DNA of 64,000 bases, from assembly GCF_009674675.1 (NCBI RefSeq), contig NZ_WKJC01000001.1, forward strand, positions 999,031-1,063,030, in the 5' to 3' direction. This stretch comes from Kangiella sp. HZ709 (lineage in GTDB: Bacteria; Pseudomonadota; Gammaproteobacteria; Enterobacterales; Kangiellaceae). The notes beneath the pieces were generated by a model that ran no database searches, was not told where the DNA came from, and saw only the letters and a program-made list of their open reading frames with translations. This document shows, one piece after another, positions 1-64,000 of this stretch (positions within the stretch are counted from its first letter, which is position 1; each line of letters starts with the position of its first letter). The position numbers were made by a program, and so were the translations under genes.

Positions 1-895
1 GCTTATCTGTTTCGATAAAGCCACGATCAGAAACGGTAACGCCAGCTTTTTCAGCATCAATCAAATCGCCATTTGGACGACGACCTACTGCTGATAAAAT
101 CATGTCGAACTTAACCGGGTCAGCTGGAGCATTCTTACCTTCGAAAGTCACGTATAAACCATCTTTCTTAGCTTCAACAGCGGTTACGCTAGTCTCGAGC
201 ATGATGTTTTCGTATTTTTTGCTAACAAACTTTTGAAGTACTTTAACGACGTCTTTATCAGCTGCTGGAATTAATTGGTCAGCCATCTCAACCACAGAGA
301 TCTTTGTACCTAGAGCGCGGTAAACGGTTGCCATCTCTAAACCGATAATCCCGCCACCCAAAACTAACATGCTCTCAGGAACTTGGCGAAGCTCTAGAGC
401 ACCAGTTGAATCAACGATACGATCGTCTTCTGGCAAGAATGGTAGTTGAACCACGCGAGAACCAGCTGCAATGATCGCATGTTCAAATTCTACTGTTTGT
501 TTGTTACCTTCGTGCTCAACTTCTAGAGTATGAGAACCCGTAAATTTACCGTAACCTTGCACAGTTTTTACTTTGCGCATCTTGGCCATACCGGCAACGC
601 CTTGAGATAAACGACCTACCACACCATCTTTATAAGCACGGATTTTATCGATATCAATTTCAGGCTTACCAAAACTTACGCCATGTTTTGAAGTTTCTTC
701 TGCTTCATCGATGACCTTAGCTGTGTGTAGCAGTGCTTTTGAAGGGATACAACCCACATTCAAACATACACCACCTAAGTCGGCGTACTTTTCTACCATT
801 ACCACATCTAGACCTAAATCCGCTGCACGAAATGCCGCTGAATAGCCGCCAGGACCACTACCTAAAACAACAACTTGAGCTTTGATATTACTCAT
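1..895 (-). CDS. lpdA: Dihydrolipoyl dehydrogenase (E3), 5' part only
   Basis: FAD flavoprotein that reoxidises the dihydrolipoyl arms of pyruvate (and usually 2-oxoglutarate) dehydrogenase with NAD+. About 298 N-terminal residues are visible; the gene runs off the left edge. Seen: the N-terminal FAD-binding GSGPGGYSAA, the redox-active disulfide GGVCLNVGCIPSK, and a second Rossmann motif GGGIIGLEMA in the NAD domain. The ATG at 893-895 follows an AGGAAA ribosome site. It is the third gene after aceE and aceF on the same strand, 120 bases downstream of aceF, and an RNA hairpin lies in that gap, so E3 may be made in a different amount from E1 and E2. The family call is firm; the C-terminal dimerisation domain is outside the window. 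Confidence 0.96.
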   Translation of the reverse strand, partial: MSNIKAQVVVLGSGPGGYSAAFRAADLGLDVVMVEKYADLGGVCLNVGCIPSKALLHTAKVIDEAEETSKHGVSFGKPEIDIDKIRAYKDGVVGRLSQGVAGMAKMRKVKTVQGYGKFTGSHTLEVEHEGNKQTVEFEHAIIAAGSRVVQLPFLPEDDRIVDSTGALELRQVPESMLVLGGGIIGLEMATVYRALGTKISVVEMADQLIPAADKDVVKVLQKFVSKKYENIMLETSVTAVEAKKDGLYVTFEGKNAPADPVKFDMILSAVGRRPNGDLIDAEKAGVTVSDRGFIETDK

Positions 896-955
896 GAGTT
901 TCCTCTGAAAATTCTTTTTTAAATGACCAACACCGACCAAAACCAGTGTTTTATA

Positions 956-977
956 GCCACCTCAATTTTGAAGTGGC
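956..977 (-). other. Hairpin between aceF and lpdA
   Basis: The arms gccacctcaa and ttgaagtggc (10 bases, one mismatch that becomes a G-U wobble in the minus-strand RNA) are separated by two bases. No T-run follows on the minus strand, so this is not a simple intrinsic terminator. It may protect the aceEF transcript from 3' decay or tune readthrough into lpdA. The structure is seen; the role is inferred. Confidence 0.45.
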
Positions 978-1015
978 GTATTTTACCTTAATTGGGCGAA
1001 AAATCACCACCCTAA

Positions 1016-2647
1016 TTACAATATTATCCGTCGAATATCTTCTAACACTTTCGATAAATGCACGATAAACCTTGCGGCAACAGCGCCATCGATAACCCTA
1101 TGGTCATAAGATAATGACATAGGCAACATCATGCGCGGTTGAAATTCCTTACCATCCCATACCGGTTGCACCTTGTTTCTGGATAAACCCAAAATCGCTA
1201 CATCGGGCCAATTAACGATTGGGGTAAAGGCTGTGCCACCAATTCCACCCAAACTTGAAATGGTCATGGAGCTGCCTTGCATGTCTTTAGCGGTCAGTTT
1301 TTTATCGCGAGCTTTTGCGGACATTTCACCAAGTTCATTCGCTAACTCATAGACAGACTTTTTGTCCACATCACGAATTACCGGTACTACAAGCCCATCA
1401 GGGGTATCAACTGCCACGCCAATATTAAAGTACTTTTTCAAGACCAATGTTTCGCCGTCTGCCGCCAAGGAACTATTAAAGGTCGGAAAGTCCTTCAAGC
1501 TGGCAACTAATGCTTTCATGATAAACGCTAAAGGTGTTAAGCGTACACCAGATTGAGCTGCCTCTTCTTTCATCGATTTTCTAAATTTATCCAACTCAGT
1601 AATGTCCGCATCTTCATGCTGAGTGACATGCGGAATCAAATTCCAGTTACGCTGCAAAGTGACGCTGGAAATTTTTTGAATACGAGTTAACTGCGTCGTT
1701 TCCACTTCGCCAAACTTAGAAAAATCGATTTCAGGCAAATCAGGAGCCGCTTGCGCTGAACCAGCAGTGGCTTTTGGACGCGATAACTCAAACTTAATGA
1801 AAGCCTGAACGTCTTCTTTAAGAATGCGATTTTTCGGGCCTGTCCCGTTTACTTTGGATAAGTCAGCGCCAAACTCTCTTGCTAGCCTTCTTACCGCAGG
1901 ACTTGCATGAATAACGCCATCTTTTTTAGGCGCTTGAACTGGGTAATCTGATACTGGAGCTTTTGCCGGAGCTTTAGCGGGCTTTTCAGCCTTAGTTTGC
2001 TCTGACTTAACCGGTTCTGATTCAACCGCAGGTACCTTCAACTGCTCTCTCGTTGCCGTAGCTAATATAGTTCCAATCTGATCACCTTGACTCACTTTAT
2101 CACCAACTTTTACTGTCAAAGCTTCAATCGTTCCAGCGGTCTCCGCCGGAACTTCCATAGTAGCTTTTTCAGTTTCAAGCACAATAAGGCTATCATCTTT
2201 TTCAACGCTATCACCAACCGAAACTGAAATCTCAATCACGTCCACGCCATCCGCATCACCTAGATCTGGGATGATGATTTTTTTACTTTGTGCTTCACTA
2301 CTAATTTCTGGCTCAGTTATTTGCTCTTGCTCTACTTGCGCTGGCTGTTGTTCTGACTCTAACTTGTCTTCTGCAACGGAGCTATTTTCTGAACTAGTGT
2401 CGTCATCCGCCATTTCAACTTCGAGAATTAGGTCTCCTTCCGAAACTTTATCACCGACATTGACCACAATGGATTTAATGACTCCAGCAGCACTCGATGG
2501 AACTTCCATAGTAGCTTTATCGGTTTCTAACACGATTAAACCATCGTCTAATTCAACCGTATCACCCACGGCAACCATTAATTCAATGATTTCAACCCCA
2601 TTGGCATCGCCAATATCGGGAACTGTTACTTTAGTTAATTTGTCCAA
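1016..2647 (-). CDS. aceF: Pyruvate dehydrogenase E2, dihydrolipoamide acetyltransferase
   Basis: Core subunit of pyruvate dehydrogenase; it moves the acetyl group from E1 to CoA. Two lipoyl domains are visible, with ETDKATMEVP (Lys44) and ETEKATMEVP (Lys161) as lipoylation sites, joined by Ala/Pro/Glu/Gln-rich swinging linkers. A peripheral subunit-binding domain spans about residues 249-286 (ASPAVRRLAREFG), and the C-terminal catalytic domain ends with DHRVIDG (His516, Asp520). Two lipoyl domains rather than E. coli's three give 543 residues. The start is a TTG at 2645-2647: AAGGAG sits about 8 bases upstream and there is no ATG before residue 24. The gap to aceE is 23 bases, so the two are co-transcribed. 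Confidence 0.97.
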   Translation of the reverse strand: MDKLTKVTVPDIGDANGVEIIELMVAVGDTVELDDGLIVLETDKATMEVPSSAAGVIKSIVVNVGDKVSEGDLILEVEMADDDTSSENSSVAEDKLESEQQPAQVEQEQITEPEISSEAQSKKIIIPDLGDADGVDVIEISVSVGDSVEKDDSLIVLETEKATMEVPAETAGTIEALTVKVGDKVSQGDQIGTILATATREQLKVPAVESEPVKSEQTKAEKPAKAPAKAPVSDYPVQAPKKDGVIHASPAVRRLAREFGADLSKVNGTGPKNRILKEDVQAFIKFELSRPKATAGSAQAAPDLPEIDFSKFGEVETTQLTRIQKISSVTLQRNWNLIPHVTQHEDADITELDKFRKSMKEEAAQSGVRLTPLAFIMKALVASLKDFPTFNSSLAADGETLVLKKYFNIGVAVDTPDGLVVPVIRDVDKKSVYELANELGEMSAKARDKKLTAKDMQGSSMTISSLGGIGGTAFTPIVNWPDVAILGLSRNKVQPVWDGKEFQPRMMLPMSLSYDHRVIDGAVAARFIVHLSKVLEDIRRIIL

Positions 2648-2670
2648 AGCTCTTCTCCTTCAATCAGCAG

Positions 2671-5355
2671 TTATAGGGTCATCGGATCGGCTTTATCAGC
2701 ATCGATCTGGTAACGTTTAATGGCCTTAGTAACTTCTTTGGTATCAATTACACCTTCGTCGGCCAGTGCTTTCAGTGCAGCCACTGCCACATAGTAACGG
2801 TCCACTTCAAAGAAACGACGTAAATTCGCACGACTGTCTGAACGACCATAGCCATCTGTTCCTAAGACACTGTAATTAGCAGGAACAAAATTTCGAATTT
2901 GTTCAGCATAGGACTTCATATAATCGGTTGCAGCAATCACCGGACCATCCTGTTTAGCTAAACACTTTTCAACATAAGAAGCCTTGGCTTTCTTCTCAGG
3001 ATGTAATAAGTTTTCACGCTCTACCGATTGACCTTCGCGCGCTAATTCTGTGAAACTGGTGACTGACCAAATATCTGAACTGACACCGAAATCGGCATAC
3101 AAAAGTTCTGCAGCTTTTTCTACTTCAGGCAGAATTGCGCCCGAGGATAGCAACTGAACTTTAAGCCCTTTCTTTTTAGATTTTTTGCCCTTAGCTAATT
3201 GGTACATGCCCTTGATAATGCCGTCCTCAGCACCTTCAGGCATTTCTGGATGCGCGTAATTTTCATTCAACGTGGTAATGTAATAGAACACATTTTCTTG
3301 ATTTTTATACATGCGACGCATCCCTTCACGCATAATAACGGCCACTTCATAGGCATAAGTTGGATCGTAACTGATGCAATTTGGGATCGTACTTGAAATC
3401 ATATGGCTGTGACCGTCTTGATGCTGTAAACCTTCGCCGTTCAATGTTGTACGGCCAGAAGTAGCACCAATAATAAAACCACGCGCTTGCATATCCCCAG
3501 CAGCCCAACATAGATCACCAATACGCTGGAAGCCAAACATCGAATATAGAATATAGAAAGGAATCATTGGCAAATCGTTACTAGAATAACTGGTCGCTGC
3601 AGCCATCCAAGATGACATGGCGCCGGCTTCATTGATACCCTCTTCTAAAATCTGACCAGATTTGTCTTCGCGGTAATACATGATTTGGTCAGAGTCTACA
3701 GGCTCATATAACTGGCCAACAGATGAGTAAATACCAATTTGACGGAACAAACCTTCCATACCAAAGGTACGGGCTTCATCTGGAATAATGGGGACTATGC
3801 GTTCTTTTAAGGTTTTATCTTTCAACAAAACATTCAAGGCACGGACAAATGCCATGGTGGTTGAGATTTGTCGCTCACCCGTAGATTTTAATAAAGCATC
3901 AAACTTGCTTAATTCCGGAATATCTAAAGATTGAGACTCTTGTCGACGAGCTGGTAAATAACCACCTAGTTTGGAGCGGCGTTCATGTAAATATTTAATC
4001 TCGGGGCTATCATTTCCCGGATGGTAAAATGGAATCTCTTCCAACTTTTCATCTGGAATTGGTACATTGAAGCGATCCCTAAAGTGCTTCAAGGCATCTA
4101 GGTTCATCTTCTTAACTTGGTGAGAAATATTTTTACCTTCACCAGAATCACCCATGCCATAACCTTTAACGGTCTTGGCTAAAATTATCGTTGGTTTACC
4201 TTTGCTATTTACCGCCTCATGATAGGCCGCATACACTTTATGCGGATCGTGCCCGCCTCGGTTTAAGCGCCAAATATCTTTATCAGACATATTAGCAACC
4301 ATCTCAAGTAGTTTTGGATCTTTCCCGAAGAAATGTTCTCGAGTATAAGCTCCGCCTTTGGCTTTACAGTTTTGGTATTCGCCGTCTACGGTTTCTTCCA
4401 TCACTTTTAATAGTCGGCCTTCAGTGTCACGAGCAATTAATGGATCCCAATAACGTCCCCAAATTACTTTTAAAACATTCCAACCTGCGCCACGGAATTC
4501 ACCTTCTAGTTCCTGAATGATTTTACCATTACCGCGCACAGGGCCGTCTAGGCGTTGCAAGTTACAGTTGACAACGAAAATTAAATTATCTAAACCTTCT
4601 CGCCCCGCTAAGCCGATAGCACCTTTGGATTCAGGCTCGTCCATTTCACCATCTCCAAGGAAAGCCCAAACCTTACGGCCTTTAGTATCCGCTAAACCTC
4701 TATTTTCCAAATACTTTAAAAAACGGGCTTGATAGATTGCTTGAATAGGGCCCAAACCCATAGAAACAGTCGGGAACTGCCAAAAGTCTGGCATCAACCA
4801 TGGATGCGGGTAAGAAGAGATACCTTTACCGTCAACTTCTTGACGGAAGTTCGCCATTTGTTCTTCAGACATACGTCCTTCCAAGAAAGCACGTGCATAG
4901 ATACCTGGAGCACAGTGACCTTGATAGTAGATAAGATCACCACCATGAATACCGTCGTCTGCATGGAAGAAGTGATTAAAGCCCACATCATACAAAGTTG
5001 CGCTTGAGGCAAAGCTTGATAAATGGCCACCTAGGTCCAAATCCTTTTTAGTAGCCTGTAAAACCATCGCAATAGCGTTCCAACGGATAATAGCTCGAAT
5101 GCGCTTTTCCACTTCAGGATCACCAGGCATATGCGCTTCGTTAGAAGGTGAGATGGTGTTTAGGTAGGCAGTAGTTAGGTCAAAAGGTAAGTGAGCACCC
5201 GCTCCACGAGCTTTGGTCACTAACTTTTCTAATAAATAATGAGCTCTTTCAGCGCCCTCTTCACTAATTACGGCTTCTAGTGCATCAATCCACTCTTGGG
5301 TTTCAATTGGATCAACATCCGTTTTTAAGGGATCTAACTCCTGATTATCTGACAT
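2671..5355 (-). CDS. aceE: Pyruvate dehydrogenase E1, homodimeric type
   Basis: ThDP-dependent E1 that decarboxylates pyruvate and reductively acetylates the lipoyl arms of AceF. At 894 residues it matches the alpha2-type E1 of gammaproteobacteria (E. coli 887). The ThDP-binding motif GDGEMDEPESKGA is followed by NLIFVVNCNLQRLDGPVRGN, as in the family. It is first in aceE-aceF-lpdA. The upstream neighbour is ampE; the GntR repressor gene pdhR, found between ampE and aceE in enterics, is absent here. The 293-base leader contains two related inverted repeats that could bind a regulator. Confidence 0.98.
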   Translation of the reverse strand: MSDNQELDPLKTDVDPIETQEWIDALEAVISEEGAERAHYLLEKLVTKARGAGAHLPFDLTTAYLNTISPSNEAHMPGDPEVEKRIRAIIRWNAIAMVLQATKKDLDLGGHLSSFASSATLYDVGFNHFFHADDGIHGGDLIYYQGHCAPGIYARAFLEGRMSEEQMANFRQEVDGKGISSYPHPWLMPDFWQFPTVSMGLGPIQAIYQARFLKYLENRGLADTKGRKVWAFLGDGEMDEPESKGAIGLAGREGLDNLIFVVNCNLQRLDGPVRGNGKIIQELEGEFRGAGWNVLKVIWGRYWDPLIARDTEGRLLKVMEETVDGEYQNCKAKGGAYTREHFFGKDPKLLEMVANMSDKDIWRLNRGGHDPHKVYAAYHEAVNSKGKPTIILAKTVKGYGMGDSGEGKNISHQVKKMNLDALKHFRDRFNVPIPDEKLEEIPFYHPGNDSPEIKYLHERRSKLGGYLPARRQESQSLDIPELSKFDALLKSTGERQISTTMAFVRALNVLLKDKTLKERIVPIIPDEARTFGMEGLFRQIGIYSSVGQLYEPVDSDQIMYYREDKSGQILEEGINEAGAMSSWMAAATSYSSNDLPMIPFYILYSMFGFQRIGDLCWAAGDMQARGFIIGATSGRTTLNGEGLQHQDGHSHMISSTIPNCISYDPTYAYEVAVIMREGMRRMYKNQENVFYYITTLNENYAHPEMPEGAEDGIIKGMYQLAKGKKSKKKGLKVQLLSSGAILPEVEKAAELLYADFGVSSDIWSVTSFTELAREGQSVERENLLHPEKKAKASYVEKCLAKQDGPVIAATDYMKSYAEQIRNFVPANYSVLGTDGYGRSDSRANLRRFFEVDRYYVAVAALKALADEGVIDTKEVTKAIKRYQIDADKADPMTL

Positions 5356-5648
5356 AACATAACCTTTTCTAGCTTTTTAGCTTATTTGAAGCACCAGAAA
5401 AGCAATAATTTCAGTCTTGCTAGCATAACTTTTTTATGTGCAACTTATTGAAATTGAATGCTTTTTGGTGGTTTAAAACTACAATTGATTAACCTCTGTT
5501 AATTAATTGGAAGTTTTTATTTATGCACATACTAGTAGTTTAAAAGTAAAAAAGATAGTAATTATTAACAATATTCGTTGTTTGAAATTTGTAGAAAAAA
5601 AAACCGAAATTGCTATTTCGGTTTTTTTCATTAATTAACCAGTGTTAA
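5356..5648. promoter_or_regulatory. aceE upstream region with inverted repeats
   Basis: Non-coding space between ampE and aceE. It holds an imperfect inverted repeat at 5483-5508 (arms aattgattaac and gttaattaatt, 4-base spacer, one mismatch), and a perfect relative at 5630-5653 (arms attaattaac and gttaattaat, spacer cagt) that overlaps the ampE stop. A terminator lies between them. I saw no strong sigma-70 hexamer pair, and nothing resembling the E. coli PdhR box. Confidence 0.45.
5595..5628 (-). terminator. Intrinsic terminator after ampE
   Basis: Stem ccgaaat/atttcgg with loop tgct. On the minus strand it is followed by nine T, and on the plus strand by seven T, so it can act in both directions. 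It separates ampDE from aceEF. Confidence 0.85.
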
Positions 5649-6524
5649 TTAATACAGTCCCAACCCTAACAAGGACATCACAGCCACTAAAGCAAAGATT
5701 ATCACACCAGCTCTTTCACACAGCTTGAGCGCCCATCTTGAAGGGCCACGTTTATCGTCCGATTCGTAAAAGCCTAAACTAGCGAACCCTGCATCTTCTA
5801 CGAATTTTACGCCATCCACATCGAAGTCTAAGAAGTCTGATTTAATTTTCTTAACGCCTGCACCCATGTCACCTGCCAATAAAAAGGCTAAGGCCGTGAT
5901 TCTAGCCGGGATCCACTCGAGTATTAGGTTAAGTTTATAAGCAAAGCCTTCTTCAGGGTGGTCCTCTACAAACCAATTAGTTAAACGGTATAACAGTGCT
6001 CCAGCGGGACCTAAAATCATAAACCAAATAGCAACGGCAAAATATCGCGTTTGAGATTTTTGGAAAATCAATTTAGATACATGCTGATCGAGTTCTTCAA
6101 CAGAATTGATGCCCTCAATATCAATTAGGTCGCCTACTGACTCAAACGCTGCAGCATCATCATGCTCCGTGCGGGCTTTATAATAAACATTTAGTGTTTT
6201 TCGAGGTGACTCAGGCCCAAGGCACAGTACCAATACAGACACAGCCAGCGCCAACATAAATAAAGAGCCAAATAAGCCGCCGTAATACCAAAAATCGTGG
6301 TGATACCATGCAAAAACCCAATAAATAACTAACACTGGAGCTAACAGTATCAATGCATGCCCAAACCACTTTTTAAACCATGATTGCTCACCAAACCACC
6401 CAGTCATCGCTTTTTGGTATTGGGTAAACCATTTACGATGGCTCACGGTTTGATTGAGACCTTTTTTATCTCTATGAAAATAATGTTCTACAAATAGTGC
6501 GATTATCAGTGCTAATAAGGCCAT
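5649..6524 (-). CDS. ampE: AmpE, inner-membrane regulatory protein
   Basis: CobD/CbiB-related integral membrane protein of the ampDE pair, linked in enterics and pseudomonads to sensing cell-wall recycling and beta-lactamase induction; its biochemical role is unsettled. The 291 residues include hydrophobic segments near 1-10, 59-75, 80-105, 159-180 and the C-terminus, with a conserved acidic stretch GDLIDIEGINSVEELDQ between them. It begins at an ATG (6522-6524) 128 bases after ampD and ends at a strong bidirectional terminator. The assignment rests on family character plus adjacency to ampD. Confidence 0.88.
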   Translation of the reverse strand: MALLALIIALFVEHYFHRDKKGLNQTVSHRKWFTQYQKAMTGWFGEQSWFKKWFGHALILLAPVLVIYWVFAWYHHDFWYYGGLFGSLFMLALAVSVLVLCLGPESPRKTLNVYYKARTEHDDAAAFESVGDLIDIEGINSVEELDQHVSKLIFQKSQTRYFAVAIWFMILGPAGALLYRLTNWFVEDHPEEGFAYKLNLILEWIPARITALAFLLAGDMGAGVKKIKSDFLDFDVDGVKFVEDAGFASLGFYESDDKRGPSRWALKLCERAGVIIFALVAVMSLLGLGLY

Positions 6525-6652
6525 TTATTCCTCGTTATCTTTATGATTATTGCTATTCTAAGGAAAATTCTAGCAAAAAGTATGTTTCAGTTCGCCCGAA
6601 TGTTTTACCCTTCTGTAACAAATCATTTTCAGTTATCAGAAAAACTTGTCAT

Positions 6653-7210
6653 TCATAACAACTCTGAGTCAATTTGATCTAAATAATATGACCATTGGAA
6701 ATAATGACCAGGATCGGTTTTACGGCCTGGGGCTATATCCGAATGACCGGCAATCCTATCTTTGGTTAGCAATGGATATGCTGTGATTAAAGCATTGGTT
6801 ATGATTACTAACTGATTATATTGCTCTTGAGTAAAGGGTAAATCATCGGCCCCTTCAAGCTCAATACCAATTGAAAAATCATTACAAGCTTCTCGCCCCT
6901 CAAAAGTCGATATCCCGGCATGCCATGCCCTTTGGTTAAAGGGTACAAATTGAACTATTTGACCATCTCGTTTAACCAATAAATGGCTTGATACTCTTAA
7001 ATCACTAATAGTTTCAAAATAAGGATGTAACTTTGAATTGAGCTTGCCTTGAAAAAAATCTTCAATGTAAGGACCGCCAAACTGATTGGGCGGCAAGCTA
7101 ATATTATGAATGACCAAGAGACTAATATCCGCTTCATCTTGGCGTTCATCAAAATGCGGAGACGCAATTTGTTTGGCTTCGACTAAAAGGTGATTTTGAA
7201 TAAGACCCAT
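6653..7210 (-). CDS. ampD: AmpD, 1,6-anhydro-N-acetylmuramyl-L-alanine amidase
   Basis: Cytosolic zinc amidase that strips the peptide from anhydromuropeptides during peptidoglycan recycling, so keeping the beta-lactamase inducer low. N-acetylmuramoyl-L-alanine amidase type 2 fold, 185 residues. The zinc ligands are visible as His35 (VIHNISL), His156 (AGHSDIAPGRKTDPG) and Asp166. I start it at the ATG at 7208-7210 (MGLIQNHLL), which aligns with the usual AmpD N-terminus; a longer frame to 7282 would add 24 residues that do not look like the family and would run through the likely promoter. It is divergent from nadC. Confidence 0.94.
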   Translation of the reverse strand: MGLIQNHLLVEAKQIASPHFDERQDEADISLLVIHNISLPPNQFGGPYIEDFFQGKLNSKLHPYFETISDLRVSSHLLVKRDGQIVQFVPFNQRAWHAGISTFEGREACNDFSIGIELEGADDLPFTQEQYNQLVIITNALITAYPLLTKDRIAGHSDIAPGRKTDPGHYFQWSYYLDQIDSELL

Positions 7211-7247
7211 TGAATGTTTAAAAGCATTAGAATAAAAAATTAAACTC

Positions 7248-7277
7248 AGTATATAATTGATTTTGAAATGTAAGCAA
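7248..7277 (-). promoter_or_regulatory. Candidate sigma-70 promoter for ampD
   Basis: On the minus strand TTGCTT (7277-7272) and TATACT (7253-7248) are 18 bases apart, placing the transcript start about 30 bases before the AmpD ATG. Recognised by hexamer match only. Confidence 0.4.
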
Positions 7278-7329
7278 ACCAAAACTAAAATTACAAACAG
7301 CCATTACCATAAGACTGTGAGAAAAAATT

Positions 7330-8211
7330 ATGATGGACATTCCTTATCAAGAAGCGCTTAAAAAAGAAATTGATCGAGCAGTAGAGATTGCCTTAGCAGA
7401 AGATTTAGGCGCTTTCGATTATGATAATCGTGGCATTGACGTTACCGCCGAATTAATCGAAAACGACAAAATAGCCTCTGGTCGATTAATCACTCGTGAA
7501 GATGCAGTTATTGCTGGTCGTGATTGGTTTCAAGCAGTTTTTGATAAGCTCGATCCTAGTCTTGAGATTGAGTGGTTATGCAAGGATGGTGATAAGGTCA
7601 GTGCAAACGATATCATTTGCCGTGTCAGGGGTAATGCTCGAAATATCCTCACTGCAGAAAGAACCGCTATGAACTTTTTACAAACTTTATCTGGTACTGC
7701 CACCACCGTTGCCCGCTATGTGGCAGAGCTTAAGGGCACTAATTGCCAATTACTGGATACTCGAAAAACTATACCCATGCTTCGATTAGCTCAAAAATAT
7801 GCCGCAACTTGTGGCGGTGGGCGTAATCACCGGATAGGCTTATATGATGCGTTTTTGATCAAAGAGAATCACATCGCTTCTCATGGCTCAATTGAAGGAG
7901 CCGTAAAACAAGCTCGCAAAAATCACCCGGCAATCTTGGTTGAGGTGGAAGTCGAGAACTTTAATCAACTTGATCAGGCCCTTGATGCTGAGGCTGATGT
8001 GATTATGCTGGATAATTTTACCATTGAAGATATGAAAACTGGTGTGACTATTAATAAAAGCCATAGGCATACCGCAAAAATAGAAGCTTCAGGGAATGTG
8101 ACCATCGAAAACTTGCATCAAATAGCCCAAACTGGAGTGGACTTTATTTCAGTCGGCGCATTAACAAAACATATCACGGCAATAGACCTATCTCTTAGGT
8201 TAAGTATGTAA
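7330..8211 (+). CDS. nadC: Quinolinate phosphoribosyltransferase (decarboxylating)
   Basis: Converts quinolinate and PRPP to nicotinate mononucleotide in de novo NAD synthesis. The 293 residues have the family hallmarks TAERTAMNFLQTLSGTATT, LLDTRKTIPMLRLAQKYA and GGGRNHRIGLYDAFLIKENH, and the C-terminal barrel motif VEVEVENFNQLDQAL...DVIMLDNF. It starts at a double ATG (7330 or 7333) after a GAGAAAAAA stretch. It is divergent from ampD and followed by the pilin genes; nadC next to ampD and pil genes is a common gammaproteobacterial arrangement. Confidence 0.97.
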   Translation: MMDIPYQEALKKEIDRAVEIALAEDLGAFDYDNRGIDVTAELIENDKIASGRLITREDAVIAGRDWFQAVFDKLDPSLEIEWLCKDGDKVSANDIICRVRGNARNILTAERTAMNFLQTLSGTATTVARYVAELKGTNCQLLDTRKTIPMLRLAQKYAATCGGGRNHRIGLYDAFLIKENHIASHGSIEGAVKQARKNHPAILVEVEVENFNQLDQALDAEADVIMLDNFTIEDMKTGVTINKSHRHTAKIEASGNVTIENLHQIAQTGVDFISVGALTKHITAIDLSLRLSM

Positions 8212-8526
8212 TCAATTTGCTGTTTTATAGGCCTGTTTACGCTTTCTTGCAGTGACATTTATTGTCAATTTAAAGGGATAAATGCCAACCCGTACAATAT
8301 TTTGGAAGTTAATACGATCTTAAAAAATATAATTTTATCCTCTTAAGCTATTGTTTTATTTATCTTATTTTACTTTTTCCAGTAAAAGAGAAAAGTTCTA
8401 GCTTGTCGATGTTTTTAAGCCACTTTAATATCTAATAACAATTTGTGCTTACAACCTTAGCGAGTATTTTGATCGGTTTTATTCGTGTTGCTTACTGTAA
8501 GCTATGTCTTTGAATAGGAAAGCTTT
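8212..8526. other. Intergenic region nadC to first pilin
   Basis: 315 bases without a gene. The first half is AT-rich with no clear terminator for nadC. The second half carries the promoter of the first pilin (8403-8431) and an untranslated leader of about 88 bases with a short perfect inverted repeat, GCTTAC-T-GTAAGC, at 8490-8502. Confidence 0.6.
8403..8431 (+). promoter_or_regulatory. Promoter of first pilin gene
   Basis: TTGTCG (8403-8408), a 17-base spacer and TAATAT (8426-8431). The same TTGTCG-17-hexamer arrangement lies before the second pilin, and both are followed near the expected start of transcription by aattTG(tg)cttaca. The shared layout makes chance unlikely. It looks like sigma-70, not the sigma-54 type used for pilA in Pseudomonas. 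Confidence 0.6.
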
Positions 8527-8955
8527 ATGAATAATAAAAGTTCTGGTTTTACTCTTATAGAATTAATGATCGTTGTAGCTATTGTTGCAATACTCGCAGC
8601 AGTAGCCATACCCGCCTATCAAAACTACATTATTCGAGCTAAAGTTACGGATGGATTAAGCTTAGCAGTTGGCGCTAAGACTTTAATCTCCGAAAATGCT
8701 TCAGCTGGAAACCCTCTAAATCAAGGATTTGTCGCACCAACTGCAACGGCTAACGTTGCATCTGTTGCAATAACTGCTGCTACTGGCGTTATCACTGTTA
8801 CTTATACGGCGGCCGTTACTGGAGGTACCATCACACTAACTCCTACTGATGGCGCAGGTGCAGCACTTGTTAGTGGAACCGTGCCTACAGGCTCAACTAG
8901 TTGGAATTGTTCTACGACAATTGCAGTTCAATATCTACCAGCTAGCTGTAGATAA
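8527..8955 (+). CDS. pilA: Type IVa major-pilin-like protein, copy 1
   Basis: Prepilin of 142 residues. The leader MNNKSSG is cut by PilD before Phe8, giving [25 protein letters not shown] as the mature N-terminal helix, with the conserved Glu at mature position 5. The C-terminal part is Ala/Thr/Gly-rich, with a Cys pair (SWNC...PASC) forming the usual D-loop. It is closely similar to the next gene over its full length and is a tandem duplicate. Its ribosome site (AGGAA) is weaker than that of copy 2 and its codons look less optimised, so it may be a lower-expressed or alternative pilin. It has its own promoter and terminator. Confidence 0.94.
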
Positions 8956-8971
8956 AATAATGTTTATAATC

Positions 8972-9000
8972 AAAGCGAACACTTTGTTCGCTTTTTTTTT
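8972..9000 (+). terminator. Intrinsic terminator after pilin copy 1
   Basis: Stem aaagcgaac/gttcgcttt, loop acttt, followed by a T-run. It closes the monocistronic unit. Confidence 0.88.
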
Positions 9001-9262
9001 GCCTAAAATCATTTCATTCTAGAAAAGATGAATATCTATTAGGTAAATCGACACAAAATTAAGTTTGATTAAGGTGCTAAATATTGAAAATTAGACTACA
9101 GGATGCAAATTTGATGACAGAATTTGTCAGTTTTTATCCCAAAAGGTCTTTTATTTGAACTGCATCACAAACTTACAAAACTAAAAAAAAACACATTTAA
9201 TGTTCCAAAGCATTGATTTTAAATGTTTTTCTTTGCTTTTTTAATAATTTTACAAAAGATAC

Positions 9263-9291
9263 TTGTCGATTTTTTTTACGGCGATTACTAT
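9263..9291 (+). promoter_or_regulatory. Promoter of second pilin gene
   Basis: TTGTCG (9263-9268), a 17-base spacer and TACTAT (9286-9291). The element cttgtcgat and the downstream aatttgcttaca recur before copy 1 at almost the same spacing (38 versus 39 bases from the first to the second). Confidence 0.65.
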
Positions 9292-9404
9292 TAACCTCAG
9301 AATTTGCTTACACAAGAAAACTTTGACTTGGCTTGTGTTAACAAACTAACAAAGCGGATTCTTATGTAAGTTTTTTTATATATTTTATTTTAGGAGATTT
9401 TCTC

Positions 9405-9833
9405 ATGCAAAAGAAAAACCAAGGTTTCACCCTTATCGAATTGATGATCGTAGTAGCGATCGTAGCAATCTTAGCAGCAGTAGCGATTCCAGCTTATCAG
9501 GATTACTTAATCCGCGCTAAAGTTACAGATGGCTTAAGCTTAGCTTCTGGCGCTAAAACTTTGATTTCTGAAAATGCTGCTTCGGGTAACGCTCTTGATC
9601 AAGGTTTCGTAGCTCCAACTGCAACAGCTAACGTTACATCTGTAGGCATAACAGGCGCTACTGGTGTTATCACAATTACATATACAGCGGCAGCTTCTGG
9701 CGGTACTATTACGTTAACTCCGACAGCTGGTGGTGCTGCTTTAGCATCAGGTACAGTTCCAGCTGGCTCTGTATCTTGGGCATGTGCTGCAGGCACAATG
9801 GCAACACAATACTTACCTGCTAGCTGCAGATAG
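9405..9833 (+). CDS. pilA: Type IVa major pilin, copy 2
   Basis: Structural subunit of the type IV pilus (twitching, adhesion, DNA uptake). Prepilin of 142 residues; the leader MQKKNQG is cleaved before Phe8, then [25 protein letters not shown]. The Cys pair near the C-terminus (SWACAAG...LPASC) forms the D-loop. A strong AGGAG ribosome site, highly regular codon choice and its own promoter and terminator suggest this is the abundant pilin. It lies directly upstream of pilB, pilC and pilD, as in Pseudomonas and relatives. Confidence 0.95.
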
Positions 9834-9850
9834 TAATTAATATTTGCTAT

Positions 9851-9880
9851 AAAAAGCGAGCTTTTAGCTCGCTTTTTTTT
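9851..9880 (+). terminator. Intrinsic terminator after pilin copy 2
   Basis: Stem gcgagc/gctcgc, flanked by A-run and T-run (loop tttta, eight T after). It uncouples abundant pilin mRNA from pilBCD. Confidence 0.88.
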
Positions 9881-9959
9881 GTCAAAAAATTGACTTTTTA
9901 TCTTTTTTATTCAAGGATATAGAATAGATTTCTAAGGATAATTCTCGAGCTTAATACTA

Positions 9960-11669
9960 GTGATTCAAAACAACTTATCGGGCTTAGCCCACCTTATTGT
10001 CAGCGAAGGTTTGTTGACTGAAGAAAAAGTGATTGAAGCGAGATCAAATGCAGACAATGAAAAACTAAAACTGCTTGACTGGTTAGTTTCAGCTAACTGG
10101 ATCAATCCTACTGAGATTGCCAAATTACAGTCTATAGCTTTTGGTAACCCTTACTTTGATCTTTCCTCTATCGACGTTTCTAATATCCCCGAGGATATTG
10201 TCGACCTTAAACTTTTAAAAAAACACCGAGCAATTCCTCTTTATAAACGGGGTTCTAGGCTATTCGTTGGATTAACCGACGCCACAAACTTAAAAACACT
10301 TGAAGAGCTTCGTTTCCAAACTGGAATGTCTATTGAAGCGGTATTGGTTGAATCGAATAAACTGGATACTGTAATAGAAAAATTAATTGAAGCTAAAGAA
10401 AATGAAGCTTTTGCTGACATGGATGACGGCGATCTAGATAACATCGACTTAGATGCGGTTGATGAAGATCAAGCGGACCAGCATCAAGACGAAGGCGGTG
10501 ATGCCGATGATGCCCCGGTGGTTAAATTCGTAAAAAAAATGCTTGTAGATGCCATTAGAAAAGGCGCATCAGATTTACATTTCGAGCCTTATGAAAAAAA
10601 GTACCGTGTTAGATTTCGAATCGACGGCATGCTGCATGAAATCGCAAGCCCGCCAATGCAATTATCTTCAAGAATTTCCGCTCGTTTAAAAGTTATTTCT
10701 GGCTTAGATATATCCGAACGTCGTGTTCCACAAGATGGTCGTGTCAAATTAAAAATATCAAAAACTAAATCCATCGACTTCCGTGTTAACACTCTACCAA
10801 CTTTATATGGCGAAAAAATCGTAATGCGTATTTTGGATCCTACCAGTGCAATGCTAGGTGTGGACGCGCTAGGATTCGAGCAAAAGCAAAAAGAAGATTT
10901 TATGCACGCCATATCAAAGCCACAGGGTATGGTTTTAGTTACTGGCCCTACAGGTTCTGGTAAAACAGTAACCCTTTATACTGGCGTTAATATTCTCAAT
11001 GATGAGTATAAAAATATTTCAACTGCAGAAGATCCTGTAGAAATTAATTTACACGGGGTTAATCAGGTTAATGTCAATATCAAAGCTGGTTTGACTTTCG
11101 CTTCGGCACTGCGTGCATTCTTGCGTCAAGATCCTGATATAGTTTTGGTTGGTGAGATTCGTGATCTTGAAACGGCTGAAATCGCTATCAAAGCATCACA
11201 AACAGGTCACTTAGTATTATCGACACTGCACACAAATTCGGCACCAGAAACTCTGACTCGTTTGGTCAATATGGGGGTGGCACCATTTAATATTGCAACG
11301 ACTGTTAACTTAGTAGTGGCTCAGCGTTTGGCAAGAAGGTTGTGTGAACATTGTAAGAAAGCTTCAGATTTACCTGAAGAAGCACTTTTAAAAGAGGGCT
11401 TTAAACAGGAAGAACTGCCAGATTTAACTATATTTGAACCGGTAGGTTGTGATAAATGCACCATGGGTTATAAAGGGCGAGTTGGCATTTTCCAGGTAAT
11501 GCCTTTGTCAGATTCAACTGGACGTATTATTATGGAAGGCGGTAACGCGATAGATATAGCCGATCAAGCAAAGAAAGAAGATATTCCAGACTTGAGACGT
11601 TCAGGTTTAAATAAAATTAAAATTGGTTTAACAAGCCTTGCAGAAATCAATCGTGTGACACAAGATTAG
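9960..11669 (+). CDS. pilB: Type IV pilus extension ATPase PilB
   Basis: Hexameric cytoplasmic ATPase that drives pilus polymerisation. The N-terminal GSPII_E-N domain (about residues 1-150) is followed by an acidic linker (DMDDGDLDNIDLDAVDEDQ) and the ATPase core: Walker A GPTGSGKT at 329-336, Walker B region DPDIVLVGEIRD, His box STLHTNSA, and the tetracysteine zinc site CEHC...CDKC. At 569 residues it is normal length. The start is a GTG at 9960; the nearest AGGA is about 20 bases upstream, so initiation may be weak. It heads pilBCD, 38 bases before pilC. Confidence 0.97.
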   Translation: MIQNNLSGLAHLIVSEGLLTEEKVIEARSNADNEKLKLLDWLVSANWINPTEIAKLQSIAFGNPYFDLSSIDVSNIPEDIVDLKLLKKHRAIPLYKRGSRLFVGLTDATNLKTLEELRFQTGMSIEAVLVESNKLDTVIEKLIEAKENEAFADMDDGDLDNIDLDAVDEDQADQHQDEGGDADDAPVVKFVKKMLVDAIRKGASDLHFEPYEKKYRVRFRIDGMLHEIASPPMQLSSRISARLKVISGLDISERRVPQDGRVKLKISKTKSIDFRVNTLPTLYGEKIVMRILDPTSAMLGVDALGFEQKQKEDFMHAISKPQGMVLVTGPTGSGKTVTLYTGVNILNDEYKNISTAEDPVEINLHGVNQVNVNIKAGLTFASALRAFLRQDPDIVLVGEIRDLETAEIAIKASQTGHLVLSTLHTNSAPETLTRLVNMGVAPFNIATTVNLVVAQRLARRLCEHCKKASDLPEEALLKEGFKQEELPDLTIFEPVGCDKCTMGYKGRVGIFQVMPLSDSTGRIIMEGGNAIDIADQAKKEDIPDLRRSGLNKIKIGLTSLAEINRVTQD

Positions 11670-11707
11670 CGATCTGAGATAGCGAAACAATTAAATAGGA
11701 AAAATTT

Positions 11708-12955
11708 ATGGCTACAGCAGTAAGTAAAAGAGGGTCCAAGTCAAAAAAAATTAGGACCAAAACTTTTCAATACACAGGCGTAAATAAACAAGGACAAAAG
11801 ATTAAAGGAAGCATGCTGGCTGACGATGCTGCTACGGTAAAAACTGCTTTACGTAAACAAGGCATTAACCCGCAGAAAGTTCAGGCGGAGTTGTTTTCTT
11901 TTGGCGCTGCTAACAAAAAAGCAGTTAAACCTGTTGATATAGCTGTCTTCTTACGACAAATGGCTACCATGCTCAAAGCTGGTGTACCATTAGTCAAGTC
12001 ATTGGATATCGTTGGCAAAGGTCATGAGAATCCTTCTATGCAAGATCTTGTGATGGGCATTAAAAATGACATTGAATCAGGTAGCCCAATAGCCGATGCA
12101 CTTCGTAATAAGCCTAAACATTTTGACGATTTAGTCTGTGATTTAATTCATGCCGGCGAGCAATCAGGTACTTTAGAGCAGATGCTTGATCGTATAGCAA
12201 CCTATAAAGAAAAAACTGAAGCATTAAAATCAAAAATCAAAAAAGCAATGATGTACCCCACAGCAGTGCTTGTAGTGGCAGTAATTGTTATGGCCATTCT
12301 TTTAATCTATGTAGTTCCTATGTTTAAAGATTTATTTTCTGGAGCGGGGGCAGATTTACCAGGGCTAACCCAAATGGTTGTAAGCGCATCGGAAAGTGCG
12401 CAAGAGTATTGGTATATTTACCTAGGTGTAATTATGGGTACGATTTTTGCTTACTCTTATTTCAACACCAACTCCAAAGTTTTTAGGGATACAAAAGATA
12501 GGATTTTACTGAAGTTCCCCATATTTGGTCCGCTGATTCAAAAAGCAGCCGTTGCCCGTTATGCCAGAACACTTGCAACAACTTTCGCTGCAGGTGTGCC
12601 TCTGGTCGATGCCTTGAAATCAGCTGCAGGGGCTTCGGGTAATGCAGTATATCGCGATGCCATTTTGAAAATTCGAGATGATGTAACTACTGGTATGCAA
12701 ATCAATATGGCGATGCAATCTACTGGAGTATTTCCTAACATGGTTAACCAAATGGTCGCCATTGGTGAAGAGTCAGGTGCAGTTGACACCATGCTTTCTA
12801 AGGTTGCGGACATTTATGAAGGTGAGGTTGATGATGCTGTCGATGGTTTAAGCTCTTTAATCGAACCCTTCGTAATCGTTTTCATTGGCGGTGTAGTAGG
12901 TACTATTATCGTTGCAATGTATATGCCAATCTTCAAACTAGGTGATGCCTTCTAA
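11708..12955 (+). CDS. pilC: Type IV pilus inner-membrane platform protein PilC
   Basis: Polytopic platform protein that couples the PilB and PilT motors to pilin insertion. Two T2SSF domains are visible (about 75-200 and 278-400), each followed by hydrophobic segments (TAVLVVAVIVMAILLIYVVP; FVIVFIGGVVGTIIVAMYMP). The GEQSGTLEQML and GEESGAVDTML repeats are typical of the family. The length of 415 is normal. It follows pilB with an ATG preceded by taggaaa and is 8 bases before pilD. Confidence 0.97.
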   Translation: MATAVSKRGSKSKKIRTKTFQYTGVNKQGQKIKGSMLADDAATVKTALRKQGINPQKVQAELFSFGAANKKAVKPVDIAVFLRQMATMLKAGVPLVKSLDIVGKGHENPSMQDLVMGIKNDIESGSPIADALRNKPKHFDDLVCDLIHAGEQSGTLEQMLDRIATYKEKTEALKSKIKKAMMYPTAVLVVAVIVMAILLIYVVPMFKDLFSGAGADLPGLTQMVVSASESAQEYWYIYLGVIMGTIFAYSYFNTNSKVFRDTKDRILLKFPIFGPLIQKAAVARYARTLATTFAAGVPLVDALKSAAGASGNAVYRDAILKIRDDVTTGMQINMAMQSTGVFPNMVNQMVAIGEESGAVDTMLSKVADIYEGEVDDAVDGLSSLIEPFVIVFIGGVVGTIIVAMYMPIFKLGDAF

Positions 12956-12963
12956 GAAAAACT

Positions 12964-13866
12964 ATGATAGAACTTCTTTCAACAAACCTACCTCTTTTGG
13001 TAGGTTTTATTTTTGTACTCGGTCTTTTATTGGGTAGTTTTTATAATGTGGTGATCCATAGGCTCCCCAAAATATTAAACCGCGAATGGAAACAAACAGC
13101 TACCGAAATACTCACAGATGCAAAGTGTAACGTATCTTGTCCTGCCGATGAGCTTCCAGAAAAATATAACTTACAAACGCCACGCTCGAAATGCCCTAAA
13201 TGTTCACACTCTATTTCAGCTATAGAAAATATTCCTGTGATCAGCTGGCTTGTTCTTGGTGGTAAATGTAAAAACTGTAAAACGAAAATTTCTGCACGCT
13301 ATCCTTTCGTGGAATTATTAACGGCGACTCTATTCGCTCTGTGTGCATATCATTTCGGATTTAATTGGTCGCTAGCATTTGCACTACTATTTGTCAGTTA
13401 TCTTATTTGTGGTTCATTCATCGATTACGACCATAAAATATTACCCGATCAACTAACTCTGCCTTTAGTATGGTTTGGGTTGTTTGCAGCCTTAATAGTA
13501 GAAAACCCTAAGACTAACTTTGCATCCAATTTAGAGTCAGCGGTTATTGGTGCTTTAGCAGGTTATCTTATACTTTGGTCTATTTATTGGTTATTTAAAA
13601 TAATCACAGGCAAAGAAGGCATGGGGCATGGTGATTTTAAGCTTCTAGCAGCGATCGGTGCTTTTGTTGGCTATCAAATGCTTCCTCTAGTGATTATACT
13701 ATCAACCGTTGCAGGAGCCATCATCGGAATAGTATCAATCGCTGTTAAAAAACAAGGAAGAGAGCATAAAATACCATTTGGCCCTTTCCTTGCCATTGCC
13801 GGCTTTGTCAGCCTTATTTGGGGGAAACTTATCACTGAGCAATATGTTCAGTTCTTTAGCATTTAA
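12964..13866 (+). CDS. pilD: Prepilin peptidase / N-methyltransferase PilD
   Basis: Inner-membrane aspartyl protease that cleaves the leader after Gly of prepilins and pseudopilins and N-methylates the new Phe. Visible: the N-terminal GSFYNVVIHRLP, a zinc-type four-cysteine domain (CPKC...CKNC), and the two Asp motifs IDYDHKILPD (about residues 153-162) and GHGD (221-224), among several membrane helices. The length of 300 is normal. Its stop abuts the ATG of coaE. It should process both pilins upstream and any type II secretion pseudopilins elsewhere. Confidence 0.97.
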   Translation: MIELLSTNLPLLVGFIFVLGLLLGSFYNVVIHRLPKILNREWKQTATEILTDAKCNVSCPADELPEKYNLQTPRSKCPKCSHSISAIENIPVISWLVLGGKCKNCKTKISARYPFVELLTATLFALCAYHFGFNWSLAFALLFVSYLICGSFIDYDHKILPDQLTLPLVWFGLFAALIVENPKTNFASNLESAVIGALAGYLILWSIYWLFKIITGKEGMGHGDFKLLAAIGAFVGYQMLPLVIILSTVAGAIIGIVSIAVKKQGREHKIPFGPFLAIAGFVSLIWGKLITEQYVQFFSI

Positions 13867-14466
13867 ATGAGCTTTAAAGTTGTTTTAACTGGCGGTATTG
13901 CAAGTGGCAAAACCGCTGTATCAAATTTTTTTTCTGAACTAAACGTAGACGTCATTGACGCTGATATTGTTGCCAGAGAAGTCGTTGCTCCAGAAACCCC
14001 AGGGTTAGAATCTATAAGGAATTACTTTGGTTCCGAAGTTATCCTCTCAGATGGGAGCCTTAACAGAGGGCTGCTACGGTCTATTGTTTTTGAAGATGAA
14101 CAAGAACGTGAATGGTTAAATGGTTTACTTCATCCACTAATAAGGAAACGAATGGAATCGCTACAAACACAATCCAAGTCTAGTTATTCGTTAAGCGTTA
14201 TACCTCTGTTGTTCGAATCTAAACAATATCAATTGTACGATAGAGTCTTAGTGGTTGATTGTGCCGTAGAGCAGCAGCTAGCACGACTTATGGCAAGAGA
14301 TAACTCTAGCAAAGCTCAGGCTTTAGCCATTCTTAATTCTCAAGCCAGTAGAGCTGAGCGTTTATCAATTGCTGACGATGTAATAGAAAACTCAAAGGAT
14401 TTGCATTACTTGCAACATCAAGTTATAAATCTACATAATAAATATCTATCAATAGCAAAAAATTAA
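13867..14466 (+). CDS. coaE: Dephospho-CoA kinase
   Basis: Last step of coenzyme A synthesis, phosphorylating the 3'-OH of dephospho-CoA. The P-loop GGIASGKTAV is at the N-terminus, then DADIVAREVV and the lid-region HPLIRKRM. The 199 residues are typical. The ATG begins at the base after the pilD stop, so the pair is translationally coupled; pilD-coaE-zapD-yacG is a widespread gammaproteobacterial order. Confidence 0.97.
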   Translation: MSFKVVLTGGIASGKTAVSNFFSELNVDVIDADIVAREVVAPETPGLESIRNYFGSEVILSDGSLNRGLLRSIVFEDEQEREWLNGLLHPLIRKRMESLQTQSKSSYSLSVIPLLFESKQYQLYDRVLVVDCAVEQQLARLMARDNSSKAQALAILNSQASRAERLSIADDVIENSKDLHYLQHQVINLHNKYLSIAKN

Positions 14467-14473
14467 TAATCTA

Positions 14474-15256
14474 ATGACTGCTCAACACAGTTCAGACAAA
14501 GCGATGACTATCTTGTATGAATTCCCATTAAATGAGCAAGTCAGAACCTATTTGCGTCTTGAAACACTTTTTACTCATCAAATACAATTAACACAATCTA
14601 CTACTCACGCAAGCCATATATCTGCACTTCATAATTTATTAGAAATATTAGACTGCTTAGACCGTGGTGATATCAAGGGTGATTTACTTAAAGAACTTGA
14701 ACAGCAAAAACTTCACTTTCAGCAATTAGCTGACAATCCTTACATAGACGAAGTAAAACTTAATAAGTTTCTTTCTCAAATCGAACAAATTTTTAAATGG
14801 CTTAGTAATTATCCTGGAAAGTTTGGTTCGCAATTACGCAAAGAGCGATTTATAGAGTTAATAAATAATAGAATGCGGATCCCAGGTGGATCCTGCAGTT
14901 TTGATCTGCCTGAATTACATCGCTTTTTACATCAGTCTCTTGAAAAGAAACAACAGCAATTTAGTACCTGGTTCAAACACTTTGACGGCTTGTATCAATC
15001 GATAAAAATCTTATTGCGCTTATTTAGAGAAAATGCCAGCTTCGAACAAGTTTGTACAGAAAATGCTCATTTCCAATATAGCTTCGCTAAAGGACAGTCG
15101 GCACAACTACTACGAATCCGCCTGCCCGAAGAGTCCTCGGTTTTTCCCGAAGTCAGTGGTTCTAAGCATTGCTTTAATATTCGCTTTTTAATCGCCAGCA
15201 CTGATGATATAGTTGCCTCCACTGAAGATCACAGCTTTTCCTTATCCATTTGCTAG
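14474..15256 (+). CDS. zapD: Cell division protein ZapD
   Basis: Cytoplasmic FtsZ-binding protein that bundles protofilaments and supports the Z ring. The 260 residues show the family N-terminus [43 protein letters not shown] in the middle, and [13 protein letters not shown] near the end. Two start codons are possible: ATG 14474 and ATG 14504 (MTILYEFPL, closer to the usual family start); neither has a clear ribosome site. It lies between coaE (7-base gap) and yacG (7-base gap). Confidence 0.95.
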
Positions 15257-15263
15257 TTACATT

Positions 15264-15458
15264 ATGACCAAAGATTTGATAGTACCTTGCCCCACTTGTA
15301 AACAATCTGTCCGCTGGAGAGAGTCAGAGCAATACAAACCTTTTTGTTCTAAACGCTGCAAATTAATTGATTTAGGTGAATGGGCTGGTGAATCTCACCG
15401 TATCGCTGGCGCGGAACTTGATCCTGAATTGGTTGAGCAACTCGCAAAAAAGAATTAA
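15264..15458 (+). CDS. yacG: DNA gyrase inhibitor YacG
   Basis: Small zinc protein that binds the GyrB C-terminal region and inhibits gyrase in E. coli. The 64 residues contain [10 protein letters not shown] and [14 protein letters not shown], the four zinc cysteines and the conserved DLGxW. I start at ATG 15264; an in-frame extension to 15213 would overlap zapD and is not needed. Its last four bases overlap the convergent mutT stop. Confidence 0.95.
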
Positions 15459-15841
15459 GCCATTAAAGCTTCTAGGATTGCTTGGTTAGCTTCAGGAAAT
15501 TTGTAGTTATTCAGATCTTGCTTGTAAATCCAAACCAATGGCTGCCCTTCTAACCCTTGCGGCACACCTAAATAGTCCTCGACTAACCAAACATCTAGTA
15601 ATACTTTTTTTTCTGGATAGTAATGTTCAATCTTTTGTAATGAGGAAGTTTGAGTAGGTATAATATTAAGCTCCTCTTGGCACTCCCGAACCAGTGCATC
15701 TTCGATAGTTTCATTTGGTTCGACTTTACCGCCTGGGAATTCCCAATAACCGCCTTTGTGTAAATGCTCTGCTCTTTTAGCAATTAGCACTTTGTTTTTT
15801 ATAATAATGACGGCAACAGCAACGTGAATAGTTTTATGCAT
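15455..15841 (-). CDS. mutT: 8-oxo-dGTP diphosphatase MutT
   Basis: Nudix hydrolase that removes 8-oxo-dGTP and prevents A:T to C:G transversions. The Nudix box runs about residues 37-60: [20 protein letters not shown], then EL. The N-terminus [19 protein letters not shown] and the 128-residue length match MutT. It sits downstream of secA on the same strand, but a terminator at 15895-15918 separates them, so it probably has its own promoter in 15842-15894. It is convergent with yacG. Confidence 0.94.
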
Positions 15842-15894
15842 AAAAATTCGTTCTAATAGTAGATTTGAAATCGCTAAATTTTTCTCTCAGTTAT

Positions 15895-15918
15895 AAAAAA
15901 GGGAAGCTCTTGCTTCCC
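15895..15918 (-). terminator. Intrinsic terminator after secA
   Basis: Stem gggaagc/gcttccc, loop tctt, followed on the minus strand by TTTTTT. Confidence 0.85.
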
Positions 15919-15926
15919 TGATATTT

Positions 15927-18635
15927 TTACTGAGTCACCCGACCATGACACTGTTTAAATTTCTTACCTGAACCACAAGGGCAAGGTTCATTGCGGCCAA
16001 CTTTTGGTTGTTCGCGAACAAACGTTTCAGCCTGCTTCGCCGCCGTTTCTTGCTCGGGCATTGCAGAACTAGATTCATGCTCAAAGTTCATGGTTTGTTG
16101 TTTTTGCTGCTGCTCCATTGCCTGCACTTCTTCTGGCATTTGGAATTGAACTTTTGACAGTACCGTAACAACATCATTTTTTAATCTGTCTAGCATCACT
16201 GAAAATAATTCAAACGCTTCACGCTTATATTCTTGCTTAGGATTTTTCTGCGCATGTCCACGCATCCAAATACCTTGCCGCAAATGATCCATATTAGCCA
16301 GATGTTCTTTCCAGTGCATATCTAAATGCTGTAACATGACTTGCTTTTCTAAAGTGCGCATTAATTTTGGCTCTGGCAAATTAGATTCTTTAGCTTGGTA
16401 ATTCTCTTGTACAGATTGATAAATCTTCTCACGCAAGCCGTCTTCATCTAAATCATCATCACTGTCTAGCCACTTGCGCACAGGCATGTCGTTCGCGAAA
16501 TCTTGATAAAGTCGCTCTTCAAGGCCTGCTATATCCCACATATCTTCGATCGATTGACGAGGAATATACTCACTAACGACCTCGTTTACGACATCTTCAC
16601 GCATAGCCTCAACGGTTTCAGAAATATCTTCTAAATCCATTAAGTCATTACGTTGCTCGTAAATTACTCGACGTTGATCATTAGCCACATCATCATATTC
16701 AAGCAAGTTTTTACGAATTTCAAAGTTACGCTGCTCTACTTTTCTTTGTGCATTTTCAATTGCTCTTGAGACCATGCGGTGTTCAAGTGCTTCGCCCTCT
16801 TCCCAACCTAAGCGCTGCATCATCATGCCTAAACGTTCTGAGGCAAAAATTCGCATTAAATCATCTTCTAACGATAAGTAAAAACGACTTAAACCAGGAT
16901 CACCCTGACGGCCTGAGCGACCGCGTAACTGATTATCAATACGACGAGACTCATGACGTTCGGTACCAATAATGGCTAAACCACCAGCATTCAAGACCGC
17001 TTCATGGCGCTCTTTCCACTCGCTATTTGCTGTATCTAAAGCTGACTCTGAAGGGTTATCTCCCAAAGCAGCAATATCAGCTTTTAAGTTACCGCCTAAT
17101 ACGATATCGGTACCACGGCCGGCCATATTGGTAGCAATAGTTACCGTTCCAGGACGACCCGCTTGAGCTATAATTTCGGCTTCTTTTTCATGAAACTTTG
17201 CATTCAGAACATTATGCTTAATTTTAGCTTTCTTTAATTCTTTTGAGATCAGTTCAGATGATTCGATAGTGACTGTACCGACTAATACTGGCTGACCTTT
17301 TGCTTGTAGTTCTTTAATTTCTTCAATAATCGCAAGATATTTTTCTTGTTGTGTTAAGTAAATTAAATCGCCTCGATCATCTCGCGCCATAGGTTTGTTT
17401 GTTGGAATTACCACCACTTCCAAACCATAAATGCTTAGCAACTCAGGTGCTTCAGTATCGGCTGTACCAGTCATACCTGAAAGTTTTCCGTATAGTCGGA
17501 AATAATTCTGGAAGGTAATCGATGCTAGGGTCTGATTTTCGTTTTGAATATTAACCTTTTCTTTTGCTTCTACTGCTTGATGTAGACCTTCTGACCAACG
17601 GCGACCTTCCATCGTACGCCCCGTATGCTCATCGATAATCACGACTTCACCATCGTTGACAATATAATCCACATCTTTCTTAAATAACGTGTGTGCACGA
17701 AGTGCGGCATTAACATGATGTAATAAAATCAAACTAGAAGGGCTATAAAGGCTTTGTCCTTCTTGAATTAATCCGCTATTGATTAATAACTCTTCAATTC
17801 TTTCCTGACCACGCTCAGTTAAATGAGCACTCTTACCCTTTTCATCAATAGTGTAGTCGCCGGTATCTTCTTGGCCTTCTTCGGACTCTTTTTCTTGTAC
17901 TTCTAACTGAGGAATCAAGCGATCAATTGCGCGATACAATTCAGAGCTGTCTTCAGCGGCACCAGAAATAATTAAAGGGGTTCTTGCTTCATCGATCAGA
18001 ATCGAATCCACCTCATCAATAACCGCGAAATTTAAATCGCGCTGAACGCGCTCTTCTTTTTGGAAAGCCATGTTATCGCGAAGATAATCAAACCCGTATT
18101 CATTGTTAGTACCGTAAGTAATATCCGCATCATAGGCTTCTTGCTTTTGTTGGTGGCTTTGGCCAGACAAAATGACTCCAACACTCATACCTAAGAAGTC
18201 ATAAATAGGTGACATCCACTCAGCATCACGCTGCGCCAAATAGTCATTCACCGTAATAACGTGAACACCTTTCCCAGAAATAGCATTCAAATAAACAGGT
18301 AAAGTTGCAACTAAGGTTTTACCTTCACCTGTCCGCATTTCGCCAATTTTTCCGCTGTGTAAAACCATCCCGCCGATAAGTTGTACATCAAAGTGGCGCA
18401 TGCCTAATGTTCGCTTGCTCGCCTCTCGCACGGCTGCAAAAGCTTCAGGCAGCAAGTCGTCTAATGACTCACCGTCTTGATAACGTTTTTTAAACTCTTC
18501 GGTTTTCGCTTTGATATCATTATCTGATAAAGCAGCAAAGTCATCTTCTAGCGCGTTAATTTTGGCTAACGGCTTACGTAATTTCTTTAAATTGCGTTCA
18601 TTTCTGTTTGGGAAGAGTTTTCTTAAAAAGGCCAT
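15927..18635 (-). CDS. secA: Protein translocase ATPase SecA
   Basis: Motor of the SecYEG pathway for signal-peptide proteins. 902 residues: nucleotide-binding domain 1 with Walker A MRTGEGKT (100-107) and [19 protein letters not shown], the preprotein cross-linking domain, NBD2 with [18 protein letters not shown] and [11 protein letters not shown], the helical scaffold, and a C-terminal zinc tail [14 protein letters not shown] that binds SecB and phospholipid. A Gln-rich linker precedes the tail. Upstream lie an M23 peptidase gene and dciA; the regulatory secM gene of enterics is not present. Confidence 0.98.
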
Positions 18636-18838
18636 AATTTGTTTATCTTATCTAGTTATGAGGCTTAGTTTTAGCGCTCTTGAATAGGCTTGCGTTATTC
18701 TATAAAGCCATTGATTGTACCGATAATCGACCGACTGTAAATGAAAAAAGTACCGTTCCGACCAATAGCCAGCTAATTAAAGTTACTTATGGGGTTTAAG
18801 TACTTAAAAACAAGGGCTAAAAGAAATTTTTGCCATAA

Positions 18839-18864
18839 AAAAAGCTCCAGTTTGGAGCTTTTTT
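18839..18864 (-). terminator. Intrinsic terminator after the M23 peptidase gene
   Basis: Stem agctcca/tggagct with a three-base loop, flanked by A-run and T-run. On the minus strand it follows the M23 stop at 18878 and could act in both directions. The rest of 18636-18877 is the secA leader, where I saw nothing else. Confidence 0.8.
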
Positions 18865-18877
18865 GTACAATTTTTAA

Positions 18878-19798
18878 CTATTGCTTGATATAACGATAAG
18901 GGTTCAACTTTCGACCATTACGCATCACTTCATAATGCACATGAGGCCCAGTAGAACGGCCAGTATTTCCTACTTTAGCAATAACCTGTCCTTTTTTAAT
19001 CATATCGCCTTTTTCTACTAACAATTCTTTATTGTGAGCATATCGAGTACTGTAACCATCACCATGGTTAATTTCGATAAACTTACCATAACCAGACTTA
19101 ACTCCAACTGAAGTTACCACGCCTGCGGCTGTAGCAATCACTTCAGATCCAGATAAGGCTGCAAAATCTATTCCTGGATGCCAATCTTTTTTACCTGTAA
19201 AGGGATCGGCACGATTGCCATAAGGAGATGACAACCAGCCTTTTTTAATGGGTCTACCCGATATTTTTTGCTCAGCATTAATATCCTTATCGAATACGAT
19301 AGCTTCTAAGGCGCTCAACTGCTGTTCCTGTGCCAAAATGCTATTTTCTAGTTTATCTAAAGAGGAGCTGACCTCATTGAAGCTTGGGGTAATTGCTGTT
19401 TCAGAAGCTTCAGCACCGCCAATAGCTGGTTTATCATTGAATGCAAACTCGTCTGCAATACCCATATCATTTGCTACGCGATTACCTACAGCATCCAAGC
19501 GCAATATATGTGCTTGCATTGTTGCCAGGCGGCTTGAAAGCGCTTGAATTTGCTGTTCTGAGCGAGCTTTGGCGCTTGCTAGCTGTTGTCTTTGCGTATT
19601 AAGCTCTTGGCTCCATTGATTAATGGCAGCTTCGCTCACTAGATTTTGTTGAACGCTCCATTTAGTCACAGCTACCGTGATCACTACGATAGTAACCAAG
19701 GTTAGGGCTGCTAAAATAAGCGTTGCAATAATCTTTGCACGATTCATTTCTAAAGCTTTAATTCCTTGCTGAGTACTTTTAATCAGGGTAATTCGCAT
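18878..19798 (-). CDS. Membrane-anchored M23 family (LytM) peptidase
   Basis: Predicted periplasmic murein DD-endopeptidase. 306 residues: a single N-terminal membrane segment (about 24-46), a coiled-coil region rich in Gln/Ala/Leu (about 55-175), and a C-terminal peptidase M23 domain. Zinc ligands are seen in HPGIDF (HxxxD) and HVHYE, so it looks catalytically active rather than an EnvC/NlpD-type activator. The position between secA and dciA is common for this family (NlpD/MepM-like). Which crosslink it cuts cannot be told from sequence. An alternative start is Met19 (MNRAKIIATL). Confidence 0.88.
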   Translation of the reverse strand: MRITLIKSTQQGIKALEMNRAKIIATLILAALTLVTIVVITVAVTKWSVQQNLVSEAAINQWSQELNTQRQQLASAKARSEQQIQALSSRLATMQAHILRLDAVGNRVANDMGIADEFAFNDKPAIGGAEASETAITPSFNEVSSSLDKLENSILAQEQQLSALEAIVFDKDINAEQKISGRPIKKGWLSSPYGNRADPFTGKKDWHPGIDFAALSGSEVIATAAGVVTSVGVKSGYGKFIEINHGDGYSTRYAHNKELLVEKGDMIKKGQVIAKVGNTGRSTGPHVHYEVMRNGRKLNPYRYIKQ

Positions 19799-19941
19799 CT
19801 ATCAAACTCATCAATTAACCACCTTACAATTCCTAAAATATCCACTGGAATTTAGTGGTGGTAAAACAACTCAAGTCGGCTTAAAATCTAAAGCTGACCA
19901 CATATTTAGCCCAGAATGCTTGTTCAACAAAACTGTAGCTT

Positions 19942-20253
19942 ATGAAGCGTCCATTCCGAGCCAAATCAGTCACTGACTCTTTAACTAATCCAAAAGGAGA
20001 GTTAAAGGCATTGCTTGATAAGGCCAATTGCCTAAATTCCGTAGCTCAAACAATTGAGAGCTATATGCCTGAAGAGCTTCAAGCTCATTGCCGTGTTGAG
20101 TCTATAGAAAATAATGTACTCAACCTGGTTGCAGATAGCGCCATTTGGCTCAATCGTTTGAGGTATTTTTCCTCAGAACTCATGTCTCAACTAAGAGCCA
20201 ATGAGTTTCCATCTTTAATTAGTATCGAAATAAAAGTGCGACCTAATTTTTAA
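19942..20253 (+). CDS. dciA: DciA, replicative helicase loader/operator (DUF721)
   Basis: 103-residue DUF721 protein, the ancestral partner that recruits DnaB in bacteria lacking phage-derived DnaC or DnaI. Seen: a basic N-terminus, LDKANCLNSVAQTIESYMPEELQAHCRVE and the beta-rich NNVLNLVADSAIWLNRLRYFSSELMSQLR (a KH-like core). It starts at ATG 19942 and is divergent from the M23 gene, with a terminator hairpin downstream. The location beside secA and lpxC is characteristic of DciA. Confidence 0.88.
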   Translation: MKRPFRAKSVTDSLTNPKGELKALLDKANCLNSVAQTIESYMPEELQAHCRVESIENNVLNLVADSAIWLNRLRYFSSELMSQLRANEFPSLISIEIKVRPNF

Positions 20254-20301
20254 CTCTCCAATCGAGTAATTACTTTAGAATTTCTCGGTTGTCAGAGACG
20301 C

Positions 20302-20338
20302 AATTGGCGCTTATTTCAGCGCCAATTCCATTTTATCT
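20302..20338 (+). terminator. Terminator-like hairpin after dciA
   Basis: Perfect 9-base arms aattggcgc (20302-20310) and gcgccaatt (20319-20327) with an 8-base loop, followed by a T-rich stretch (ccattttatctttt). It lies between convergent dciA and lpxC. Confidence 0.65.
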
Positions 20339-20398
20339 TTTAATAACAAGCGTTTATCTTTTAATCCGTTATTAGTTATCCTAAATTTGCCCCTAACT

Positions 20399-21313
20399 TT
20401 ATACAGAGAGAGCCGGATTCATTATGTAGGATATTGGTGCTGCTTTGGCATCATCGAAAGTCGCTAGTTCCCATGCACTTTCATCAGCCATCAAAGCTCG
20501 AATCAACTGGTTATTTAGCGCATGTCCTGATTTGCAACCTGAGAAAGCACCCACTAAAGAATGACCTAACAAGAATAAGTCACCAATAGCATCTAAAATT
20601 TTGTGCTTCACGAATTCATCGTCATAACGCAATCCGTCTTCGTTTAGGACACGATAGTCATCCATTACGATGGCATTTTCTTGGCTTCCGCCTAATGCTA
20701 AGTTATTTTGACGCAAAAACTCGATATCCTTCATAAAACCGAAGGTACGAGCACGGCTAACTTCTTTCACAAAAGAAGTGCTTGAAAAGTCGATGACCGA
20801 AGTTTGTCGACTTTTCTTGAATACTGGATGATCAAAATCAATAGTGAAAGAAACTTTAAACCCATCAAAAGGCTCAAAAATTGCGTACTTATCACCGTCT
20901 TCAACTTTGACACGTTTTTTAATACGAATAAACTTCTTAGGCGCATTCTGTTCTGAAACGCCGGCAGATTGAAGTAAGAACACAAATGGGCTCGCACTAC
21001 CGTCCATAATAGGAACTTCTGGTGCTGAAACATCGATAAAGGCATTATCAATTCCTAAACCAGCCATTGCCGACAATAAATGCTCTACCGTCGAAATCCG
21101 CACTCCATCTTGCACTAAGCAAGTTGACATAGTGGTATCACCAACATTTTCTGGTGCTGCTTGAATCTCAACTACAGGGTCAAGATCAACTCTACGAAAA
21201 ACAATACCGTTATCCACTGGCGCAGGACGTAGAGTCAAATAGACTTTTTCACCTGTGTGTAAGCCTACTCCCGTAGCACGAATAGTCGTTTTAAGAGTTC
21301 TTTGTCGTATCAT
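20399..21313 (-). CDS. lpxC: UDP-3-O-acyl-N-acetylglucosamine deacetylase
   Basis: Zinc deacetylase for the committed step of lipid A synthesis. 304 residues with [20 protein letters not shown] at the N-terminus, zinc ligand His78 ([10 protein letters not shown]) and the [14 protein letters not shown] motif with the other His and Asp ligands. It is the last gene of the dcw block, 325 bases from ftsZ, and probably has its own regulation from the repeat-rich spacer. The ATG follows GGAGAAG. Confidence 0.98.
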
Positions 21314-21638
21314 TTACTTCTCCGTTTTTAAGAAAATCCTTCTTTCCAAAAATCATTTACTTAAAAATCAATAATTTATGCAATTTCCATGCATAATTTC
21401 AGCGAATATTAACACAAAGTTTCACTTGTTTGAACATTTTTTGAACATTTTTTGAACAAGTGTTTGAATTTTCTTTGCAAAGAATTTCATAACGCCAAAA
21501 TTTCAATCAATATCCCATCTTCAATTTTGCCCTAACTAGGGCGAGATAAGGAGGGATGAAGGGGCCCTATCCTTATCTCTTCGAGCACTAATCATTCGAT
21601 TAGTTTCAATCTTTTTTTGCTTAATTCAACTTCTAGCT
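21314..21638. repeat. Repeat-rich ftsZ-lpxC spacer
   Basis: No gene. It contains gaacatttttt twice in tandem and a third gaaca (11-base period, 21432-21458), bracketed by perfect arms cacttgtt (21423-21430) and aacaagtg (21455-21462). It also has a compact palindrome, gcccta-ac-tagggc (21529-21542), a perfect 10-base stem, gagataagga (21543-21552) with tccttatctc (21570-21579), and actaat/attagt (21587-21604). None has a T-run, so these look regulatory or RNA-structural rather than terminators. Confidence 0.5.
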
Positions 21639-22820
21639 TTAATCCGCTTGCTTGCGCAAGAATGCTGGGATATCCAAAAAGTTATCAACATCACTACCAA
21701 CCGCCATTTTCTGCTGTGACTCTTTAGCAAGCCTTTCAGTTTCGACAGAACCCGCTTGTTGACGTAAGGCTGGTGGTAAGTCCAACTTATTATAGTCCAT
21801 CTCGCCCGAGTTCTTGCGGGCAGTTTCTTGGTTATTGCTGACCAAACGCATACCGGCTTCTTGCCCCAAACCTGTTGCAACCACGGTAACACGGATTTCA
21901 TCACCCATGTTTTGGTCAATAGCAGTTCCCACTACCACGGTAGCATCTTCATGAGCAATATCTTCAATTACTTCACAAACTTCAGAGAATTCATCAATAG
22001 TGAAATCTTCATTAGCCGTAATGTTAACTAAAATACCGCGCGCTCCTGATAAATCAACATCTTCCAGTAATGGACTCGCCACTGCCATATCGGCAGCAAT
22101 TTGTGCACGACCTTCGCCAGAAGCAATCCCAGTACCCATCATCGCTTGGCCTTGCTCAGCCATCACAGTTCTTACGTCAGCGAAATCTACGTTGATTAAA
22201 CCAGGGCATGTGATCAACTCAGCGATGCCTTGTACCGCACCATGTAAGACTGAGTTTGCTGATGCGAAAGCTTCCGTTAAGCGTAAACCTGCAAATTGAG
22301 CCACCAACTTATCATTTGGAATGATAATTAATGAATCAACGACATTGCGCAATTCATCTATGCCCTGTTCTGCTAACAGCATGCGTTTTTTGCGCTCAAA
22401 CTTAAAGGGCTTAGTAACCACAGCAACCGTTAAAATGCCCATTTCTTTTGCTATATCAGCAATAACTGGTGCCGCGCCAGTACCTGTGCCGCCGCCCATA
22501 CCTGCGGTGATAAATACCATGTCTGCACCTTGTAGTGCTTCCATGATAATTTCGCGGTCTTCCATTGCTGACTGACGACCCACTTCTGGGTTAGCACCGG
22601 CGCCTAGACCACGGGTAATGTTTTGACCAATTTGGATAGTGGTCTTTGCAGAAGAAGCCTGCAAAGCTTGTGCATCCGTATTGGCACAAATAAATTCAAC
22701 ACCATCGATGTTGGCTTGCACCATGTGCTCAACGGCGTTTCCACCACCACCACCAACACCAATAACTTTAATGACAGCGCTGTTTTGACAACTGTCTACT
22801 AACTCAAACATATTAGGCAT
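21639..22820 (-). CDS. ftsZ: Cell division GTPase FtsZ
   Basis: Tubulin homologue that polymerises into the Z ring. 393 residues: N-terminal IKVIGVGGGGGNAVEHM, tubulin signature GGGTGTGAAPVIA, the T7 loop region NVDFADVRTVMAEQGQAMMG, a variable linker, and the conserved C-terminal peptide FLDIPAFLRKQAD that binds FtsA, ZipA and ZapD. It follows ftsA by 67 bases and starts at ATG 22818-22820 after AAGGGGAAAGG. Confidence 0.99.
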   Translation of the reverse strand: MPNMFELVDSCQNSAVIKVIGVGGGGGNAVEHMVQANIDGVEFICANTDAQALQASSAKTTIQIGQNITRGLGAGANPEVGRQSAMEDREIIMEALQGADMVFITAGMGGGTGTGAAPVIADIAKEMGILTVAVVTKPFKFERKKRMLLAEQGIDELRNVVDSLIIIPNDKLVAQFAGLRLTEAFASANSVLHGAVQGIAELITCPGLINVDFADVRTVMAEQGQAMMGTGIASGEGRAQIAADMAVASPLLEDVDLSGARGILVNITANEDFTIDEFSEVCEVIEDIAHEDATVVVGTAIDQNMGDEIRVTVVATGLGQEAGMRLVSNNQETARKNSGEMDYNKLDLPPALRQQAGSVETERLAKESQQKMAVGSDVDNFLDIPAFLRKQAD

Positions 22821-22887
22821 AACCTTTCCCCTTCATTTTTGTTTACCTGTTAAACAACTCTCTTACTTTTGCTTGTTTAATCGCTAT

Positions 22888-24114
22888 TTACCAGCCACTA
22901 AACCAACTCTTCATACGATCCCAAATACTGTCGAAGCTATTGGTGGATCTTTCTCTGTGATGACCTTCGTCATCTTTGCCATACAACAACAAACCAACGC
23001 CAGTTGCATAAATTGGATTTTTAACCACATCTACTAAACCTTTAATATGCTGTGGCATACCTTGACGCACTGGCATATGGAATACTTCTTCGGCAAGTTC
23101 AATAACACCTTCCATCTTCGAACCTCCGCCAGTAATCACCATTCCAGCGGCAATAATGCTTTCAAAACCGCTACGACGAATTTCAGCTTGTACTAACTCG
23201 AATAATTCGCTGTAACGCGGCTCAACCACATCCGCAAGAATTTGACGTGATAAGCGTCTAGGGTCTCTATCACCCACACTTGGCACTTCAATAGTTTCAT
23301 CTTGATTTATTAATTGTCTTAACGCACAGGCATATTTAATTTTAATTTCTTCGGCGAACTGAGTTGGCGTTCTTAAAGCAACAGCTATATCATTTGTCAC
23401 TTGATCGCCGGCGATTGGAATGACCGCTGTATGACGGATTGCGCCACCAGTAAAAATTGCGATATCCGTAGTACCGCCACCAATGTCAATTAAGCAAACA
23501 CCCAATTCTTTCTCATCATCTGTCAGCACCGCATAGCTAGAAGCAAGCTGCTCTAAAATCACATCTTCGGTATCGAGTCCACAACGAGCAACACACTTAG
23601 TGATGTTTTGCGCGGCAGAAACTGCGCCTGTCACCATGTGAACTTTCGCTTCTAAACGAACGCCTGACATGCCCACTGGCTCGCGAATACCTTCTTGATT
23701 ATCGATAATAAATTCTTGTGGTAATACGTGTAGAATTTTTTGATCCGCAGGAATTGCCACAGCTTTTGCAGCATCTATGACACGTTCCACATCTGAACTA
23801 CCTACTTCGTTATCTTTAATCGCTACTATGCCGTGCGAGTTCAAGCTCTTGATATGGCTGCCGGCGATACCGGTGTAGACGGAATGAATTTGGCAACCCG
23901 CCATCAGCTCAGCTTCTTCAATTGCTCTTTGAATTGATGCGACCGTAGATTCAATATTAACCACCACACCTTTTTTCAAACCGCGCGAAGGATGTGAGCC
24001 TATGCCAATAATATCGACACTATCGTCAGCACTCACCTCACCTACAATGGCTACGACTTTTGAAGTACCAATGTCTAAGCCAACGATTAATCTTTTTTCC
24101 CCAGTTTTCGACAT
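22888..24114 (-). CDS. ftsA: Cell division actin-like protein FtsA
   Basis: Tethers FtsZ to the membrane and signals to the divisome. It has the actin-family ATPase motifs GLDIGTSKVVAIVGE, CLIDIGGGTTDIAIF and GMVITGGGSKMEGV, and a C-terminal amphipathic membrane-targeting helix, SIWDRMKSWFSGW. I prefer ATG 24112-24114 (MSKTGEKRLIVGLDIGT), which matches the usual N-terminus and comes just after the ftsQ stop; an upstream ATG at 24138 would add eight residues and overlap ftsQ by 20 bases. Confidence 0.97.
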   Translation of the reverse strand: MSKTGEKRLIVGLDIGTSKVVAIVGEVSADDSVDIIGIGSHPSRGLKKGVVVNIESTVASIQRAIEEAELMAGCQIHSVYTGIAGSHIKSLNSHGIVAIKDNEVGSSDVERVIDAAKAVAIPADQKILHVLPQEFIIDNQEGIREPVGMSGVRLEAKVHMVTGAVSAAQNITKCVARCGLDTEDVILEQLASSYAVLTDDEKELGVCLIDIGGGTTDIAIFTGGAIRHTAVIPIAGDQVTNDIAVALRTPTQFAEEIKIKYACALRQLINQDETIEVPSVGDRDPRRLSRQILADVVEPRYSELFELVQAEIRRSGFESIIAAGMVITGGGSKMEGVIELAEEVFHMPVRQGMPQHIKGLVDVVKNPIYATGVGLLLYGKDDEGHHRERSTNSFDSIWDRMKSWFSGW

Positions 24115-24118
24115 AGCT

Positions 24119-24940
24119 TTACCTATTGCTGTTGTCATTTAAAACGCTTGCTTGTTCAGAGCTATCTGTATTCCAAGCAACCACTAAACCATTTTGATAA
24201 CGTAAATCCACATAAGCCAATGGATCTTTTTTATAACTCTTTAAGTTATCTACTTGTGATAAAAATCGTCCTAACCTTTCTGCCACTTGGTAGTTACCAA
24301 GCTTTACTTCAATTCCTTCAGCTAGTGTGATATCCACTGCTCCGCGTTCAGATAAATTAATGGATGAAACCACCAATTCTTTTTTCGAAAGCTCTAACTG
24401 ATAATCCTGCAGTAACTCTGTCAGTTCAGAAGCTATTTTTTCAGGCCCATTTAAGCTAACCCAGTTCTCATTAGGCAACTGTTCCGGATAAAAAACGGTA
24501 CCTTCTTTAGAAACCACACCAGTGCCGCCCCAAAACGCCAAAGGCTCATGTTCAATTACCTGTAAACTTAAGGTCGCCGGCCATACTTTGCGTAGCTGAA
24601 CTCGCTTGATCCAAGGCAAGCCAATAATCAGTTCTTCTGTTGCGGCAACATCCAAGCTGAAGAAGCCACGCTTTTCAATATTATTAAAAGCCTCATACAG
24701 TTCATTTGCTTGTGTATACTTTTGACCTTTAACTTCTAAACGGTTTAGCTGAAACCAATTTCCTGTATCGACACCCGCGGTCCAAATAGCGACAAACACT
24801 AAACTTAAAGTCAAAGTAACGCCTGCCATCAATCCTAAAAACCACTTTAGGGATTTTTTTAATCTTTGGCTAAGTTGAGTAAAACCACTTTTTGTTTCTG
24901 TGGCTTTTCTCACGTTGCGTTTGTTTACTTTTTTCGCCAT
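24119..24940 (-). CDS. ftsQ: Cell division protein FtsQ
   Basis: Bitopic protein that links early and late divisome parts and forms the FtsQBL complex. 273 residues: a basic cytoplasmic tail (about 1-32), one membrane helix (about 33-54), a POTRA domain (FQLNRLEVKGQKYTQANELYEAF...) and the beta domain with VSLNGPEK and YVDLRYQNGLVVAW. It starts 9 bases after the ddlB stop. Confidence 0.96.
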   Translation of the reverse strand: MAKKVNKRNVRKATETKSGFTQLSQRLKKSLKWFLGLMAGVTLTLSLVFVAIWTAGVDTGNWFQLNRLEVKGQKYTQANELYEAFNNIEKRGFFSLDVAATEELIIGLPWIKRVQLRKVWPATLSLQVIEHEPLAFWGGTGVVSKEGTVFYPEQLPNENWVSLNGPEKIASELTELLQDYQLELSKKELVVSSINLSERGAVDITLAEGIEVKLGNYQVAERLGRFLSQVDNLKSYKKDPLAYVDLRYQNGLVVAWNTDSSEQASVLNDNSNR

Positions 24941-24949
24941 AACTAATAA

Positions 24950-25906
24950 TTATCTATTCTCTATAAAACTAGTGTCTAAAACTTTCATCACTAAATCTTC
25001 AAAGTTCATGCCTGCCACTTCAGCGGCTTTTGGAACCAAGCTTGATTCTGTCATTCCCGGCACTGTATTGATTTCCAGCAAATACCATTGCTTTGTTTTT
25101 TTATCTCTTAAAAAATCAACCCTTGACCAACCGTGAGCATTTATAGCTGTAAACGCTTGCTCGCTGATTGCCGCTAATTCACTTTCTTCTTTGTCACTTA
25201 AACCGCTAGGGCAATGATATTCTGTAGTGTCACTTTCATACTTAGCGGAAAAGTCATAAAACGTATTGGGTGTTTCCATTCGAATACTGGGCAAAGCTTT
25301 GCCGTTTAAAATCGTAACCGTGAATTCATCACCATCAATCCATTGTTCCAGCATAATTTCATGATCAAATTCGCTCGCGGCGGCAACTGCAGTCTGTAAT
25401 TCTCCAACTGTTTTAGCTTTGGCCATACCTACACTTGAGCCTTCGCGAATAGGCTTAACCATTACGCAACCATTTAATGAATTTAAAAGTTCTTCTGCGT
25501 AGCTCTCTGATATATTTCCAGTAGCGACCATTGCATGTTTGGCTACCGGTAATTTCAAGGCTTGCCAAACTAACTTGGTGCGCAACTTATCCATTGCCAA
25601 AGCCGAGGCCATTACACCGCAACCCGTATAAGCAATCGATTCCATTTGCAAGTACCCTTGTATCTGCCCATCTTCACCGCCACGTCCGTGCAATGCATTC
25701 CAAACTCTAGTAATTTTTTTTGTTTTTAAATTACTAAGCGATTCCTCTTTGGGATCAAAAGCAATCGCGTCGACACCATTATTTTTTAATGCTTTAATGA
25801 CTGCCCCACCAGATAATAGTGAAATTTCACGCTCAGCTGAAAAACCGCCCATCATTACAGCTACTTTTCCGTACTTATCATTCATATCTGAGTTATTCGT
25901 GCTCAT
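24950..25906 (-). CDS. ddlB: D-alanine--D-alanine ligase
   Basis: Cytosolic ATP-grasp enzyme that makes D-Ala-D-Ala for MurF. 318 residues with VMMGGFSAEREISLLSG at the N-terminus, GRGGEDGQIQGYLQ, the ATP-grasp stretch VMVKPIREGSSVGM and the metal site YLLEINTVPGMTESSL. The usual start is near ATG 25906; Met8 (MNDKYGKVAV) is also possible. It is 4 bases after murC. Confidence 0.97.
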   Translation of the reverse strand: MSTNNSDMNDKYGKVAVMMGGFSAEREISLLSGGAVIKALKNNGVDAIAFDPKEESLSNLKTKKITRVWNALHGRGGEDGQIQGYLQMESIAYTGCGVMASALAMDKLRTKLVWQALKLPVAKHAMVATGNISESYAEELLNSLNGCVMVKPIREGSSVGMAKAKTVGELQTAVAAASEFDHEIMLEQWIDGDEFTVTILNGKALPSIRMETPNTFYDFSAKYESDTTEYHCPSGLSDKEESELAAISEQAFTAINAHGWSRVDFLRDKKTKQWYLLEINTVPGMTESSLVPKAAEVAGMNFEDLVMKVLDTSFIENR

Positions 25907-25910
25907 TCGA

Positions 25911-27365
25911 TTAATCTTTTAACTCTGCAAAATTCATTTTATGACTAGCCCAGCGAGGCGCTAAGACACCAACATTGCCAGCCCCTTGAGTCAGAACCAG
26001 GTCTTTATCTTGTAATAAGCTAGGTAGCACTTTTTCTAATGCTTTTTGATCTTCAACAAATATTGGATCCACCTGTCCTCTTTGACGAATACTACGGCAC
26101 AAAGCCTGACTATCTGCTCCCACAATAGGTTCTTCACCCGCAGCATAGACTTGCAACATTACTAACACATCCACTTCCGATAACACCTGACAAAACTCTT
26201 CATATAAATCTCTTGTTCTAGTGTAACGGTGCGGCTGATATACCATTACTAAGCGACGCTCGGGCCATGACTGACGCATGGCTTTAATAGTCGCTTCTAC
26301 TTCACGCGGGTGATGCCCATAATCATCTATTAGACCCACAGTCTTAGATTCGTCATTTAAGTGAATATCAAATTCACCATACATCTCAAACCGTCGGCCT
26401 ATCCCTTGGAATTTTTCTAATGCTGTTTGAATTGCTTCGTCAGACACGCCATCTTCAGTAGCTACGGCAATCGCAGCTAAAGCATTTTGTACGTTATGTT
26501 CGCCAGGTAAATTTAGGTGTATTTCTAAAGCGCCTGAATGACCTTTGCGAACTACTTTAAATTTACTTTGGGTACCATTTTGTTGAAAATCAATAGCTCG
26601 AACGTCTGCTTTCGGGCTAAAGCCATAAGTGGTAATCGGGCGAGTAATTCTTGGCATTAAACGCTCCACGGTTTCATCGTCAATACACAGAACTGCAAGA
26701 CCATAAAACGGTAGGTTATGTAAAAATTCGACGAAGTTATTTTCGAGAACTTTAAAATCACCACCGTAAGTTTCCATATGATCAGCATCAATGTTAGTAA
26801 CGATCGACACCATGGGTTGCAAGTGTAAAAACGAAGCATCACTTTCATCTGCTTCTGCTATAAAATATCGGCTGGTGCCAAGGCGCGCATTGGTTCCTGC
26901 ACTATTTAATAAACCGCCAATAACAAAGGTTGGATCCAAACCAGCTTCGGCATAAATAGATGCCGTCAAACTGGTAGTAGTTGTTTTACCGTGAGTTCCG
27001 GCAACCGCCACTCCATGGCGATAGCGCATTAACTCTGCCAACATTTCTGCTCTAGGCACTATTGGGATTCGTCTATCATGAGCTGCAATAACTTCTGGGT
27101 TTTCCTGACTAATAGCAGTTGAAGCAACCACTACATCGACTTCAATAATATTGCTTTCTCTATGCCCAAAAAATATTTCAGCTCCAAGCTTTGTTAGACG
27201 CTCAGTAACTGCTGACTGCCTCAAGTCAGAACCTGATACTTGATATCCCAAATTAACTAATACTTCTGCTATCCCACTCATACCAGCACCACCAATGCCG
27301 ATAAAATGAATGCGTTTAATTCTGCGCATTTCTGGGATCTGTTGCATCATTGCTGACTGACTCAT
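25911..27365 (-). CDS. murC: UDP-N-acetylmuramate--L-alanine ligase
   Basis: Adds L-Ala to UDP-MurNAc, the first cytoplasmic peptide step. 484 residues: Rossmann-type [19 protein letters not shown], Mur ligase P-loop [16 protein letters not shown], and [16 protein letters not shown] and [11 protein letters not shown] in the C-terminal domain. Its start overlaps the murG stop by 4 bases (ATGA), indicating coupling. Confidence 0.98.
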
Positions 27366-28489
27366 GAGGATGCACTCTCTTGTTTAAAATTCAGTTGATT
27401 CATACTTGCTTTAACACAGATATCTGCTACTTGTTCCGTCGCATTTGGACTTGCTAACTGTCTAGCTTTTTCTGCAATTTCTATTAAATGTTGTTTGTCG
27501 TTTGCCAAAGCAGTAATTTGCTCTGCCAATCTTTGCTCTGTTAAGTCGTGTTGCTGAATCAATAAGGCTGCTGACTGATCAGATAAAAATCTTGCATTGT
27601 GAGTTTGATGGTCATCCACAGCATGTGGGAATGGTACAAATATCGCACAAGAACCTGCCATCGCAACTTCTGCAACCGTTAAAGCTCCAGCTCTACAGAT
27701 CACAATATCGGCCCAGCTGTATGCAGTGGCCATATCGTCAATAAACTCAGTTACTTCATAATTCACTCGAGCATTAGTCCCGGCTTCATAAGACGTTATT
27801 ACTTCTTGATGCTTCCCTTTTCCTGATTGATGTCTCACATCAATATACAAACCATCATTAACAATATTTAAAGTCTCAGGGATTTTTTTATTAAAAATTT
27901 CTGCACCCAATGAGCCACCTACAATCAATATTTTTATTTTGCCATCCGCTTCAGATAAACGCTCAGCAGGCTTAGCAATCTGATAGAAATCATTACGGGT
28001 TGGATTACCCGTTGTAATCAATTTCTTGTGAGCCATGAATGCCTTTGGATAAGCTTGCAAGGTAACGCTACTGACTTTATGCAATAATTTATTGGTCATT
28101 CCTGCAACAGCATTTTGCTCATGGATCACTAATGGAACGCCTGCTAATTTTGCAGCCAAACCACCTGGACCGGACGCAAACCCACCCATTCCTAACACTA
28201 CATCTGGTTTAATTTTTTTAATGATTTTTTTAGCTGCCAATATATTTGAGACAATACTAAAAGGTGCTTTCAGTAGTGATAATAAACCTTTGCCGCGCAA
28301 AGCTTTCACGGGCAACAAGCTAATGTCTATTCCGTGCTGCGGTATCAGTCTCGACTCCATTTTTCCTTCAGAGCCTAACCAATGCAGATCCCATCCCTTA
28401 GCTTGCAAATACTTGCCTACAGCTAATGCCGGAAAAATATGACCGCCAGTTCCACCAGCCATTAGCAATATGGTTTTATTTTTACTCAT
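27362..28489 (-). CDS. murG: Lipid II synthase MurG
   Basis: Peripheral membrane GT28 glycosyltransferase that adds GlcNAc to lipid I. Motifs: [48 protein letters not shown] and the donor-site stretch [35 protein letters not shown] (cited in parts). The preferred start is ATG 28487-28489 (MSKNKTILL), giving 375 residues, a G-rich ribosome site and an 8-base overlap with ftsW; an upstream start at 28528 would add 13 atypical residues. Confidence 0.97.
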
Positions 28490-29690
28490 CGTTGCCCCCG
28501 TAACTTCGTTTAACCGAGGCGTATTCATGTTCTTTACGACGAGTCTCGAAGTCGATACGTAGAATAATCGCGATAGCCATACAACTCATAATTAATGCAT
28601 TCCCACCATAACTAATAAATGGCAAAGTAAGCCCTTTAGTGGGTAAAGCACCGCTGGCAACACCTATATTAATAATCGCTTGTAGGCTTAACCAAAAACC
28701 AAAGCCATAACAAATATAAGCTGAAAAATATTCTTCCATCCGTAATGCTCGTCGCCCTATTTTTAAACAGCGGTTAAAAATAATCACAAACAAGGCCACG
28801 ACAAATAGAACTCCAATAAAGCCAAACTCTTCTGCATAAACCGAAAAAATAAAATCCGTATGCGACATCGGCAAATACGACAACTTTTGTACACTGTTGC
28901 CCAGCCCTACTCCAAACCAATCACCACGACTAAAAGCAATTAATGATTGAAACAATTGATAATCAGTACCGAATTGGTCATCCCAAGGATTCATAAAACT
29001 GGTTAATCGTGTTAAACGATATGGCGCCTGCACCAATACCAATGCCATAACACTGCTAACACAGGCGGTTAGACTCACAAACTGCCAAAGCTTAGCACCA
29101 GCCATAAACATCATTGCCAATGAGGTAGCTACGATTACTGCAGAAGAACCAAAATCAGGTTGAACGAGTAAGAAAGCAACTATTAGCCCAATCAATACTA
29201 GTGGCTTCATAAAACCTTTAACTTGTGTTTGCAGCTCATCGCTACGACGCACCAAATACCCTGCTAAATAAATTACAACAAAAAACTTCATGATTTCTGC
29301 AGGCTGAATGGTTAAAGGTCCTAGTCCAATCCAGCGTTTGGAACCATTAATTTCGCGACCAATAAATAACACCGCAATCAGCAATAAAATACCGAATAAT
29401 AAAAAGTAAGGTCCATACACCTGCCAAAAACGGGTTTCTAATTGCATAACACAAACAGCAGCAGTGAACGCAATCAGCAGATAGATTCCATGTCGAGTTA
29501 AAAAGTGGTATTCATTACCTGACATTTTATCTTCTGCATATGGCATTGAACTAGACGCAACCATAACCAAGCCGATTGCTAGTAAGATCAATACAGGACC
29601 TAATAACCAAGGATCTAATTTCGTTCTTGGATCAGAAATTTTTAGCTGTTCTACAAAATCGCCAACTTTCAAAATATTCTGCGCTAACAT
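28482..29690 (-). CDS. ftsW: Divisome peptidoglycan polymerase FtsW
   Basis: SEDS-family glycosyltransferase that works with FtsI at the septum. 402 residues with about ten membrane helices; signatures include WIGLGPLTIQPAEIMKF, VQPDFGSSAVI and LPMSHTDFIFSVYAEEFGF, with the catalytic Asp region in the large periplasmic loop, and GLTLPFISYGGNALI. It overlaps murD by 7 bases. Confidence 0.98.
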   Translation of the reverse strand: MLAQNILKVGDFVEQLKISDPRTKLDPWLLGPVLILLAIGLVMVASSSMPYAEDKMSGNEYHFLTRHGIYLLIAFTAAVCVMQLETRFWQVYGPYFLLFGILLLIAVLFIGREINGSKRWIGLGPLTIQPAEIMKFFVVIYLAGYLVRRSDELQTQVKGFMKPLVLIGLIVAFLLVQPDFGSSAVIVATSLAMMFMAGAKLWQFVSLTACVSSVMALVLVQAPYRLTRLTSFMNPWDDQFGTDYQLFQSLIAFSRGDWFGVGLGNSVQKLSYLPMSHTDFIFSVYAEEFGFIGVLFVVALFVIIFNRCLKIGRRALRMEEYFSAYICYGFGFWLSLQAIINIGVASGALPTKGLTLPFISYGGNALIMSCMAIAIILRIDFETRRKEHEYASVKRSYGGNDE

Positions 29691-31027
29691 GCCTGTGCCC
29701 TCGCCAATTTTGAAAATTCATTGCCTCGTTCTTGATAATTTTTATACTGATCAAGACTCGCACAAGCGGGTGACAATAAGACTAGAACTTGATTAAGAGA
29801 TTTGCTTTCAATAATTTGTTTGGCTTTAGCTAATGCTTGCGCCATATTCTCTACAACATGGCTTTTTTCTTTGCTTAACTCTGCAATTTTGTTAGCGTCT
29901 TTACCAAATACTACTACTGAATTAACGGTAGTTTTTAGACTATTTTTTAAGCTACTAAGGTCAACACCTTTGGCATCACCGCCTGCAATTAAAATGATAT
30001 TTTCAAATAAAGGTGCAAAACTAGTTAAAGCTGCAATAGTTGCACCAACATTGGTGGCTTTTGAATCATTAATATAACTTACATTTTCAGTCTTAAAGAC
30101 TAACTCACAGCGATGCTCTAAGCCTCGATATTTTTTGACAGCGCTTATCACTTTATCGTTAATTTCTATGCCCGACTGTTCTACCAATGCCAGTGCAGCT
30201 AATGCGTTTAACGCATTATGAGTACCCTGTAGTTGTAAATCCTCTATAGGCAATATTTCTTGCTCTGATTTAGATAAAACCTTTCTATCCAAATCCAAAC
30301 AATAATCTGGTGATATCTTTGATGATTTCAAACCAAAGCTCACATTTTTATCGGCTTCAGAGTTAGCAAAGGTATTCTCATCATCCACATTAAATAATCT
30401 TTTTTTAGCATTCAAATAAATACATTTTTTAGCATTGATATAATCTTGATAGCTGTCGTATCGATCTAAATGGTCTTCACTAATATTTAAAATGGTTGCC
30501 ACTTCTGAATTTAATGAGTCAGTCGTTTCCAGCTGAAAGCTCGACAATTCCAACACAACATAATCACATTTTTGCCCAAGTGTTTCTAAAGCCGGAAAGC
30601 CGAAATTGCCAGCCGCAACAGCTGAAAAGCCTGTTGCACTAATTGCATTTGCCACTAGATCCGTCACGGTGCTTTTACCGTTAGATCCAGTTATCGCAAC
30701 CACTTTTGCCGTGTTTACTTGCGCAAACAATTCAATATCACCCACAATCGCAACGCCTTGCTCAGCTGCTGTTTGGATATCTGGTTGATTGATTGAAATA
30801 CCTGGACTCACTACTAATTCATCGTAGTTTACAAAAAGTTCTGGCTGCCATTCTAAGTAGCTCTCTGCTGCAAATTGATCCAGCTCTTCTATTCCTGGAA
30901 CTTCTTTTCGTGTATCCATTACATTAAAAAACTGTCCCGCTTTCTTTAAAAAGCGGGCAACAGACAAGCCAGTTTGACCCAAACCTAGAATCAAACGCTT
31001 TTTATCTGTTAGTTGTTTAATGCTCAT
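29684..31027 (-). CDS. murD: UDP-MurNAc-L-alanine--D-glutamate ligase
   Basis: Adds D-Glu to UDP-MurNAc-L-Ala. 447 residues: LILGLGQTGLSVARFL at the N-terminus, P-loop VAITGSNGKSTVTDLVA, SSFQLETTDSL, the carbamylated-lysine region SEDHLDRYDSYQDYINAK, and NDSKATNVGAT in the C-terminal domain. The next gene upstream in the operon is mraY, 26 bases away. Confidence 0.98.
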   Translation of the reverse strand: MSIKQLTDKKRLILGLGQTGLSVARFLKKAGQFFNVMDTRKEVPGIEELDQFAAESYLEWQPELFVNYDELVVSPGISINQPDIQTAAEQGVAIVGDIELFAQVNTAKVVAITGSNGKSTVTDLVANAISATGFSAVAAGNFGFPALETLGQKCDYVVLELSSFQLETTDSLNSEVATILNISEDHLDRYDSYQDYINAKKCIYLNAKKRLFNVDDENTFANSEADKNVSFGLKSSKISPDYCLDLDRKVLSKSEQEILPIEDLQLQGTHNALNALAALALVEQSGIEINDKVISAVKKYRGLEHRCELVFKTENVSYINDSKATNVGATIAALTSFAPLFENIILIAGGDAKGVDLSSLKNSLKTTVNSVVVFGKDANKIAELSKEKSHVVENMAQALAKAKQIIESKSLNQVLVLLSPACASLDQYKNYQERGNEFSKLARAQAC

Positions 31028-31053
31028 AATTATTTAATTACTCAGTCAATCGA

Positions 31054-32133
31054 TTAACGAAGTTTTAGGGTTGCCAATCCAACCAGTACCAACATCAGCG
31101 AAATAATCCAGAAGCGCACAATGACTCGTGGCTCTGGCCAACCTTTGAGTTCGTAATGATGATGCAATGGCGCCATTTTAAAAATTCTTTTACCCGTTAA
31201 TTTGTAAGAGCCTACTTGTAAGATGACTGAAACCGTTTCAATCACAAATACACCGCCCATAATAAATAGCACCAATTCCTGTCTTACTAAAACCGCAATG
31301 GTGCCTAATGCCGCACCTAAGCCTAAAGCTCCTACATCACCCATAAATACTTGTGCTGGATAGGTGTTAAACCATAAGAAACCAAGACCTGCACCTACAA
31401 TCGCTGCGCAGAAAACAATTAACTCACCTACCCCTTGAATATATGGGATCTGTAAGTATTCAGAGAAGATTTGGTTACCCGTTAAGTAAGCGAAAATACC
31501 TAGACCGCCAGCCACTAGTACCGTTGGCAAAATGGCCAGGCCATCTAAGCCGTCAGTTAAATTCACTGCATTGCTGGTACCTACAATCACAAAGTAGGCT
31601 AAGAAGATAAATAAAATACCTAACTGCGGGGCTACATCTTTAAAGAATGGGACTAGCAATTGTGTTTCTACAGGGCTTGCGGTATAGAATAAGTAAATTG
31701 CAATACCAGCACCTAATACTGATTGCCATAAATATTTCCACCGAGCGATTAATCCTTTAGGATCTTTACGCACTAATTTGATGTAATCGTCTGCTAATCC
31801 CACTAATCCAAAACCTACAATCGCCACAATACAGACCCATAAATAACGACTCTCTAAATCACCCCAAAGTAGAGCACTCAACACAATTGCTACAATTATT
31901 AATGCGCCACCCATAGTCGGGGTTCCCGCTTTAACTAAATGGCTTTGAGGTCCATCGTCGCGCACCGTTTGTCCAATTTGATATGAACTTAATTTGCGAA
32001 TCATTGTTGGACCAACTAATAATGAAATCCCAAGCGCGGTTAACACACTCAAAATTCCGCGCATGGTTAAATATTGAAAGACATTAAAGCCTGAATAATA
32101 TTGTGATAAATATTCCGCCAACCAGGTTAGCAT
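31054..32133 (-). CDS. mraY: Phospho-MurNAc-pentapeptide transferase MraY
   Basis: Integral membrane enzyme that makes lipid I from UDP-MurNAc-pentapeptide and undecaprenyl phosphate. 359 residues, about ten helices; [31 protein letters not shown] and the loop [14 protein letters not shown] hold the catalytic Asp residues and the HHH motif. It overlaps murF by 7 bases. Confidence 0.99.
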
Positions 32134-33533
32134 TGTGAACCTCCCCCAAAAGTTTTTTGTTGCACATCCTGATTGTTGTTTTGTTTGGCTTCTATTGCAG
32201 CCACCACCCTTTCCATTCGCGCACTTCTTGAACCTTTCACTAATACTTGTGACTTGACACTCAATTGTAATGCTAAATAATCGATTAAAGTTTCAACCCT
32301 ATCGAAGTGACGTGCGCCTTTGCCAAAAGCATTTCCAGCAAATTGACTTAAACCACCCACTGAATACAAATGATCAATATTTTTATCTTTAGCATAAACA
32401 CCCACTTCTTGGTGGTATGCAACACTGTCTTCGCCTAATTCAGCCATATCACCTAACACTAAAATTTTTGTACCTTGCCAATTGGATAAAACATCCACTG
32501 CTACTTTTACTGATTGCACACTAGCGTTATAAGTATCATCAATGACAGAGCTACCATGAATACCTTTTAAACGGTTTAAGCGACCTTTGACGACTCCTGA
32601 ACTTAACAATCCTGATTGAATATGTTCATAATCAATACCTACTGAAAAAGTTAGCGCTGCAGCAACCAATGCATTTGATACTTGATGCTCTCCTGGAACA
32701 TTTACTCTAATATTAAAAACATTGCTTTGATGTTGCATTTCGAACTCTGCACATAAATCTTCGTTTAGCTTTATATTGTGCGCATAAAAATCGGCAGAAT
32801 TGTGACGAGAAACAGTTACTTTATGGAAATCTTCCGTATTCAAATAATCTTCTGAAAATTCCGAATCTAAATTTACGATACCAATACCTTCTTTGGACAA
32901 GGCTTGGTATATTTCGCCTTTGGCTTTAGCAACCCCTTCAATAGAGCCAAAACCCTCAATGTGTGCAGGTGCGACGTTATTGACTACAGTTACGTCGGGT
33001 TCCGCAATCAAGCAGCAATAGGCAATTTCACCTATATGGTTTGCCCCCATCTCAACCACCGCGAACTTTTCCTTACCCGTAAGCCTTAGTAAAGTTAATG
33101 GCACACCAATGTGATTATTAAAGTTTCCAAGAGTCGACAAGACTTCTTTCGCGCTAGTTGCACTCTGTAAAATTGTTGCAACCATTTCTTTAACGCTGGT
33201 TTTGCCTGCACTACCTGTAATGCCAATGACTTTTGGATTAACCTGTTTTCTTACATAGTTAGCTAAAAGGCCTAAACTTTTCTCGGTATCTGAAACTTTT
33301 ATTTGTGGTAAATTCGAATCAACTTCTTGCGATACCATAAGCGCAATAGCGCCTTGCGTTTCAGCTTGTTTAACAAACTTATGAGCATCAAAGTTTTCAC
33401 CTTTTAAAGCCACAAATAGGCTATCGGCAACAGCATTTCGTGTATCGGTAAATACTTCTGAAATGACGGTATCGCTTCCTATTAATTCTCCATTCACTGC
33501 ATCAGCAATAACCGAAAGAGGCAAACTAATCAT
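32127..33533 (-). CDS. murF: UDP-MurNAc-tripeptide--D-Ala-D-Ala ligase
   Basis: Adds D-Ala-D-Ala, made by DdlB, to complete the pentapeptide. 468 residues: N-terminal [26 protein letters not shown]-loop [28 protein letters not shown], and [18 protein letters not shown]. It overlaps murE by four bases. Confidence 0.98.
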
Positions 33534-35101
33534 GAATGCGCCTCCAGAATATTTGCAACGGTATCAATATCGCTGTAGTGATGTTTTACAGAGCCTATCT
33601 CTTGATAATCTTCATGTCCTTTACCAGCGACTAACACCATATCCATGGCTGTTGATGATGCATAAGCATTCTCAATCGCTGCTTTTCTGGATGCAATATA
33701 CGGTATTGTCTGATCACTAAAGCCATCTCTGATCATCTCAACGATCAACTCAGGAGCTTCAGTTCTTGGATTATCATCCGTGATGATAATTTGCTGTGCA
33801 TTTTTTTCAGCAACCATTCCCATCATCGAGCGCTTGCTGCTATCTCGGTCGCCTCCACAACCAAAGATGCACCATAAATCACCTTGGCAATGATGATTTA
33901 ACGTCTGCAGAGCTTTTTCTAAAGCATCAGGTGTATGCGCATAGTCCACCACAAAAGTAGCAGCGTTTTTGCAGCTAAATTGTTGCATACGACCTTTAAC
34001 AGGTTTAGCAGCATTCAATGCAACTAGGAACTTATTTAAGTCGCCTTCTATAGAGCCTAAAATACCTGCAACAGCTAATAAATTAGACAAATTAAAATCA
34101 CCTAATAAACGGCTGTTGATTCGACCTGTACCCCAGGGAGTCATCAGATCAGCGTTGATTCCGTTTAAAGTAAACTCTTCATTCGAACTTTCAATCCAGC
34201 CTTCTATCTTTCGAACTAATTGTTTATCTAACAAATCTTTATTGCGAGTGTAAGCCACTTTTTTAGCGATAATTTCTTCATCTAACAGTAAACGTTGTCC
34301 ATACAAATCATCTGCATTGATCACAACTGTTTGTATTTCATCTCTTATGAAGAGCTTTCTTTTAGCTAAGAAGTATGACTCCATATCTCCATGATATTCA
34401 AGATGGTCATGACTTAAATTGCTAAACACTGCAATACTATAATTTAAACCTGATACTCTGGCTTGATCTAAGCCATGCGATGACACTTCCATGCAAAGAT
34501 GATGGCAGGCTTTGTTTAAATACTCAGCTGCTTTGGCTTGAAGAGTTACAGGATCAGAAGTGGTATTTGTCGTCACTTCTAAATTATCTATTTGCCCATT
34601 TCCTAGTGTGCTCAACAGCAAAGTTGGCTTTTGCATAAACTCAAACGCTTGTGCTGCCAAGTAGCAAATACTTGTTTTACCATTGGTTCCAGTGACCCCA
34701 ACTAAGGACATTTTCTTTGTTGGTGAGCCATAATATTTCCCAGCTATTTGGCTAACTTTGTCTCTTAAGTTGGGTACTGGAACGATTTTGATAGCTTTGT
34801 ACTCATAGGCTATCACTTGCTGGTTGTCATCAAGCAAGACTTCAAATTCTTTTGCAAAACCCTCTAAGCTTTTGACTTCTGCTAATACTAAAATTGCACC
34901 GTTTTCTATAGCCGATTTAATAAACTTTCGACCATCAGTTTCTTCGCCTGGATAGGCCATAAACAAAAAACCCTGCTCCACTGAACGGCTATCGATAGTT
35001 AAACCAGCTATGTCTATATGCTTGAGTTCAAGGGCTTTAACAACACTCTTTTCAACAAAGTGTTTCAGCACTTTTTTTGCATTAGTTATTAGGTTAGTCA
35101 T
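33530..35101 (-). CDS. murE: UDP-MurNAc-L-Ala-D-Glu--meso-diaminopimelate ligase
   Basis: Adds the third residue of the stem peptide. The specificity motif DNPRTE marks meso-diaminopimelate rather than lysine. Other motifs: IDSRSVEQGFLFMAYPGEETDG, P-loop VGVTGTNGKTSICYL, MEVSSHGLDQ, NLSHDHLEYHG. I start at ATG 35099-35101 (523 residues) because a perfect AGGAGG lies 8 bases upstream; a GTG at 35110 would sit directly on that ribosome site. The start overlaps the ftsI stop by 8 bases. Confidence 0.97.
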   Translation of the reverse strand: MTNLITNAKKVLKHFVEKSVVKALELKHIDIAGLTIDSRSVEQGFLFMAYPGEETDGRKFIKSAIENGAILVLAEVKSLEGFAKEFEVLLDDNQQVIAYEYKAIKIVPVPNLRDKVSQIAGKYYGSPTKKMSLVGVTGTNGKTSICYLAAQAFEFMQKPTLLLSTLGNGQIDNLEVTTNTTSDPVTLQAKAAEYLNKACHHLCMEVSSHGLDQARVSGLNYSIAVFSNLSHDHLEYHGDMESYFLAKRKLFIRDEIQTVVINADDLYGQRLLLDEEIIAKKVAYTRNKDLLDKQLVRKIEGWIESSNEEFTLNGINADLMTPWGTGRINSRLLGDFNLSNLLAVAGILGSIEGDLNKFLVALNAAKPVKGRMQQFSCKNAATFVVDYAHTPDALEKALQTLNHHCQGDLWCIFGCGGDRDSSKRSMMGMVAEKNAQQIIITDDNPRTEAPELIVEMIRDGFSDQTIPYIASRKAAIENAYASSTAMDMVLVAGKGHEDYQEIGSVKHHYSDIDTVANILEAHS

Positions 35102-36833
35102 GACTGACACCTCCTACTGCAAATGCTTTTACCGTTTGCTGGTCTGGTGCAACGTTCATCAAATCTAATGCTTTGTCGGCCACTTCAGAAAAAATTGGTG
35201 CAGATACTGTGCCACCGTAATAGGCATCGCCTGCTGGCTCATCAACCATAACCACGATCGCTAACCTTGGAGCTGTTGCCGGTACCAAACCTGCAAATAC
35301 CGTAACGTACTCGTCACCATAACCGCCGGTTTTTGCAACTTTTCTAGCTGTACCTGTTTTTCCCGCTACTCGATAACCTTCCACTCTTGCCTTTGTACCT
35401 GTACCACCATCAGCAACTACATTTTCCATCATGCTCACAACTTCTTGAGCGATGGTCGAATCAATTACTTGTTCACCTTGCTCTAAACCATTTTGCTTGA
35501 TGATAGTTAAAGGTCGTTTTATTCCATTCGCACCTAATACACTGTAAGCCTGTGCTAATTGAATAGAGCTCACCTGAAAACCGTAGCCAAACGAGAATGT
35601 CGCTTTTTCTATATCGGACCAATTATCTCTTGGCCGAAGGACACCTTTGGTTTCACCTTGCACGCCCAAGCCAGTGGACTTACCAAACCCAACCTTATAA
35701 AAACTGTTCAAAAACTCTTGATCAGATAAACTTAATGCAAGTCGACTTACTCCCATGTTGCTGGATTTTTTTATGATCCCACCCAAATCTAGAACGCCAT
35801 AATTTCTTGGGTCTCTGACCGTTTTTCTATTCAATTTCATACGACCTGGAGAAGTATCAATGGTTGATTGCGGCTGATACTTACCGCTCTCTAAAGCACT
35901 TACAATAGTCAATGGCTTTACCGTAGAGCCCGGCTCAAATAAATCGGTAATTGCACGATTCCGAGTCATATTTGGAAAGCGTGAATCTGAGCGATTAGGA
36001 TTAAAAGAAGGCTGACTTGCCATGGCTAATACTTCGCCAGTATCGACATCGACTACAACTACCGAGCCACCTTTAGCATTATGATTCAATACTGTTTTTT
36101 TCAATTCACGATATGCTACCGCTTGGATTCGAGAATCGATACTCAATTGCAAATCATTGCCTTGCTCTGCTTCCGCCAATACACCGCGCTCTTCAACTAC
36201 TCGGCGATATAAATCAACCACCACTTTTTCTTTTCCTGGCTGCCCCGTCAAATAGCTATCAAAAGCTTTCTCAACACCTTCTAAGCCCTTGTCATCCACG
36301 CCAGTAAAGCCGACTAAATTTGCCGTGACCTCCGCACTTGGATAATACCGGCGGTACTCAGATTTCAAGTTCACACCATTTATCGCTAAACGCTTTATAA
36401 ATACCGCATTATTAGGATCTAGGTGTCTTTCTAACCACACGAAGCGCCTGTCAGCTCTATCTAAAATCCATTTTGATAATTCTTTCTCATCCCGATTAAG
36501 TGCTTTAGCAAAACCTTTCCATGCAGGACTTGTTAAAACTGATTTATCTTTCAACAAAGTTTTAGGGTCAATCCATAATGATTCAATGGGAACAGACCGA
36601 GCTAACTCTTCACCGTTTCTATCTAGAATTAATCCACGGTGTGAAGAAATACCCTTAACTCGAATCGAGCGTGACTCACCGGCTTTAGCTAAATCAGTTG
36701 CATTCCAAACTTGTAAATAAGCAGTTCTAATTATTAAACCAATAAAGCATGCAGACACCACAAACAGCATGGTGACGTATCGCCACTTGCAATCAGGTAC
36801 TGTCATAATTTTTCGGTTACGTATTTTCTTCAC
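35094..36833 (-). CDS. ftsI: Septal peptidoglycan transpeptidase FtsI (PBP3)
   Basis: Class B penicillin-binding protein acting with FtsW. 579 residues: short basic cytoplasmic tail, one membrane helix (about 20-40), pedestal domain (LILDRNGEELARS...), and a transpeptidase domain with SxxK in EPGSTVKPLT, SxN in SSNMGVS and KTG in VAGKTGTARK. The predicted start is a GTG at 36831-36833; an ATG nine codons downstream (36806) is the alternative, and neither has a strong ribosome site. It begins 2 bases after ftsL. Confidence 0.97.
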   Translation of the reverse strand: MKKIRNRKIMTVPDCKWRYVTMLFVVSACFIGLIIRTAYLQVWNATDLAKAGESRSIRVKGISSHRGLILDRNGEELARSVPIESLWIDPKTLLKDKSVLTSPAWKGFAKALNRDEKELSKWILDRADRRFVWLERHLDPNNAVFIKRLAINGVNLKSEYRRYYPSAEVTANLVGFTGVDDKGLEGVEKAFDSYLTGQPGKEKVVVDLYRRVVEERGVLAEAEQGNDLQLSIDSRIQAVAYRELKKTVLNHNAKGGSVVVVDVDTGEVLAMASQPSFNPNRSDSRFPNMTRNRAITDLFEPGSTVKPLTIVSALESGKYQPQSTIDTSPGRMKLNRKTVRDPRNYGVLDLGGIIKKSSNMGVSRLALSLSDQEFLNSFYKVGFGKSTGLGVQGETKGVLRPRDNWSDIEKATFSFGYGFQVSSIQLAQAYSVLGANGIKRPLTIIKQNGLEQGEQVIDSTIAQEVVSMMENVVADGGTGTKARVEGYRVAGKTGTARKVAKTGGYGDEYVTVFAGLVPATAPRLAIVVMVDEPAGDAYYGGTVSAPIFSEVADKALDLMNVAPDQQTVKAFAVGGVSHD

Positions 36834-36835
36834 AA

Positions 36836-37174
36836 TTAGTTTTCTTTCTTTATTTCAATAATGACTTCAGAATTTTTATCTAAATGCTTCATTTTTAATT
36901 TTTCTATCGCAATTTTTTCAATACGACTATGCTCTGCTAACGCACTTTGTTCTAACCGTAGCTTTTGCCAGTTCAGATCGAGTGCCGTTTGTTCATCTTG
37001 CAATTTATTTAACTCACTAGTAGCAATTCGAAATTGATGTGTTTGATTAGCTACTAAAATTGCTGAATACACCACTAATGCGCCGATAAAGATTAATCCA
37101 AAACGTCGGCTAAAAGCCGCCACCAAACTATAGAACGGCCATAAACGGTTGGTTTCACTGTTTACTTTAGCCAT
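36836..37174 (-). CDS. ftsL: Cell division protein FtsL
   Basis: Small bitopic divisome protein that pairs with FtsB through a coiled coil and activates FtsWI. 112 residues: one membrane helix (about 25-46) and a leucine-zipper-like periplasmic part, TSELNKLQDEQTALDLNWQKL. It is placed between rsmH (5-base gap) and ftsI, its standard position. Sequence conservation of FtsL is low, so the call rests strongly on position and topology. Confidence 0.94.
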   Translation of the reverse strand: MAKVNSETNRLWPFYSLVAAFSRRFGLIFIGALVVYSAILVANQTHQFRIATSELNKLQDEQTALDLNWQKLRLEQSALAEHSRIEKIAIEKLKMKHLDKNSEVIIEIKKEN

Positions 37175-37179
37175 AATAG

Positions 37180-38166
37180 TTAACCTATTTTTTCCGCCAC
37201 TCGCATGACAGCACTTCGCGCACGATTATTACGAGCCAACTCTTCTTCTCCAGCTTTAACAAATTTGCCGACTTTTTTCATACGACGCTCGATCATGTCT
37301 TCAGTAATAGGCAATCCTGCTGGAAAATCTTTGCCTTTTTCTTGGTCTCGAATAAACTGTTTTACAATACGGTCTTCTAAGGAGTGAAAACTGATAGCGA
37401 CAATTCTTCCGCCAATCGATAATGATTCTAGTGATTGCTCTAACACTGCTTTCAAATCATCCAGTTCGCTATTGACAGCAATACGAATAGCTTGAAAACA
37501 ACGCGTTGCAGGATGCTTATGCTTTTCCCAGCGTGGATGTGCTTCTGAAATAATATTGGCTAATTTTTTTGTGCTATCGATCGTTTCTTGTTGACGCTTT
37601 TCGCAAATAATTCGAGCGATCCGCTTGGCATATCGTTCTTCACCATAAGCCTTAAAGACAAATATCATGTCTTCTTCTTTAGTCAACGCAATCCATTCTT
37701 GCGCCGTGATTCCTTTATTAGAATTCATCCGCATATCTAAAGGACCATCATTCATAAAGCTAAAGCCACGCTCAGCTTGATCCAACTGCGGAGAAGAAAC
37801 GCCAAGGTCCATTAAAATTCCATCAACTTTTCCTGACCATCCACGTTTTTCAATTTCTTGAGATAATAAAGAAAAGCTGTCATGGACTATTTCAAATCGC
37901 GGATCTTGATCTGCTAATTCATTGGCGACAGCAATGGCCTGTGGATCTTTATCGAATGCTAAGAGGCGAGACTTTTGACCTAATTTGGAAAGCAGATGGC
38001 GACTATGGCCTCCTCGGCCAAAAGTACAATCAATAAAGATACCATTTATCTTTTGTGAGCTTTCACTGCTGCCTATTGTATCGTTACCAGGCAGTTGCTT
38101 ACCTTGCACGAGAGCCTCCACTGCTTCGTTAAGTAGAACTGCATCATGTGGCTGTTGAGGGTTCAT
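37180..38166 (-). CDS. rsmH: 16S rRNA m4C1402 N4-methyltransferase RsmH
   Basis: SAM-dependent methyltransferase for C1402 of 16S rRNA, the same nucleotide modified by RsmI. 328 residues: FIDCTFGRGGHSRHLL (SAM site), GILMDLGVSSPQLDQAERGFSF, GPLDMRMN, and the C-terminal NNRARSAVMRVAEK. It starts 2 bases after mraZ. Confidence 0.98.
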   Translation of the reverse strand: MNPQQPHDAVLLNEAVEALVQGKQLPGNDTIGSSESSQKINGIFIDCTFGRGGHSRHLLSKLGQKSRLLAFDKDPQAIAVANELADQDPRFEIVHDSFSLLSQEIEKRGWSGKVDGILMDLGVSSPQLDQAERGFSFMNDGPLDMRMNSNKGITAQEWIALTKEEDMIFVFKAYGEERYAKRIARIICEKRQQETIDSTKKLANIISEAHPRWEKHKHPATRCFQAIRIAVNSELDDLKAVLEQSLESLSIGGRIVAISFHSLEDRIVKQFIRDQEKGKDFPAGLPITEDMIERRMKKVGKFVKAGEEELARNNRARSAVMRVAEKIG

Positions 38167-38168
38167 CG

Positions 38169-38624
38169 TTAGAAGCTCAACTCCGGTAAACTATCCGGAT
38201 CCAATGGCATTTCAGCCATCGCCGCCACATCGTCACTAATTTTCTGGTGCCAGTTTTCTTCTTTCCAAATTTGGAAAGTGTTTCCCTGACCGGCAAGCAT
38301 CAACTCTTTTTCAAGTTGCGCATGCTCTCTTAACACTGGCGGTAATAAAATCCGGCCATTCCCATCAATTTCATGCTCTGAAGCATGGCCAAGCAACATT
38401 CGCTTTACTCGGCGTTGCATGGGATGAGTGCTAGAGAAACTTTCTAGTTTGGATTCCAATTGCTCCCAATGAGGCAATGGGAACAATAAAAGACAAGGAT
38501 CAATCAAATCAATGGTGACCACAATTTGATTAGCGCAGACATCATGAAAACGCTGACGGTATTTCGCTGGTATTGCGATCCGTCCTTTTGCGTCCATATT
38601 GATGGCACTTGCGCCTCTAAACAT
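38169..38624 (-). CDS. mraZ: Transcriptional regulator MraZ
   Basis: AbrB-fold DNA-binding protein that heads the dcw cluster and represses it in E. coli. 151 residues with two MraZ repeats: MFRGASAINMDAKGRIAIPA and HASEHEIDGNGRILLPPVLR. It binds direct GTGGG-like repeats with 10-base spacing, and exactly such an array lies upstream at 38708-38742 over the promoter, indicating autoregulation of the whole cluster. Confidence 0.98.
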   Translation of the reverse strand: MFRGASAINMDAKGRIAIPAKYRQRFHDVCANQIVVTIDLIDPCLLLFPLPHWEQLESKLESFSSTHPMQRRVKRMLLGHASEHEIDGNGRILLPPVLREHAQLEKELMLAGQGNTFQIWKEENWHQKISDDVAAMAEMPLDPDSLPELSF

Positions 38625-38707
38625 TATAATAACCCATTGTTTTATTTAAATTTTAAGGAAAAAGCTTGTTGCAAATAGCCATTTTAGAGTGTTAAAACTA
38701 ACTGCGA

Positions 38708-38742
38708 TCCACTTTATGACACTTTTTCCCACTTCTCGCCAC
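38708..38742 (-). promoter_or_regulatory. MraZ operator, four direct repeats
   Basis: On the minus strand, GTGGC, GTGGG, GTGTC and GTGGA are each separated by exactly five bases (10-base period), reading from 38742 down to 38708. This matches the known MraZ site architecture of GTGG(G/T)-type repeats. The first copy overlaps the -10 hexamer of the promoter. Confidence 0.88.
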
Positions 38743-38769
38743 TATAGGAGTTTGATTACTTTTTTGCAA
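38741..38769 (-). promoter_or_regulatory. Main dcw promoter upstream of mraZ
   Basis: TTGCAA (38769-38764), a 17-base spacer and TATAGT (38746-38741) on the minus strand. Transcription would start near 38734, inside the MraZ operator, giving a leader of about 110 bases. The remaining bases 38770-38940 hold nothing I recognise. Confidence 0.7.
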
Positions 38770-38940
38770 GTAAATTAGCTTCTAAAAATGTGAAAAATGT
38801 CTTTATTTTCCAAAGACTTAGCCAACGTTAGTGAGCGCACACAAACTAAGAAAAATAAATTTGTTATTTTTCATTTGATTACGGATATAAGTTAGAAACT
38901 ACTTTAAGTTAGGGAAATTTTAAGATAAGGAATTCTTTAT

Positions 38941-39468
38941 TTAGGTCCGAATTTCTGACCAATGATTCAATAAATGCATAACATGCGCGATTTCGTAATC
39001 GCGCTTATTGAGTTTGCCGTATGCAAAATGCTGCTGCAATTGTCCGGGATAGGTTTCAAAAGCTTGAAAAGCAGACTTCAGGTTGAAGATGGCCTCTTCG
39101 ATAGTTTTTGAAGCATTCGGATATAAGGCACCGGGGATTTCTTCGGCTAAATTATGACTCATAGCGCCATTGGCTTTAAATAGAGCAAATGCGCTAGTGC
39201 CAATGGTACTTTTAAACGCAGATGATTTATGCTCAGGAAAGCCGATCATCGAGAACTCAATGCTTTTAGCACAGTGATCAAAAATATGCGTCAACTTCCA
39301 TTGACCATTTGACTGAATGGTTGTGCTATCGATGGAGTCTAAAAGATCCAATGCAAGCTCAACTCTAAGCTTATCTGAAGCGCTAGAAAGCTGAGTCCAT
39401 GTAAACCCTGCGCCCGCTAATGCCGCAACAGAAATACCAGTACCTAGTAAAAATTTTCTACGATTCAT
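38941..39468 (-). CDS. DUF1569 (DinB-like) exported protein
   Basis: 175 residues. An N-terminal Tat-like or Sec signal (MNRRKFLLGTGISVAALAGAGF) is followed by a DUF1569 domain of the DinB four-helix superfamily: WKLTHIFDHCAKSIEFSMIGFPEHKSS (cited in two parts) and a C-terminal HVMHLLNHWSEIRT. The conserved His residues (HIFDHC, HVMHLLNH) suggest a metal site as in DinB-like enzymes, but the function is unknown. It follows a lipoprotein gene by 10 bases on the same strand, so the two are probably co-transcribed. Confidence 0.72.
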   Translation of the reverse strand: MNRRKFLLGTGISVAALAGAGFTWTQLSSASDKLRVELALDLLDSIDSTTIQSNGQWKLTHIFDHCAKSIEFSMIGFPEHKSSAFKSTIGTSAFALFKANGAMSHNLAEEIPGALYPNASKTIEEAIFNLKSAFQAFETYPGQLQQHFAYGKLNKRDYEIAHVMHLLNHWSEIRT

Positions 39469-39478
39469 TCAAAGCCAA

Positions 39479-40102
39479 TTACGGAATAAAGATAAGAGAT
39501 TCTGTCGGCGTGTGGGAAGTCGAACCACCAATTTGATTAAACCTGAAATCATCTTCAAAAGCTTTAATAATTGAGTTCTTAGAGATCGAAGGATACTTAT
39601 CTAGAAAAAGCTGTGAATCTCGGTGGTAGGCATTTATATGGAATACATTAGCATCTACTTGCCACATGGCGGTGGACTTTGCTGAATCGAAATGATAATT
39701 ACCAATATATACAACCTTTCCTGCATCAACATTAAATTCAATGTCAATTGGTTCAGATGAGGAATTATTATAACTGCCAGAATTAACTCCCCATCTGAAT
39801 ACTTTGTATTTACCCGCAGGCATTTTGATAGCAAATAATTTTCCTTTGGCATCTTTACTATCAATATCTTTTGTTTCAAACAAACTGGCAGGAGTACCAT
39901 AAGCAAACTTTACAAACTCACGCTTAGTTGGTGTTCCAAAAGTTAAACTATAATCAGAAATGACTCCATCGACAGTAAGAGTTAAAAAGACTAAACCTTC
40001 ATTTGAGCTTTTATTTAATTGATAATTTTTACTGACATTAGATACGGCGCAACCTTGAAATAGAAGCACTGCAAATAAAATTACGGATAATTTAAAGTTC
40101 AT
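39479..40102 (-). CDS. Hypothetical lipoprotein
   Basis: 207 residues from ATG 40100-40102, with AGGA about 8 bases upstream; a TTG two codons earlier is less likely. The N-terminal signal peptide ends in a lipobox-like LFQGC (Cys18). The rest is predicted beta-rich (LVFLTLTVDGVISDYSLTF, KYKVFRWGVNSGSYN, GKVVYIGNYHF), reminiscent of DUF2846-like surface lipoproteins, but I do not recognise the family with confidence. It lies just downstream of rnpB and upstream of the DUF1569 gene. Confidence 0.6.
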   Translation of the reverse strand: MNFKLSVILFAVLLFQGCAVSNVSKNYQLNKSSNEGLVFLTLTVDGVISDYSLTFGTPTKREFVKFAYGTPASLFETKDIDSKDAKGKLFAIKMPAGKYKVFRWGVNSGSYNNSSSEPIDIEFNVDAGKVVYIGNYHFDSAKSTAMWQVDANVFHINAYHRDSQLFLDKYPSISKNSIIKAFEDDFRFNQIGGSTSHTPTESLIFIP

Positions 40103-40129
40103 GATCAATCCTGCAGATTATTGTGAATA

Positions 40130-40495
40130 AGTGAAGCTGGCCGATAAGCCGGATTCTGTCGTGGACAGTCATTCGTCTAGGCCATTGATCACTCAATGGC
40201 TCCAGCAACCTACCCGATTCCAACGCGAGCCACGCCGTACGGAATCCTATTTGGTCTTGCTTCAGGTGGGGTTTACCTCGCCATATACTGTTACCAGCAA
40301 TGCGGTGCGCTCTTACCGCACCATTTCAACCTTACCTGTGAACACTAAAGTGAACCATCGGCGGTATATTTTCTGCTGCACTTGCCGTCGACTTTCGCCG
40401 CCCAGGCGTTACCTGGCACCCTGCTCTATGAAGTCCGGACTTTCCTCTCTCTTTTTACCCGAAGATAAAAGGACAGCGACTGTCTGGCCAGCTTC
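40130..40495 (-). ncRNA. rnpB: RNase P RNA, class A
   Basis: Catalytic RNA that matures tRNA 5' ends. On the minus strand the 5' end GAAGCTGGCCAGACAGTCGC pairs with the 3' end (ATCGGCCAGCTTC). The universally conserved GAGGAAAGTCCGGAC, CAGGGTGCCAGGTAACGCC, GGTAAGAGCGCACCG, GGTAAACCCCACC and GACAGAATCCGGCTTATCGG are all present in order. The length of about 366 bases fits a gammaproteobacterial class A RNA. Ends are set by similarity and are good to a few bases. Confidence 0.96.
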
Positions 40496-40496
40496 T

Positions 40497-40514
40497 GTGC
40501 GGAATTTTCCGCAC
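40497..40514. repeat. Inverted repeat at the rnpB 5' end
   Basis: gtgcgg and ccgcac arms around aatttt, directly before the mature rnpB start. It may shape the precursor or the promoter region; no good -10/-35 pair was found at the expected distance. Confidence 0.35.
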
Positions 40515-40557
40515 TTAAGGGTAAAAACGCAAGCTATAATTGAATTAATGTCAGGCA

Positions 40558-40584
40558 TAAAAAAAGCCCAAAAAATGGGCTTTT
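40558..40584 (-). terminator. Intrinsic terminator after the 128-residue membrane protein gene
   Basis: Stem aaaagccca/tgggctttt, loop aaaaa, followed on the minus strand by a run of eight T. It isolates rnpB from the upstream gene. Confidence 0.85.
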
Positions 40585-40603
40585 CAATATTATTTGTAGG
40601 ACG

Positions 40604-40990
40604 TTAGCGTCTTTTAACGAAAATACTGGTCACGTTAGAGCCTTTTAAAGACAGTTGCTCTACTGGTTCATCTGCTTCAACTTCAGATTGATAGTAGTTT
40701 CGGTTTTTTTGAACATGTTGATCGAGTTTACGCACCCACTGAATAGCATGATTGGTCTTATGCACATCATCGTAACGACCATTAACCGCTTCAGCATATT
40801 CCATAATCAATTGTTTTGCTTCTATTTCAGCTGGAGTTTCTATTTCATCAGACACAGGTCTATCTAAAGCAGACAATATTGTATACCCTCGGTCCTGCGT
40901 TTTAGCGAACAGATAACCTTTGATAAAAACAAAAAGGCTTACCCCCATTATCGCTAAAGGTGTAATGATTAGTATTAAATCTGTCATCAT
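40604..40990 (-). CDS. Hypothetical membrane-anchored protein
   Basis: 128 residues: a short N-terminus and one hydrophobic helix (about 4-27), then a soluble cytoplasmic part rich in charged residues (ALDRPVSDEIETPAEIEAKQ, HKTNHAIQWVRKLDQHVQK) and a basic C-terminus. No family recognised. Two adjacent ATG codons (40990, 40987) can start it. It is 31 bases downstream of another small membrane protein gene and ends at a strong terminator. Confidence 0.6.
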   Translation of the reverse strand: MMTDLILIITPLAIMGVSLFVFIKGYLFAKTQDRGYTILSALDRPVSDEIETPAEIEAKQLIMEYAEAVNGRYDDVHKTNHAIQWVRKLDQHVQKNRNYYQSEVEADEPVEQLSLKGSNVTSIFVKRR

Positions 40991-41021
40991 TTCTATAATT
41001 TTATTTGAATCTCTTTATAAA

Positions 41022-41504
41022 TCAATGCTTAGCCGACATACGACTTCGTATAGACTTTACCAGAAGTAAGGCTATAGGTGCAAATAAATATGCAATTATA
41101 AGCCAGTTTACTGCGGTACTACCTACTGAATAGATTGATTTGAAAAATGACCACTCAGTATAATGCCTTTCAAAATATCGACCTACTTCAAGAGTAACAA
41201 CACCTAAAATTAAAAAACTTATGGGCACAGTAACTTTTTGTAGGTTTGGATATCTCTTTGTTTCTCTAGCTATAATGTAAATCAATAACAAAGAAATCGT
41301 AGCCCAAGTTAAATACCAAAGGTATTCTGCGTAAGGAAGCTTTAAAACACTTGTAAAAATTAGCCTTGAAAAAAGTTCGATCGCTAAAATATATATAGTC
41401 ACTCTGAACAAAGGCATTACATTTTGTAATAAGTAAATTAGAGTTATTATTATTAGTGCCAATAGATAACTATCTATAAAGCTAAGTGCAACCTCTAAAT
41501 TCAT
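41022..41504 (-). CDS. Hypothetical polytopic membrane protein
   Basis: 160 residues with about five predicted membrane helices (near 10-30, 33-53, 60-82, 92-110 and 130-152) and a basic C-terminus (KSIRSRMSAKH). No recognised domain. AT-rich coding sequence like its neighbours. The following gene on the same strand is also membrane-anchored, so the two may form a unit. Confidence 0.6.
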   Translation of the reverse strand: MNLEVALSFIDSYLLALIIITLIYLLQNVMPLFRVTIYILAIELFSRLIFTSVLKLPYAEYLWYLTWATISLLLIYIIARETKRYPNLQKVTVPISFLILGVVTLEVGRYFERHYTEWSFFKSIYSVGSTAVNWLIIAYLFAPIALLLVKSIRSRMSAKH

Positions 41505-41572
41505 AAAAGCTAACTAACGGTTAAAAAGCACATTCTGTATATGATACACCGAAAGCTATATCGTTCGTACCA

Positions 41573-42076
41573 CTAAACTAATACTTTAGGCTCAACACCA
41601 CCGCCGCCTACTGCTATCGGCTCAACACCACCGCCGCCTACTGCTATCGGCTCAACACCGCCGCCGCCTACTGCTATCGGCTCAACACCACCGCCGCCTA
41701 CTGCTATCGGCTCAACACCGCCGCCGCCTACTGCTATCGGCTCAACACCGCCGCCGCCTACTGCTACCGGCTCAACACCACCGCCGCCAACTGCTATCGG
41801 CTCAACACCGCCGCCGCCTACTGCTATCGGCTCAACACCGCCGCCGCCTACTGCTACCGGCTCAACACCGCCGCCGCCTACTGCTACCGGCTCAACACCG
41901 CCGCCTCCAACTGCTATCGGCTCAACACCGCCGCCGCCTACTGCTATCGGCTCAACACCGCCGCCATCTACTGCTACCGGCTCAACACCGTCTTCGAAAG
42001 TTTGAGCAGAAAGATTGAAAGATAAAGAACAACTGCTGACAATCAAAGTTGCCACGAATAAATTACGGATATTCAT
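41573..42076 (-). CDS. Secreted 10-residue tandem repeat protein
   Basis: 167 residues: a signal peptide (MNIRNLFVATLIVSSCSLSF...SAQ, cleaved about residue 25), then TFED, then 13 copies of the decapeptide GVEP(I/V)AVGGG and a truncated last copy GVEPKVLV. Only Ile/Val at position 5 and one Asp vary. Repeats of hydrophobic Val/Ile-Pro-Gly type recall elastomeric or surface-filament proteins, but this is not a recognised family; RTX and other known calcium repeats do not match. An AGGGGC ribosome site precedes ATG 42076. Copy number can change without breaking the frame. Confidence 0.75.
   Translation of the reverse strand: MNIRNLFVATLIVSSCSLSFNLSAQTFEDGVEPVAVDGGGVEPIAVGGGGVEPIAVGGGGVEPVAVGGGGVEPVAVGGGGVEPIAVGGGGVEPIAVGGGGVEPVAVGGGGVEPIAVGGGGVEPIAVGGGGVEPIAVGGGGVEPIAVGGGGVEPIAVGGGGVEPKVLV
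41591..41980. repeat. Tandem array of 13 x 30-bp units
   Basis: Direct repeats of exactly 30 bases, plus-strand unit ctcaacacc(a/g)ccgccgcc, then (t/a)actgctat/ccgg. Most units differ at only one to three positions, mostly silent or Ile/Val changes. They are GC-rich in an AT-rich region. The uniformity suggests recent expansion or gene-conversion-type homogenisation. The array lies wholly inside the coding region above. Confidence 0.97.
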
Positions 42077-42205
42077 GAATTAAGCCCCTAAGCTATATGA
42101 GAAGTAGTTAATATAATAAAGGGCTAAGGTAACACAACATTTGTAAAATAAATGTTAACTGTTGGGAATTTTTACACTCAACCCATTGATTTTATGAGCG
42201 TAATG

Positions 42206-43060
42206 TTATAAAGAGGACTCTTTTAAATCCAATGCTATTTGATATATTTCTTTTTTAGATATGCCGGTAAAATTAGAGACTATTTTGCTGGCTTTGTTTG
42301 GCGGTAATTCTTTCAGCAACTCTTTTAGTAAGCGCTCACTATCAATGCTTGCATTATTTGCTTTTTTATCTACTCCCGATATCATCAAGACAAATTCGCC
42401 CTTCGATTGGTTATGATCTTGTTCTAATATGTCGACCAATTCAATCAAGGGAGCATCTAGAATAGTTTCAAAGGTTTTTGTGAGCTCTCTAGCCACTACC
42501 GCATGCCTATTACCTAAGGTTTCTAGAGCATCTTGGAGACTGGCAGCAATACGATGGGAAGATTCATAAAAAACCATCGTTTCGGTTCTATTTCCCAATT
42601 CTAGATATCGTTGTTTACGAGAACTGGATTTTGCCGGTAAAAACCCAAAAAAACTGAAGCTATCGGTAGGTAAACCAGCAACAGACAAGGCTGTAATAAT
42701 AGCGCTAGGACCAGGAACAGGGCTCACCTTATAACCTTGTTCGCGCAAAGCTCTCACCAACTTAAAGCCAGGATCGCTAATTAAGGGAGTTCCTGCGTCC
42801 GAAATAAGTGCAATAGACTCATTGGCATCCAACTTGGCAGCAATTTGGGCAACCCGACTTTCTTCATTGTGCTCATGCAAAGATATCATGGGCGTATTAA
42901 TCCCATAATGCTGACATAATCGCTGACTATGGCGAGTATCTTCAGCCGCAATTAGAACCACTTGCTTTAAAGTTTCAATCGCTCGGGCAGAAATATCTTC
43001 TATATTCCCAATCGGGGTTGCTACCACGTAGAGGCAGGCTGAATTTAAATCATTCTTCAT
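42206..43060 (-). CDS. rsmI: 16S rRNA 2'-O-ribose C1402 methyltransferase RsmI
   Basis: SAM-dependent tetrapyrrole-methylase-fold enzyme that methylates C1402 together with RsmH. 284 residues: LYVVATPIGNIEDISARAIE, AAEDTRHSQRLCQHYGI, LISDAGTPLISDPGFKLV, PGPSAIITALSVAGLPTD, and the C-terminal RsmI helical domain. It is divergent from lpoA, the conserved arrangement in gammaproteobacteria. Confidence 0.97.
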   Translation of the reverse strand: MKNDLNSACLYVVATPIGNIEDISARAIETLKQVVLIAAEDTRHSQRLCQHYGINTPMISLHEHNEESRVAQIAAKLDANESIALISDAGTPLISDPGFKLVRALREQGYKVSPVPGPSAIITALSVAGLPTDSFSFFGFLPAKSSSRKQRYLELGNRTETMVFYESSHRIAASLQDALETLGNRHAVVARELTKTFETILDAPLIELVDILEQDHNQSKGEFVLMISGVDKKANNASIDSERLLKELLKELPPNKASKIVSNFTGISKKEIYQIALDLKESSL

Positions 43061-43393
43061 GGCGACTCATACATAATGAACTAGTTAATAGTGACTCTTG
43101 TTAAAGGTTTATTCATAAAGTTTTAATACAATAAGGCTTTAAAAGTCTGATATCAGACAACATTAGTAAGGTGTAAAAAACTGCGAACTTTTTGGATACG
43201 AGTCCGAAAAGTCGATTACTACCTTTGCCTAAATTGTTAATAGAGCTTAGAATATCAATGAATAGATAGGCAACATAACTTCTTCATTTATTTGTTATTT
43301 TACCCGACATTGCGAGTCATAGGAATGATAAATAATTGGAACTTATACTAGACTTTATAAGTCAGTAACTAATATCAACCTGAGTATATAAGC
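43061..43393. promoter_or_regulatory. rsmI-lpoA divergent intergenic region
   Basis: 333 bases with no gene. It has a perfect 14-base palindrome, gtctgatatcagac (43145-43158), an imperfect hairpin near 43183-43213 (ctttttgga/tccgaaaag), and a perfect 7-base inverted repeat, acttata/tataagt (43341-43362), about 30 bases before the lpoA start. Any of these could be an operator; I cannot assign a regulator. Confidence 0.45.
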
Positions 43394-45232
43394 ATGACCA
43401 AAAACCACGCTTGCAAAGCTTTTATTATCAGCCTCAGCATCTTTTTGCTCGCGGCTTGCGTTACGAATCAACAAAGTAAACGCAGTAACTCGAATATTTA
43501 CGGCGCTAGCTCAGGTGAATCGGCAGAGTTCTATTTAGCAGAAGCGCAAAAGTATGAAAATGACCAAGCCGCAAATTTCAAGCTAAAGGCTGCTTCTGTT
43601 TTCGCACAACAACAAAGATTTGAGCAAACCTATGAAACCATTGTTAGCTTTCAACCAACCCAACTAACTCCCAATAAGCGCAACGCATATTACCTATTGA
43701 AAGGCGAGTCAGCTTTAAGGCAACAAAAACCGTTCGAGGCAATTCGCGCATTACAATCCGTTACCAGTCCCGAGTTGCAAAGCCCTGCCTGGAATTTGCA
43801 CTACCAACTAATTTCAGCGGATGCCTTACAAGCCAATCAAAGATACGTTGATGCTGCTATTACTCGAATTGAAGCCAAAGATTTAATTAAGGATAAATCT
43901 CAGTTTGAGCAACAAATGCAACTAGCTTGGCAAGAACTGTCTCAATCACCATTGGGCGCTCTTGAATCAAAACGCAGCCGTGCTGAAAGTTATGATGCAA
44001 TGGCTTGGCTAGATCTTGCTATCACCAATCAACGCTTTGCAAATAATGCTAGGTTATTATCAGAAGGCTTAAACTCATGGAGCAAGACCTATCCTGAGCA
44101 TCCAGCTTATCAATATCTATCTACAGAATCTATGACAGTTAGAGATATAGAATTTCTTGCACCCAAAAAAATCGCCTTAATAATTCCTTTGTCAGGCAGG
44201 TTTTCTAGTGTTGGTGGCGCCATTCGCGATGGCTTTTTAGCAGGTTATTTCCAAAGTCGTCAAATCCAAGGCGAACAGCCAGAAGTGGTGATTTATGACA
44301 GTGCTAATGGAGAATCTATTGAGCAGATTTATCAAAACGCAATGTTCGATGGCGTTGAAATGGTGGTAGGTCCTTTACTAAAAAATAATATCGATGAGCT
44401 AACTCGTTTTAACGAGCTGCCAATCCCAACTTTAGTACTTAATCGTTTAAGTAGCGATTTCGCGCCCGCCAATATGTATCAATTTGGCTTGCCAGTTGAA
44501 GATGAAGCAACCCAAATCGCCCGTTACGCCATGCGTAATGGTCAAACTAGGGCCTTCGTTATAGACGCCGAACCCAGCGTCGGTCAGCGTGCTATGCAAA
44601 GCTTCACTCAAGCTTATGAGGAGCTTGGCGGCACGGTAGTGCAAACCGCAACCATAGGCAGAAACCAAGATCCGAAAGAAGAAATTACTCGCTTACTAGG
44701 TGTGGACAAAGTTGAGCAGCGTACGGATGAATTGCAGAACTTATTAAACTTACCAATCGAATCTTCTGGTCATGGTAGTGCTAACGCCGATGCAATATTT
44801 TTGATTGCAAATGCCAAGCGTGCACGAATCATTAAGCCTTACTTAAATTATTATTACGCTTACAATTTACCGGTGTATGCCACTTCTAATATCTATAATG
44901 GTACTAGTAACACCCGCATTGATAATGATCTCTCAGGAATCAGATTTACCGACTCGCCTTGGATGCTATCCACAAACAAGGCCATCTCAAAGCTGAAAAA
45001 TAACTTAGCAAAGACTTTACCCAGTAGCAGCAAAAACCTCGGCCGCTTCTTTGCATTAGGTCATGATGCTTTTATGGTGGTTCCCGAAATAGGACAACTA
45101 TCAGCGCTTCCAGACTCCGCAATGGAAGGTATTAGCGGACTGTTAAGCATTGATTCCTATGGCCGAATTAAGCGCCAACTGGCTTGGGGACATTACGTTA
45201 AAGGTGAAGTGCAGAACTATATCGAAAGATAA
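43394..45232 (+). CDS. lpoA: LpoA, outer-membrane activator of PBP1A
   Basis: Outer-membrane lipoprotein that reaches through the periplasm to stimulate PBP1A. 612 residues: signal peptide with lipobox LLAAC (Cys22), an N-terminal helical TPR-like part (about 45-250), and a C-terminal periplasmic-binding-protein-like domain (KIALIIPLSGRFSSVGGAIRDGFLAGYF, cited in parts; ADAIFLIANAKRARIIKPYLNYYYA). Placement between rsmI (divergent) and yraN is the conserved gammaproteobacterial order. Confidence 0.95.
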   Translation: MTKNHACKAFIISLSIFLLAACVTNQQSKRSNSNIYGASSGESAEFYLAEAQKYENDQAANFKLKAASVFAQQQRFEQTYETIVSFQPTQLTPNKRNAYYLLKGESALRQQKPFEAIRALQSVTSPELQSPAWNLHYQLISADALQANQRYVDAAITRIEAKDLIKDKSQFEQQMQLAWQELSQSPLGALESKRSRAESYDAMAWLDLAITNQRFANNARLLSEGLNSWSKTYPEHPAYQYLSTESMTVRDIEFLAPKKIALIIPLSGRFSSVGGAIRDGFLAGYFQSRQIQGEQPEVVIYDSANGESIEQIYQNAMFDGVEMVVGPLLKNNIDELTRFNELPIPTLVLNRLSSDFAPANMYQFGLPVEDEATQIARYAMRNGQTRAFVIDAEPSVGQRAMQSFTQAYEELGGTVVQTATIGRNQDPKEEITRLLGVDKVEQRTDELQNLLNLPIESSGHGSANADAIFLIANAKRARIIKPYLNYYYAYNLPVYATSNIYNGTSNTRIDNDLSGIRFTDSPWMLSTNKAISKLKNNLAKTLPSSSKNLGRFFALGHDAFMVVPEIGQLSALPDSAMEGISGLLSIDSYGRIKRQLAWGHYVKGEVQNYIER

Positions 45233-45253
45233 TGTATTCTTAAGACCTTGTTT

Positions 45254-45649
45254 ATGGAAAAGGATAGCCAAGCGATAGGACAAGTAGCAGAAGCTTGGTG
45301 CAAAGATTATCTTTGTACCAAAGGGCTACAGTTTGTTGAACAGAACTACCACAGTCGCTTTGGCGAAATCGATCTGATTTTTTTAGACTGTAATAGCGAC
45401 CCAGAAACTCTAGTATTTGTAGAAGTGCGTTATAGAGCTAACTCCGATTATGGAACTGGTTCTGAAACCGTTACTATTTATAAACAGCAGAAACTAATAA
45501 AAACTGCACAAGTTTTCTTACAAAAAGAACGGGGATTTCTCAACTATAATGCTCGATTTGATGTAGTATCGATTTCAAGTGCTAATGACAATAAAGAAAG
45601 TTTTGAAGCTGATTGGCAAAGCAATGCTTTTCAAGCCAACGCTTGGTAA
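45254..45649 (+). CDS. yraN: YraN family (UPF0102) endonuclease-like protein
   Basis: 131 residues with an RNase H/PD-(D/E)XK-type fold: QAIGQVAEAWCKDYLCTKGL, HSRFGEIDLIFLD and LVFVEVRYR carry the conserved acidic and basic residues. Biochemical function in gammaproteobacteria is not established. ATG 45254 (MEKDSQ) is preferred over an upstream TTG at 45248. It lies in lpoA-yraN-diaA order. Confidence 0.92.
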   Translation: MEKDSQAIGQVAEAWCKDYLCTKGLQFVEQNYHSRFGEIDLIFLDCNSDPETLVFVEVRYRANSDYGTGSETVTIYKQQKLIKTAQVFLQKERGFLNYNARFDVVSISSANDNKESFEADWQSNAFQANAW

Positions 45650-45665
45650 ACTAACAAAAACCTAA

Positions 45666-46265
<600 letters not shown>

Positions 46266-46269
46266 TTAA

Positions 46270-46722
46270 ATGAAAACATTATTTTTTATAACTTTTTTAA
46301 TCATTCTAGCTAGTTGCTCAACAACAAAAGAAACGACACCAGTAGATTCTAAAAATCTTATTGAGCCTATTATCCCATCTTATTCCCTTAACTCTGTCCC
46401 AGTTTATCCAGGTTGTGATACCTCTATAAAAAATAAAGATTTGATAACATGTTTGTCTAAAGGGGTAGGGAATCATGTAAGAAGCAATTTCAATATGAAT
46501 TATTTAATCAATAATAATATTCAAAAACGTAGAATCATTGCTTCATTTGTAATTAATAGTAACGGTAAAGTTGCAAAAGTCACTGCTAACGAAAAGAACC
46601 CTATATTATTAGCAGAAACAAAAAGAGTATTGTTTTCTATCCCTCGGATGATACCGGCAAAAAAAAATAACCAAAATGTCGCTACCTCTTTTGCACTCCC
46701 AATAACTTTAGTCTTAGAATAA
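46270..46722 (+). CDS. Lipoprotein with TonB-C-like domain
   Basis: 150 residues: signal peptide with lipobox LASC (Cys16), a short spacer, and a domain resembling the C-terminal domain of energy-transducing TonB-family proteins: VPVYPGCDTSIKNKDLITCL, RRIIASFVINSNGKVAKVTA and SIPRMIPAKKNNQNVATSFA. There is no transmembrane anchor or Pro-rich spacer, so it cannot act as a classical TonB. It sits 4 bases after diaA and 13 before dolP, breaking the usual diaA-dolP junction. More AT-rich than its neighbours. The domain style is common in Bacteroidota. Function unknown. Confidence 0.68.
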   Translation: MKTLFFITFLIILASCSTTKETTPVDSKNLIEPIIPSYSLNSVPVYPGCDTSIKNKDLITCLSKGVGNHVRSNFNMNYLINNNIQKRRIIASFVINSNGKVAKVTANEKNPILLAETKRVLFSIPRMIPAKKNNQNVATSFALPITLVLE

Positions 46723-46735
46723 AACCGGAATTATC

Positions 46736-47263
46736 ATGCTCTCAACTCAATTACTTAGAAATGTATTTATCTATTTACTAACGATATTTGTTTTAGCGGG
46801 TTGCACCACTTTTGGTACTATCTTTGAAGACAATAGTATCGAATCTCGTGTTTATAGCTTACTGAAAGATCTCGAAGCAGAAAATCAGCCTGCCAAGATC
46901 GAGGTTGATAGCCATAACCTATATGTTTTAATTTACGGCCAAGTGCCTAATGAATCAGTTAAAACCCAAGTTAGTCAGATCATCACAGGCGTGCCAGAAA
47001 TTCGCAAGGTTTTTAATGAACTTAGAGTAGGCAGCCCCGATGATGTTAGTGGTTTTGGCGATACTTGGATATCAACTAAGGTACGCTCAAGCTTGACTGC
47101 TGAGAAAGGACTAGATTCAAAGCGAATTACCGTGCGCACAGAAAATAAAGAAGTATTCTTAATGGGCTTAGTCACTAGAGCTGAAGGAGATAAAGCTGCT
47201 TTAGTTGCGCGAAATATTAGCGGTGTAAATAAGGTCGTAAAGATATTTGAGTACATTGATTAA
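46736..47263 (+). CDS. dolP: DolP, dual BON-domain outer-membrane lipoprotein
   Basis: 175 residues: signal peptide with lipobox LAGC (Cys23), then two BON domains (about 45-105 and 120-172; KIEVDSHNLYVLIYGQVPNE and KRITVRTENKEVFLMGLVTR). In E. coli it binds anionic phospholipids and supports outer-membrane integrity and BAM. The lpoA-yraN-diaA-dolP order is conserved, here with one inserted gene. Confidence 0.93.
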   Translation: MLSTQLLRNVFIYLLTIFVLAGCTTFGTIFEDNSIESRVYSLLKDLEAENQPAKIEVDSHNLYVLIYGQVPNESVKTQVSQIITGVPEIRKVFNELRVGSPDDVSGFGDTWISTKVRSSLTAEKGLDSKRITVRTENKEVFLMGLVTRAEGDKAALVARNISGVNKVVKIFEYID

Positions 47264-47275
47264 GCTTTCTCTTTA

Positions 47276-48400
47276 ATGCTGAGCTTTACTCAACATATAA
47301 TCATAATAGGCGCTGTTCAAGGAATACTACTATTCGTATTATTAAACCTTGATAGTAGAGCAACCACAGCTAATCGACTTTTAGGAGTATTCTGCTTACT
47401 GCTGGCTTTATACTTTTTATCTCCCTTTATAGCGCTTAATGCCGAACTCAATGCTTTTTCTGGATTATTAGGTTGGGGCTTTTTCTTACCGGCTTCTTTT
47501 GGTGCTCTTAACTTTTTGTACTATCGCCATGCTGTTACCAATACGAAGCTCAGCTGGAAAGATTTATGGCATTTAACCCCTGTTCTAATTTGCTATTTAT
47601 TAAACTTACATTGGTTAACCGAATCCACCGAATATCGACTTAACCTATTGCAAACCTTTGATCCAGTACCTACTGGATTTAAAACCAGTATATTAATCTT
47701 TTATTTTCAAGCCTTTGCATATAACGGATTTAGTGCATGGCTTATCTTTCGATATCAAAATAAAGCGCAAAACACTTTAGCCAATTTTAATCCTGATATA
47801 TTTAGATGGCTTTGGGCTTTTTTAACCATAACACTTATCATTTGGAGCTTTAAAATTATCGCTGATTTTACCAGCTTAAAGTACCTATCTCGATGGGCAG
47901 ATATTTTGATCGTAGTGTTCATCTATAGCGTAGCAATTGCCCAGTGGCGAAACCCTAAGTTATTTAGAGTTGAGCAATTACAAAGTAAACCTACTAGTAG
48001 CGACAGTCATGATCTCTATACAAGCACACACAAATCTTCGCCTGGCTCTTTAGATGAAGGCACCAGAGAAGTCTTATTAAAAAGTACCAAAGAGTTTATG
48101 CAACAGGACAAGCCCTTTTTAGATAGTCAATTAACTTTAAGTAGTTTAGCTGAATCTATTGGTTTAAGTACCCATCACTTATCAGAAGTATTAAATCAAC
48201 AAGAAGGAAAGAACTTCTACCAATTCGTCAACCAATACCGAGTAAGTTACTTAATAGAACAGCTTAAAAAAGATAAAAAAGCCAAAATACTGGATCTGGC
48301 TTTAGCTTCAGGTTTTTCTTCCAAAAGCACTTTTAACGCAGTTTTCAAGCAATTTACCGATCAAACTCCTAGTCAATTCCGCAAAAGCCTCACTTGTTAG
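47276..48400 (+). CDS. Membrane-embedded AraC-family transcriptional regulator
   Basis: 374 residues. The N-terminal half (about 1-225) has about seven hydrophobic helices; the C-terminal part (about 270-374) is an AraC/XylS HTH domain: LTLSSLAESIGLSTHHLSEVL...GKNFYQFVNQYRVSYLIEQL...LALASGFSSKSTFNAVFKQFTDQTPSQFRK (quoted in pieces). Such 7TM-AraC proteins are thought to sense a signal at the membrane and activate neighbouring genes. It starts 12 bases after dolP, probably with its own promoter. The inverted repeat gtacgaat/attcgtac (48410-48431) lies right after its stop and before two membrane-protein genes. Confidence 0.85.
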   Translation: MLSFTQHIIIIGAVQGILLFVLLNLDSRATTANRLLGVFCLLLALYFLSPFIALNAELNAFSGLLGWGFFLPASFGALNFLYYRHAVTNTKLSWKDLWHLTPVLICYLLNLHWLTESTEYRLNLLQTFDPVPTGFKTSILIFYFQAFAYNGFSAWLIFRYQNKAQNTLANFNPDIFRWLWAFLTITLIIWSFKIIADFTSLKYLSRWADILIVVFIYSVAIAQWRNPKLFRVEQLQSKPTSSDSHDLYTSTHKSSPGSLDEGTREVLLKSTKEFMQQDKPFLDSQLTLSSLAESIGLSTHHLSEVLNQQEGKNFYQFVNQYRVSYLIEQLKKDKKAKILDLALASGFSSKSTFNAVFKQFTDQTPSQFRKSLTC

Positions 48401-48409
48401 TCTAAAAAA

Positions 48410-48431
48410 GTACGAATCGACCCATTCGTAC
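48410..48431. promoter_or_regulatory. Inverted repeat, possible operator
   Basis: Perfect arms gtacgaat and attcgtac with a 6-base spacer, 10 bases after the AraC-type gene stop. No T-run follows directly, so it is more like a protein-binding site than a terminator. Confidence 0.4.
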
Positions 48432-48481
48432 GTCTAAATAGCTCGGTTAAGACGATCGCCACCTTTTTTTTTGCTGAAATA

Positions 48482-48522
48482 GATTCAAATCCAACGTCAG
48501 ACGTTTTTTGAGGTTTTGAATC
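48482..48522 (+). promoter_or_regulatory. Nested inverted repeats in the leader of the ABA4-like gene
   Basis: Outer arms gattcaaa (48482-48489) and tttgaatc (48515-48522) enclose an inner aacgt-cag-acgtt (48493-48505). The outer arm touches the start codon and the tgagg ribosome site lies inside, so the fold could mask translation. Confidence 0.4.
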
Positions 48523-48984
48523 ATGACAAACAACTATTTATTAGCAGAATTTACAGCAAATCAAATTTTTGCATTCTGCAGTCAATTAGCAATGCTTGGC
48601 TGGCTGATTTTAATATTATTGCCCAGAGGTCTAAAGCTTATTAACTTTATTCCTCTGTACTTAATCCCTTTTACAATTTCTAGCATTTATAGCGTCCTAA
48701 TCTTTAAAACTTTTTTTACTGTTGATGGAGGATTCAGCTCATTAACAGATGTTCGGCTCCTGTTTCAAAACGATGGAGCCCTGCTCGCAGGTTGGGTTCA
48801 TTATCTTGCTTTTGACCTTTTTATAGGAGGATGGATAGCCAAAAAATGCGATGAGTTGAAAATATCACGAATCATTCAAACGCCAATCTTAATCGCTACC
48901 TTTATGTTAGGCCCGATAGGTCTAGCACTATTTTTGATGATTCGAAGCACTACAAGATTAGTAGAGGAGCCACAGAATGCTTAA
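48523..48984 (+). CDS. ABA4-like (DUF4281) membrane protein
   Basis: 153 residues, about four helices (14-30, 41-58, 88-105, 122-140). Resembles the ABA4-like family: FAFCSQLAMLGWLILILLPR, GALLAGWVHYLAFDLFIGGW, LGPIGLALFLMI. The plant member ABA4 is needed for neoxanthin synthesis; bacterial members have no known activity. It is co-transcribed with the next gene (8-base overlap) and downstream of the AraC-type regulator, which may control it. Confidence 0.78.
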   Translation: MTNNYLLAEFTANQIFAFCSQLAMLGWLILILLPRGLKLINFIPLYLIPFTISSIYSVLIFKTFFTVDGGFSSLTDVRLLFQNDGALLAGWVHYLAFDLFIGGWIAKKCDELKISRIIQTPILIATFMLGPIGLALFLMIRSTTRLVEEPQNA

Positions 48985-49837
48985 TATTAACCAAAACCAG
49001 CAACAAAAATACAAAACGCTATCAACATTTTTGTTATCTCCGAAATTTGCCGCAGACAAAGTCACAGGTTTGTTTATTTCTTGCACTTTGTTTCTGTTAG
49101 CATTTCTAGCACTTCTTTTACTTGTTAATGCTTTTGACAGTCGTCTAATTGATGGCATGCCTGTATGGCATAAGCCCATTCGCTTTGGCTTGTCATTTGT
49201 TTTGCATTTTATAACCTTAACCTACCTAGCTCAGCTGGTTGACGAAAAATATAGAACCAAGTATAGATTCTCATTTTTTGCTGTTGCAGCTGCAATCTCT
49301 TTATGGCTCGAGTTTTTATATATTACAATTCAAGCTGCTAGGGGAAGACGCTCACATTTTAATTTTGAAACCGATATAGAAAACTATCTCTATATGGCTA
49401 TGGGTGTAGGGGCATTATTTTTAGTATTAGTGGCTTTTGTTCTAGGCATAATGATTTGGAAGTATGGAAAAAAAGACCAATCTGGACTTCGCCTAGGTTC
49501 AATTGCAGGCCTTACCATTGGTTCGGTACTGACTTTAGTTTTCGCTGGATATATGTCTGTAGACATCCCTTACATAACGAATAGATTGAACCATACTCCT
49601 AATGTAGTGCCTTATTTGGGTTGGTCAAGAATCAGCGGTGATTATAAACCTGCCCATTTTATTGCGACCCATATGATGCAATTATTGCCATTGATTGGAA
49701 TCTGGGCTGATAGGTCAAAGTTAAAATCATATATCTCGCCAAGAAAAATAGTCATGCTCGGTATTATTATTCTTACCCTCCTATCGATATTTGCCTTTAT
49801 ATTAGCAAAATTGGATATCCCTATATTCCCGGTATGA
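48977..49837 (+). CDS. Hypothetical polytopic membrane protein
   Basis: 286 residues with about seven helices. Notable motifs: MPVWHKPIRFGLSFVLHFITLTYL, SLWLEFLYITIQAARGRRSHFNF, HMMQLLPLIGIWADR. The conserved charged and His residues in or near helices suggest a functional core (transport, redox or lipid chemistry), but I do not recognise the family. Start ATG 48977 follows GAGGAG and overlaps the upstream gene by 8 bases, implying translational coupling. Confidence 0.7.
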   Translation: MLNINQNQQQKYKTLSTFLLSPKFAADKVTGLFISCTLFLLAFLALLLLVNAFDSRLIDGMPVWHKPIRFGLSFVLHFITLTYLAQLVDEKYRTKYRFSFFAVAAAISLWLEFLYITIQAARGRRSHFNFETDIENYLYMAMGVGALFLVLVAFVLGIMIWKYGKKDQSGLRLGSIAGLTIGSVLTLVFAGYMSVDIPYITNRLNHTPNVVPYLGWSRISGDYKPAHFIATHMMQLLPLIGIWADRSKLKSYISPRKIVMLGIIILTLLSIFAFILAKLDIPIFPV

Positions 49838-49918
49838 TAAGAATGCTGACTTTTAAAGAAGCTATTATATTGCTATTCTGTCTATGAATTATAACCAATA
49901 ACATTTATGGAAAAATCA

Positions 49919-50191
49919 ATGAAACTTATTAAATACCTTATAATAACAGTTGCTACTTTACCGTTAGCAGCAATGGCTTCTAATATAAAATTAATTAATG
50001 ATACCGGTAGCAAGCAAAGTATTCATACTGGCTCAGGTTTTGTTACTTTAAATAAAGGCAGTAGCACTTCTTTTAGTTGTAAGAAAGGTAAAGAAGTTCG
50101 AAAAGCAAAGAGCGGCTCAAAAAAAGAAGTTATTTTTAAAATCCAATCGAAGCACTGCGGTAAAACAGTTAAATTATCAGACGTGATGTAA
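49919..50191 (+). CDS. Small secreted protein, unknown
   Basis: 90 residues from ATG 49919; an ATG four codons earlier (49907) is possible. A signal peptide (MKLIKYLIITVATLPLAAMA) is followed by a compact basic domain with two cysteines (SFSCKKGK, SKHCGKTV) likely forming a disulfide, and many Lys/Ser. No family recognised; it could be a small periplasmic or exported cationic protein. A strong bidirectional terminator follows. Confidence 0.6.
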   Translation: MKLIKYLIITVATLPLAAMASNIKLINDTGSKQSIHTGSGFVTLNKGSSTSFSCKKGKEVRKAKSGSKKEVIFKIQSKHCGKTVKLSDVM

Positions 50192-50209
50192 GCAACAAGT
50201 AGTCATACA

Positions 50210-50235
50210 AAAAAGCCAGCAATTGCTGGCTTTTT
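50210..50235. terminator. Bidirectional intrinsic terminator
   Basis: Stem gccagc/gctggc, loop aatt, flanked by an A-run and T-run. Shared by the small secreted protein gene (plus) and sspB (minus). Confidence 0.88.
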
Positions 50236-50240
50236 AATAG

Positions 50241-50642
50241 TTATTTAACAACTCTTAAGCTCGGCTTACCCTTGCTAGGTTTTGGTGGTTCATCGTCAGG
50301 GTTGTCTGAACTCTCACCTTCGTACATTTCAGGCGAGAACATAATGCCTTTGTCATTTTCACGCGTATAAATCGCTAAGATGGAATTTAATGGCACATAA
50401 ATATTCAATGAAGAACCAGAGAACCTCGCTTTGAAACTAATCGCGTCATGATCCATATGATAATCACCTACCGCACTTGGTGATATATTCAAAACAATCT
50501 TGCCTTCGTTAGCAAACTGTTGAGGAATATCCACTTGCGGATGGCTGGCATCCACTAGAATTTGAGGAGTCCAGTCGTTATCAAGCATCCACTCATAGTA
50601 AGCAATAAGCAAATAAGGCTGTAATGGCGTTAGGTTAGCCAT
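50241..50642 (-). CDS. sspB: ClpXP specificity adaptor SspB
   Basis: Delivers ssrA-tagged proteins to ClpXP. 133 residues: N-terminal dimer and tag-binding domain (PYLLIAYYEWMLDNDWTPQILVDA, VLNISPSAVGDYHMDHDAISF, cited in parts; ISFKARFSG), an acidic linker, and the basic C-terminal ClpX-docking tail KGKPSLRVVK. It is downstream of sspA by 10 bases. Confidence 0.96.
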   Translation of the reverse strand: MANLTPLQPYLLIAYYEWMLDNDWTPQILVDASHPQVDIPQQFANEGKIVLNISPSAVGDYHMDHDAISFKARFSGSSLNIYVPLNSILAIYTRENDKGIMFSPEMYEGESSDNPDDEPPKPSKGKPSLRVVK

Positions 50643-50652
50643 AATCCTTAGC

Positions 50653-51282
50653 TCAAAGCCCCATTCTAAGTTCTTGCTCTTCTTCCGTTAAGCTGACTTT
50701 GAACGACTCACGCTCAAAAATACGATCCATGTAGTCGTGAATAGCTTTAGAACCTTTACCAGAAATTTCTAAACCCAATTGTTCTGCACGCCATAACAGC
50801 GGAGCTATCACACAATCAACTAAAGAAAATTCTTCACTCATAAAATAATCACTAGCACCAAAAACTGGTGATAACGCCATGATACTTTCTTGCAGCTGCT
50901 TACGCGCTTTTTTCGCTTTAGCTTCTGTACCATTGTTAATGATTTCAAATTGGGTGTACCACTCTTTTTGAATACGGTGAATCATTAAACGGCTACGCCC
51001 TCTTGTTACGGGATAAACCGGCATCAGAGGCGGATGGGGGAAGCGCTCATCTAAATATTCCATGATGATATTAGCTTCATACAATACTAAATCACGATCA
51101 ATTAAAGTTGGAACTGAACCGTAAGGGTTTAAATCGCGTAAATCTTCAGGGATATTATCGCCTGCAACTTCTACCACTTCAAAATTAACACCTTTCTCTG
51201 CCAGCACAATACGCACTTGATGGCTATAAGCATCATTGCCTGAGAATAAAGTCATTACTGAACGTTTGGCTACAACTGCCAT
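50653..51282 (-). CDS. sspA: Stringent starvation protein A
   Basis: Glutathione-S-transferase-fold protein that binds RNA polymerase and remodels transcription in stationary phase and acid stress. 209 residues: VMTLFSGNDAYSHQVRIVLAEKG, DLNPYGSVPTLIDRDLVLYE, ANIIMEYLDERFPHPPLMPV. An AGGAGAA ribosome site precedes ATG 51280-51282. It heads sspAB; in many relatives it follows rpsI, here the petABC operon lies between. Confidence 0.96.
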   Translation of the reverse strand: MAVVAKRSVMTLFSGNDAYSHQVRIVLAEKGVNFEVVEVAGDNIPEDLRDLNPYGSVPTLIDRDLVLYEANIIMEYLDERFPHPPLMPVYPVTRGRSRLMIHRIQKEWYTQFEIINNGTEAKAKKARKQLQESIMALSPVFGASDYFMSEEFSLVDCVIAPLLWRAEQLGLEISGKGSKAIHDYMDRIFERESFKVSLTEEEQELRMGL

Positions 51283-51302
51283 AGATGTTCTCCTAAATAA
51301 AA

Positions 51303-51330
51303 AGGCTTAGCACTTTAAAGTGCTAAGCCT
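51303..51330 (-). terminator. Perfect 28-base palindromic terminator of the pet operon
   Basis: aggcttagcacttt joined directly to aaagtgctaagcct, followed on the minus strand by TTTTT. It lies between petC and sspA. Confidence 0.88.
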
Positions 51331-51338
51331 ACGAACTT

Positions 51339-52190
51339 TTAATGAATGTCTTTCCAGAATTCTTTCTTCAGGAAATACGCAGGGACTAGCAATAATAATA
51401 AGAATAAAATTGCCCAAATACCCATGCTTTGACTTTGAAGCTTGACTGGATTAGCGGTATAAGCCATGAAAGCTACCAGATCACGCATTTCTTCTTTGTA
51501 CTCTTCGGCTGTTAATTCACCTTCTTGAGTCTGTACAAAGATTCCACCTTCAGCTGAAAGTTGTGCTTTGGCCTCTTCAGCTTCTGCTAAGCTCGCATTT
51601 GCTTCAGACTTTTCTGCATCCGTAGCATTAGCATCAGCAATAACATTTTTTGCCGCTTTAATCGCAGACTCTGCTGCAACCCACTCTTCAGTTAATACTT
51701 GCTCGCCTTGTAAATCAGCAAGAATATGCGGCATACCTACATCTGGGAAAACTGTATTATTCATGCCATAAGGACGTGAAGGATCGGCATAAAAAGACGT
51801 TAAGTAGTTATAGAGCCAGTCTTCACCACGTACACGAGCAGCTAAACTTAAGTCTAAAGGATCGACACCAAACACTTTCTTTGCATAGCTTTTAGTCATG
51901 CTTTTCTTGATAGGGTCGCCAAATTTTTGATCACCCACAACCAAGTTAGCCATAACCTGTTCTTCAGTAAGACCTAAATCTTGTGCGATACGCGAGTAGC
52001 GCACATATTCCATCGAGTGACAGCCTGCGCAATAGTTCAAATAAAGTTTGGCACCATTTTGCAGAGACTCTTGATTGGCTAAATTAACATTAGCTTTTTC
52101 ATTTGGGTAAGTCGTGCCGCCGCCTGCCGAGAAAGCAACTGGAGCAGCTAGCGATAATGCAGTAATAGCAGTAATAATTAGCTTTTTCAT
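51339..52190 (-). CDS. petC: Ubiquinol-cytochrome c reductase, cytochrome c1
   Basis: Haem c subunit of the bc1 complex, passing electrons to soluble cytochrome c. 283 residues: signal peptide, haem-binding CAGCH (Cys54-His58), axial Met153 in VGMPH, and a C-terminal membrane anchor (GIWAILFLLLLLVPAYFL). Odd: an Ala/Glu/Lys-rich helical insertion at about 165-212, between LADLQGEQ and GGIFVQ, which is short or absent in familiar gammaproteobacterial c1. It overlaps petB by one base. Confidence 0.96.
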   Translation of the reverse strand: MKKLIITAITALSLAAPVAFSAGGGTTYPNEKANVNLANQESLQNGAKLYLNYCAGCHSMEYVRYSRIAQDLGLTEEQVMANLVVGDQKFGDPIKKSMTKSYAKKVFGVDPLDLSLAARVRGEDWLYNYLTSFYADPSRPYGMNNTVFPDVGMPHILADLQGEQVLTEEWVAAESAIKAAKNVIADANATDAEKSEANASLAEAEEAKAQLSAEGGIFVQTQEGELTAEEYKEEMRDLVAFMAYTANPVKLQSQSMGIWAILFLLLLLVPAYFLKKEFWKDIH

Positions 52191-53401
52191 TAGTGTGTCA
52201 CCCTCTCTGGCACTGGCTTAGTCTTCTCGAACCTTGGCAATAATGGCAAGATCACTAAGAAGAACAAGAAGTAATAGAATGTCGCTATTTGGCCTAACAA
52301 TGTTTTAACTGGTGTTGGGCTTTGAACGCCTAACCATCCCAATAAAATAAAGCAGATTACAAACAAGGCTAATGCTAATTTGTAAGAAGTGCCGCGATAA
52401 CGGATGGACTTCACTTTTTGTCTGTCTAACCAAGGTAACAAGAATAAAACAACAATCGCCGCTGCCATTGCTAGGAACCCTAGGAATGGATCAGGAATGG
52501 CACGTAGTACCGTGTAGAACGGTGTGAAGTACCATACAGGAGCAATAACATCTGGTGTCTTTAACGGATTCGCCGGCTCAAAGTTAGGGCGCTCTAAGAA
52601 GTAACCGCCTAAATCTGGTGCGAAGAATACAATCGCTAAGAAGATGATTAAGAACACTACCACACCCACAATATCTTTAACTGTGTAGTATGGGTGGAAA
52701 GGAATACCATCTAAAGGAATACCATTTTCATCTTTATGTTCTTTAATCTCAACGCCATCTGGGTTGTTAGAACCTACTTTATGTAAAGCAACAATGTGTA
52801 AGAAAACCATCGCTACTAAAGCTAACGGAACTGCCACTACGTGCAATGCAAAGAAGCGATTCAAAGTTGCTAAAGATAAAGTAAAGTCGCCACGAATCCA
52901 TTCAACTAAGTCTTCGCCAACCACTGGGATAGTACCAAACAGGTTAACAATAACCTGCGCACCCCAGAAGGACATTTGTCCCCAGGGTAATAAATAGCCC
53001 ATGAATGCTTCAGCCATTAATAAAACAAAGATGATCATGCCGAAGATCCAGACTAACTCGCGTGGCTTCTTAAATGAACCGTACATAACACCACGGAACA
53101 TATGTAAGTAAACCACTACGAAGAATGCTGAAGCGCCAGTTGAGTGTAAGTAACGTATCAACCAACCCATTTCAACATCACGCATGATGTATTCAACCGA
53201 TGCAAAAGGCTCGCTTGGACTGTAGAACATGGTTAACCAAATACCTGTTAACAACTGGTTAACTAATACTAATAACGCTAATGAACCAAAAAAGTACCAA
53301 AAGTTAAAGTTTTTTGGCGCGTAATATTCTGCTAAATGCTCATTCCAAACCTTAGTTGCTGGAAAACGTGCATCAAACCATTCAAACATGCTTTTAAACA
53401 T
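52190..53401 (-). CDS. petB: Ubiquinol-cytochrome c reductase, cytochrome b
   Basis: Membrane subunit that carries both b haems and the quinone sites. 403 residues, eight helices; haem ligands in LHSTGASAFFVVVYLHMFRG and FFALHVVAVPLALVAMVFLH, Qo-site motif as APVWYFTPFYTVLRAIP (PVWY form, usual in beta- and gammaproteobacteria). Overlaps petA and petC by one base each. Confidence 0.98.
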   Translation of the reverse strand: MFKSMFEWFDARFPATKVWNEHLAEYYAPKNFNFWYFFGSLALLVLVNQLLTGIWLTMFYSPSEPFASVEYIMRDVEMGWLIRYLHSTGASAFFVVVYLHMFRGVMYGSFKKPRELVWIFGMIIFVLLMAEAFMGYLLPWGQMSFWGAQVIVNLFGTIPVVGEDLVEWIRGDFTLSLATLNRFFALHVVAVPLALVAMVFLHIVALHKVGSNNPDGVEIKEHKDENGIPLDGIPFHPYYTVKDIVGVVVFLIIFLAIVFFAPDLGGYFLERPNFEPANPLKTPDVIAPVWYFTPFYTVLRAIPDPFLGFLAMAAAIVVLFLLPWLDRQKVKSIRYRGTSYKLALALFVICFILLGWLGVQSPTPVKTLLGQIATFYYFLFFLVILPLLPRFEKTKPVPERVTH

Positions 53402-53985
53402 TAGCTTTCTCCTCCAACCAAAATCGTTTTATTGATAGTATCAATGGTATACGGAGGAATTTCTAAGTTAGCATTCGCCGGTACCGATTTATAAACACGT
53501 CCAGCCAAATCAAATTTAGAGCCATGGCAAGCACAGAAGAAGCCACCTAACCAAGTTGCATCGACAGAACCTGCATCGGCAAATAGTTTCGGTGAACACC
53601 CTAAGTGAGTACATAAACCAATTGCAACAAAAATTTCTGGCTCAATCGAACGGTATTCATTCTGGCAATTTTCTGGTTGTTGCTTTTCGTTTGTAGAGTC
53701 CGGATCAGCAACTAATTCGTTAGAAGCCGTAACTGCTTTTAACATGGCTGGATCTCGGCGCATTACCCAAACTGGTTTGCCGCGCCATTCGATAGTAATC
53801 TGCTGGCCATTTTCTAGTTTACTGTAATCAGTCTCAACTGGAGCGCCGGCAGCTTTTGCCTTCTCGCTTGGCTTCCAAGATTTGACGAAAGGCACAGCCG
53901 CGAAAACTGCTCCAACAGCACCAACACCTGCGGTGGCGCCGATCAGCAAATTCCTGCGTCCTTTATTAACGCCTTCATTACTCAT
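53401..53985 (-). CDS. petA: Rieske iron-sulfur subunit of the bc1 complex
   Basis: [2Fe-2S] subunit that accepts electrons from ubiquinol. 194 residues: an N-terminal Tat-like region with a membrane helix (KGRRNLLIGATAGVGAVGA), then the cluster ligands CTHLGC and CACHGSKFD. First gene of petABC; GGGGAGA lies before ATG 53983-53985. Confidence 0.97.
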   Translation of the reverse strand: MSNEGVNKGRRNLLIGATAGVGAVGAVFAAVPFVKSWKPSEKAKAAGAPVETDYSKLENGQQITIEWRGKPVWVMRRDPAMLKAVTASNELVADPDSTNEKQQPENCQNEYRSIEPEIFVAIGLCTHLGCSPKLFADAGSVDATWLGGFFCACHGSKFDLAGRVYKSVPANANLEIPPYTIDTINKTILVGGES

Positions 53986-54290
53986 TAGGTATATCTCCCC
54001 ACTTCAAAAAGGAGTATTTATCTCATATCAAAACAAAGTTGAAACTACGATAAACACTTGAAAAATAAGATAAAGCTGGCAGATAAGTTAAGGTTAAACA
54101 ATAACCTTATAAATCTTATGTTTATTACTGCCATACAGGCTGGGCATCATACTGGAATTATAAGAAATACACAATCTGGTCTGACCAATCTCATGCCGAT
54201 CACAGATCTAAAAAATATTACAACGACCAAGAGTAACCAATAATAGAGTTCTAGTTGCAATTTTGGGCTCAAGCGATTATTTAGATATTA
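53986..54290. other. Intergenic region upstream of petA
   Basis: 305 bases with no supported gene. A 61-codon frame at 54058-54243 lacks a ribosome site and protein-like composition. I found no clear -35/-10 pair for petA; the stretch just before it is AT-rich and may hold a weak promoter. Confidence 0.5.
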
Positions 54291-54749
54291 TTACTTCTTC
54301 CACTTAATGATTTGAATATCGACATATTTATTAAAATCATTAACAGCCACTTCGGCATAAGAATAACCGGGAAATGGCTTATACTTGCAAATTAAGTTTC
54401 CTTTTACCACCTTACTGCATGTCTTGTTTTCTTGCGGCTTTGAGTAAAACTCAGCCACTTGCTTAAAAGGCTTTCTGACAATGTAAAACTTCCAGTTAGC
54501 ATAAGAATCACTCTCAGTATTTTTCCACTTAGCACCTGGCATGACTGGAATTATGTAACTAGCGTTAGTTCCAGCTGGTTGCTGATCAAAATCTTTCAGT
54601 TCTTCCTTTGCACCTTTTTTACAGGGCTTATCTTGAAAAGCGATCTTGCCATTCGACGACGTACACTTATACATTTTAGCTTGAGCTGGCTCAGTAAAAA
54701 GAATGAAGATTAAGCAGAAAACTAAAACCGGGAAGTTTAATTTAAGCAT
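54291..54749 (-). CDS. DUF4124 domain-containing exported protein
   Basis: 152 residues: signal peptide (LNFPVLVFCLIFILFTEPAQA), then a short DUF4124 domain, KMYKCTSSNGKIAFQDKPCK, common in exported proteins of gammaproteobacteria, then a C-terminal part with two more Cys (KTCSKVVKGNLICKYKPFPG) and no recognised family. Function unknown. It follows rpsI on the same strand behind a terminator, so it likely has its own promoter. Confidence 0.75.
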   Translation of the reverse strand: MLKLNFPVLVFCLIFILFTEPAQAKMYKCTSSNGKIAFQDKPCKKGAKEELKDFDQQPAGTNASYIIPVMPGAKWKNTESDSYANWKFYIVRKPFKQVAEFYSKPQENKTCSKVVKGNLICKYKPFPGYSYAEVAVNDFNKYVDIQIIKWKK

Positions 54750-54814
54750 GAGCTATTTTTCGTAAATTATTTTCTCCAAAAGTATAAAGTAAATGATAGT
54801 AATCACAATACAAA

Positions 54815-54844
54815 CAAAAACGCCTGCATAATGCAGGCGTTTTG
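54815..54844 (-). terminator. Intrinsic terminator after rpsI
   Basis: Stem acgcctgca/tgcaggcgt with a three-base loop, flanked by an A-run and T-run; ends the rplM-rpsI transcript. Confidence 0.85.
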
Positions 54845-54888
54845 TAGAACTCTTGAATTCTCGCTCTCGACAGAGAGCTGGCGTAAAA

Positions 54889-55278
54889 TTAACGCTTAGA
54901 GAATTGAGGTTTCTTACGTGCTTTGTGTAAGCCAACTTTCTTACGCTCAACAGCACGAGCATCACGAGTAACGTAACCCGCTTTACGAAGTGCCGGACGT
55001 AATTCGCCGTCATACTCCATTAAAGCACGAGTAATACCGTGACGAATTGCACCAGCTTGGCCAGTACCACCGCCGCCAGCTACAGTTACGTATACGTCGA
55101 ACTTTTCTAAAGTTTCTGTTAACTCTAAAGGTTGACGAACGACCATGCGTGACGTTTCACGACCAAAATATTGGTCTAAAGATTTTTGGTTTACTGTAAT
55201 AGAACCACTGCCTGGACGTAAGAATACGCGAGCAGTAGAGCTTTTACGACGACCAGTTCCGTAATATTGTTCAGCCAT
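54889..55278 (-). CDS. rpsI: 30S ribosomal protein S9
   Basis: 129 residues: [39 protein letters not shown] (cited in part), ending [16 protein letters not shown], the tail that reaches the P-site tRNA. It follows rplM by 11 bases. Confidence 0.99.
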
Positions 55279-55289
55279 AGTCTTCTACC

Positions 55290-55718
55290 TTATATTTCCA
55301 AAGCGATTGGTTGTTGAGCAGCGTGACCGTGCTCAGAACCCGCATATACTTTTAGTTTACGGAACATAGCGCGTCCAAGAGGATTTCTTGGCAACATGCC
55401 TTTAACCGCTTTCTCGATGATCATCTCAGGCTTACGTGCTTGTAAGTCATTAAAGTTGATCTCTTTGATACCGCCAGGGTAACCAGTATGACGGTAATAG
55501 ATTTTATCTTCCGCTTTTTTACCAGTAACCGTAACTTTCTCAGCGTTAATGATGATGATGTAATCACCAGTATCAACGTGAGGCGTGTATTCCGCTTTAT
55601 GCTTGCCTTTTAAACGACGAGCAACTTCAGTCGCTAAACGACCTAAAGTTTTGCCTTCTGCATCAACCACGAACCAGTCGCGTTTTACAGTTTCAGGCTT
55701 TGCACTAAATGTTTTCAT
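55290..55718 (-). CDS. rplM: 50S ribosomal protein L13
   Basis: 142 residues, the usual length: [60 protein letters not shown]. The start is ATG 55716-55718 after GGAAAG; an open extension upstream to 55847 is leader, not coding. It heads rplM-rpsI; L13 represses its own leader in E. coli. Confidence 0.99.
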
Positions 55719-56042
55719 CTTTCCGAGCTCCAAAAGCCGTTTGCACTCTATAGTAGGGTTCGTAAGAGCTGTGATTTCGACACACGAAAGCCTTACGCCA
55801 CCTAAAAATTCAGAGCGCGAATTGTACAGAAACACCACCCCATGCACAAGAGGTAATGCCAGATAATTAAATATTTTTCGTTGTCCTAGAGATATTTGCG
55901 AATTTTAGCCTTAATTCACAACAAAAGACTTTATTTAACGGGCTTTTAGCGCTATAAAAAGCGCTGGGGGAGTCAATTTTGCATTACTCGCCAAGACGAA
56001 AGCAATTTTAACAGTCATTTAACATGAGGCAAAGGAAAAATA
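55719..56042. other. rplM leader and divergent HU-like gene promoter region
   Basis: 324 bases. The rplM side has a promoter at 55821-55849 and about 95 bases of leader. An agcgct-ataaaa-agcgct inverted repeat is at 55948-55965. The plus side holds AGGCAAAGGA before the HU-like ATG. No other gene seen. Confidence 0.55.
55821..55849 (-). promoter_or_regulatory. Candidate rplM-rpsI promoter
   Basis: TTGTGC (55849-55844), 17-base spacer and TACAAT (55826-55821) on the minus strand, with TG just before the -10. Confidence 0.5.
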
Positions 56043-56375
56043 ATGGCAGACCGTAAAATAACTGCAGTAAAAGACAAATTCACAAAAACACAAATCCTTA
56101 ACGAAATCGCAGAACAAACAGGATTGACCAAGAAAGACGTGGGTGCGGTAATCGACGAATTAGGCGTAGTTATAGAGCGTCACGTTAAAAAGCGTTCTTG
56201 TGGCGAATTCACATTACCTGGCTTATTGAAAATTAGCACCGTTAAAAAGCCAGCGAAAAAGGCTCGTAAAGGTATCAACCCTTTCACAGGCGAAGAAACG
56301 ATGTTCAAAGCTAAGCCTGCTTCAATCGCGGTAAAAATCCGCCCATTGAAGAAATTAAAAGATATGGTTGGCTAA
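56043..56375 (+). CDS. HU-like DNA-binding protein, divergent
   Basis: 110 residues of the HU/IHF fold with a 12-residue N-terminal extension. The dimerisation part (KTQILNEIAEQTGLTKKDVGAVIDEL) is followed by an arm and tail typical of the divergent HU-like clade: CGEFTLPGLLKISTVKKPAK, KARKGINPFTGEE, and a basic C-terminus, IRPLKKLKDMVG. It lacks the usual R-GRNP-TG arm, having ARKGINPFTG. It is probably a non-canonical nucleoid protein beside the normal HU, which would be elsewhere. It has its own strong terminator. Confidence 0.85.
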   Translation: MADRKITAVKDKFTKTQILNEIAEQTGLTKKDVGAVIDELGVVIERHVKKRSCGEFTLPGLLKISTVKKPAKKARKGINPFTGEETMFKAKPASIAVKIRPLKKLKDMVG

Positions 56376-56392
56376 GTTTTAGTACGTGAAAC

Positions 56393-56421
56393 AAAAAAGC
56401 CGGCAGTAGCCGGCTTTTTTT
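56393..56421 (+). terminator. Intrinsic terminator after the HU-like gene
   Basis: Stem gccggc/gccggc, loop agta, flanked by an A-run and seven T. It also serves the convergent marR-type gene on minus. Confidence 0.9.
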
Positions 56422-56863
56422 ACAAGCTTTCAAACCCAGCTATCGATTCGGTTAGTTGTTTTAATGTGTTATCAGCTAGCTCCATTTCTTTCTTATCTAA
56501 TGTTTTGACCAAAGGCGTCACCGCATCTAAAAAATCTTCATTCATCTGACGAAAAGTATCCGCACCTCTATTTGTTGCCTTGATTAAATAAGATCTTTTA
56601 TGTTGTTCATTGTGAACTTTCTCTACTAAACCATCTGCAACAAGGCTGTTCACAAATTTTTGAATGTATTGCCTAGAAACCCCTCTCTCTTTGGCTAAAT
56701 CTGGCACAGTCAGTGGCTGATTTATAATTGATTTTAAAATGTTCCATACAGGTACCTCACCTGACATCGCATCTAGCTGATTTCCAAGCCCAAGAATTCT
56801 GTAATGACAAAAAATTACAGTTCTAATTAAATCTAATAATTTCTGCTCTTTACTAATAGCCAT
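56420..56863 (-). CDS. MarR-family transcriptional regulator
   Basis: 147 residues from ATG 56861-56863 (MAISKEQKLLDLI); an upstream start at 56902 would extend into an operator palindrome. Winged-helix features: VPVWNILKSIINQPLTVPDLAKERGVSRQYIQKFVNSLVADGLVEK (cited in parts), then NEQHKRSYLIKATNRG, the wing. Divergent from an alpha/beta hydrolase, which it probably controls through the palindrome at 56882-56898. Confidence 0.85.
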   Translation of the reverse strand: MAISKEQKLLDLIRTVIFCHYRILGLGNQLDAMSGEVPVWNILKSIINQPLTVPDLAKERGVSRQYIQKFVNSLVADGLVEKVHNEQHKRSYLIKATNRGADTFRQMNEDFLDAVTPLVKTLDKKEMELADNTLKQLTESIAGFESL

Positions 56864-56881
56864 AATAAAACACTTTACATT

Positions 56882-56898
56882 TGACAACTTAGTTGTCA
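56882..56898. promoter_or_regulatory. Palindromic operator for the MarR-type regulator
   Basis: tgacaact-t-agttgtca, perfect 8-base arms about a single base, within the gap between the two divergent genes. It includes a consensus TTGACA on the plus strand, so binding would block a -35 element. Confidence 0.65.
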
Positions 56899-56905
56899 TC
56901 ATAGC

Positions 56906-58042
56906 ATGAAATCCATAACCAATACCATTGTTATGTTTCTTAAAATTAGCAATAAAACTTTCATCAAAGTCTTTGTGTATTTTTTAGGCTTCTCATTGTT
57001 ATACGCATGTTCAACACAGCCCGATCGACAAGAAACCGTTGGCAGGATTTTTAAAAACTATAAAGATGTTTCCCGACAGAACTGGCTAACTGAAGGCGAT
57101 AGACCTATAAATACCATTGTCTGGTATCCCGCGGATAATGCATTTTCAGAAGAAGTTTGGGACATTGGCGTTTTTACTGCAGGCTGGTCAGCGCCGAATG
57201 CTCCCATCAAAAAAGGACTGGATAAGCGACCATTAATTATTCTTTCGCACGGTACGGGGGGCGCAGCTGCACAATTATCCTGGCTCGCCGAAGCGCTGGT
57301 AAATCATGGGTTTATTGTAGCTGCCATCAATCATCATGGGAATACAGCGGCAGAAGAGCGCTATTCTGAAAAAGGGTTTGCTTTATGGTGGGAGCGCTCT
57401 AAAGATATTAGCGTAGCTATTGATAAACTTCTACAGGATGAACTATTTTCAAGATTTATTGACCCTGAGCGCATTGGTGCGGCGGGCTTTTCTTTAGGCT
57501 CCTATGCCGTGCTAACAGCTGTTGGCGCAGAAACAAGCTTGAGCCAATTTAAGAATTACTGTTCTCAACACAAATCTGAAATTGAATGTGCGCTACCGCC
57601 TGAAATTAAACAGTTGAATGTTAATTTTGAAGAGCTTATTAAAACTCAAAATGCAGCATCAGAGCCATACCAAAATAAAGCTGGAATGATCCTGCACAAA
57701 GATACTAGGATTAAAAGTGCCTACCTTTTAGCACCAGTCCATACTCCTGCGCTGGTGAAACCAAGTTTAAAAAGCATTAACATACCAGTAGCTATCGCTG
57801 TAGGTAATAGCGATGCACAATCTAGATTAACCACCAATGCCAATATTCTTAAAGAACAGATCACTAACAGTAGATTAGAGATATTAGATAAAGTTGGCCA
57901 CTATACTTTTTTAGCGCCCTGTGGTTTCAAAGGTAAAATGACGCTTGCAGAACTATGTTCTGATCATTCAGACATTGAAAGAAAAGAGATACACAAAAAA
58001 GTATCAGAGGATGCGGCTAATTTTTTTAAAAACTCTTTATAG
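56906..58042 (+). CDS. Alpha/beta hydrolase lipoprotein
   Basis: 378 residues. Signal peptide with lipobox LLYAC; ATG 56906 or ATG 56936 (MFLKISNKTF) may start it, with the second giving a cleaner signal. A dienelactone-hydrolase/PAF-acetylhydrolase-like alpha/beta fold: LIILSHGTGGAAAQLSWLAE (oxyanion), nucleophile in GAAGFSLGSY, and catalytic His in KVGHYTFLAPCG. Substrate unknown. The divergent MarR gene suggests induction by a small molecule. Confidence 0.8.
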   Translation: MKSITNTIVMFLKISNKTFIKVFVYFLGFSLLYACSTQPDRQETVGRIFKNYKDVSRQNWLTEGDRPINTIVWYPADNAFSEEVWDIGVFTAGWSAPNAPIKKGLDKRPLIILSHGTGGAAAQLSWLAEALVNHGFIVAAINHHGNTAAEERYSEKGFALWWERSKDISVAIDKLLQDELFSRFIDPERIGAAGFSLGSYAVLTAVGAETSLSQFKNYCSQHKSEIECALPPEIKQLNVNFEELIKTQNAASEPYQNKAGMILHKDTRIKSAYLLAPVHTPALVKPSLKSINIPVAIAVGNSDAQSRLTTNANILKEQITNSRLEILDKVGHYTFLAPCGFKGKMTLAELCSDHSDIERKEIHKKVSEDAANFFKNSL

Positions 58043-58076
58043 CTACTTTCTAAACAGTATTTGAAGAATAAGAACA

Positions 58077-59168
58077 TTAAGCCAAATGCTCTTTAGCTAA
58101 ATAATCTTTGGATTGCATTTCTTGTAGTCGACTGATGGTTCTTTCGAATTCAAAGGCTAGACCCGTACCAATATATAGTTCTTCAATAGCAACTTCTGCT
58201 GAGATTATTAGTTTTACGTGTCGTTCGTAGAATTCATCTACTAGCGCTATAAAGCGTCTAGCGGCATCATTAATAGAGTTATCCATTCGCGGGACTTGGC
58301 TGATGAAAACGGTGTTATAGCTTCTAGATAACTCAATGTAGTCGGCCGCTGAACGGGGACCTCCACAGATGGCCTCAAAGGTAAACCAAACTAGGTTTTC
58401 CGATAAGCGAACAGTATCAATTAAACGTCCTTCCACCTTTAACTTACAATGCTCTTCGCCTTGCTCGCCCGATAATTGCAAAAAATATTCCTGCATATTT
58501 TTATCTGCGTGCGCATCTAACGGATAATGATAAATCTCAGCTTGCTCTAAAGTGCGCATTCGATAATCAGTACCACCATCTACATTCATCACCTGACAAT
58601 GCTTTTCGATTAAAGCTATCGCTGGCAAAAACCTGTCACGCTGCAACCCATTCCAGTACAACTTTTCAGGAGGTATGTTAGAAGTGGCGACTAAAACCAC
58701 ACCTCTCTCAAATAGTGCTTCAAATAACCCCCCTAAGATCATGGCGTCGGTTATGTCCTTAACAAAGAATTCGTCAAAACAAATCAGTTTTGCTCGCTCA
58801 GATAATTGATCGGCAATTTTAGTTAAAGGATTTTTCTCACCAGCCAGTTTTTTTAATTCGGCATGAACTTCATGGATAAAGCGATGAAAATGCAGTCGAA
58901 TCTTTTTATCCGTGGGCACGCAGTTGAAGAAAGTATCCATCAAATAGGTTTTACCTCGCCCCACTCCGCCCCACATATAAAGACCTTTGACCGATTTAGA
59001 GGTGCCAAATAACTTGCTAAAAAAGCCCGTGCCTTTTTGAGCATTTAATTCAAGAAAGACACGATTTAAAGCTTCGACCGCCTGTTGCTGGGCTTCATCT
59101 TTACTAAAGCCGTTGACTAGATCTTGTTGGTATTTTTCTATTGGACTCATATTTGTAGGAGGTTGCAT
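58077..59168 (-). CDS. zapE: Cell division ATPase ZapE
   Basis: AFG1-family AAA-like ATPase that acts on the Z ring under stress. 363 residues: Walker A GGVGRGKT (67-74), [20 protein letters not shown] (Walker B), [20 protein letters not shown]. Its start overlaps the upstream hydrolase stop by one base. It belongs to the ancestral rplM-rpsI-zapE-yhcB-deg neighbourhood. Confidence 0.96.
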
Positions 59169-59794
59169 TAAAGATTTGACTCCAACGATTGCTCTAGCTC
59201 TTCTCGCAAATCCACCAAGCGACTATGAAAAAAATGACCTGCGCCTTCCATTTTGATTAATTTAGGTTGTGGTTCTAAATCATCAACCCAATCGAATACC
59301 GCTTGCGGCTCAACCACTTCATCAGCATCACCCATTACCACCAACCAATCACAATCAGGGATAACAAAGTTTTCAAAGCTGAATCGATTTACTGGAGGAG
59401 CGATGCTTATTAACTGAGTGGGTAATTGCTTATGCGCTTGCAATGCCGCTATCCAAGAGCCAAAACTAAAACCTGCTAACCATAATTTCCTATTAGGATA
59501 TTGTATCTTGGCATACTCTATGGCTTTAATGAGATCTTGTTGTTCGCCACGCCCTTGATCGTAAGCACCTTCAGAATGACCCACACCACGAAAGTTAAAG
59601 CGTAAGGATGGCATTCCTAATCCCGCAAGAGTTCGCGAAACGGTATAAATGACTTTGTTAGTCATAGCGCCGCCATGCTGCGGATGCGGGTGGCAACAAA
59701 CCGCGACATAATCACCGCTATCCTTTTCGGGCAAATCCCAAACCGCTTCGAGCTCGCCAGCCATGCCTTCAATTAAAATATGATTTTTATTCAT
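59168..59794 (-). CDS. Alpha/beta hydrolase
   Basis: 208 residues of a small cytosolic alpha/beta hydrolase: [33 protein letters not shown], nucleophile Ser110 in [11 protein letters not shown], acid in [12 protein letters not shown], His in [10 protein letters not shown]. The activity is unknown; the family often sits near zapE in gammaproteobacteria. Its stop overlaps the zapE start by one base, so the two are coupled. Confidence 0.85.
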
Positions 59795-59811
59795 GAAATT
59801 ATTGTGTTCAT

Positions 59812-59857
59812 AAAAAAACTCAAGATAGCGCTATTTTCGCACAATCTTGAGTTTTTG
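59812..59857 (-). terminator. Intrinsic terminator after the aldehyde dehydrogenase gene
   Basis: 12-base stem aaaactcaagat/atcttgagtttt with a 17-base loop, followed on the minus strand by seven T. Ends the ThDP enzyme/dehydrogenase operon. Confidence 0.82.
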
Positions 59858-59875
59858 CTAAGTGCTTGCTTACTT

Positions 59876-61312
59876 TTAAATACTCGGTGATTTGATTACC
59901 ATCATTTTATCTACTTGCATATCTTCTATGGTATGCGGAATTCCGCCAATACCATAACCAGAATCTTTCAGGCCAGCAAAAGGCATTCCATCAATTCTAA
60001 AAGCCGTATGATCATTCACCATAATCGCTGCTGCATTAATATGTTTACGTACATAAAAAGCATTATCTATATTTGAGGTCCAAACTGCTGCTTGGAAGGA
60101 TACCTCTAGACTATTGGCAAGCTCAACCGCCTTACTCATTTCATCCACTTCGTAAATGCAAATCACTGGGCCGAAAACTTCTTGCTGACTGACTTTAGAA
60201 TCCAATGAAGGATTGAGTAAAATGGTTGGTTGATAGCAAGTATCAGAAATTTTATTACCGCCCGTGACCAGCTTCGCACCAGTAGCAACAGCTTCTGTTA
60301 CCCACTCATGAATACGGTCGCACTCTTGCGGCTTGATTAAAGGTCCTACTTCTGTTTTATCACTTAAAGGATCGCCAACGACTAAACTTTCAGCCAAAGT
60401 TTTTAAGCCCGCAACAAATTTTTCTGAATAATCTTTTTGCAGGTACACTCTTTGCACCGACACACATACTTGTCCGGCGTGATAAAAGCCACCTTTACCA
60501 AGTAGCGTAATTGCTTCTGCATAATTTGCATCAGGGTAAACGATTGCTGGAGCTACGCCACCATGCTCAAGGGCACAACGTGTACCGCTTGAAAGTTTCG
60601 AGCGCAGCATCCAACCAATTTTTGCACTGCCGATAAAGCTAAAAAAGCTAACACGCGGATCGGTCACTAACTTAGTAGCGGTAGTGCTTTTATCGCTAAT
60701 AAAAACCTGACACCATTCTTTGGGCAAACCGGCTTCAATTAAAATATCACGAACTGCTATACAAGATAGCGGAGTGTCACTGGCTGGCTTAACAATGACC
60801 GGGCAGCCAGCTGCAATAGCGGCAATTACTTGATGAATAATCAAATTAAAAGGATGATTAAAGGCGCTAACGGCAACTACAACACCAATGGGCTCTTTTA
60901 ATGTAAACGCAGCTCGATTAGCACTATATTTATCACCACCCATGGGAATGACTTCACCATGCTCATTACGGATAGCTTCTATTGCTAGCTTACAACCGTC
61001 AATGGCGCGGTTAATTTCTACCTGTGAATCTAGGTAAGGTTTACCGCCTTCGCTAGCGGCTAACTTGGTTAGAGCTTCCACTCTTTGACTAATAATTTCA
61101 GCGGTTTTTTCTAGGACCACCACTCTTTCGTGGACACTCATCCAGTTGGCTTTATCCAAATACAGTTTCTCAGCACTCGATAATGCGTCTTCTAAATGTT
61201 GCTCGCCAACGGTTGCAACTTCCGCAATTTTTGAACGATCGAAAGGATTAAAAACTTCTAAATCGCCCGCTTTTGGGATCCTAGAATTTATTTTGACATC
61301 ATGAATAATCAT
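59876..61312 (-). CDS. Aldehyde dehydrogenase family protein
   Basis: 478 residues, NAD(P)-dependent aldehyde dehydrogenase superfamily. Seen: SAFNHPFNLIIHQVIAAIAA and VIVKPASDTP (cofactor region), SFIGSAKIGW, catalytic Glu in CALEHGGVAP, catalytic Cys in FYHAGQVCVSVQRVY, and the C-terminal GMPFAGLKDSGYGIGGI. The nearest subfamilies by motif are lactaldehyde/glyceraldehyde and succinate-semialdehyde-like; the substrate cannot be fixed. It is 43 bases after the ThDP enzyme on the same strand, so they probably act in one pathway. Confidence 0.9.
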   Translation of the reverse strand: MIIHDVKINSRIPKAGDLEVFNPFDRSKIAEVATVGEQHLEDALSSAEKLYLDKANWMSVHERVVVLEKTAEIISQRVEALTKLAASEGGKPYLDSQVEINRAIDGCKLAIEAIRNEHGEVIPMGGDKYSANRAAFTLKEPIGVVVAVSAFNHPFNLIIHQVIAAIAAGCPVIVKPASDTPLSCIAVRDILIEAGLPKEWCQVFISDKSTTATKLVTDPRVSFFSFIGSAKIGWMLRSKLSSGTRCALEHGGVAPAIVYPDANYAEAITLLGKGGFYHAGQVCVSVQRVYLQKDYSEKFVAGLKTLAESLVVGDPLSDKTEVGPLIKPQECDRIHEWVTEAVATGAKLVTGGNKISDTCYQPTILLNPSLDSKVSQQEVFGPVICIYEVDEMSKAVELANSLEVSFQAAVWTSNIDNAFYVRKHINAAAIMVNDHTAFRIDGMPFAGLKDSGYGIGGIPHTIEDMQVDKMMVIKSPSI

Positions 61313-61355
61313 CTTTGCTTCCTAAATTTATGTTCAGCTTTAGCCTTTGTAATTA

Positions 61356-63005
61356 TTATATGGGACAAACAATCTTACCTAGTTTTTCAGTAAGCTTCGG
61401 ATTTTCAGAGTAATCGATTGGGATCACCAATAAACGTGGACCTTCTTTTGCTAAAGCTTTTTCGAGTGTTGAGGCAAAATCAACCGAGTTTTTAACAAAG
61501 TAACCATCCCAACCAAATGCTTGCGCCAACTGTAACCAATCTGGGTTGCCAAATGCTAACTGAGTATGCCTACCGAATTCCGTATCTTGTTTCCACTCAA
61601 TAAGTCCATAACCACTATCTTCCCAAACAATCACCAAAATATTGCTGTTCATTCGCTTAGCCGTTTCCATTTCCTGCACATTCATCATGAAACCACCATC
61701 ACCGCAAATCGCAACAATATTTCTATCAGGATAAACCATACTGGCGCCAATCGCGCCAGGCAATGCAAAGCCCATCGAACAAAAACCATTCGGAATTAAA
61801 CAAGTATTGGGCTCATTACAGTGATAGTGGCGCGCTATCCACATCTTATGCGCGCCTACATCAGATAATAAGATATCTTGAGGGTTAAGCGCTTTACGGA
61901 GATCCCATAAGCATTTCTGCGGCTTAATCAAACCTTCGGTATCATCATCTTTATATTCAGCTAATTCAGCCTGCATATCACGACGCACTGCCTGCTGTTG
62001 ACTGAAGTCAAAATCATACTCTAGCGATTTCATTTCTTCAGTTAACATATCAAGTGCGTTGGCCAGATCGCCGATCACTTCTATCTGAGGATTGTAATGC
62101 TCATCAATTTCTGCAGGCAAAAAATCAATATGAATAATATTTTTATCCGCATTCTCATTCCATAAATGGGGATGATATTCCACCATGTCATAACCTAGCA
62201 TGATAATCAGATCGGAGGCATCAAGGGCACAAGCTGTTAAATCTTTTGCGCCCAAACCAATAGTATAAAGGCAATGCTCTGAATCCATATCCACGGCACC
62301 TTTACCCATAAAGGTACTGATAACGCCGATCCCCGTTAACTCACATAACTCACGCAAACTGGCGCTTGCTCTTTCTCTGATACAACCATTACCAGCGACA
62401 ATGATCGGCCTTTTAGCTTGTGCAATGCGTTGGGCAACTTGCTGCACGATATTTTTCTCAGGCACCGAGCGGCGAAAACGTACTGGCTTTATTGGCGTTT
62501 TCTCAGTCTGCATAGCAGCAATATTTTCTGGTAGCTCAATCAGAACCGCTCCGGGCTTTTCTGTGCGAGCTAAACGCACCGCTTTGCGAGTAATTTCTGG
62601 AATATTGTCTTGATGAGAAATGCTCACCGCCCATTTAGTCACGGGTTTGAACATATCTACAACATTCATCGCTTGATGAGACTCTTTATGTAAACGTGTA
62701 GTAGCGCCTTGGCCAGTCAAAACCAACATAGGCGCTCGATCCATATTGGAATCCGCCACACCAGTGATCAAGTTAGTAGCTCCGGGACCTAAAGTACCCA
62801 AGCAGCCGGCGGGATTACCCGTAAGGCGACCATAAGCTTCAGCCATAAAAGCAGCACCTTGTTCATGACGAGTCAGAATAAATTGAATACTGTCAGAGTT
62901 TTCCAAAGACATCATAAAGTCAGCATTTTCTTCACCAGGAACACCGAAAATGTACTCTATTCCTTCTTCTTCTAAACACTTTACTAATAAATCAGATGCT
63001 TGCAC
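61356..63005 (-). CDS. Acetolactate synthase-like ThDP-dependent enzyme
   Basis: 549 residues. N-terminal EYIFGVPGEENADFM and RHEQGAAFMAEAYGRLTG with the catalytic Glu, LGTLGPGATNLITGVADSNMD, and the C-terminal ThDP motif GDGGFMMNVQEMETAKRMNS. No ilvN-type regulatory subunit is adjacent, so it is a catabolic AlsS-type enzyme or another 2-oxoacid decarboxylase. The start is a GTG at 63003-63005 with GAGGG upstream. It is paired with an aldehyde dehydrogenase. Confidence 0.88.
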   Translation of the reverse strand: MQASDLLVKCLEEEGIEYIFGVPGEENADFMMSLENSDSIQFILTRHEQGAAFMAEAYGRLTGNPAGCLGTLGPGATNLITGVADSNMDRAPMLVLTGQGATTRLHKESHQAMNVVDMFKPVTKWAVSISHQDNIPEITRKAVRLARTEKPGAVLIELPENIAAMQTEKTPIKPVRFRRSVPEKNIVQQVAQRIAQAKRPIIVAGNGCIRERASASLRELCELTGIGVISTFMGKGAVDMDSEHCLYTIGLGAKDLTACALDASDLIIMLGYDMVEYHPHLWNENADKNIIHIDFLPAEIDEHYNPQIEVIGDLANALDMLTEEMKSLEYDFDFSQQQAVRRDMQAELAEYKDDDTEGLIKPQKCLWDLRKALNPQDILLSDVGAHKMWIARHYHCNEPNTCLIPNGFCSMGFALPGAIGASMVYPDRNIVAICGDGGFMMNVQEMETAKRMNSNILVIVWEDSGYGLIEWKQDTEFGRHTQLAFGNPDWLQLAQAFGWDGYFVKNSVDFASTLEKALAKEGPRLLVIPIDYSENPKLTEKLGKIVCPI

Positions 63006-63095
63006 TTGGCTTCCCTCTTCATTTTGAATTCATTATGGCCATTGTAGACAGGAATATTCATTAATTGCCATTGAATTTATCTATAATTGTGATTT

Positions 63096-63120
63096 AAAAA
63101 ACCCACTTAGTATCAAGTGG
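63096..63120 (-). terminator. Intrinsic terminator upstream of the ThDP enzyme gene
   Basis: Stem ccactt/aagtgg, loop agtatc, followed on the minus strand by TTTTTT. It points into the leader of the ThDP enzyme gene and could be an attenuator, or a stop for transcripts antisense to yhcB. Confidence 0.6.
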
Positions 63121-63148
63121 CACTAAAACCTTATTGTGATAATTGTTT

Positions 63149-63173
63149 ACACATTTTTAATGAAAATATGTGT
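63149..63173. repeat. Inverted repeat upstream of yhcB
   Basis: acacat and atgtgt arms separated by 13 bases, in the 240-base space between the ThDP enzyme gene and yhcB. Possible regulator site; no partner known. Confidence 0.3.
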
Positions 63174-63245
63174 ATCATTATCTCAAAGGACATTAGACTT
63201 ATATTACTCTTAAATATTACTGCGTCGTATAAAAACGAGGAAAAA

Positions 63246-63791
63246 ATGACAACCGCTTTAGTTACCCTTGGAATATTTCTAGCTTTGATTGCAGGATTTT
63301 TTGCCGGTCGTTGGCATGGTATGTCCGAGCGCTCAAAGCAGCTTTCGGAAGAATTAGAAAAAAAAGATGAAGAACTTGAGTCTCTAAAATCAGGTGTTGA
63401 TGAGCACTTTGCAGAAACAGCTCGCCGCTTTACTAATCTGACAGAAGAATACAAAGAGCTCTATAAACACCTAGCTAAAGGCGCTACCGAACTTAGTAAT
63501 CAAAGTTTTAAAATAGCGTTGTCGGCGCCAAGTGAGCAACTCATCGATCATGAAAAAGTTGCTGATGCTGAAGAAGATTCAAAAGGTGAAGAAGATACTG
63601 ACAAACAAGCTCAACAGCCTGTCGATTATGTTAAAGATGATGCCGTTGAAGACGAGGATTCTGAGTCAGTGAGTTCTATAAAAGAGCCCTCTGAGCAAGA
63701 AAGTTCAGCAGTCAACGAAGCAGAGCAAGAAAAGGTAGAGATAGCAGGTTCTGAAAATGAAGTGAGCACTGAACCAAACCCAAAATCATAA
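63246..63791 (+). CDS. zapG: YhcB/ZapG (DUF1043) envelope protein
   Basis: 181 residues from ATG 63246, preceded by GAGGA; a longer frame from 63117 adds 43 atypical residues. One N-terminal membrane helix (about 5-22), a coiled-coil (SKQLSEELEKKDEELESL), the conserved VDEHFAETARRFTNLTEEYKELYKHLAKGA (cited in parts) and a long acidic, disordered C-terminus. In E. coli it interacts with cell division and elongation proteins. It is followed by a DegS-like protease. Confidence 0.9.
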   Translation: MTTALVTLGIFLALIAGFFAGRWHGMSERSKQLSEELEKKDEELESLKSGVDEHFAETARRFTNLTEEYKELYKHLAKGATELSNQSFKIALSAPSEQLIDHEKVADAEEDSKGEEDTDKQAQQPVDYVKDDAVEDEDSESVSSIKEPSEQESSAVNEAEQEKVEIAGSENEVSTEPNPKS

Positions 63792-63818
63792 GTCTGACTG
63801 AAAACAAAAAATATTATC

Positions 63819-64000
63819 ATGATGAAATTTTTAACCAGTTTAACTTTTATTGCTAAATACATTCTTATCGGTTTAGGCTTTGCTGCATTGTTGATATTAC
63901 TAATGCCGAATCGATTTGGCTTTTCATTTAATCAACAACAGACTGTGATACCCATTAAGCCCGACAATACCTCTGAAATGCTAGCAACTGCCAAAGCTGC
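63819..64000 (+). CDS. degS: DegS/DegQ-like periplasmic serine protease, N-terminal part only
   Basis: About 60 residues visible before the right edge: MMKFLTSLTFIAKYILIGLG, a single uncleaved-looking membrane helix (about 7-30), MPNRFGFSFN and a linker with EMLATAKAA. This topology and the place after yhcB match DegS, the site-1 protease for RseA in the sigma-E response. The trypsin-like and PDZ domains are outside the window, so DegQ or another membrane-anchored protein cannot be excluded. It can start at ATG 63819 or 63822. Confidence 0.7.
   Translation, partial: MMKFLTSLTFIAKYILIGLGFAALLILLMPNRFGFSFNQQQTVIPIKPDNTSEMLATAKA

What the first reader, a model, noticed from the sequence alone, without database searches (positions are those of the whole stretch)
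41573..42076. Secreted protein made of 13 near-perfect decapeptide repeats
Almost the entire mature protein is GVEP(I/V)AVGGG repeated, encoded by a homogeneous 30-bp minisatellite. No known repeat family (RTX, elastin-like VPGXG, collagen, ice-binding) fits exactly. The in-frame unit means strains may vary in length without loss of expression, so it could be a tunable elastic, adhesive or matrix-type surface protein. This is the strongest candidate for an undescribed molecule in the window.
Basis: partly seen in the sequence, partly recalled or inferred. Interest (0 to 1): 0.7.

Follow-up and report, generated by a model that had tools for sequence, protein, structure and literature searches.

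The report
Repeat peptide gene paired with membrane proteins
A protein built from 13 copies of a ten-residue unit turns out to be the amplified form of a short, glycine-rich peptide that some marine bacteria and a few of their phages encode directly beside one or two small membrane proteins, a gene module with no convincing named relatives whose job is unknown but most likely lies in peptide recognition at the cell membrane.

Summary
In detail: 41573-42076 (-) encodes 167 aa with 13 full, near-identical GVEP(I/V)AVGGG units. It is not a stand-alone matrix protein but gene A of a module A-B-C (B 41022-41504, five helices; C 40604-40990, one membrane helix). The genus is Kangiella. B occurs in 18 of 18 near-complete genus genomes searched, in 43 of 246 genomes of another family, in Peduoviridae phages and one further viral contig. 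The ORF just upstream of B usually carries a motif G-N-G-x-G-x-E-P-(P): 51/79 B loci by a strict pattern against 4/522 control genes. A ranges from a bare 19-aa peptide to 261 aa of repeats; repeats with different units arose in many lineages. No convincing Pfam, NCBIfam, PADLOC (B only) or PDB (B only) match; one unnamed PHROG matches B. Predicted topology puts most of B's conserved polar and aromatic residues on the outer face. Best reading: a peptide, exported in many lineages, recognised by its own inner-membrane partner (receptor or immunity); repeat forms are multi-copy or multivalent versions. Module: well supported. Function: inferred.

The parts
41573..42076 (-). gene A: 167-aa repeat protein (precursor)
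   Evidence: ORF; counterparts between rsmI and B in G011, G013-G016 (split over two contigs in G016)
42002..42076 (-). N-terminal signal-peptide-like region of A, residues 1-25
   Evidence: hydrophobic stretch, by eye; G013 and G015 counterparts read A-x-A|VGG exactly at the first unit
41600..41989 (-). 13 full units GVEP(I/V)AVGGG (30 bp each)
41573..41599 (-). terminal partial unit GVEPKVLV and stop
41022..41504 (-). gene B: 160-aa membrane protein, five helices, family signature WY...R..[DE]R...Y...P..N
   Evidence: AlphaFold2 mean pLDDT 88.3, pTM 0.79
40604..40990 (-). gene C: 128-aa protein, one N-terminal membrane helix and a helical, presumably cytosolic part
   Evidence: model of low confidence, pLDDT 65.2, pTM 0.39
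42206..43060 (-). flank: rsmI (16S rRNA methyltransferase)
   Evidence: TIGR00096 269.7 bits, cut-off 167.9
40129..40495 (-). flank: rnpB (RNase P RNA, class A)
   Evidence: RF00010 324.3 bits

Best explanation
The locus is a peptide/membrane-protein module. Gene A makes a glycine-rich peptide whose working part is the motif G-N-G-x-G-x-E-P-(P). In this species A has been amplified to 13 in-frame copies behind a Sec-type signal peptide, so it is a multi-copy (or multivalent) form of a peptide that relatives often make once. Gene B is a five-helix inner-membrane protein that recognises this motif at the periplasmic face; gene C, where present, is its one-helix partner reaching into the cytosol. 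Most likely the pair senses the peptide (self or kin recognition, signalling) or protects against it (immunity). Shown by computation: the repeat, the module, the motif and its linkage to B, purifying selection on A, independent repeat expansions, phage-borne copies. Inferred: export of A, binding of A by B, role of C, and the biological outcome.
For: (1) Linkage: in the three longest ORFs just upstream of B, pattern G.?G.?.?EP occurs at 24 of 48 loci of the other family and 27 of 31 Kangiella loci, against 1 of 321 and 3 of 201 control genes; a relaxed pattern gives 35/48 and 27/31 against 4/321 and 3/201, and one of those 4 control hits is itself a module missed before. Loosest criteria: 41/48 and 28/31 against 24/321 and 13/201. 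The 48 are 48 of the 60 places listed. The loci are related, so the Fisher values are not independent tests. (2) B is one family: a profile built without Kangiella finds the window's B at E 1.5e-14 (100,000 sequences assumed), one built without the phage and two double-glycine members finds phage C5a's B at 7.9e-12. (3) Motif consensus from 59 and 30 distinct instances, 49 and 28 of full length counted. (4) A is under purifying selection: dN/dS about 0.08-0.35 in 7 pairs. (5) Repeats arose repeatedly: 23 of 70 A genes carry two or more motif copies; units of 9, 10, 10, 11, 12, 19 and 28 aa in different Kangiella, near-identical within a species. (6) Leaders look like export signals in many members, by eye: Sec-like (window, G013-G016, L102, L106, L120), double-glycine-like (phage C5a, G266, G790, several of G595). 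The three double-glycine genomes tested hold a C39-peptidase transporter, none of 7 Kangiella does. (7) Positive-inside counts on 44 B proteins give N-out/C-in with five spans; W63, Y64, R109, D/E112, R113, Y125, P130, N133 fall on the outer half.
Against: Some A genes have no visible leader: 19-23 aa in G132, G100, G081 and short forms in G708, G802, G745. A common type has a FlgM-like N-terminus (weak, E 0.0094) rather than a signal peptide. B genes without a recognisable A: two in G011, five of the G595 places, and 4 of 14 further B places read later, all in G266 (L223, L224, two in L225). 17 of 79 B loci show no C by the rule used, and no control was run for C. C39 transporters also occur in 9 of the 10 other genomes of that family tested, so their presence is not specific. 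No expression data; no promoter-like site found upstream of A on its strand. Binding of A to B was not modelled. Conserved S31, D71 and H82 in B do not fit an outer-face site. The extra G011 B (L087) is only weakly recovered by the Kangiella-free profile (E 4.6e-4).
Confidence: 0.48

Rival explanations
1. Toxin/immunity: A is a bacteriocin-like peptide and B (with C) is the self-immunity protein; repeats raise dose or avidity.
For: Tandem divergent cassettes (G004, G007), nine B genes in one genome, G266, double-glycine-like leaders by eye, carriage by phages with integrase and repressor genes (C5a) or a repressor gene (ACA1) and by a viral contig with an endolysin-like gene (L130); small membrane immunity protein as in Cdz (abstract and passages of PMC5380434).
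Against: Several A cores are hydrophilic (GRAVY -1.41 for C5a and for the single-copy Kangiella form). The window's own mature protein is mildly hydrophobic (GRAVY 0.72) but strongly acidic (net -16), with no GxxxG and no membrane-like stretch (maximum 19-residue hydropathy 1.03). The conserved part is the peptide's own core, where toxin/immunity pairs usually diversify (recalled). No exporter in the cassette.
Confidence: 0.22
2. A is a small subunit or cofactor of a B-C membrane complex rather than a released peptide; multiple copies only raise avidity.
For: Leaderless A forms of 19-25 aa; frequent adjacency of A and B.
Against: Sec-like and double-glycine-like leaders in many members (by eye); amplification to 13 copies is odd for a stoichiometric subunit.
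Confidence: 0.15
3. A is a regulatory leader ORF (arrest peptide) controlling translation of B, the EP(P) motif stalling the ribosome.
For: Short ORF directly upstream of a membrane protein; PP in many motifs; variable N-termini as in secretion-monitoring leaders (recalled).
Against: The Kangiella motifs mostly read EP without a second P (GVEPIA, GGEPEE); up to 13 copies; the last motif lies 0 to about 50 residues before the stop; no RNA structure beyond chance at four A-B junctions (z -0.51 to 0.98); the gap from A to B varies from overlap to about 166 nt.
Confidence: 0.08
4. Structural surface protein (elastic, adhesive or matrix).
For: Secreted-looking, low complexity, G 37% and V 23% of the mature protein (52 and 33 of 142 residues).
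Against: Many relatives in the same operon position hold one motif copy and some are only 19-25 aa; linkage to B and C; no VPG and no RTX-like GG.G.D.
Confidence: 0.05

Closest known systems
Cdz contact-dependent glycine-zipper bacteriocins (Caulobacter; PMC5380434, abstract and passages seen)
   Same: Small glycine-rich exported proteins encoded beside a small transmembrane protein (CdzI).
   Different: Cdz toxins are hydrophobic with GxxxG zippers and a type I exporter in the cluster; here GxxxG count 0, acidic repeats, no exporter-like ORF seen among the neighbours (by reading).
Double-glycine-leader peptides exported by C39-peptidase transporters (class II bacteriocins, ComC-type pheromones)
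   Same: Leaders of some A proteins (phage C5a, G266, G790, G595) look alike; ComC PF03047 weak hit, E 0.057, below its cut-off; the ACA1 record notes a weak HHpred match of its A to TIGR01847.
   Different: The window's A has a Sec-type N-terminus; the 7 Kangiella tested have no C39 match.
Multi-copy pheromone precursors such as yeast alpha-factor (recalled)
   Same: Signal peptide followed by tandem near-identical copies of a short peptide.
   Different: No spacer with known protease sites; processing not shown; bacterial.
phrog_31674 (unknown function)
   Same: Matches 28 of 44 B proteins at E up to 0.01, best 2.9e-12.
   Different: Family unnamed; whether its phages carry an A was not established.
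GlyGly-CTERM/rhombosortase
   Same: GG-rich motif near the C-terminus; a rhomboid-like gene sits beside some cassettes (L014, L023, L024; by reading).
   Different: No membrane helix after the GG motif (by reading); no rhomboid-like ORF seen at window 36000-48000 (by reading, no profile run).

Membership tests
Cdz bacteriocins | extended GxxxG glycine zipper in the mature protein | tested here: not met
   0 GxxxG in the mature window protein
Cdz bacteriocins | type I exporter genes in the cluster | tested here: not met
   neighbours are rsmI, B, C, rnpB; judged by reading the ORF list and the family hits
Cdz bacteriocins | kills cells lacking the immunity protein | not testable with these tools
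   needs co-culture
Double-glycine peptides | N-terminal leader ending GG before the core | tested here: not met
   window A has a Sec-like N-terminus; met by eye in phage C5a, G266, G790 relatives
Double-glycine peptides | C39-peptidase transporter in the genome | tested here: not met
   PF03412: no match in G000 and 6 other Kangiella; match in 12 of 13 genomes of the other family
Elastin-like, RTX | VPGXG; GGxGxD nonapeptides | tested here: not met
   0 VPG, 0 GG.G.D; no Pfam hit
Multi-copy peptide pheromone precursor | secretion signal plus tandem peptide copies | tested here: met
   (signal judged by eye and hydropathy only)
Multi-copy peptide pheromone precursor | cleavage into unit peptides that act on a receptor | not testable with these tools
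   needs mass spectrometry and a binding assay
Translational arrest leader (SecM-type) | single arrest motif near the stop and RNA structure over the next gene's start | tested here: not met
   13 copies in the window; no structure beyond chance at 4 junctions
Known anti-phage defence | PADLOC profile match | tested here: not met
   44 B proteins scanned, best E 0.15; A and C were not scanned against PADLOC

The most novel reading that the evidence does not exclude
A so far undescribed class of bacterial peptide communication or kin recognition, marked by a GNGxGxEPP core and a five-helix membrane receptor without kinase, spread among marine gammaproteobacteria and carried by temperate phages, in which some lineages have evolved multi-copy precursors comparable to yeast alpha-factor.
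Probability: 0.22. Interest if true: 0.87.

Novelty: categorically new. Interest (0 to 1): 0.68.

Why it matters
It turns a curious repeat protein into the visible member of a gene module that otherwise hides as short, unnamed ORFs. B is present in 18 of 18 near-complete Kangiella genomes searched, scattered in another family of the order (43 of 246), and on phages with lysogeny genes, so the module may matter for cell-cell or phage-host interplay. The linkage gives a direct test: does B bind the GxGxEP peptide? The natural series of 1 to 13 copies offers a ready dose or valency experiment. The rating 'categorically new' is for the gene families and module, none of which fits a named kind in the searches made; if the outcome is an ordinary peptide-receptor or toxin-immunity pair it would become a new variant of a known kind.

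Tried and rejected
Searching the repeat as a free-standing family: Pfam and NCBIfam gave nothing for the window's A and at most hits below cut-off for six relatives. A degenerate DNA pattern for GNG[GA]G[IV]EPP found nothing in 274 genomes sampled from the class; another found one viral contig that on reading looks like an unrelated GC-rich chance match. Viral-contig scans with L124 B and alignment A6 found nothing. Phage tblastn with five other B proteins, the window's included, gave none or chance-like hits; plasmids gave only weak hits, E 0.2. Structure search of B: best PDB hit E 0.98, a viral rhodopsin with TM 0.30; in viral models best E 0.019, TM 0.74, to uncharacterised phage proteins, with Rheinheimera phage barba_12-9E second (E 0.08), suggestive only; their neighbourhoods were not inspected. 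Pfam Bac_rhodopsin touched 4 of 17 B proteins of the first alignment, best E 0.0025, but no Pfam family reached 0.01 in any of 44. NCBIfam: one member each to TsoY (1.5e-4), MAG0110 (0.0019) and an archaetidylserine synthase (0.0029); TsoY followed to one passage of PMC13188914, a table row. C model too poor to search. Attenuator/arrest idea tested on four junctions, no support. Literature: ten searches of an open-licence library; I saw listings, and looked by term into three papers (PMC10612066, where the terms tried had no occurrence; PMC13188914; PMC5380434). None of these showed the module; most listed papers were not opened.

Full report
WHAT IS THERE. The minus-strand ORF 41573-42076 encodes 167 residues: a signal-peptide-like N-terminus, then 13 complete decapeptides GVEP(I/V)AVGGG and a terminal GVEPKVLV. 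TRF finds 13.4 copies of a 30-bp unit, 95% matches, no indels. Pfam and NCBIfam have no family for it.

NEIGHBOURHOOD. Downstream, same strand, lie B (41022-41504, 160 aa) and C (40604-40990, 128 aa), then rnpB (40129-40495); upstream is rsmI. Five of 19 other genomes of the genus have a repeat A in this place: G014, G013, G015, G016 (G016 split over two contigs) and G011. The four records found by name are Kangiella. The repeat differs between them: VGGGVEPVS (9 aa, 8 units), VGGHGGVEPVA (11 aa, 5), VGGQGGGVEPVA (12 aa, 6), GNGGVEPSIA (10 aa, 12 visible, array cut by a contig end), LSVGSGNGSNGGGGVEPLA (19 aa, 5), against 10 aa and 13 units here. Units are nearly identical within a species and different between species, the mark of repeated amplification and homogenisation. 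In G013 and G015 the presumed signal cleavage (A|VGG) falls exactly at the first unit, and the junctions between units read A|VGG too.

THE SAME MODULE ELSEWHERE IN THE GENUS. B occurs in 19 of 20 genus genomes (the window's own included) and in all 18 that are at least 90% complete and at most 5% contaminated. In six other genus members whose rsmI locus I read, rsmI is followed by a different, 164-187 aa protein (L039, L040, L041, L043, L048, L051); their module sits elsewhere, in one to three copies. There A is usually a single-copy peptide of 51-77 aa with endings such as YTGNGGGEPEEDPTEKKRD, but one cassette of G006 has 4 and one of G007 has 8 motif copies. So the repeat protein is an amplified form of a short peptide gene.

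OUTSIDE THE GENUS. A wider B profile found B in 43 of 246 genomes of another family of the order (E up to 0.01; the weakest hits, some with stops, may be spurious), in 33 of 394 genomes of the order, 18 of them Kangiella (E up to 0.001; one, G925, is doubtful because its match has two stops), and in 1 of 369 of a class-wide sample, the window's own. Upstream of B lies in most cases a peptide gene with a motif like G-N-G-x-G-[I/N]-E-P-P: GNGAGIEPPK three times in G275, once in G630; GSGSGNEPP five times in G751; GNGGGTEPP once in G720. Three genomes of one genus have bare peptides of 19, 21 and 23 aa (MLNFPLLGGDGDGKEPPGK and kin). Phages carry the module: Pseudoalteromonas phage C5a gp5-gp7, whose 39-aa A ends NGGGGGGVEPPKLN, and ACA1; nearly the same B is in ACA2 and proACA1-A. 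An IMG/VR contig carries the A-B-C of G266 with an identical B, near an endolysin-like gene (Mu-like by my reading, not tested).

IS THE LINK REAL. I examined 79 B places: 48 of the 60 listed and all 31 Kangiella places. Using a pattern drawn from Kangiella (G.?G.?.?EP), 24 of 48 and 27 of 31 have it in one of the three longest ORFs just upstream; the same procedure on other genes gave 1 of 321 (six genomes of the other family, 20 stretches) and 3 of 201 (12 stretches of the window's genome). A relaxed pattern gave 35/48 and 27/31 against 4/321 and 3/201; one of the four control hits proved to be a further module. The loosest rule gave 41/48 and 28/31 against 24/321 and 13/201. In one search, where two loci (G802, G708) were assigned by hand, 70 of 79 gave an A. 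The nine without: G745 (a 25-aa A was seen later), G016 (A cut by the contig end), two of G011, five of G595. Of 14 further B places read, ten show a motif-like A by eye (two of them, L227 and L231, weakly) and four, all in G266, show none. Held-out profiles confirm that Kangiella, phage and other B proteins are one family (the shared alignment makes this slightly generous, and the extra G011 B scores only E 4.6e-4). A is under purifying selection in 7 pairs, dN/dS 0.08-0.35, though the pair G000/G014 is aligned across unequal repeats. C is recognised at 62 of 79 loci (34/48, 28/31); no control was run for C.

WHAT B AND C LOOK LIKE. B is modelled as five long helices (pLDDT 88.3, pTM 0.79). 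Charge counts over 44 aligned B proteins (K+R minus D+E): N-terminus -0.86, loop 1 +1.34, loop 2 -0.45, loop 3 +1.91, loop 4 -0.11, C-terminus +2.27, hence N-out, C-in. Conserved W63, Y64, R109, D/E112, R113, Y125, P130 and N133 lie on the outer half, with S31, D71 and H82 as exceptions. Nothing significant in PDB by fold (best E 0.98) or sequence; viral models give marginal hits to uncharacterised phage proteins. B matches phrog_31674, unnamed (28 of 44 members, best 2.9e-12). Pfam: none at 0.01 in 44 members, though 4 of 17 in an earlier set touched Bac_rhodopsin at best 0.0025. NCBIfam: single members to three families, best TsoY at 1.5e-4. PADLOC: best 0.15. C has one N-terminal helix and a poorly modelled helical part.

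HOW IT PROBABLY WORKS. The element shared by most A genes is the motif; leaders vary (Sec-like, double-glycine-like, FlgM-like, none; assigned by eye). An element conserved in the peptide and a conserved, apparently outward-facing patch in the partner suggest that B recognises A at the periplasmic face. Amplification then raises either the number of peptides per precursor or the valency. Whether the consequence is signalling, self-recognition or immunity is open; carriage by phages and tandem cassettes fit all three. Leaderless forms and the B genes without A speak against a simple export-and-sense scheme and are not explained.

AGAINST KNOWN KINDS. The window protein fails the tests for Cdz bacteriocins, double-glycine peptides, elastin-like and RTX repeats and arrest leaders (Cdz from abstract and passages of PMC5380434). 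It works most like a multi-copy peptide precursor (comparison with yeast alpha-factor recalled). Ten literature searches showed no description of the module in their listings (one search was for TsoY, 119 for the barba phages, 122 for Cdz); in the ACA1 paper the terms gp5, gp6, gp7, TIGR01847 and bacteriocin do not occur.

LIMITS. No expression data, no complex modelling, no strain series, and the other families are unnamed in the collection used. Copy number rests on one assembly.

Noticed in passing
window 40129-40495 (-): RNase P RNA (rnpB); the + strand ORF 40131-40607 listed by the ORF finder is antisense to it and probably not a gene.
   Followed up: yes
L014 2349-2969; L023 2357-2974; L024 444-1061: A rhomboid-like gene resembling rhombosortase (by reading, name recalled) sits beside the single-copy cassettes in three other Kangiella; an HTH-like regulator is nearby in each.
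   Followed up: no
L087 1459-1926 (-), L090 1498-1974 (+) (G011): Two extra B-like genes near plsY-like and tsaD-like genes (names by reading) with no recognisable A peptide.
   Followed up: partly
L225 (G266:C4:92001-104000): Two B genes in tandem without a visible A; this genome has nine B places in all.
   Followed up: partly
L184 (G646): Another independent amplification: 213-aa A with eight motif copies of the type NGPGVRP.
   Followed up: partly
window 21426-21468, 22460-22504, 30388-30447: Three weaker tandem-repeat arrays in the window.
   Followed up: no
L039, L040, L041, L043, L048, L051: In six other Kangiella a 164-187 aa secreted-looking protein lies next to rsmI where the window has A-B-C.
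   Followed up: no
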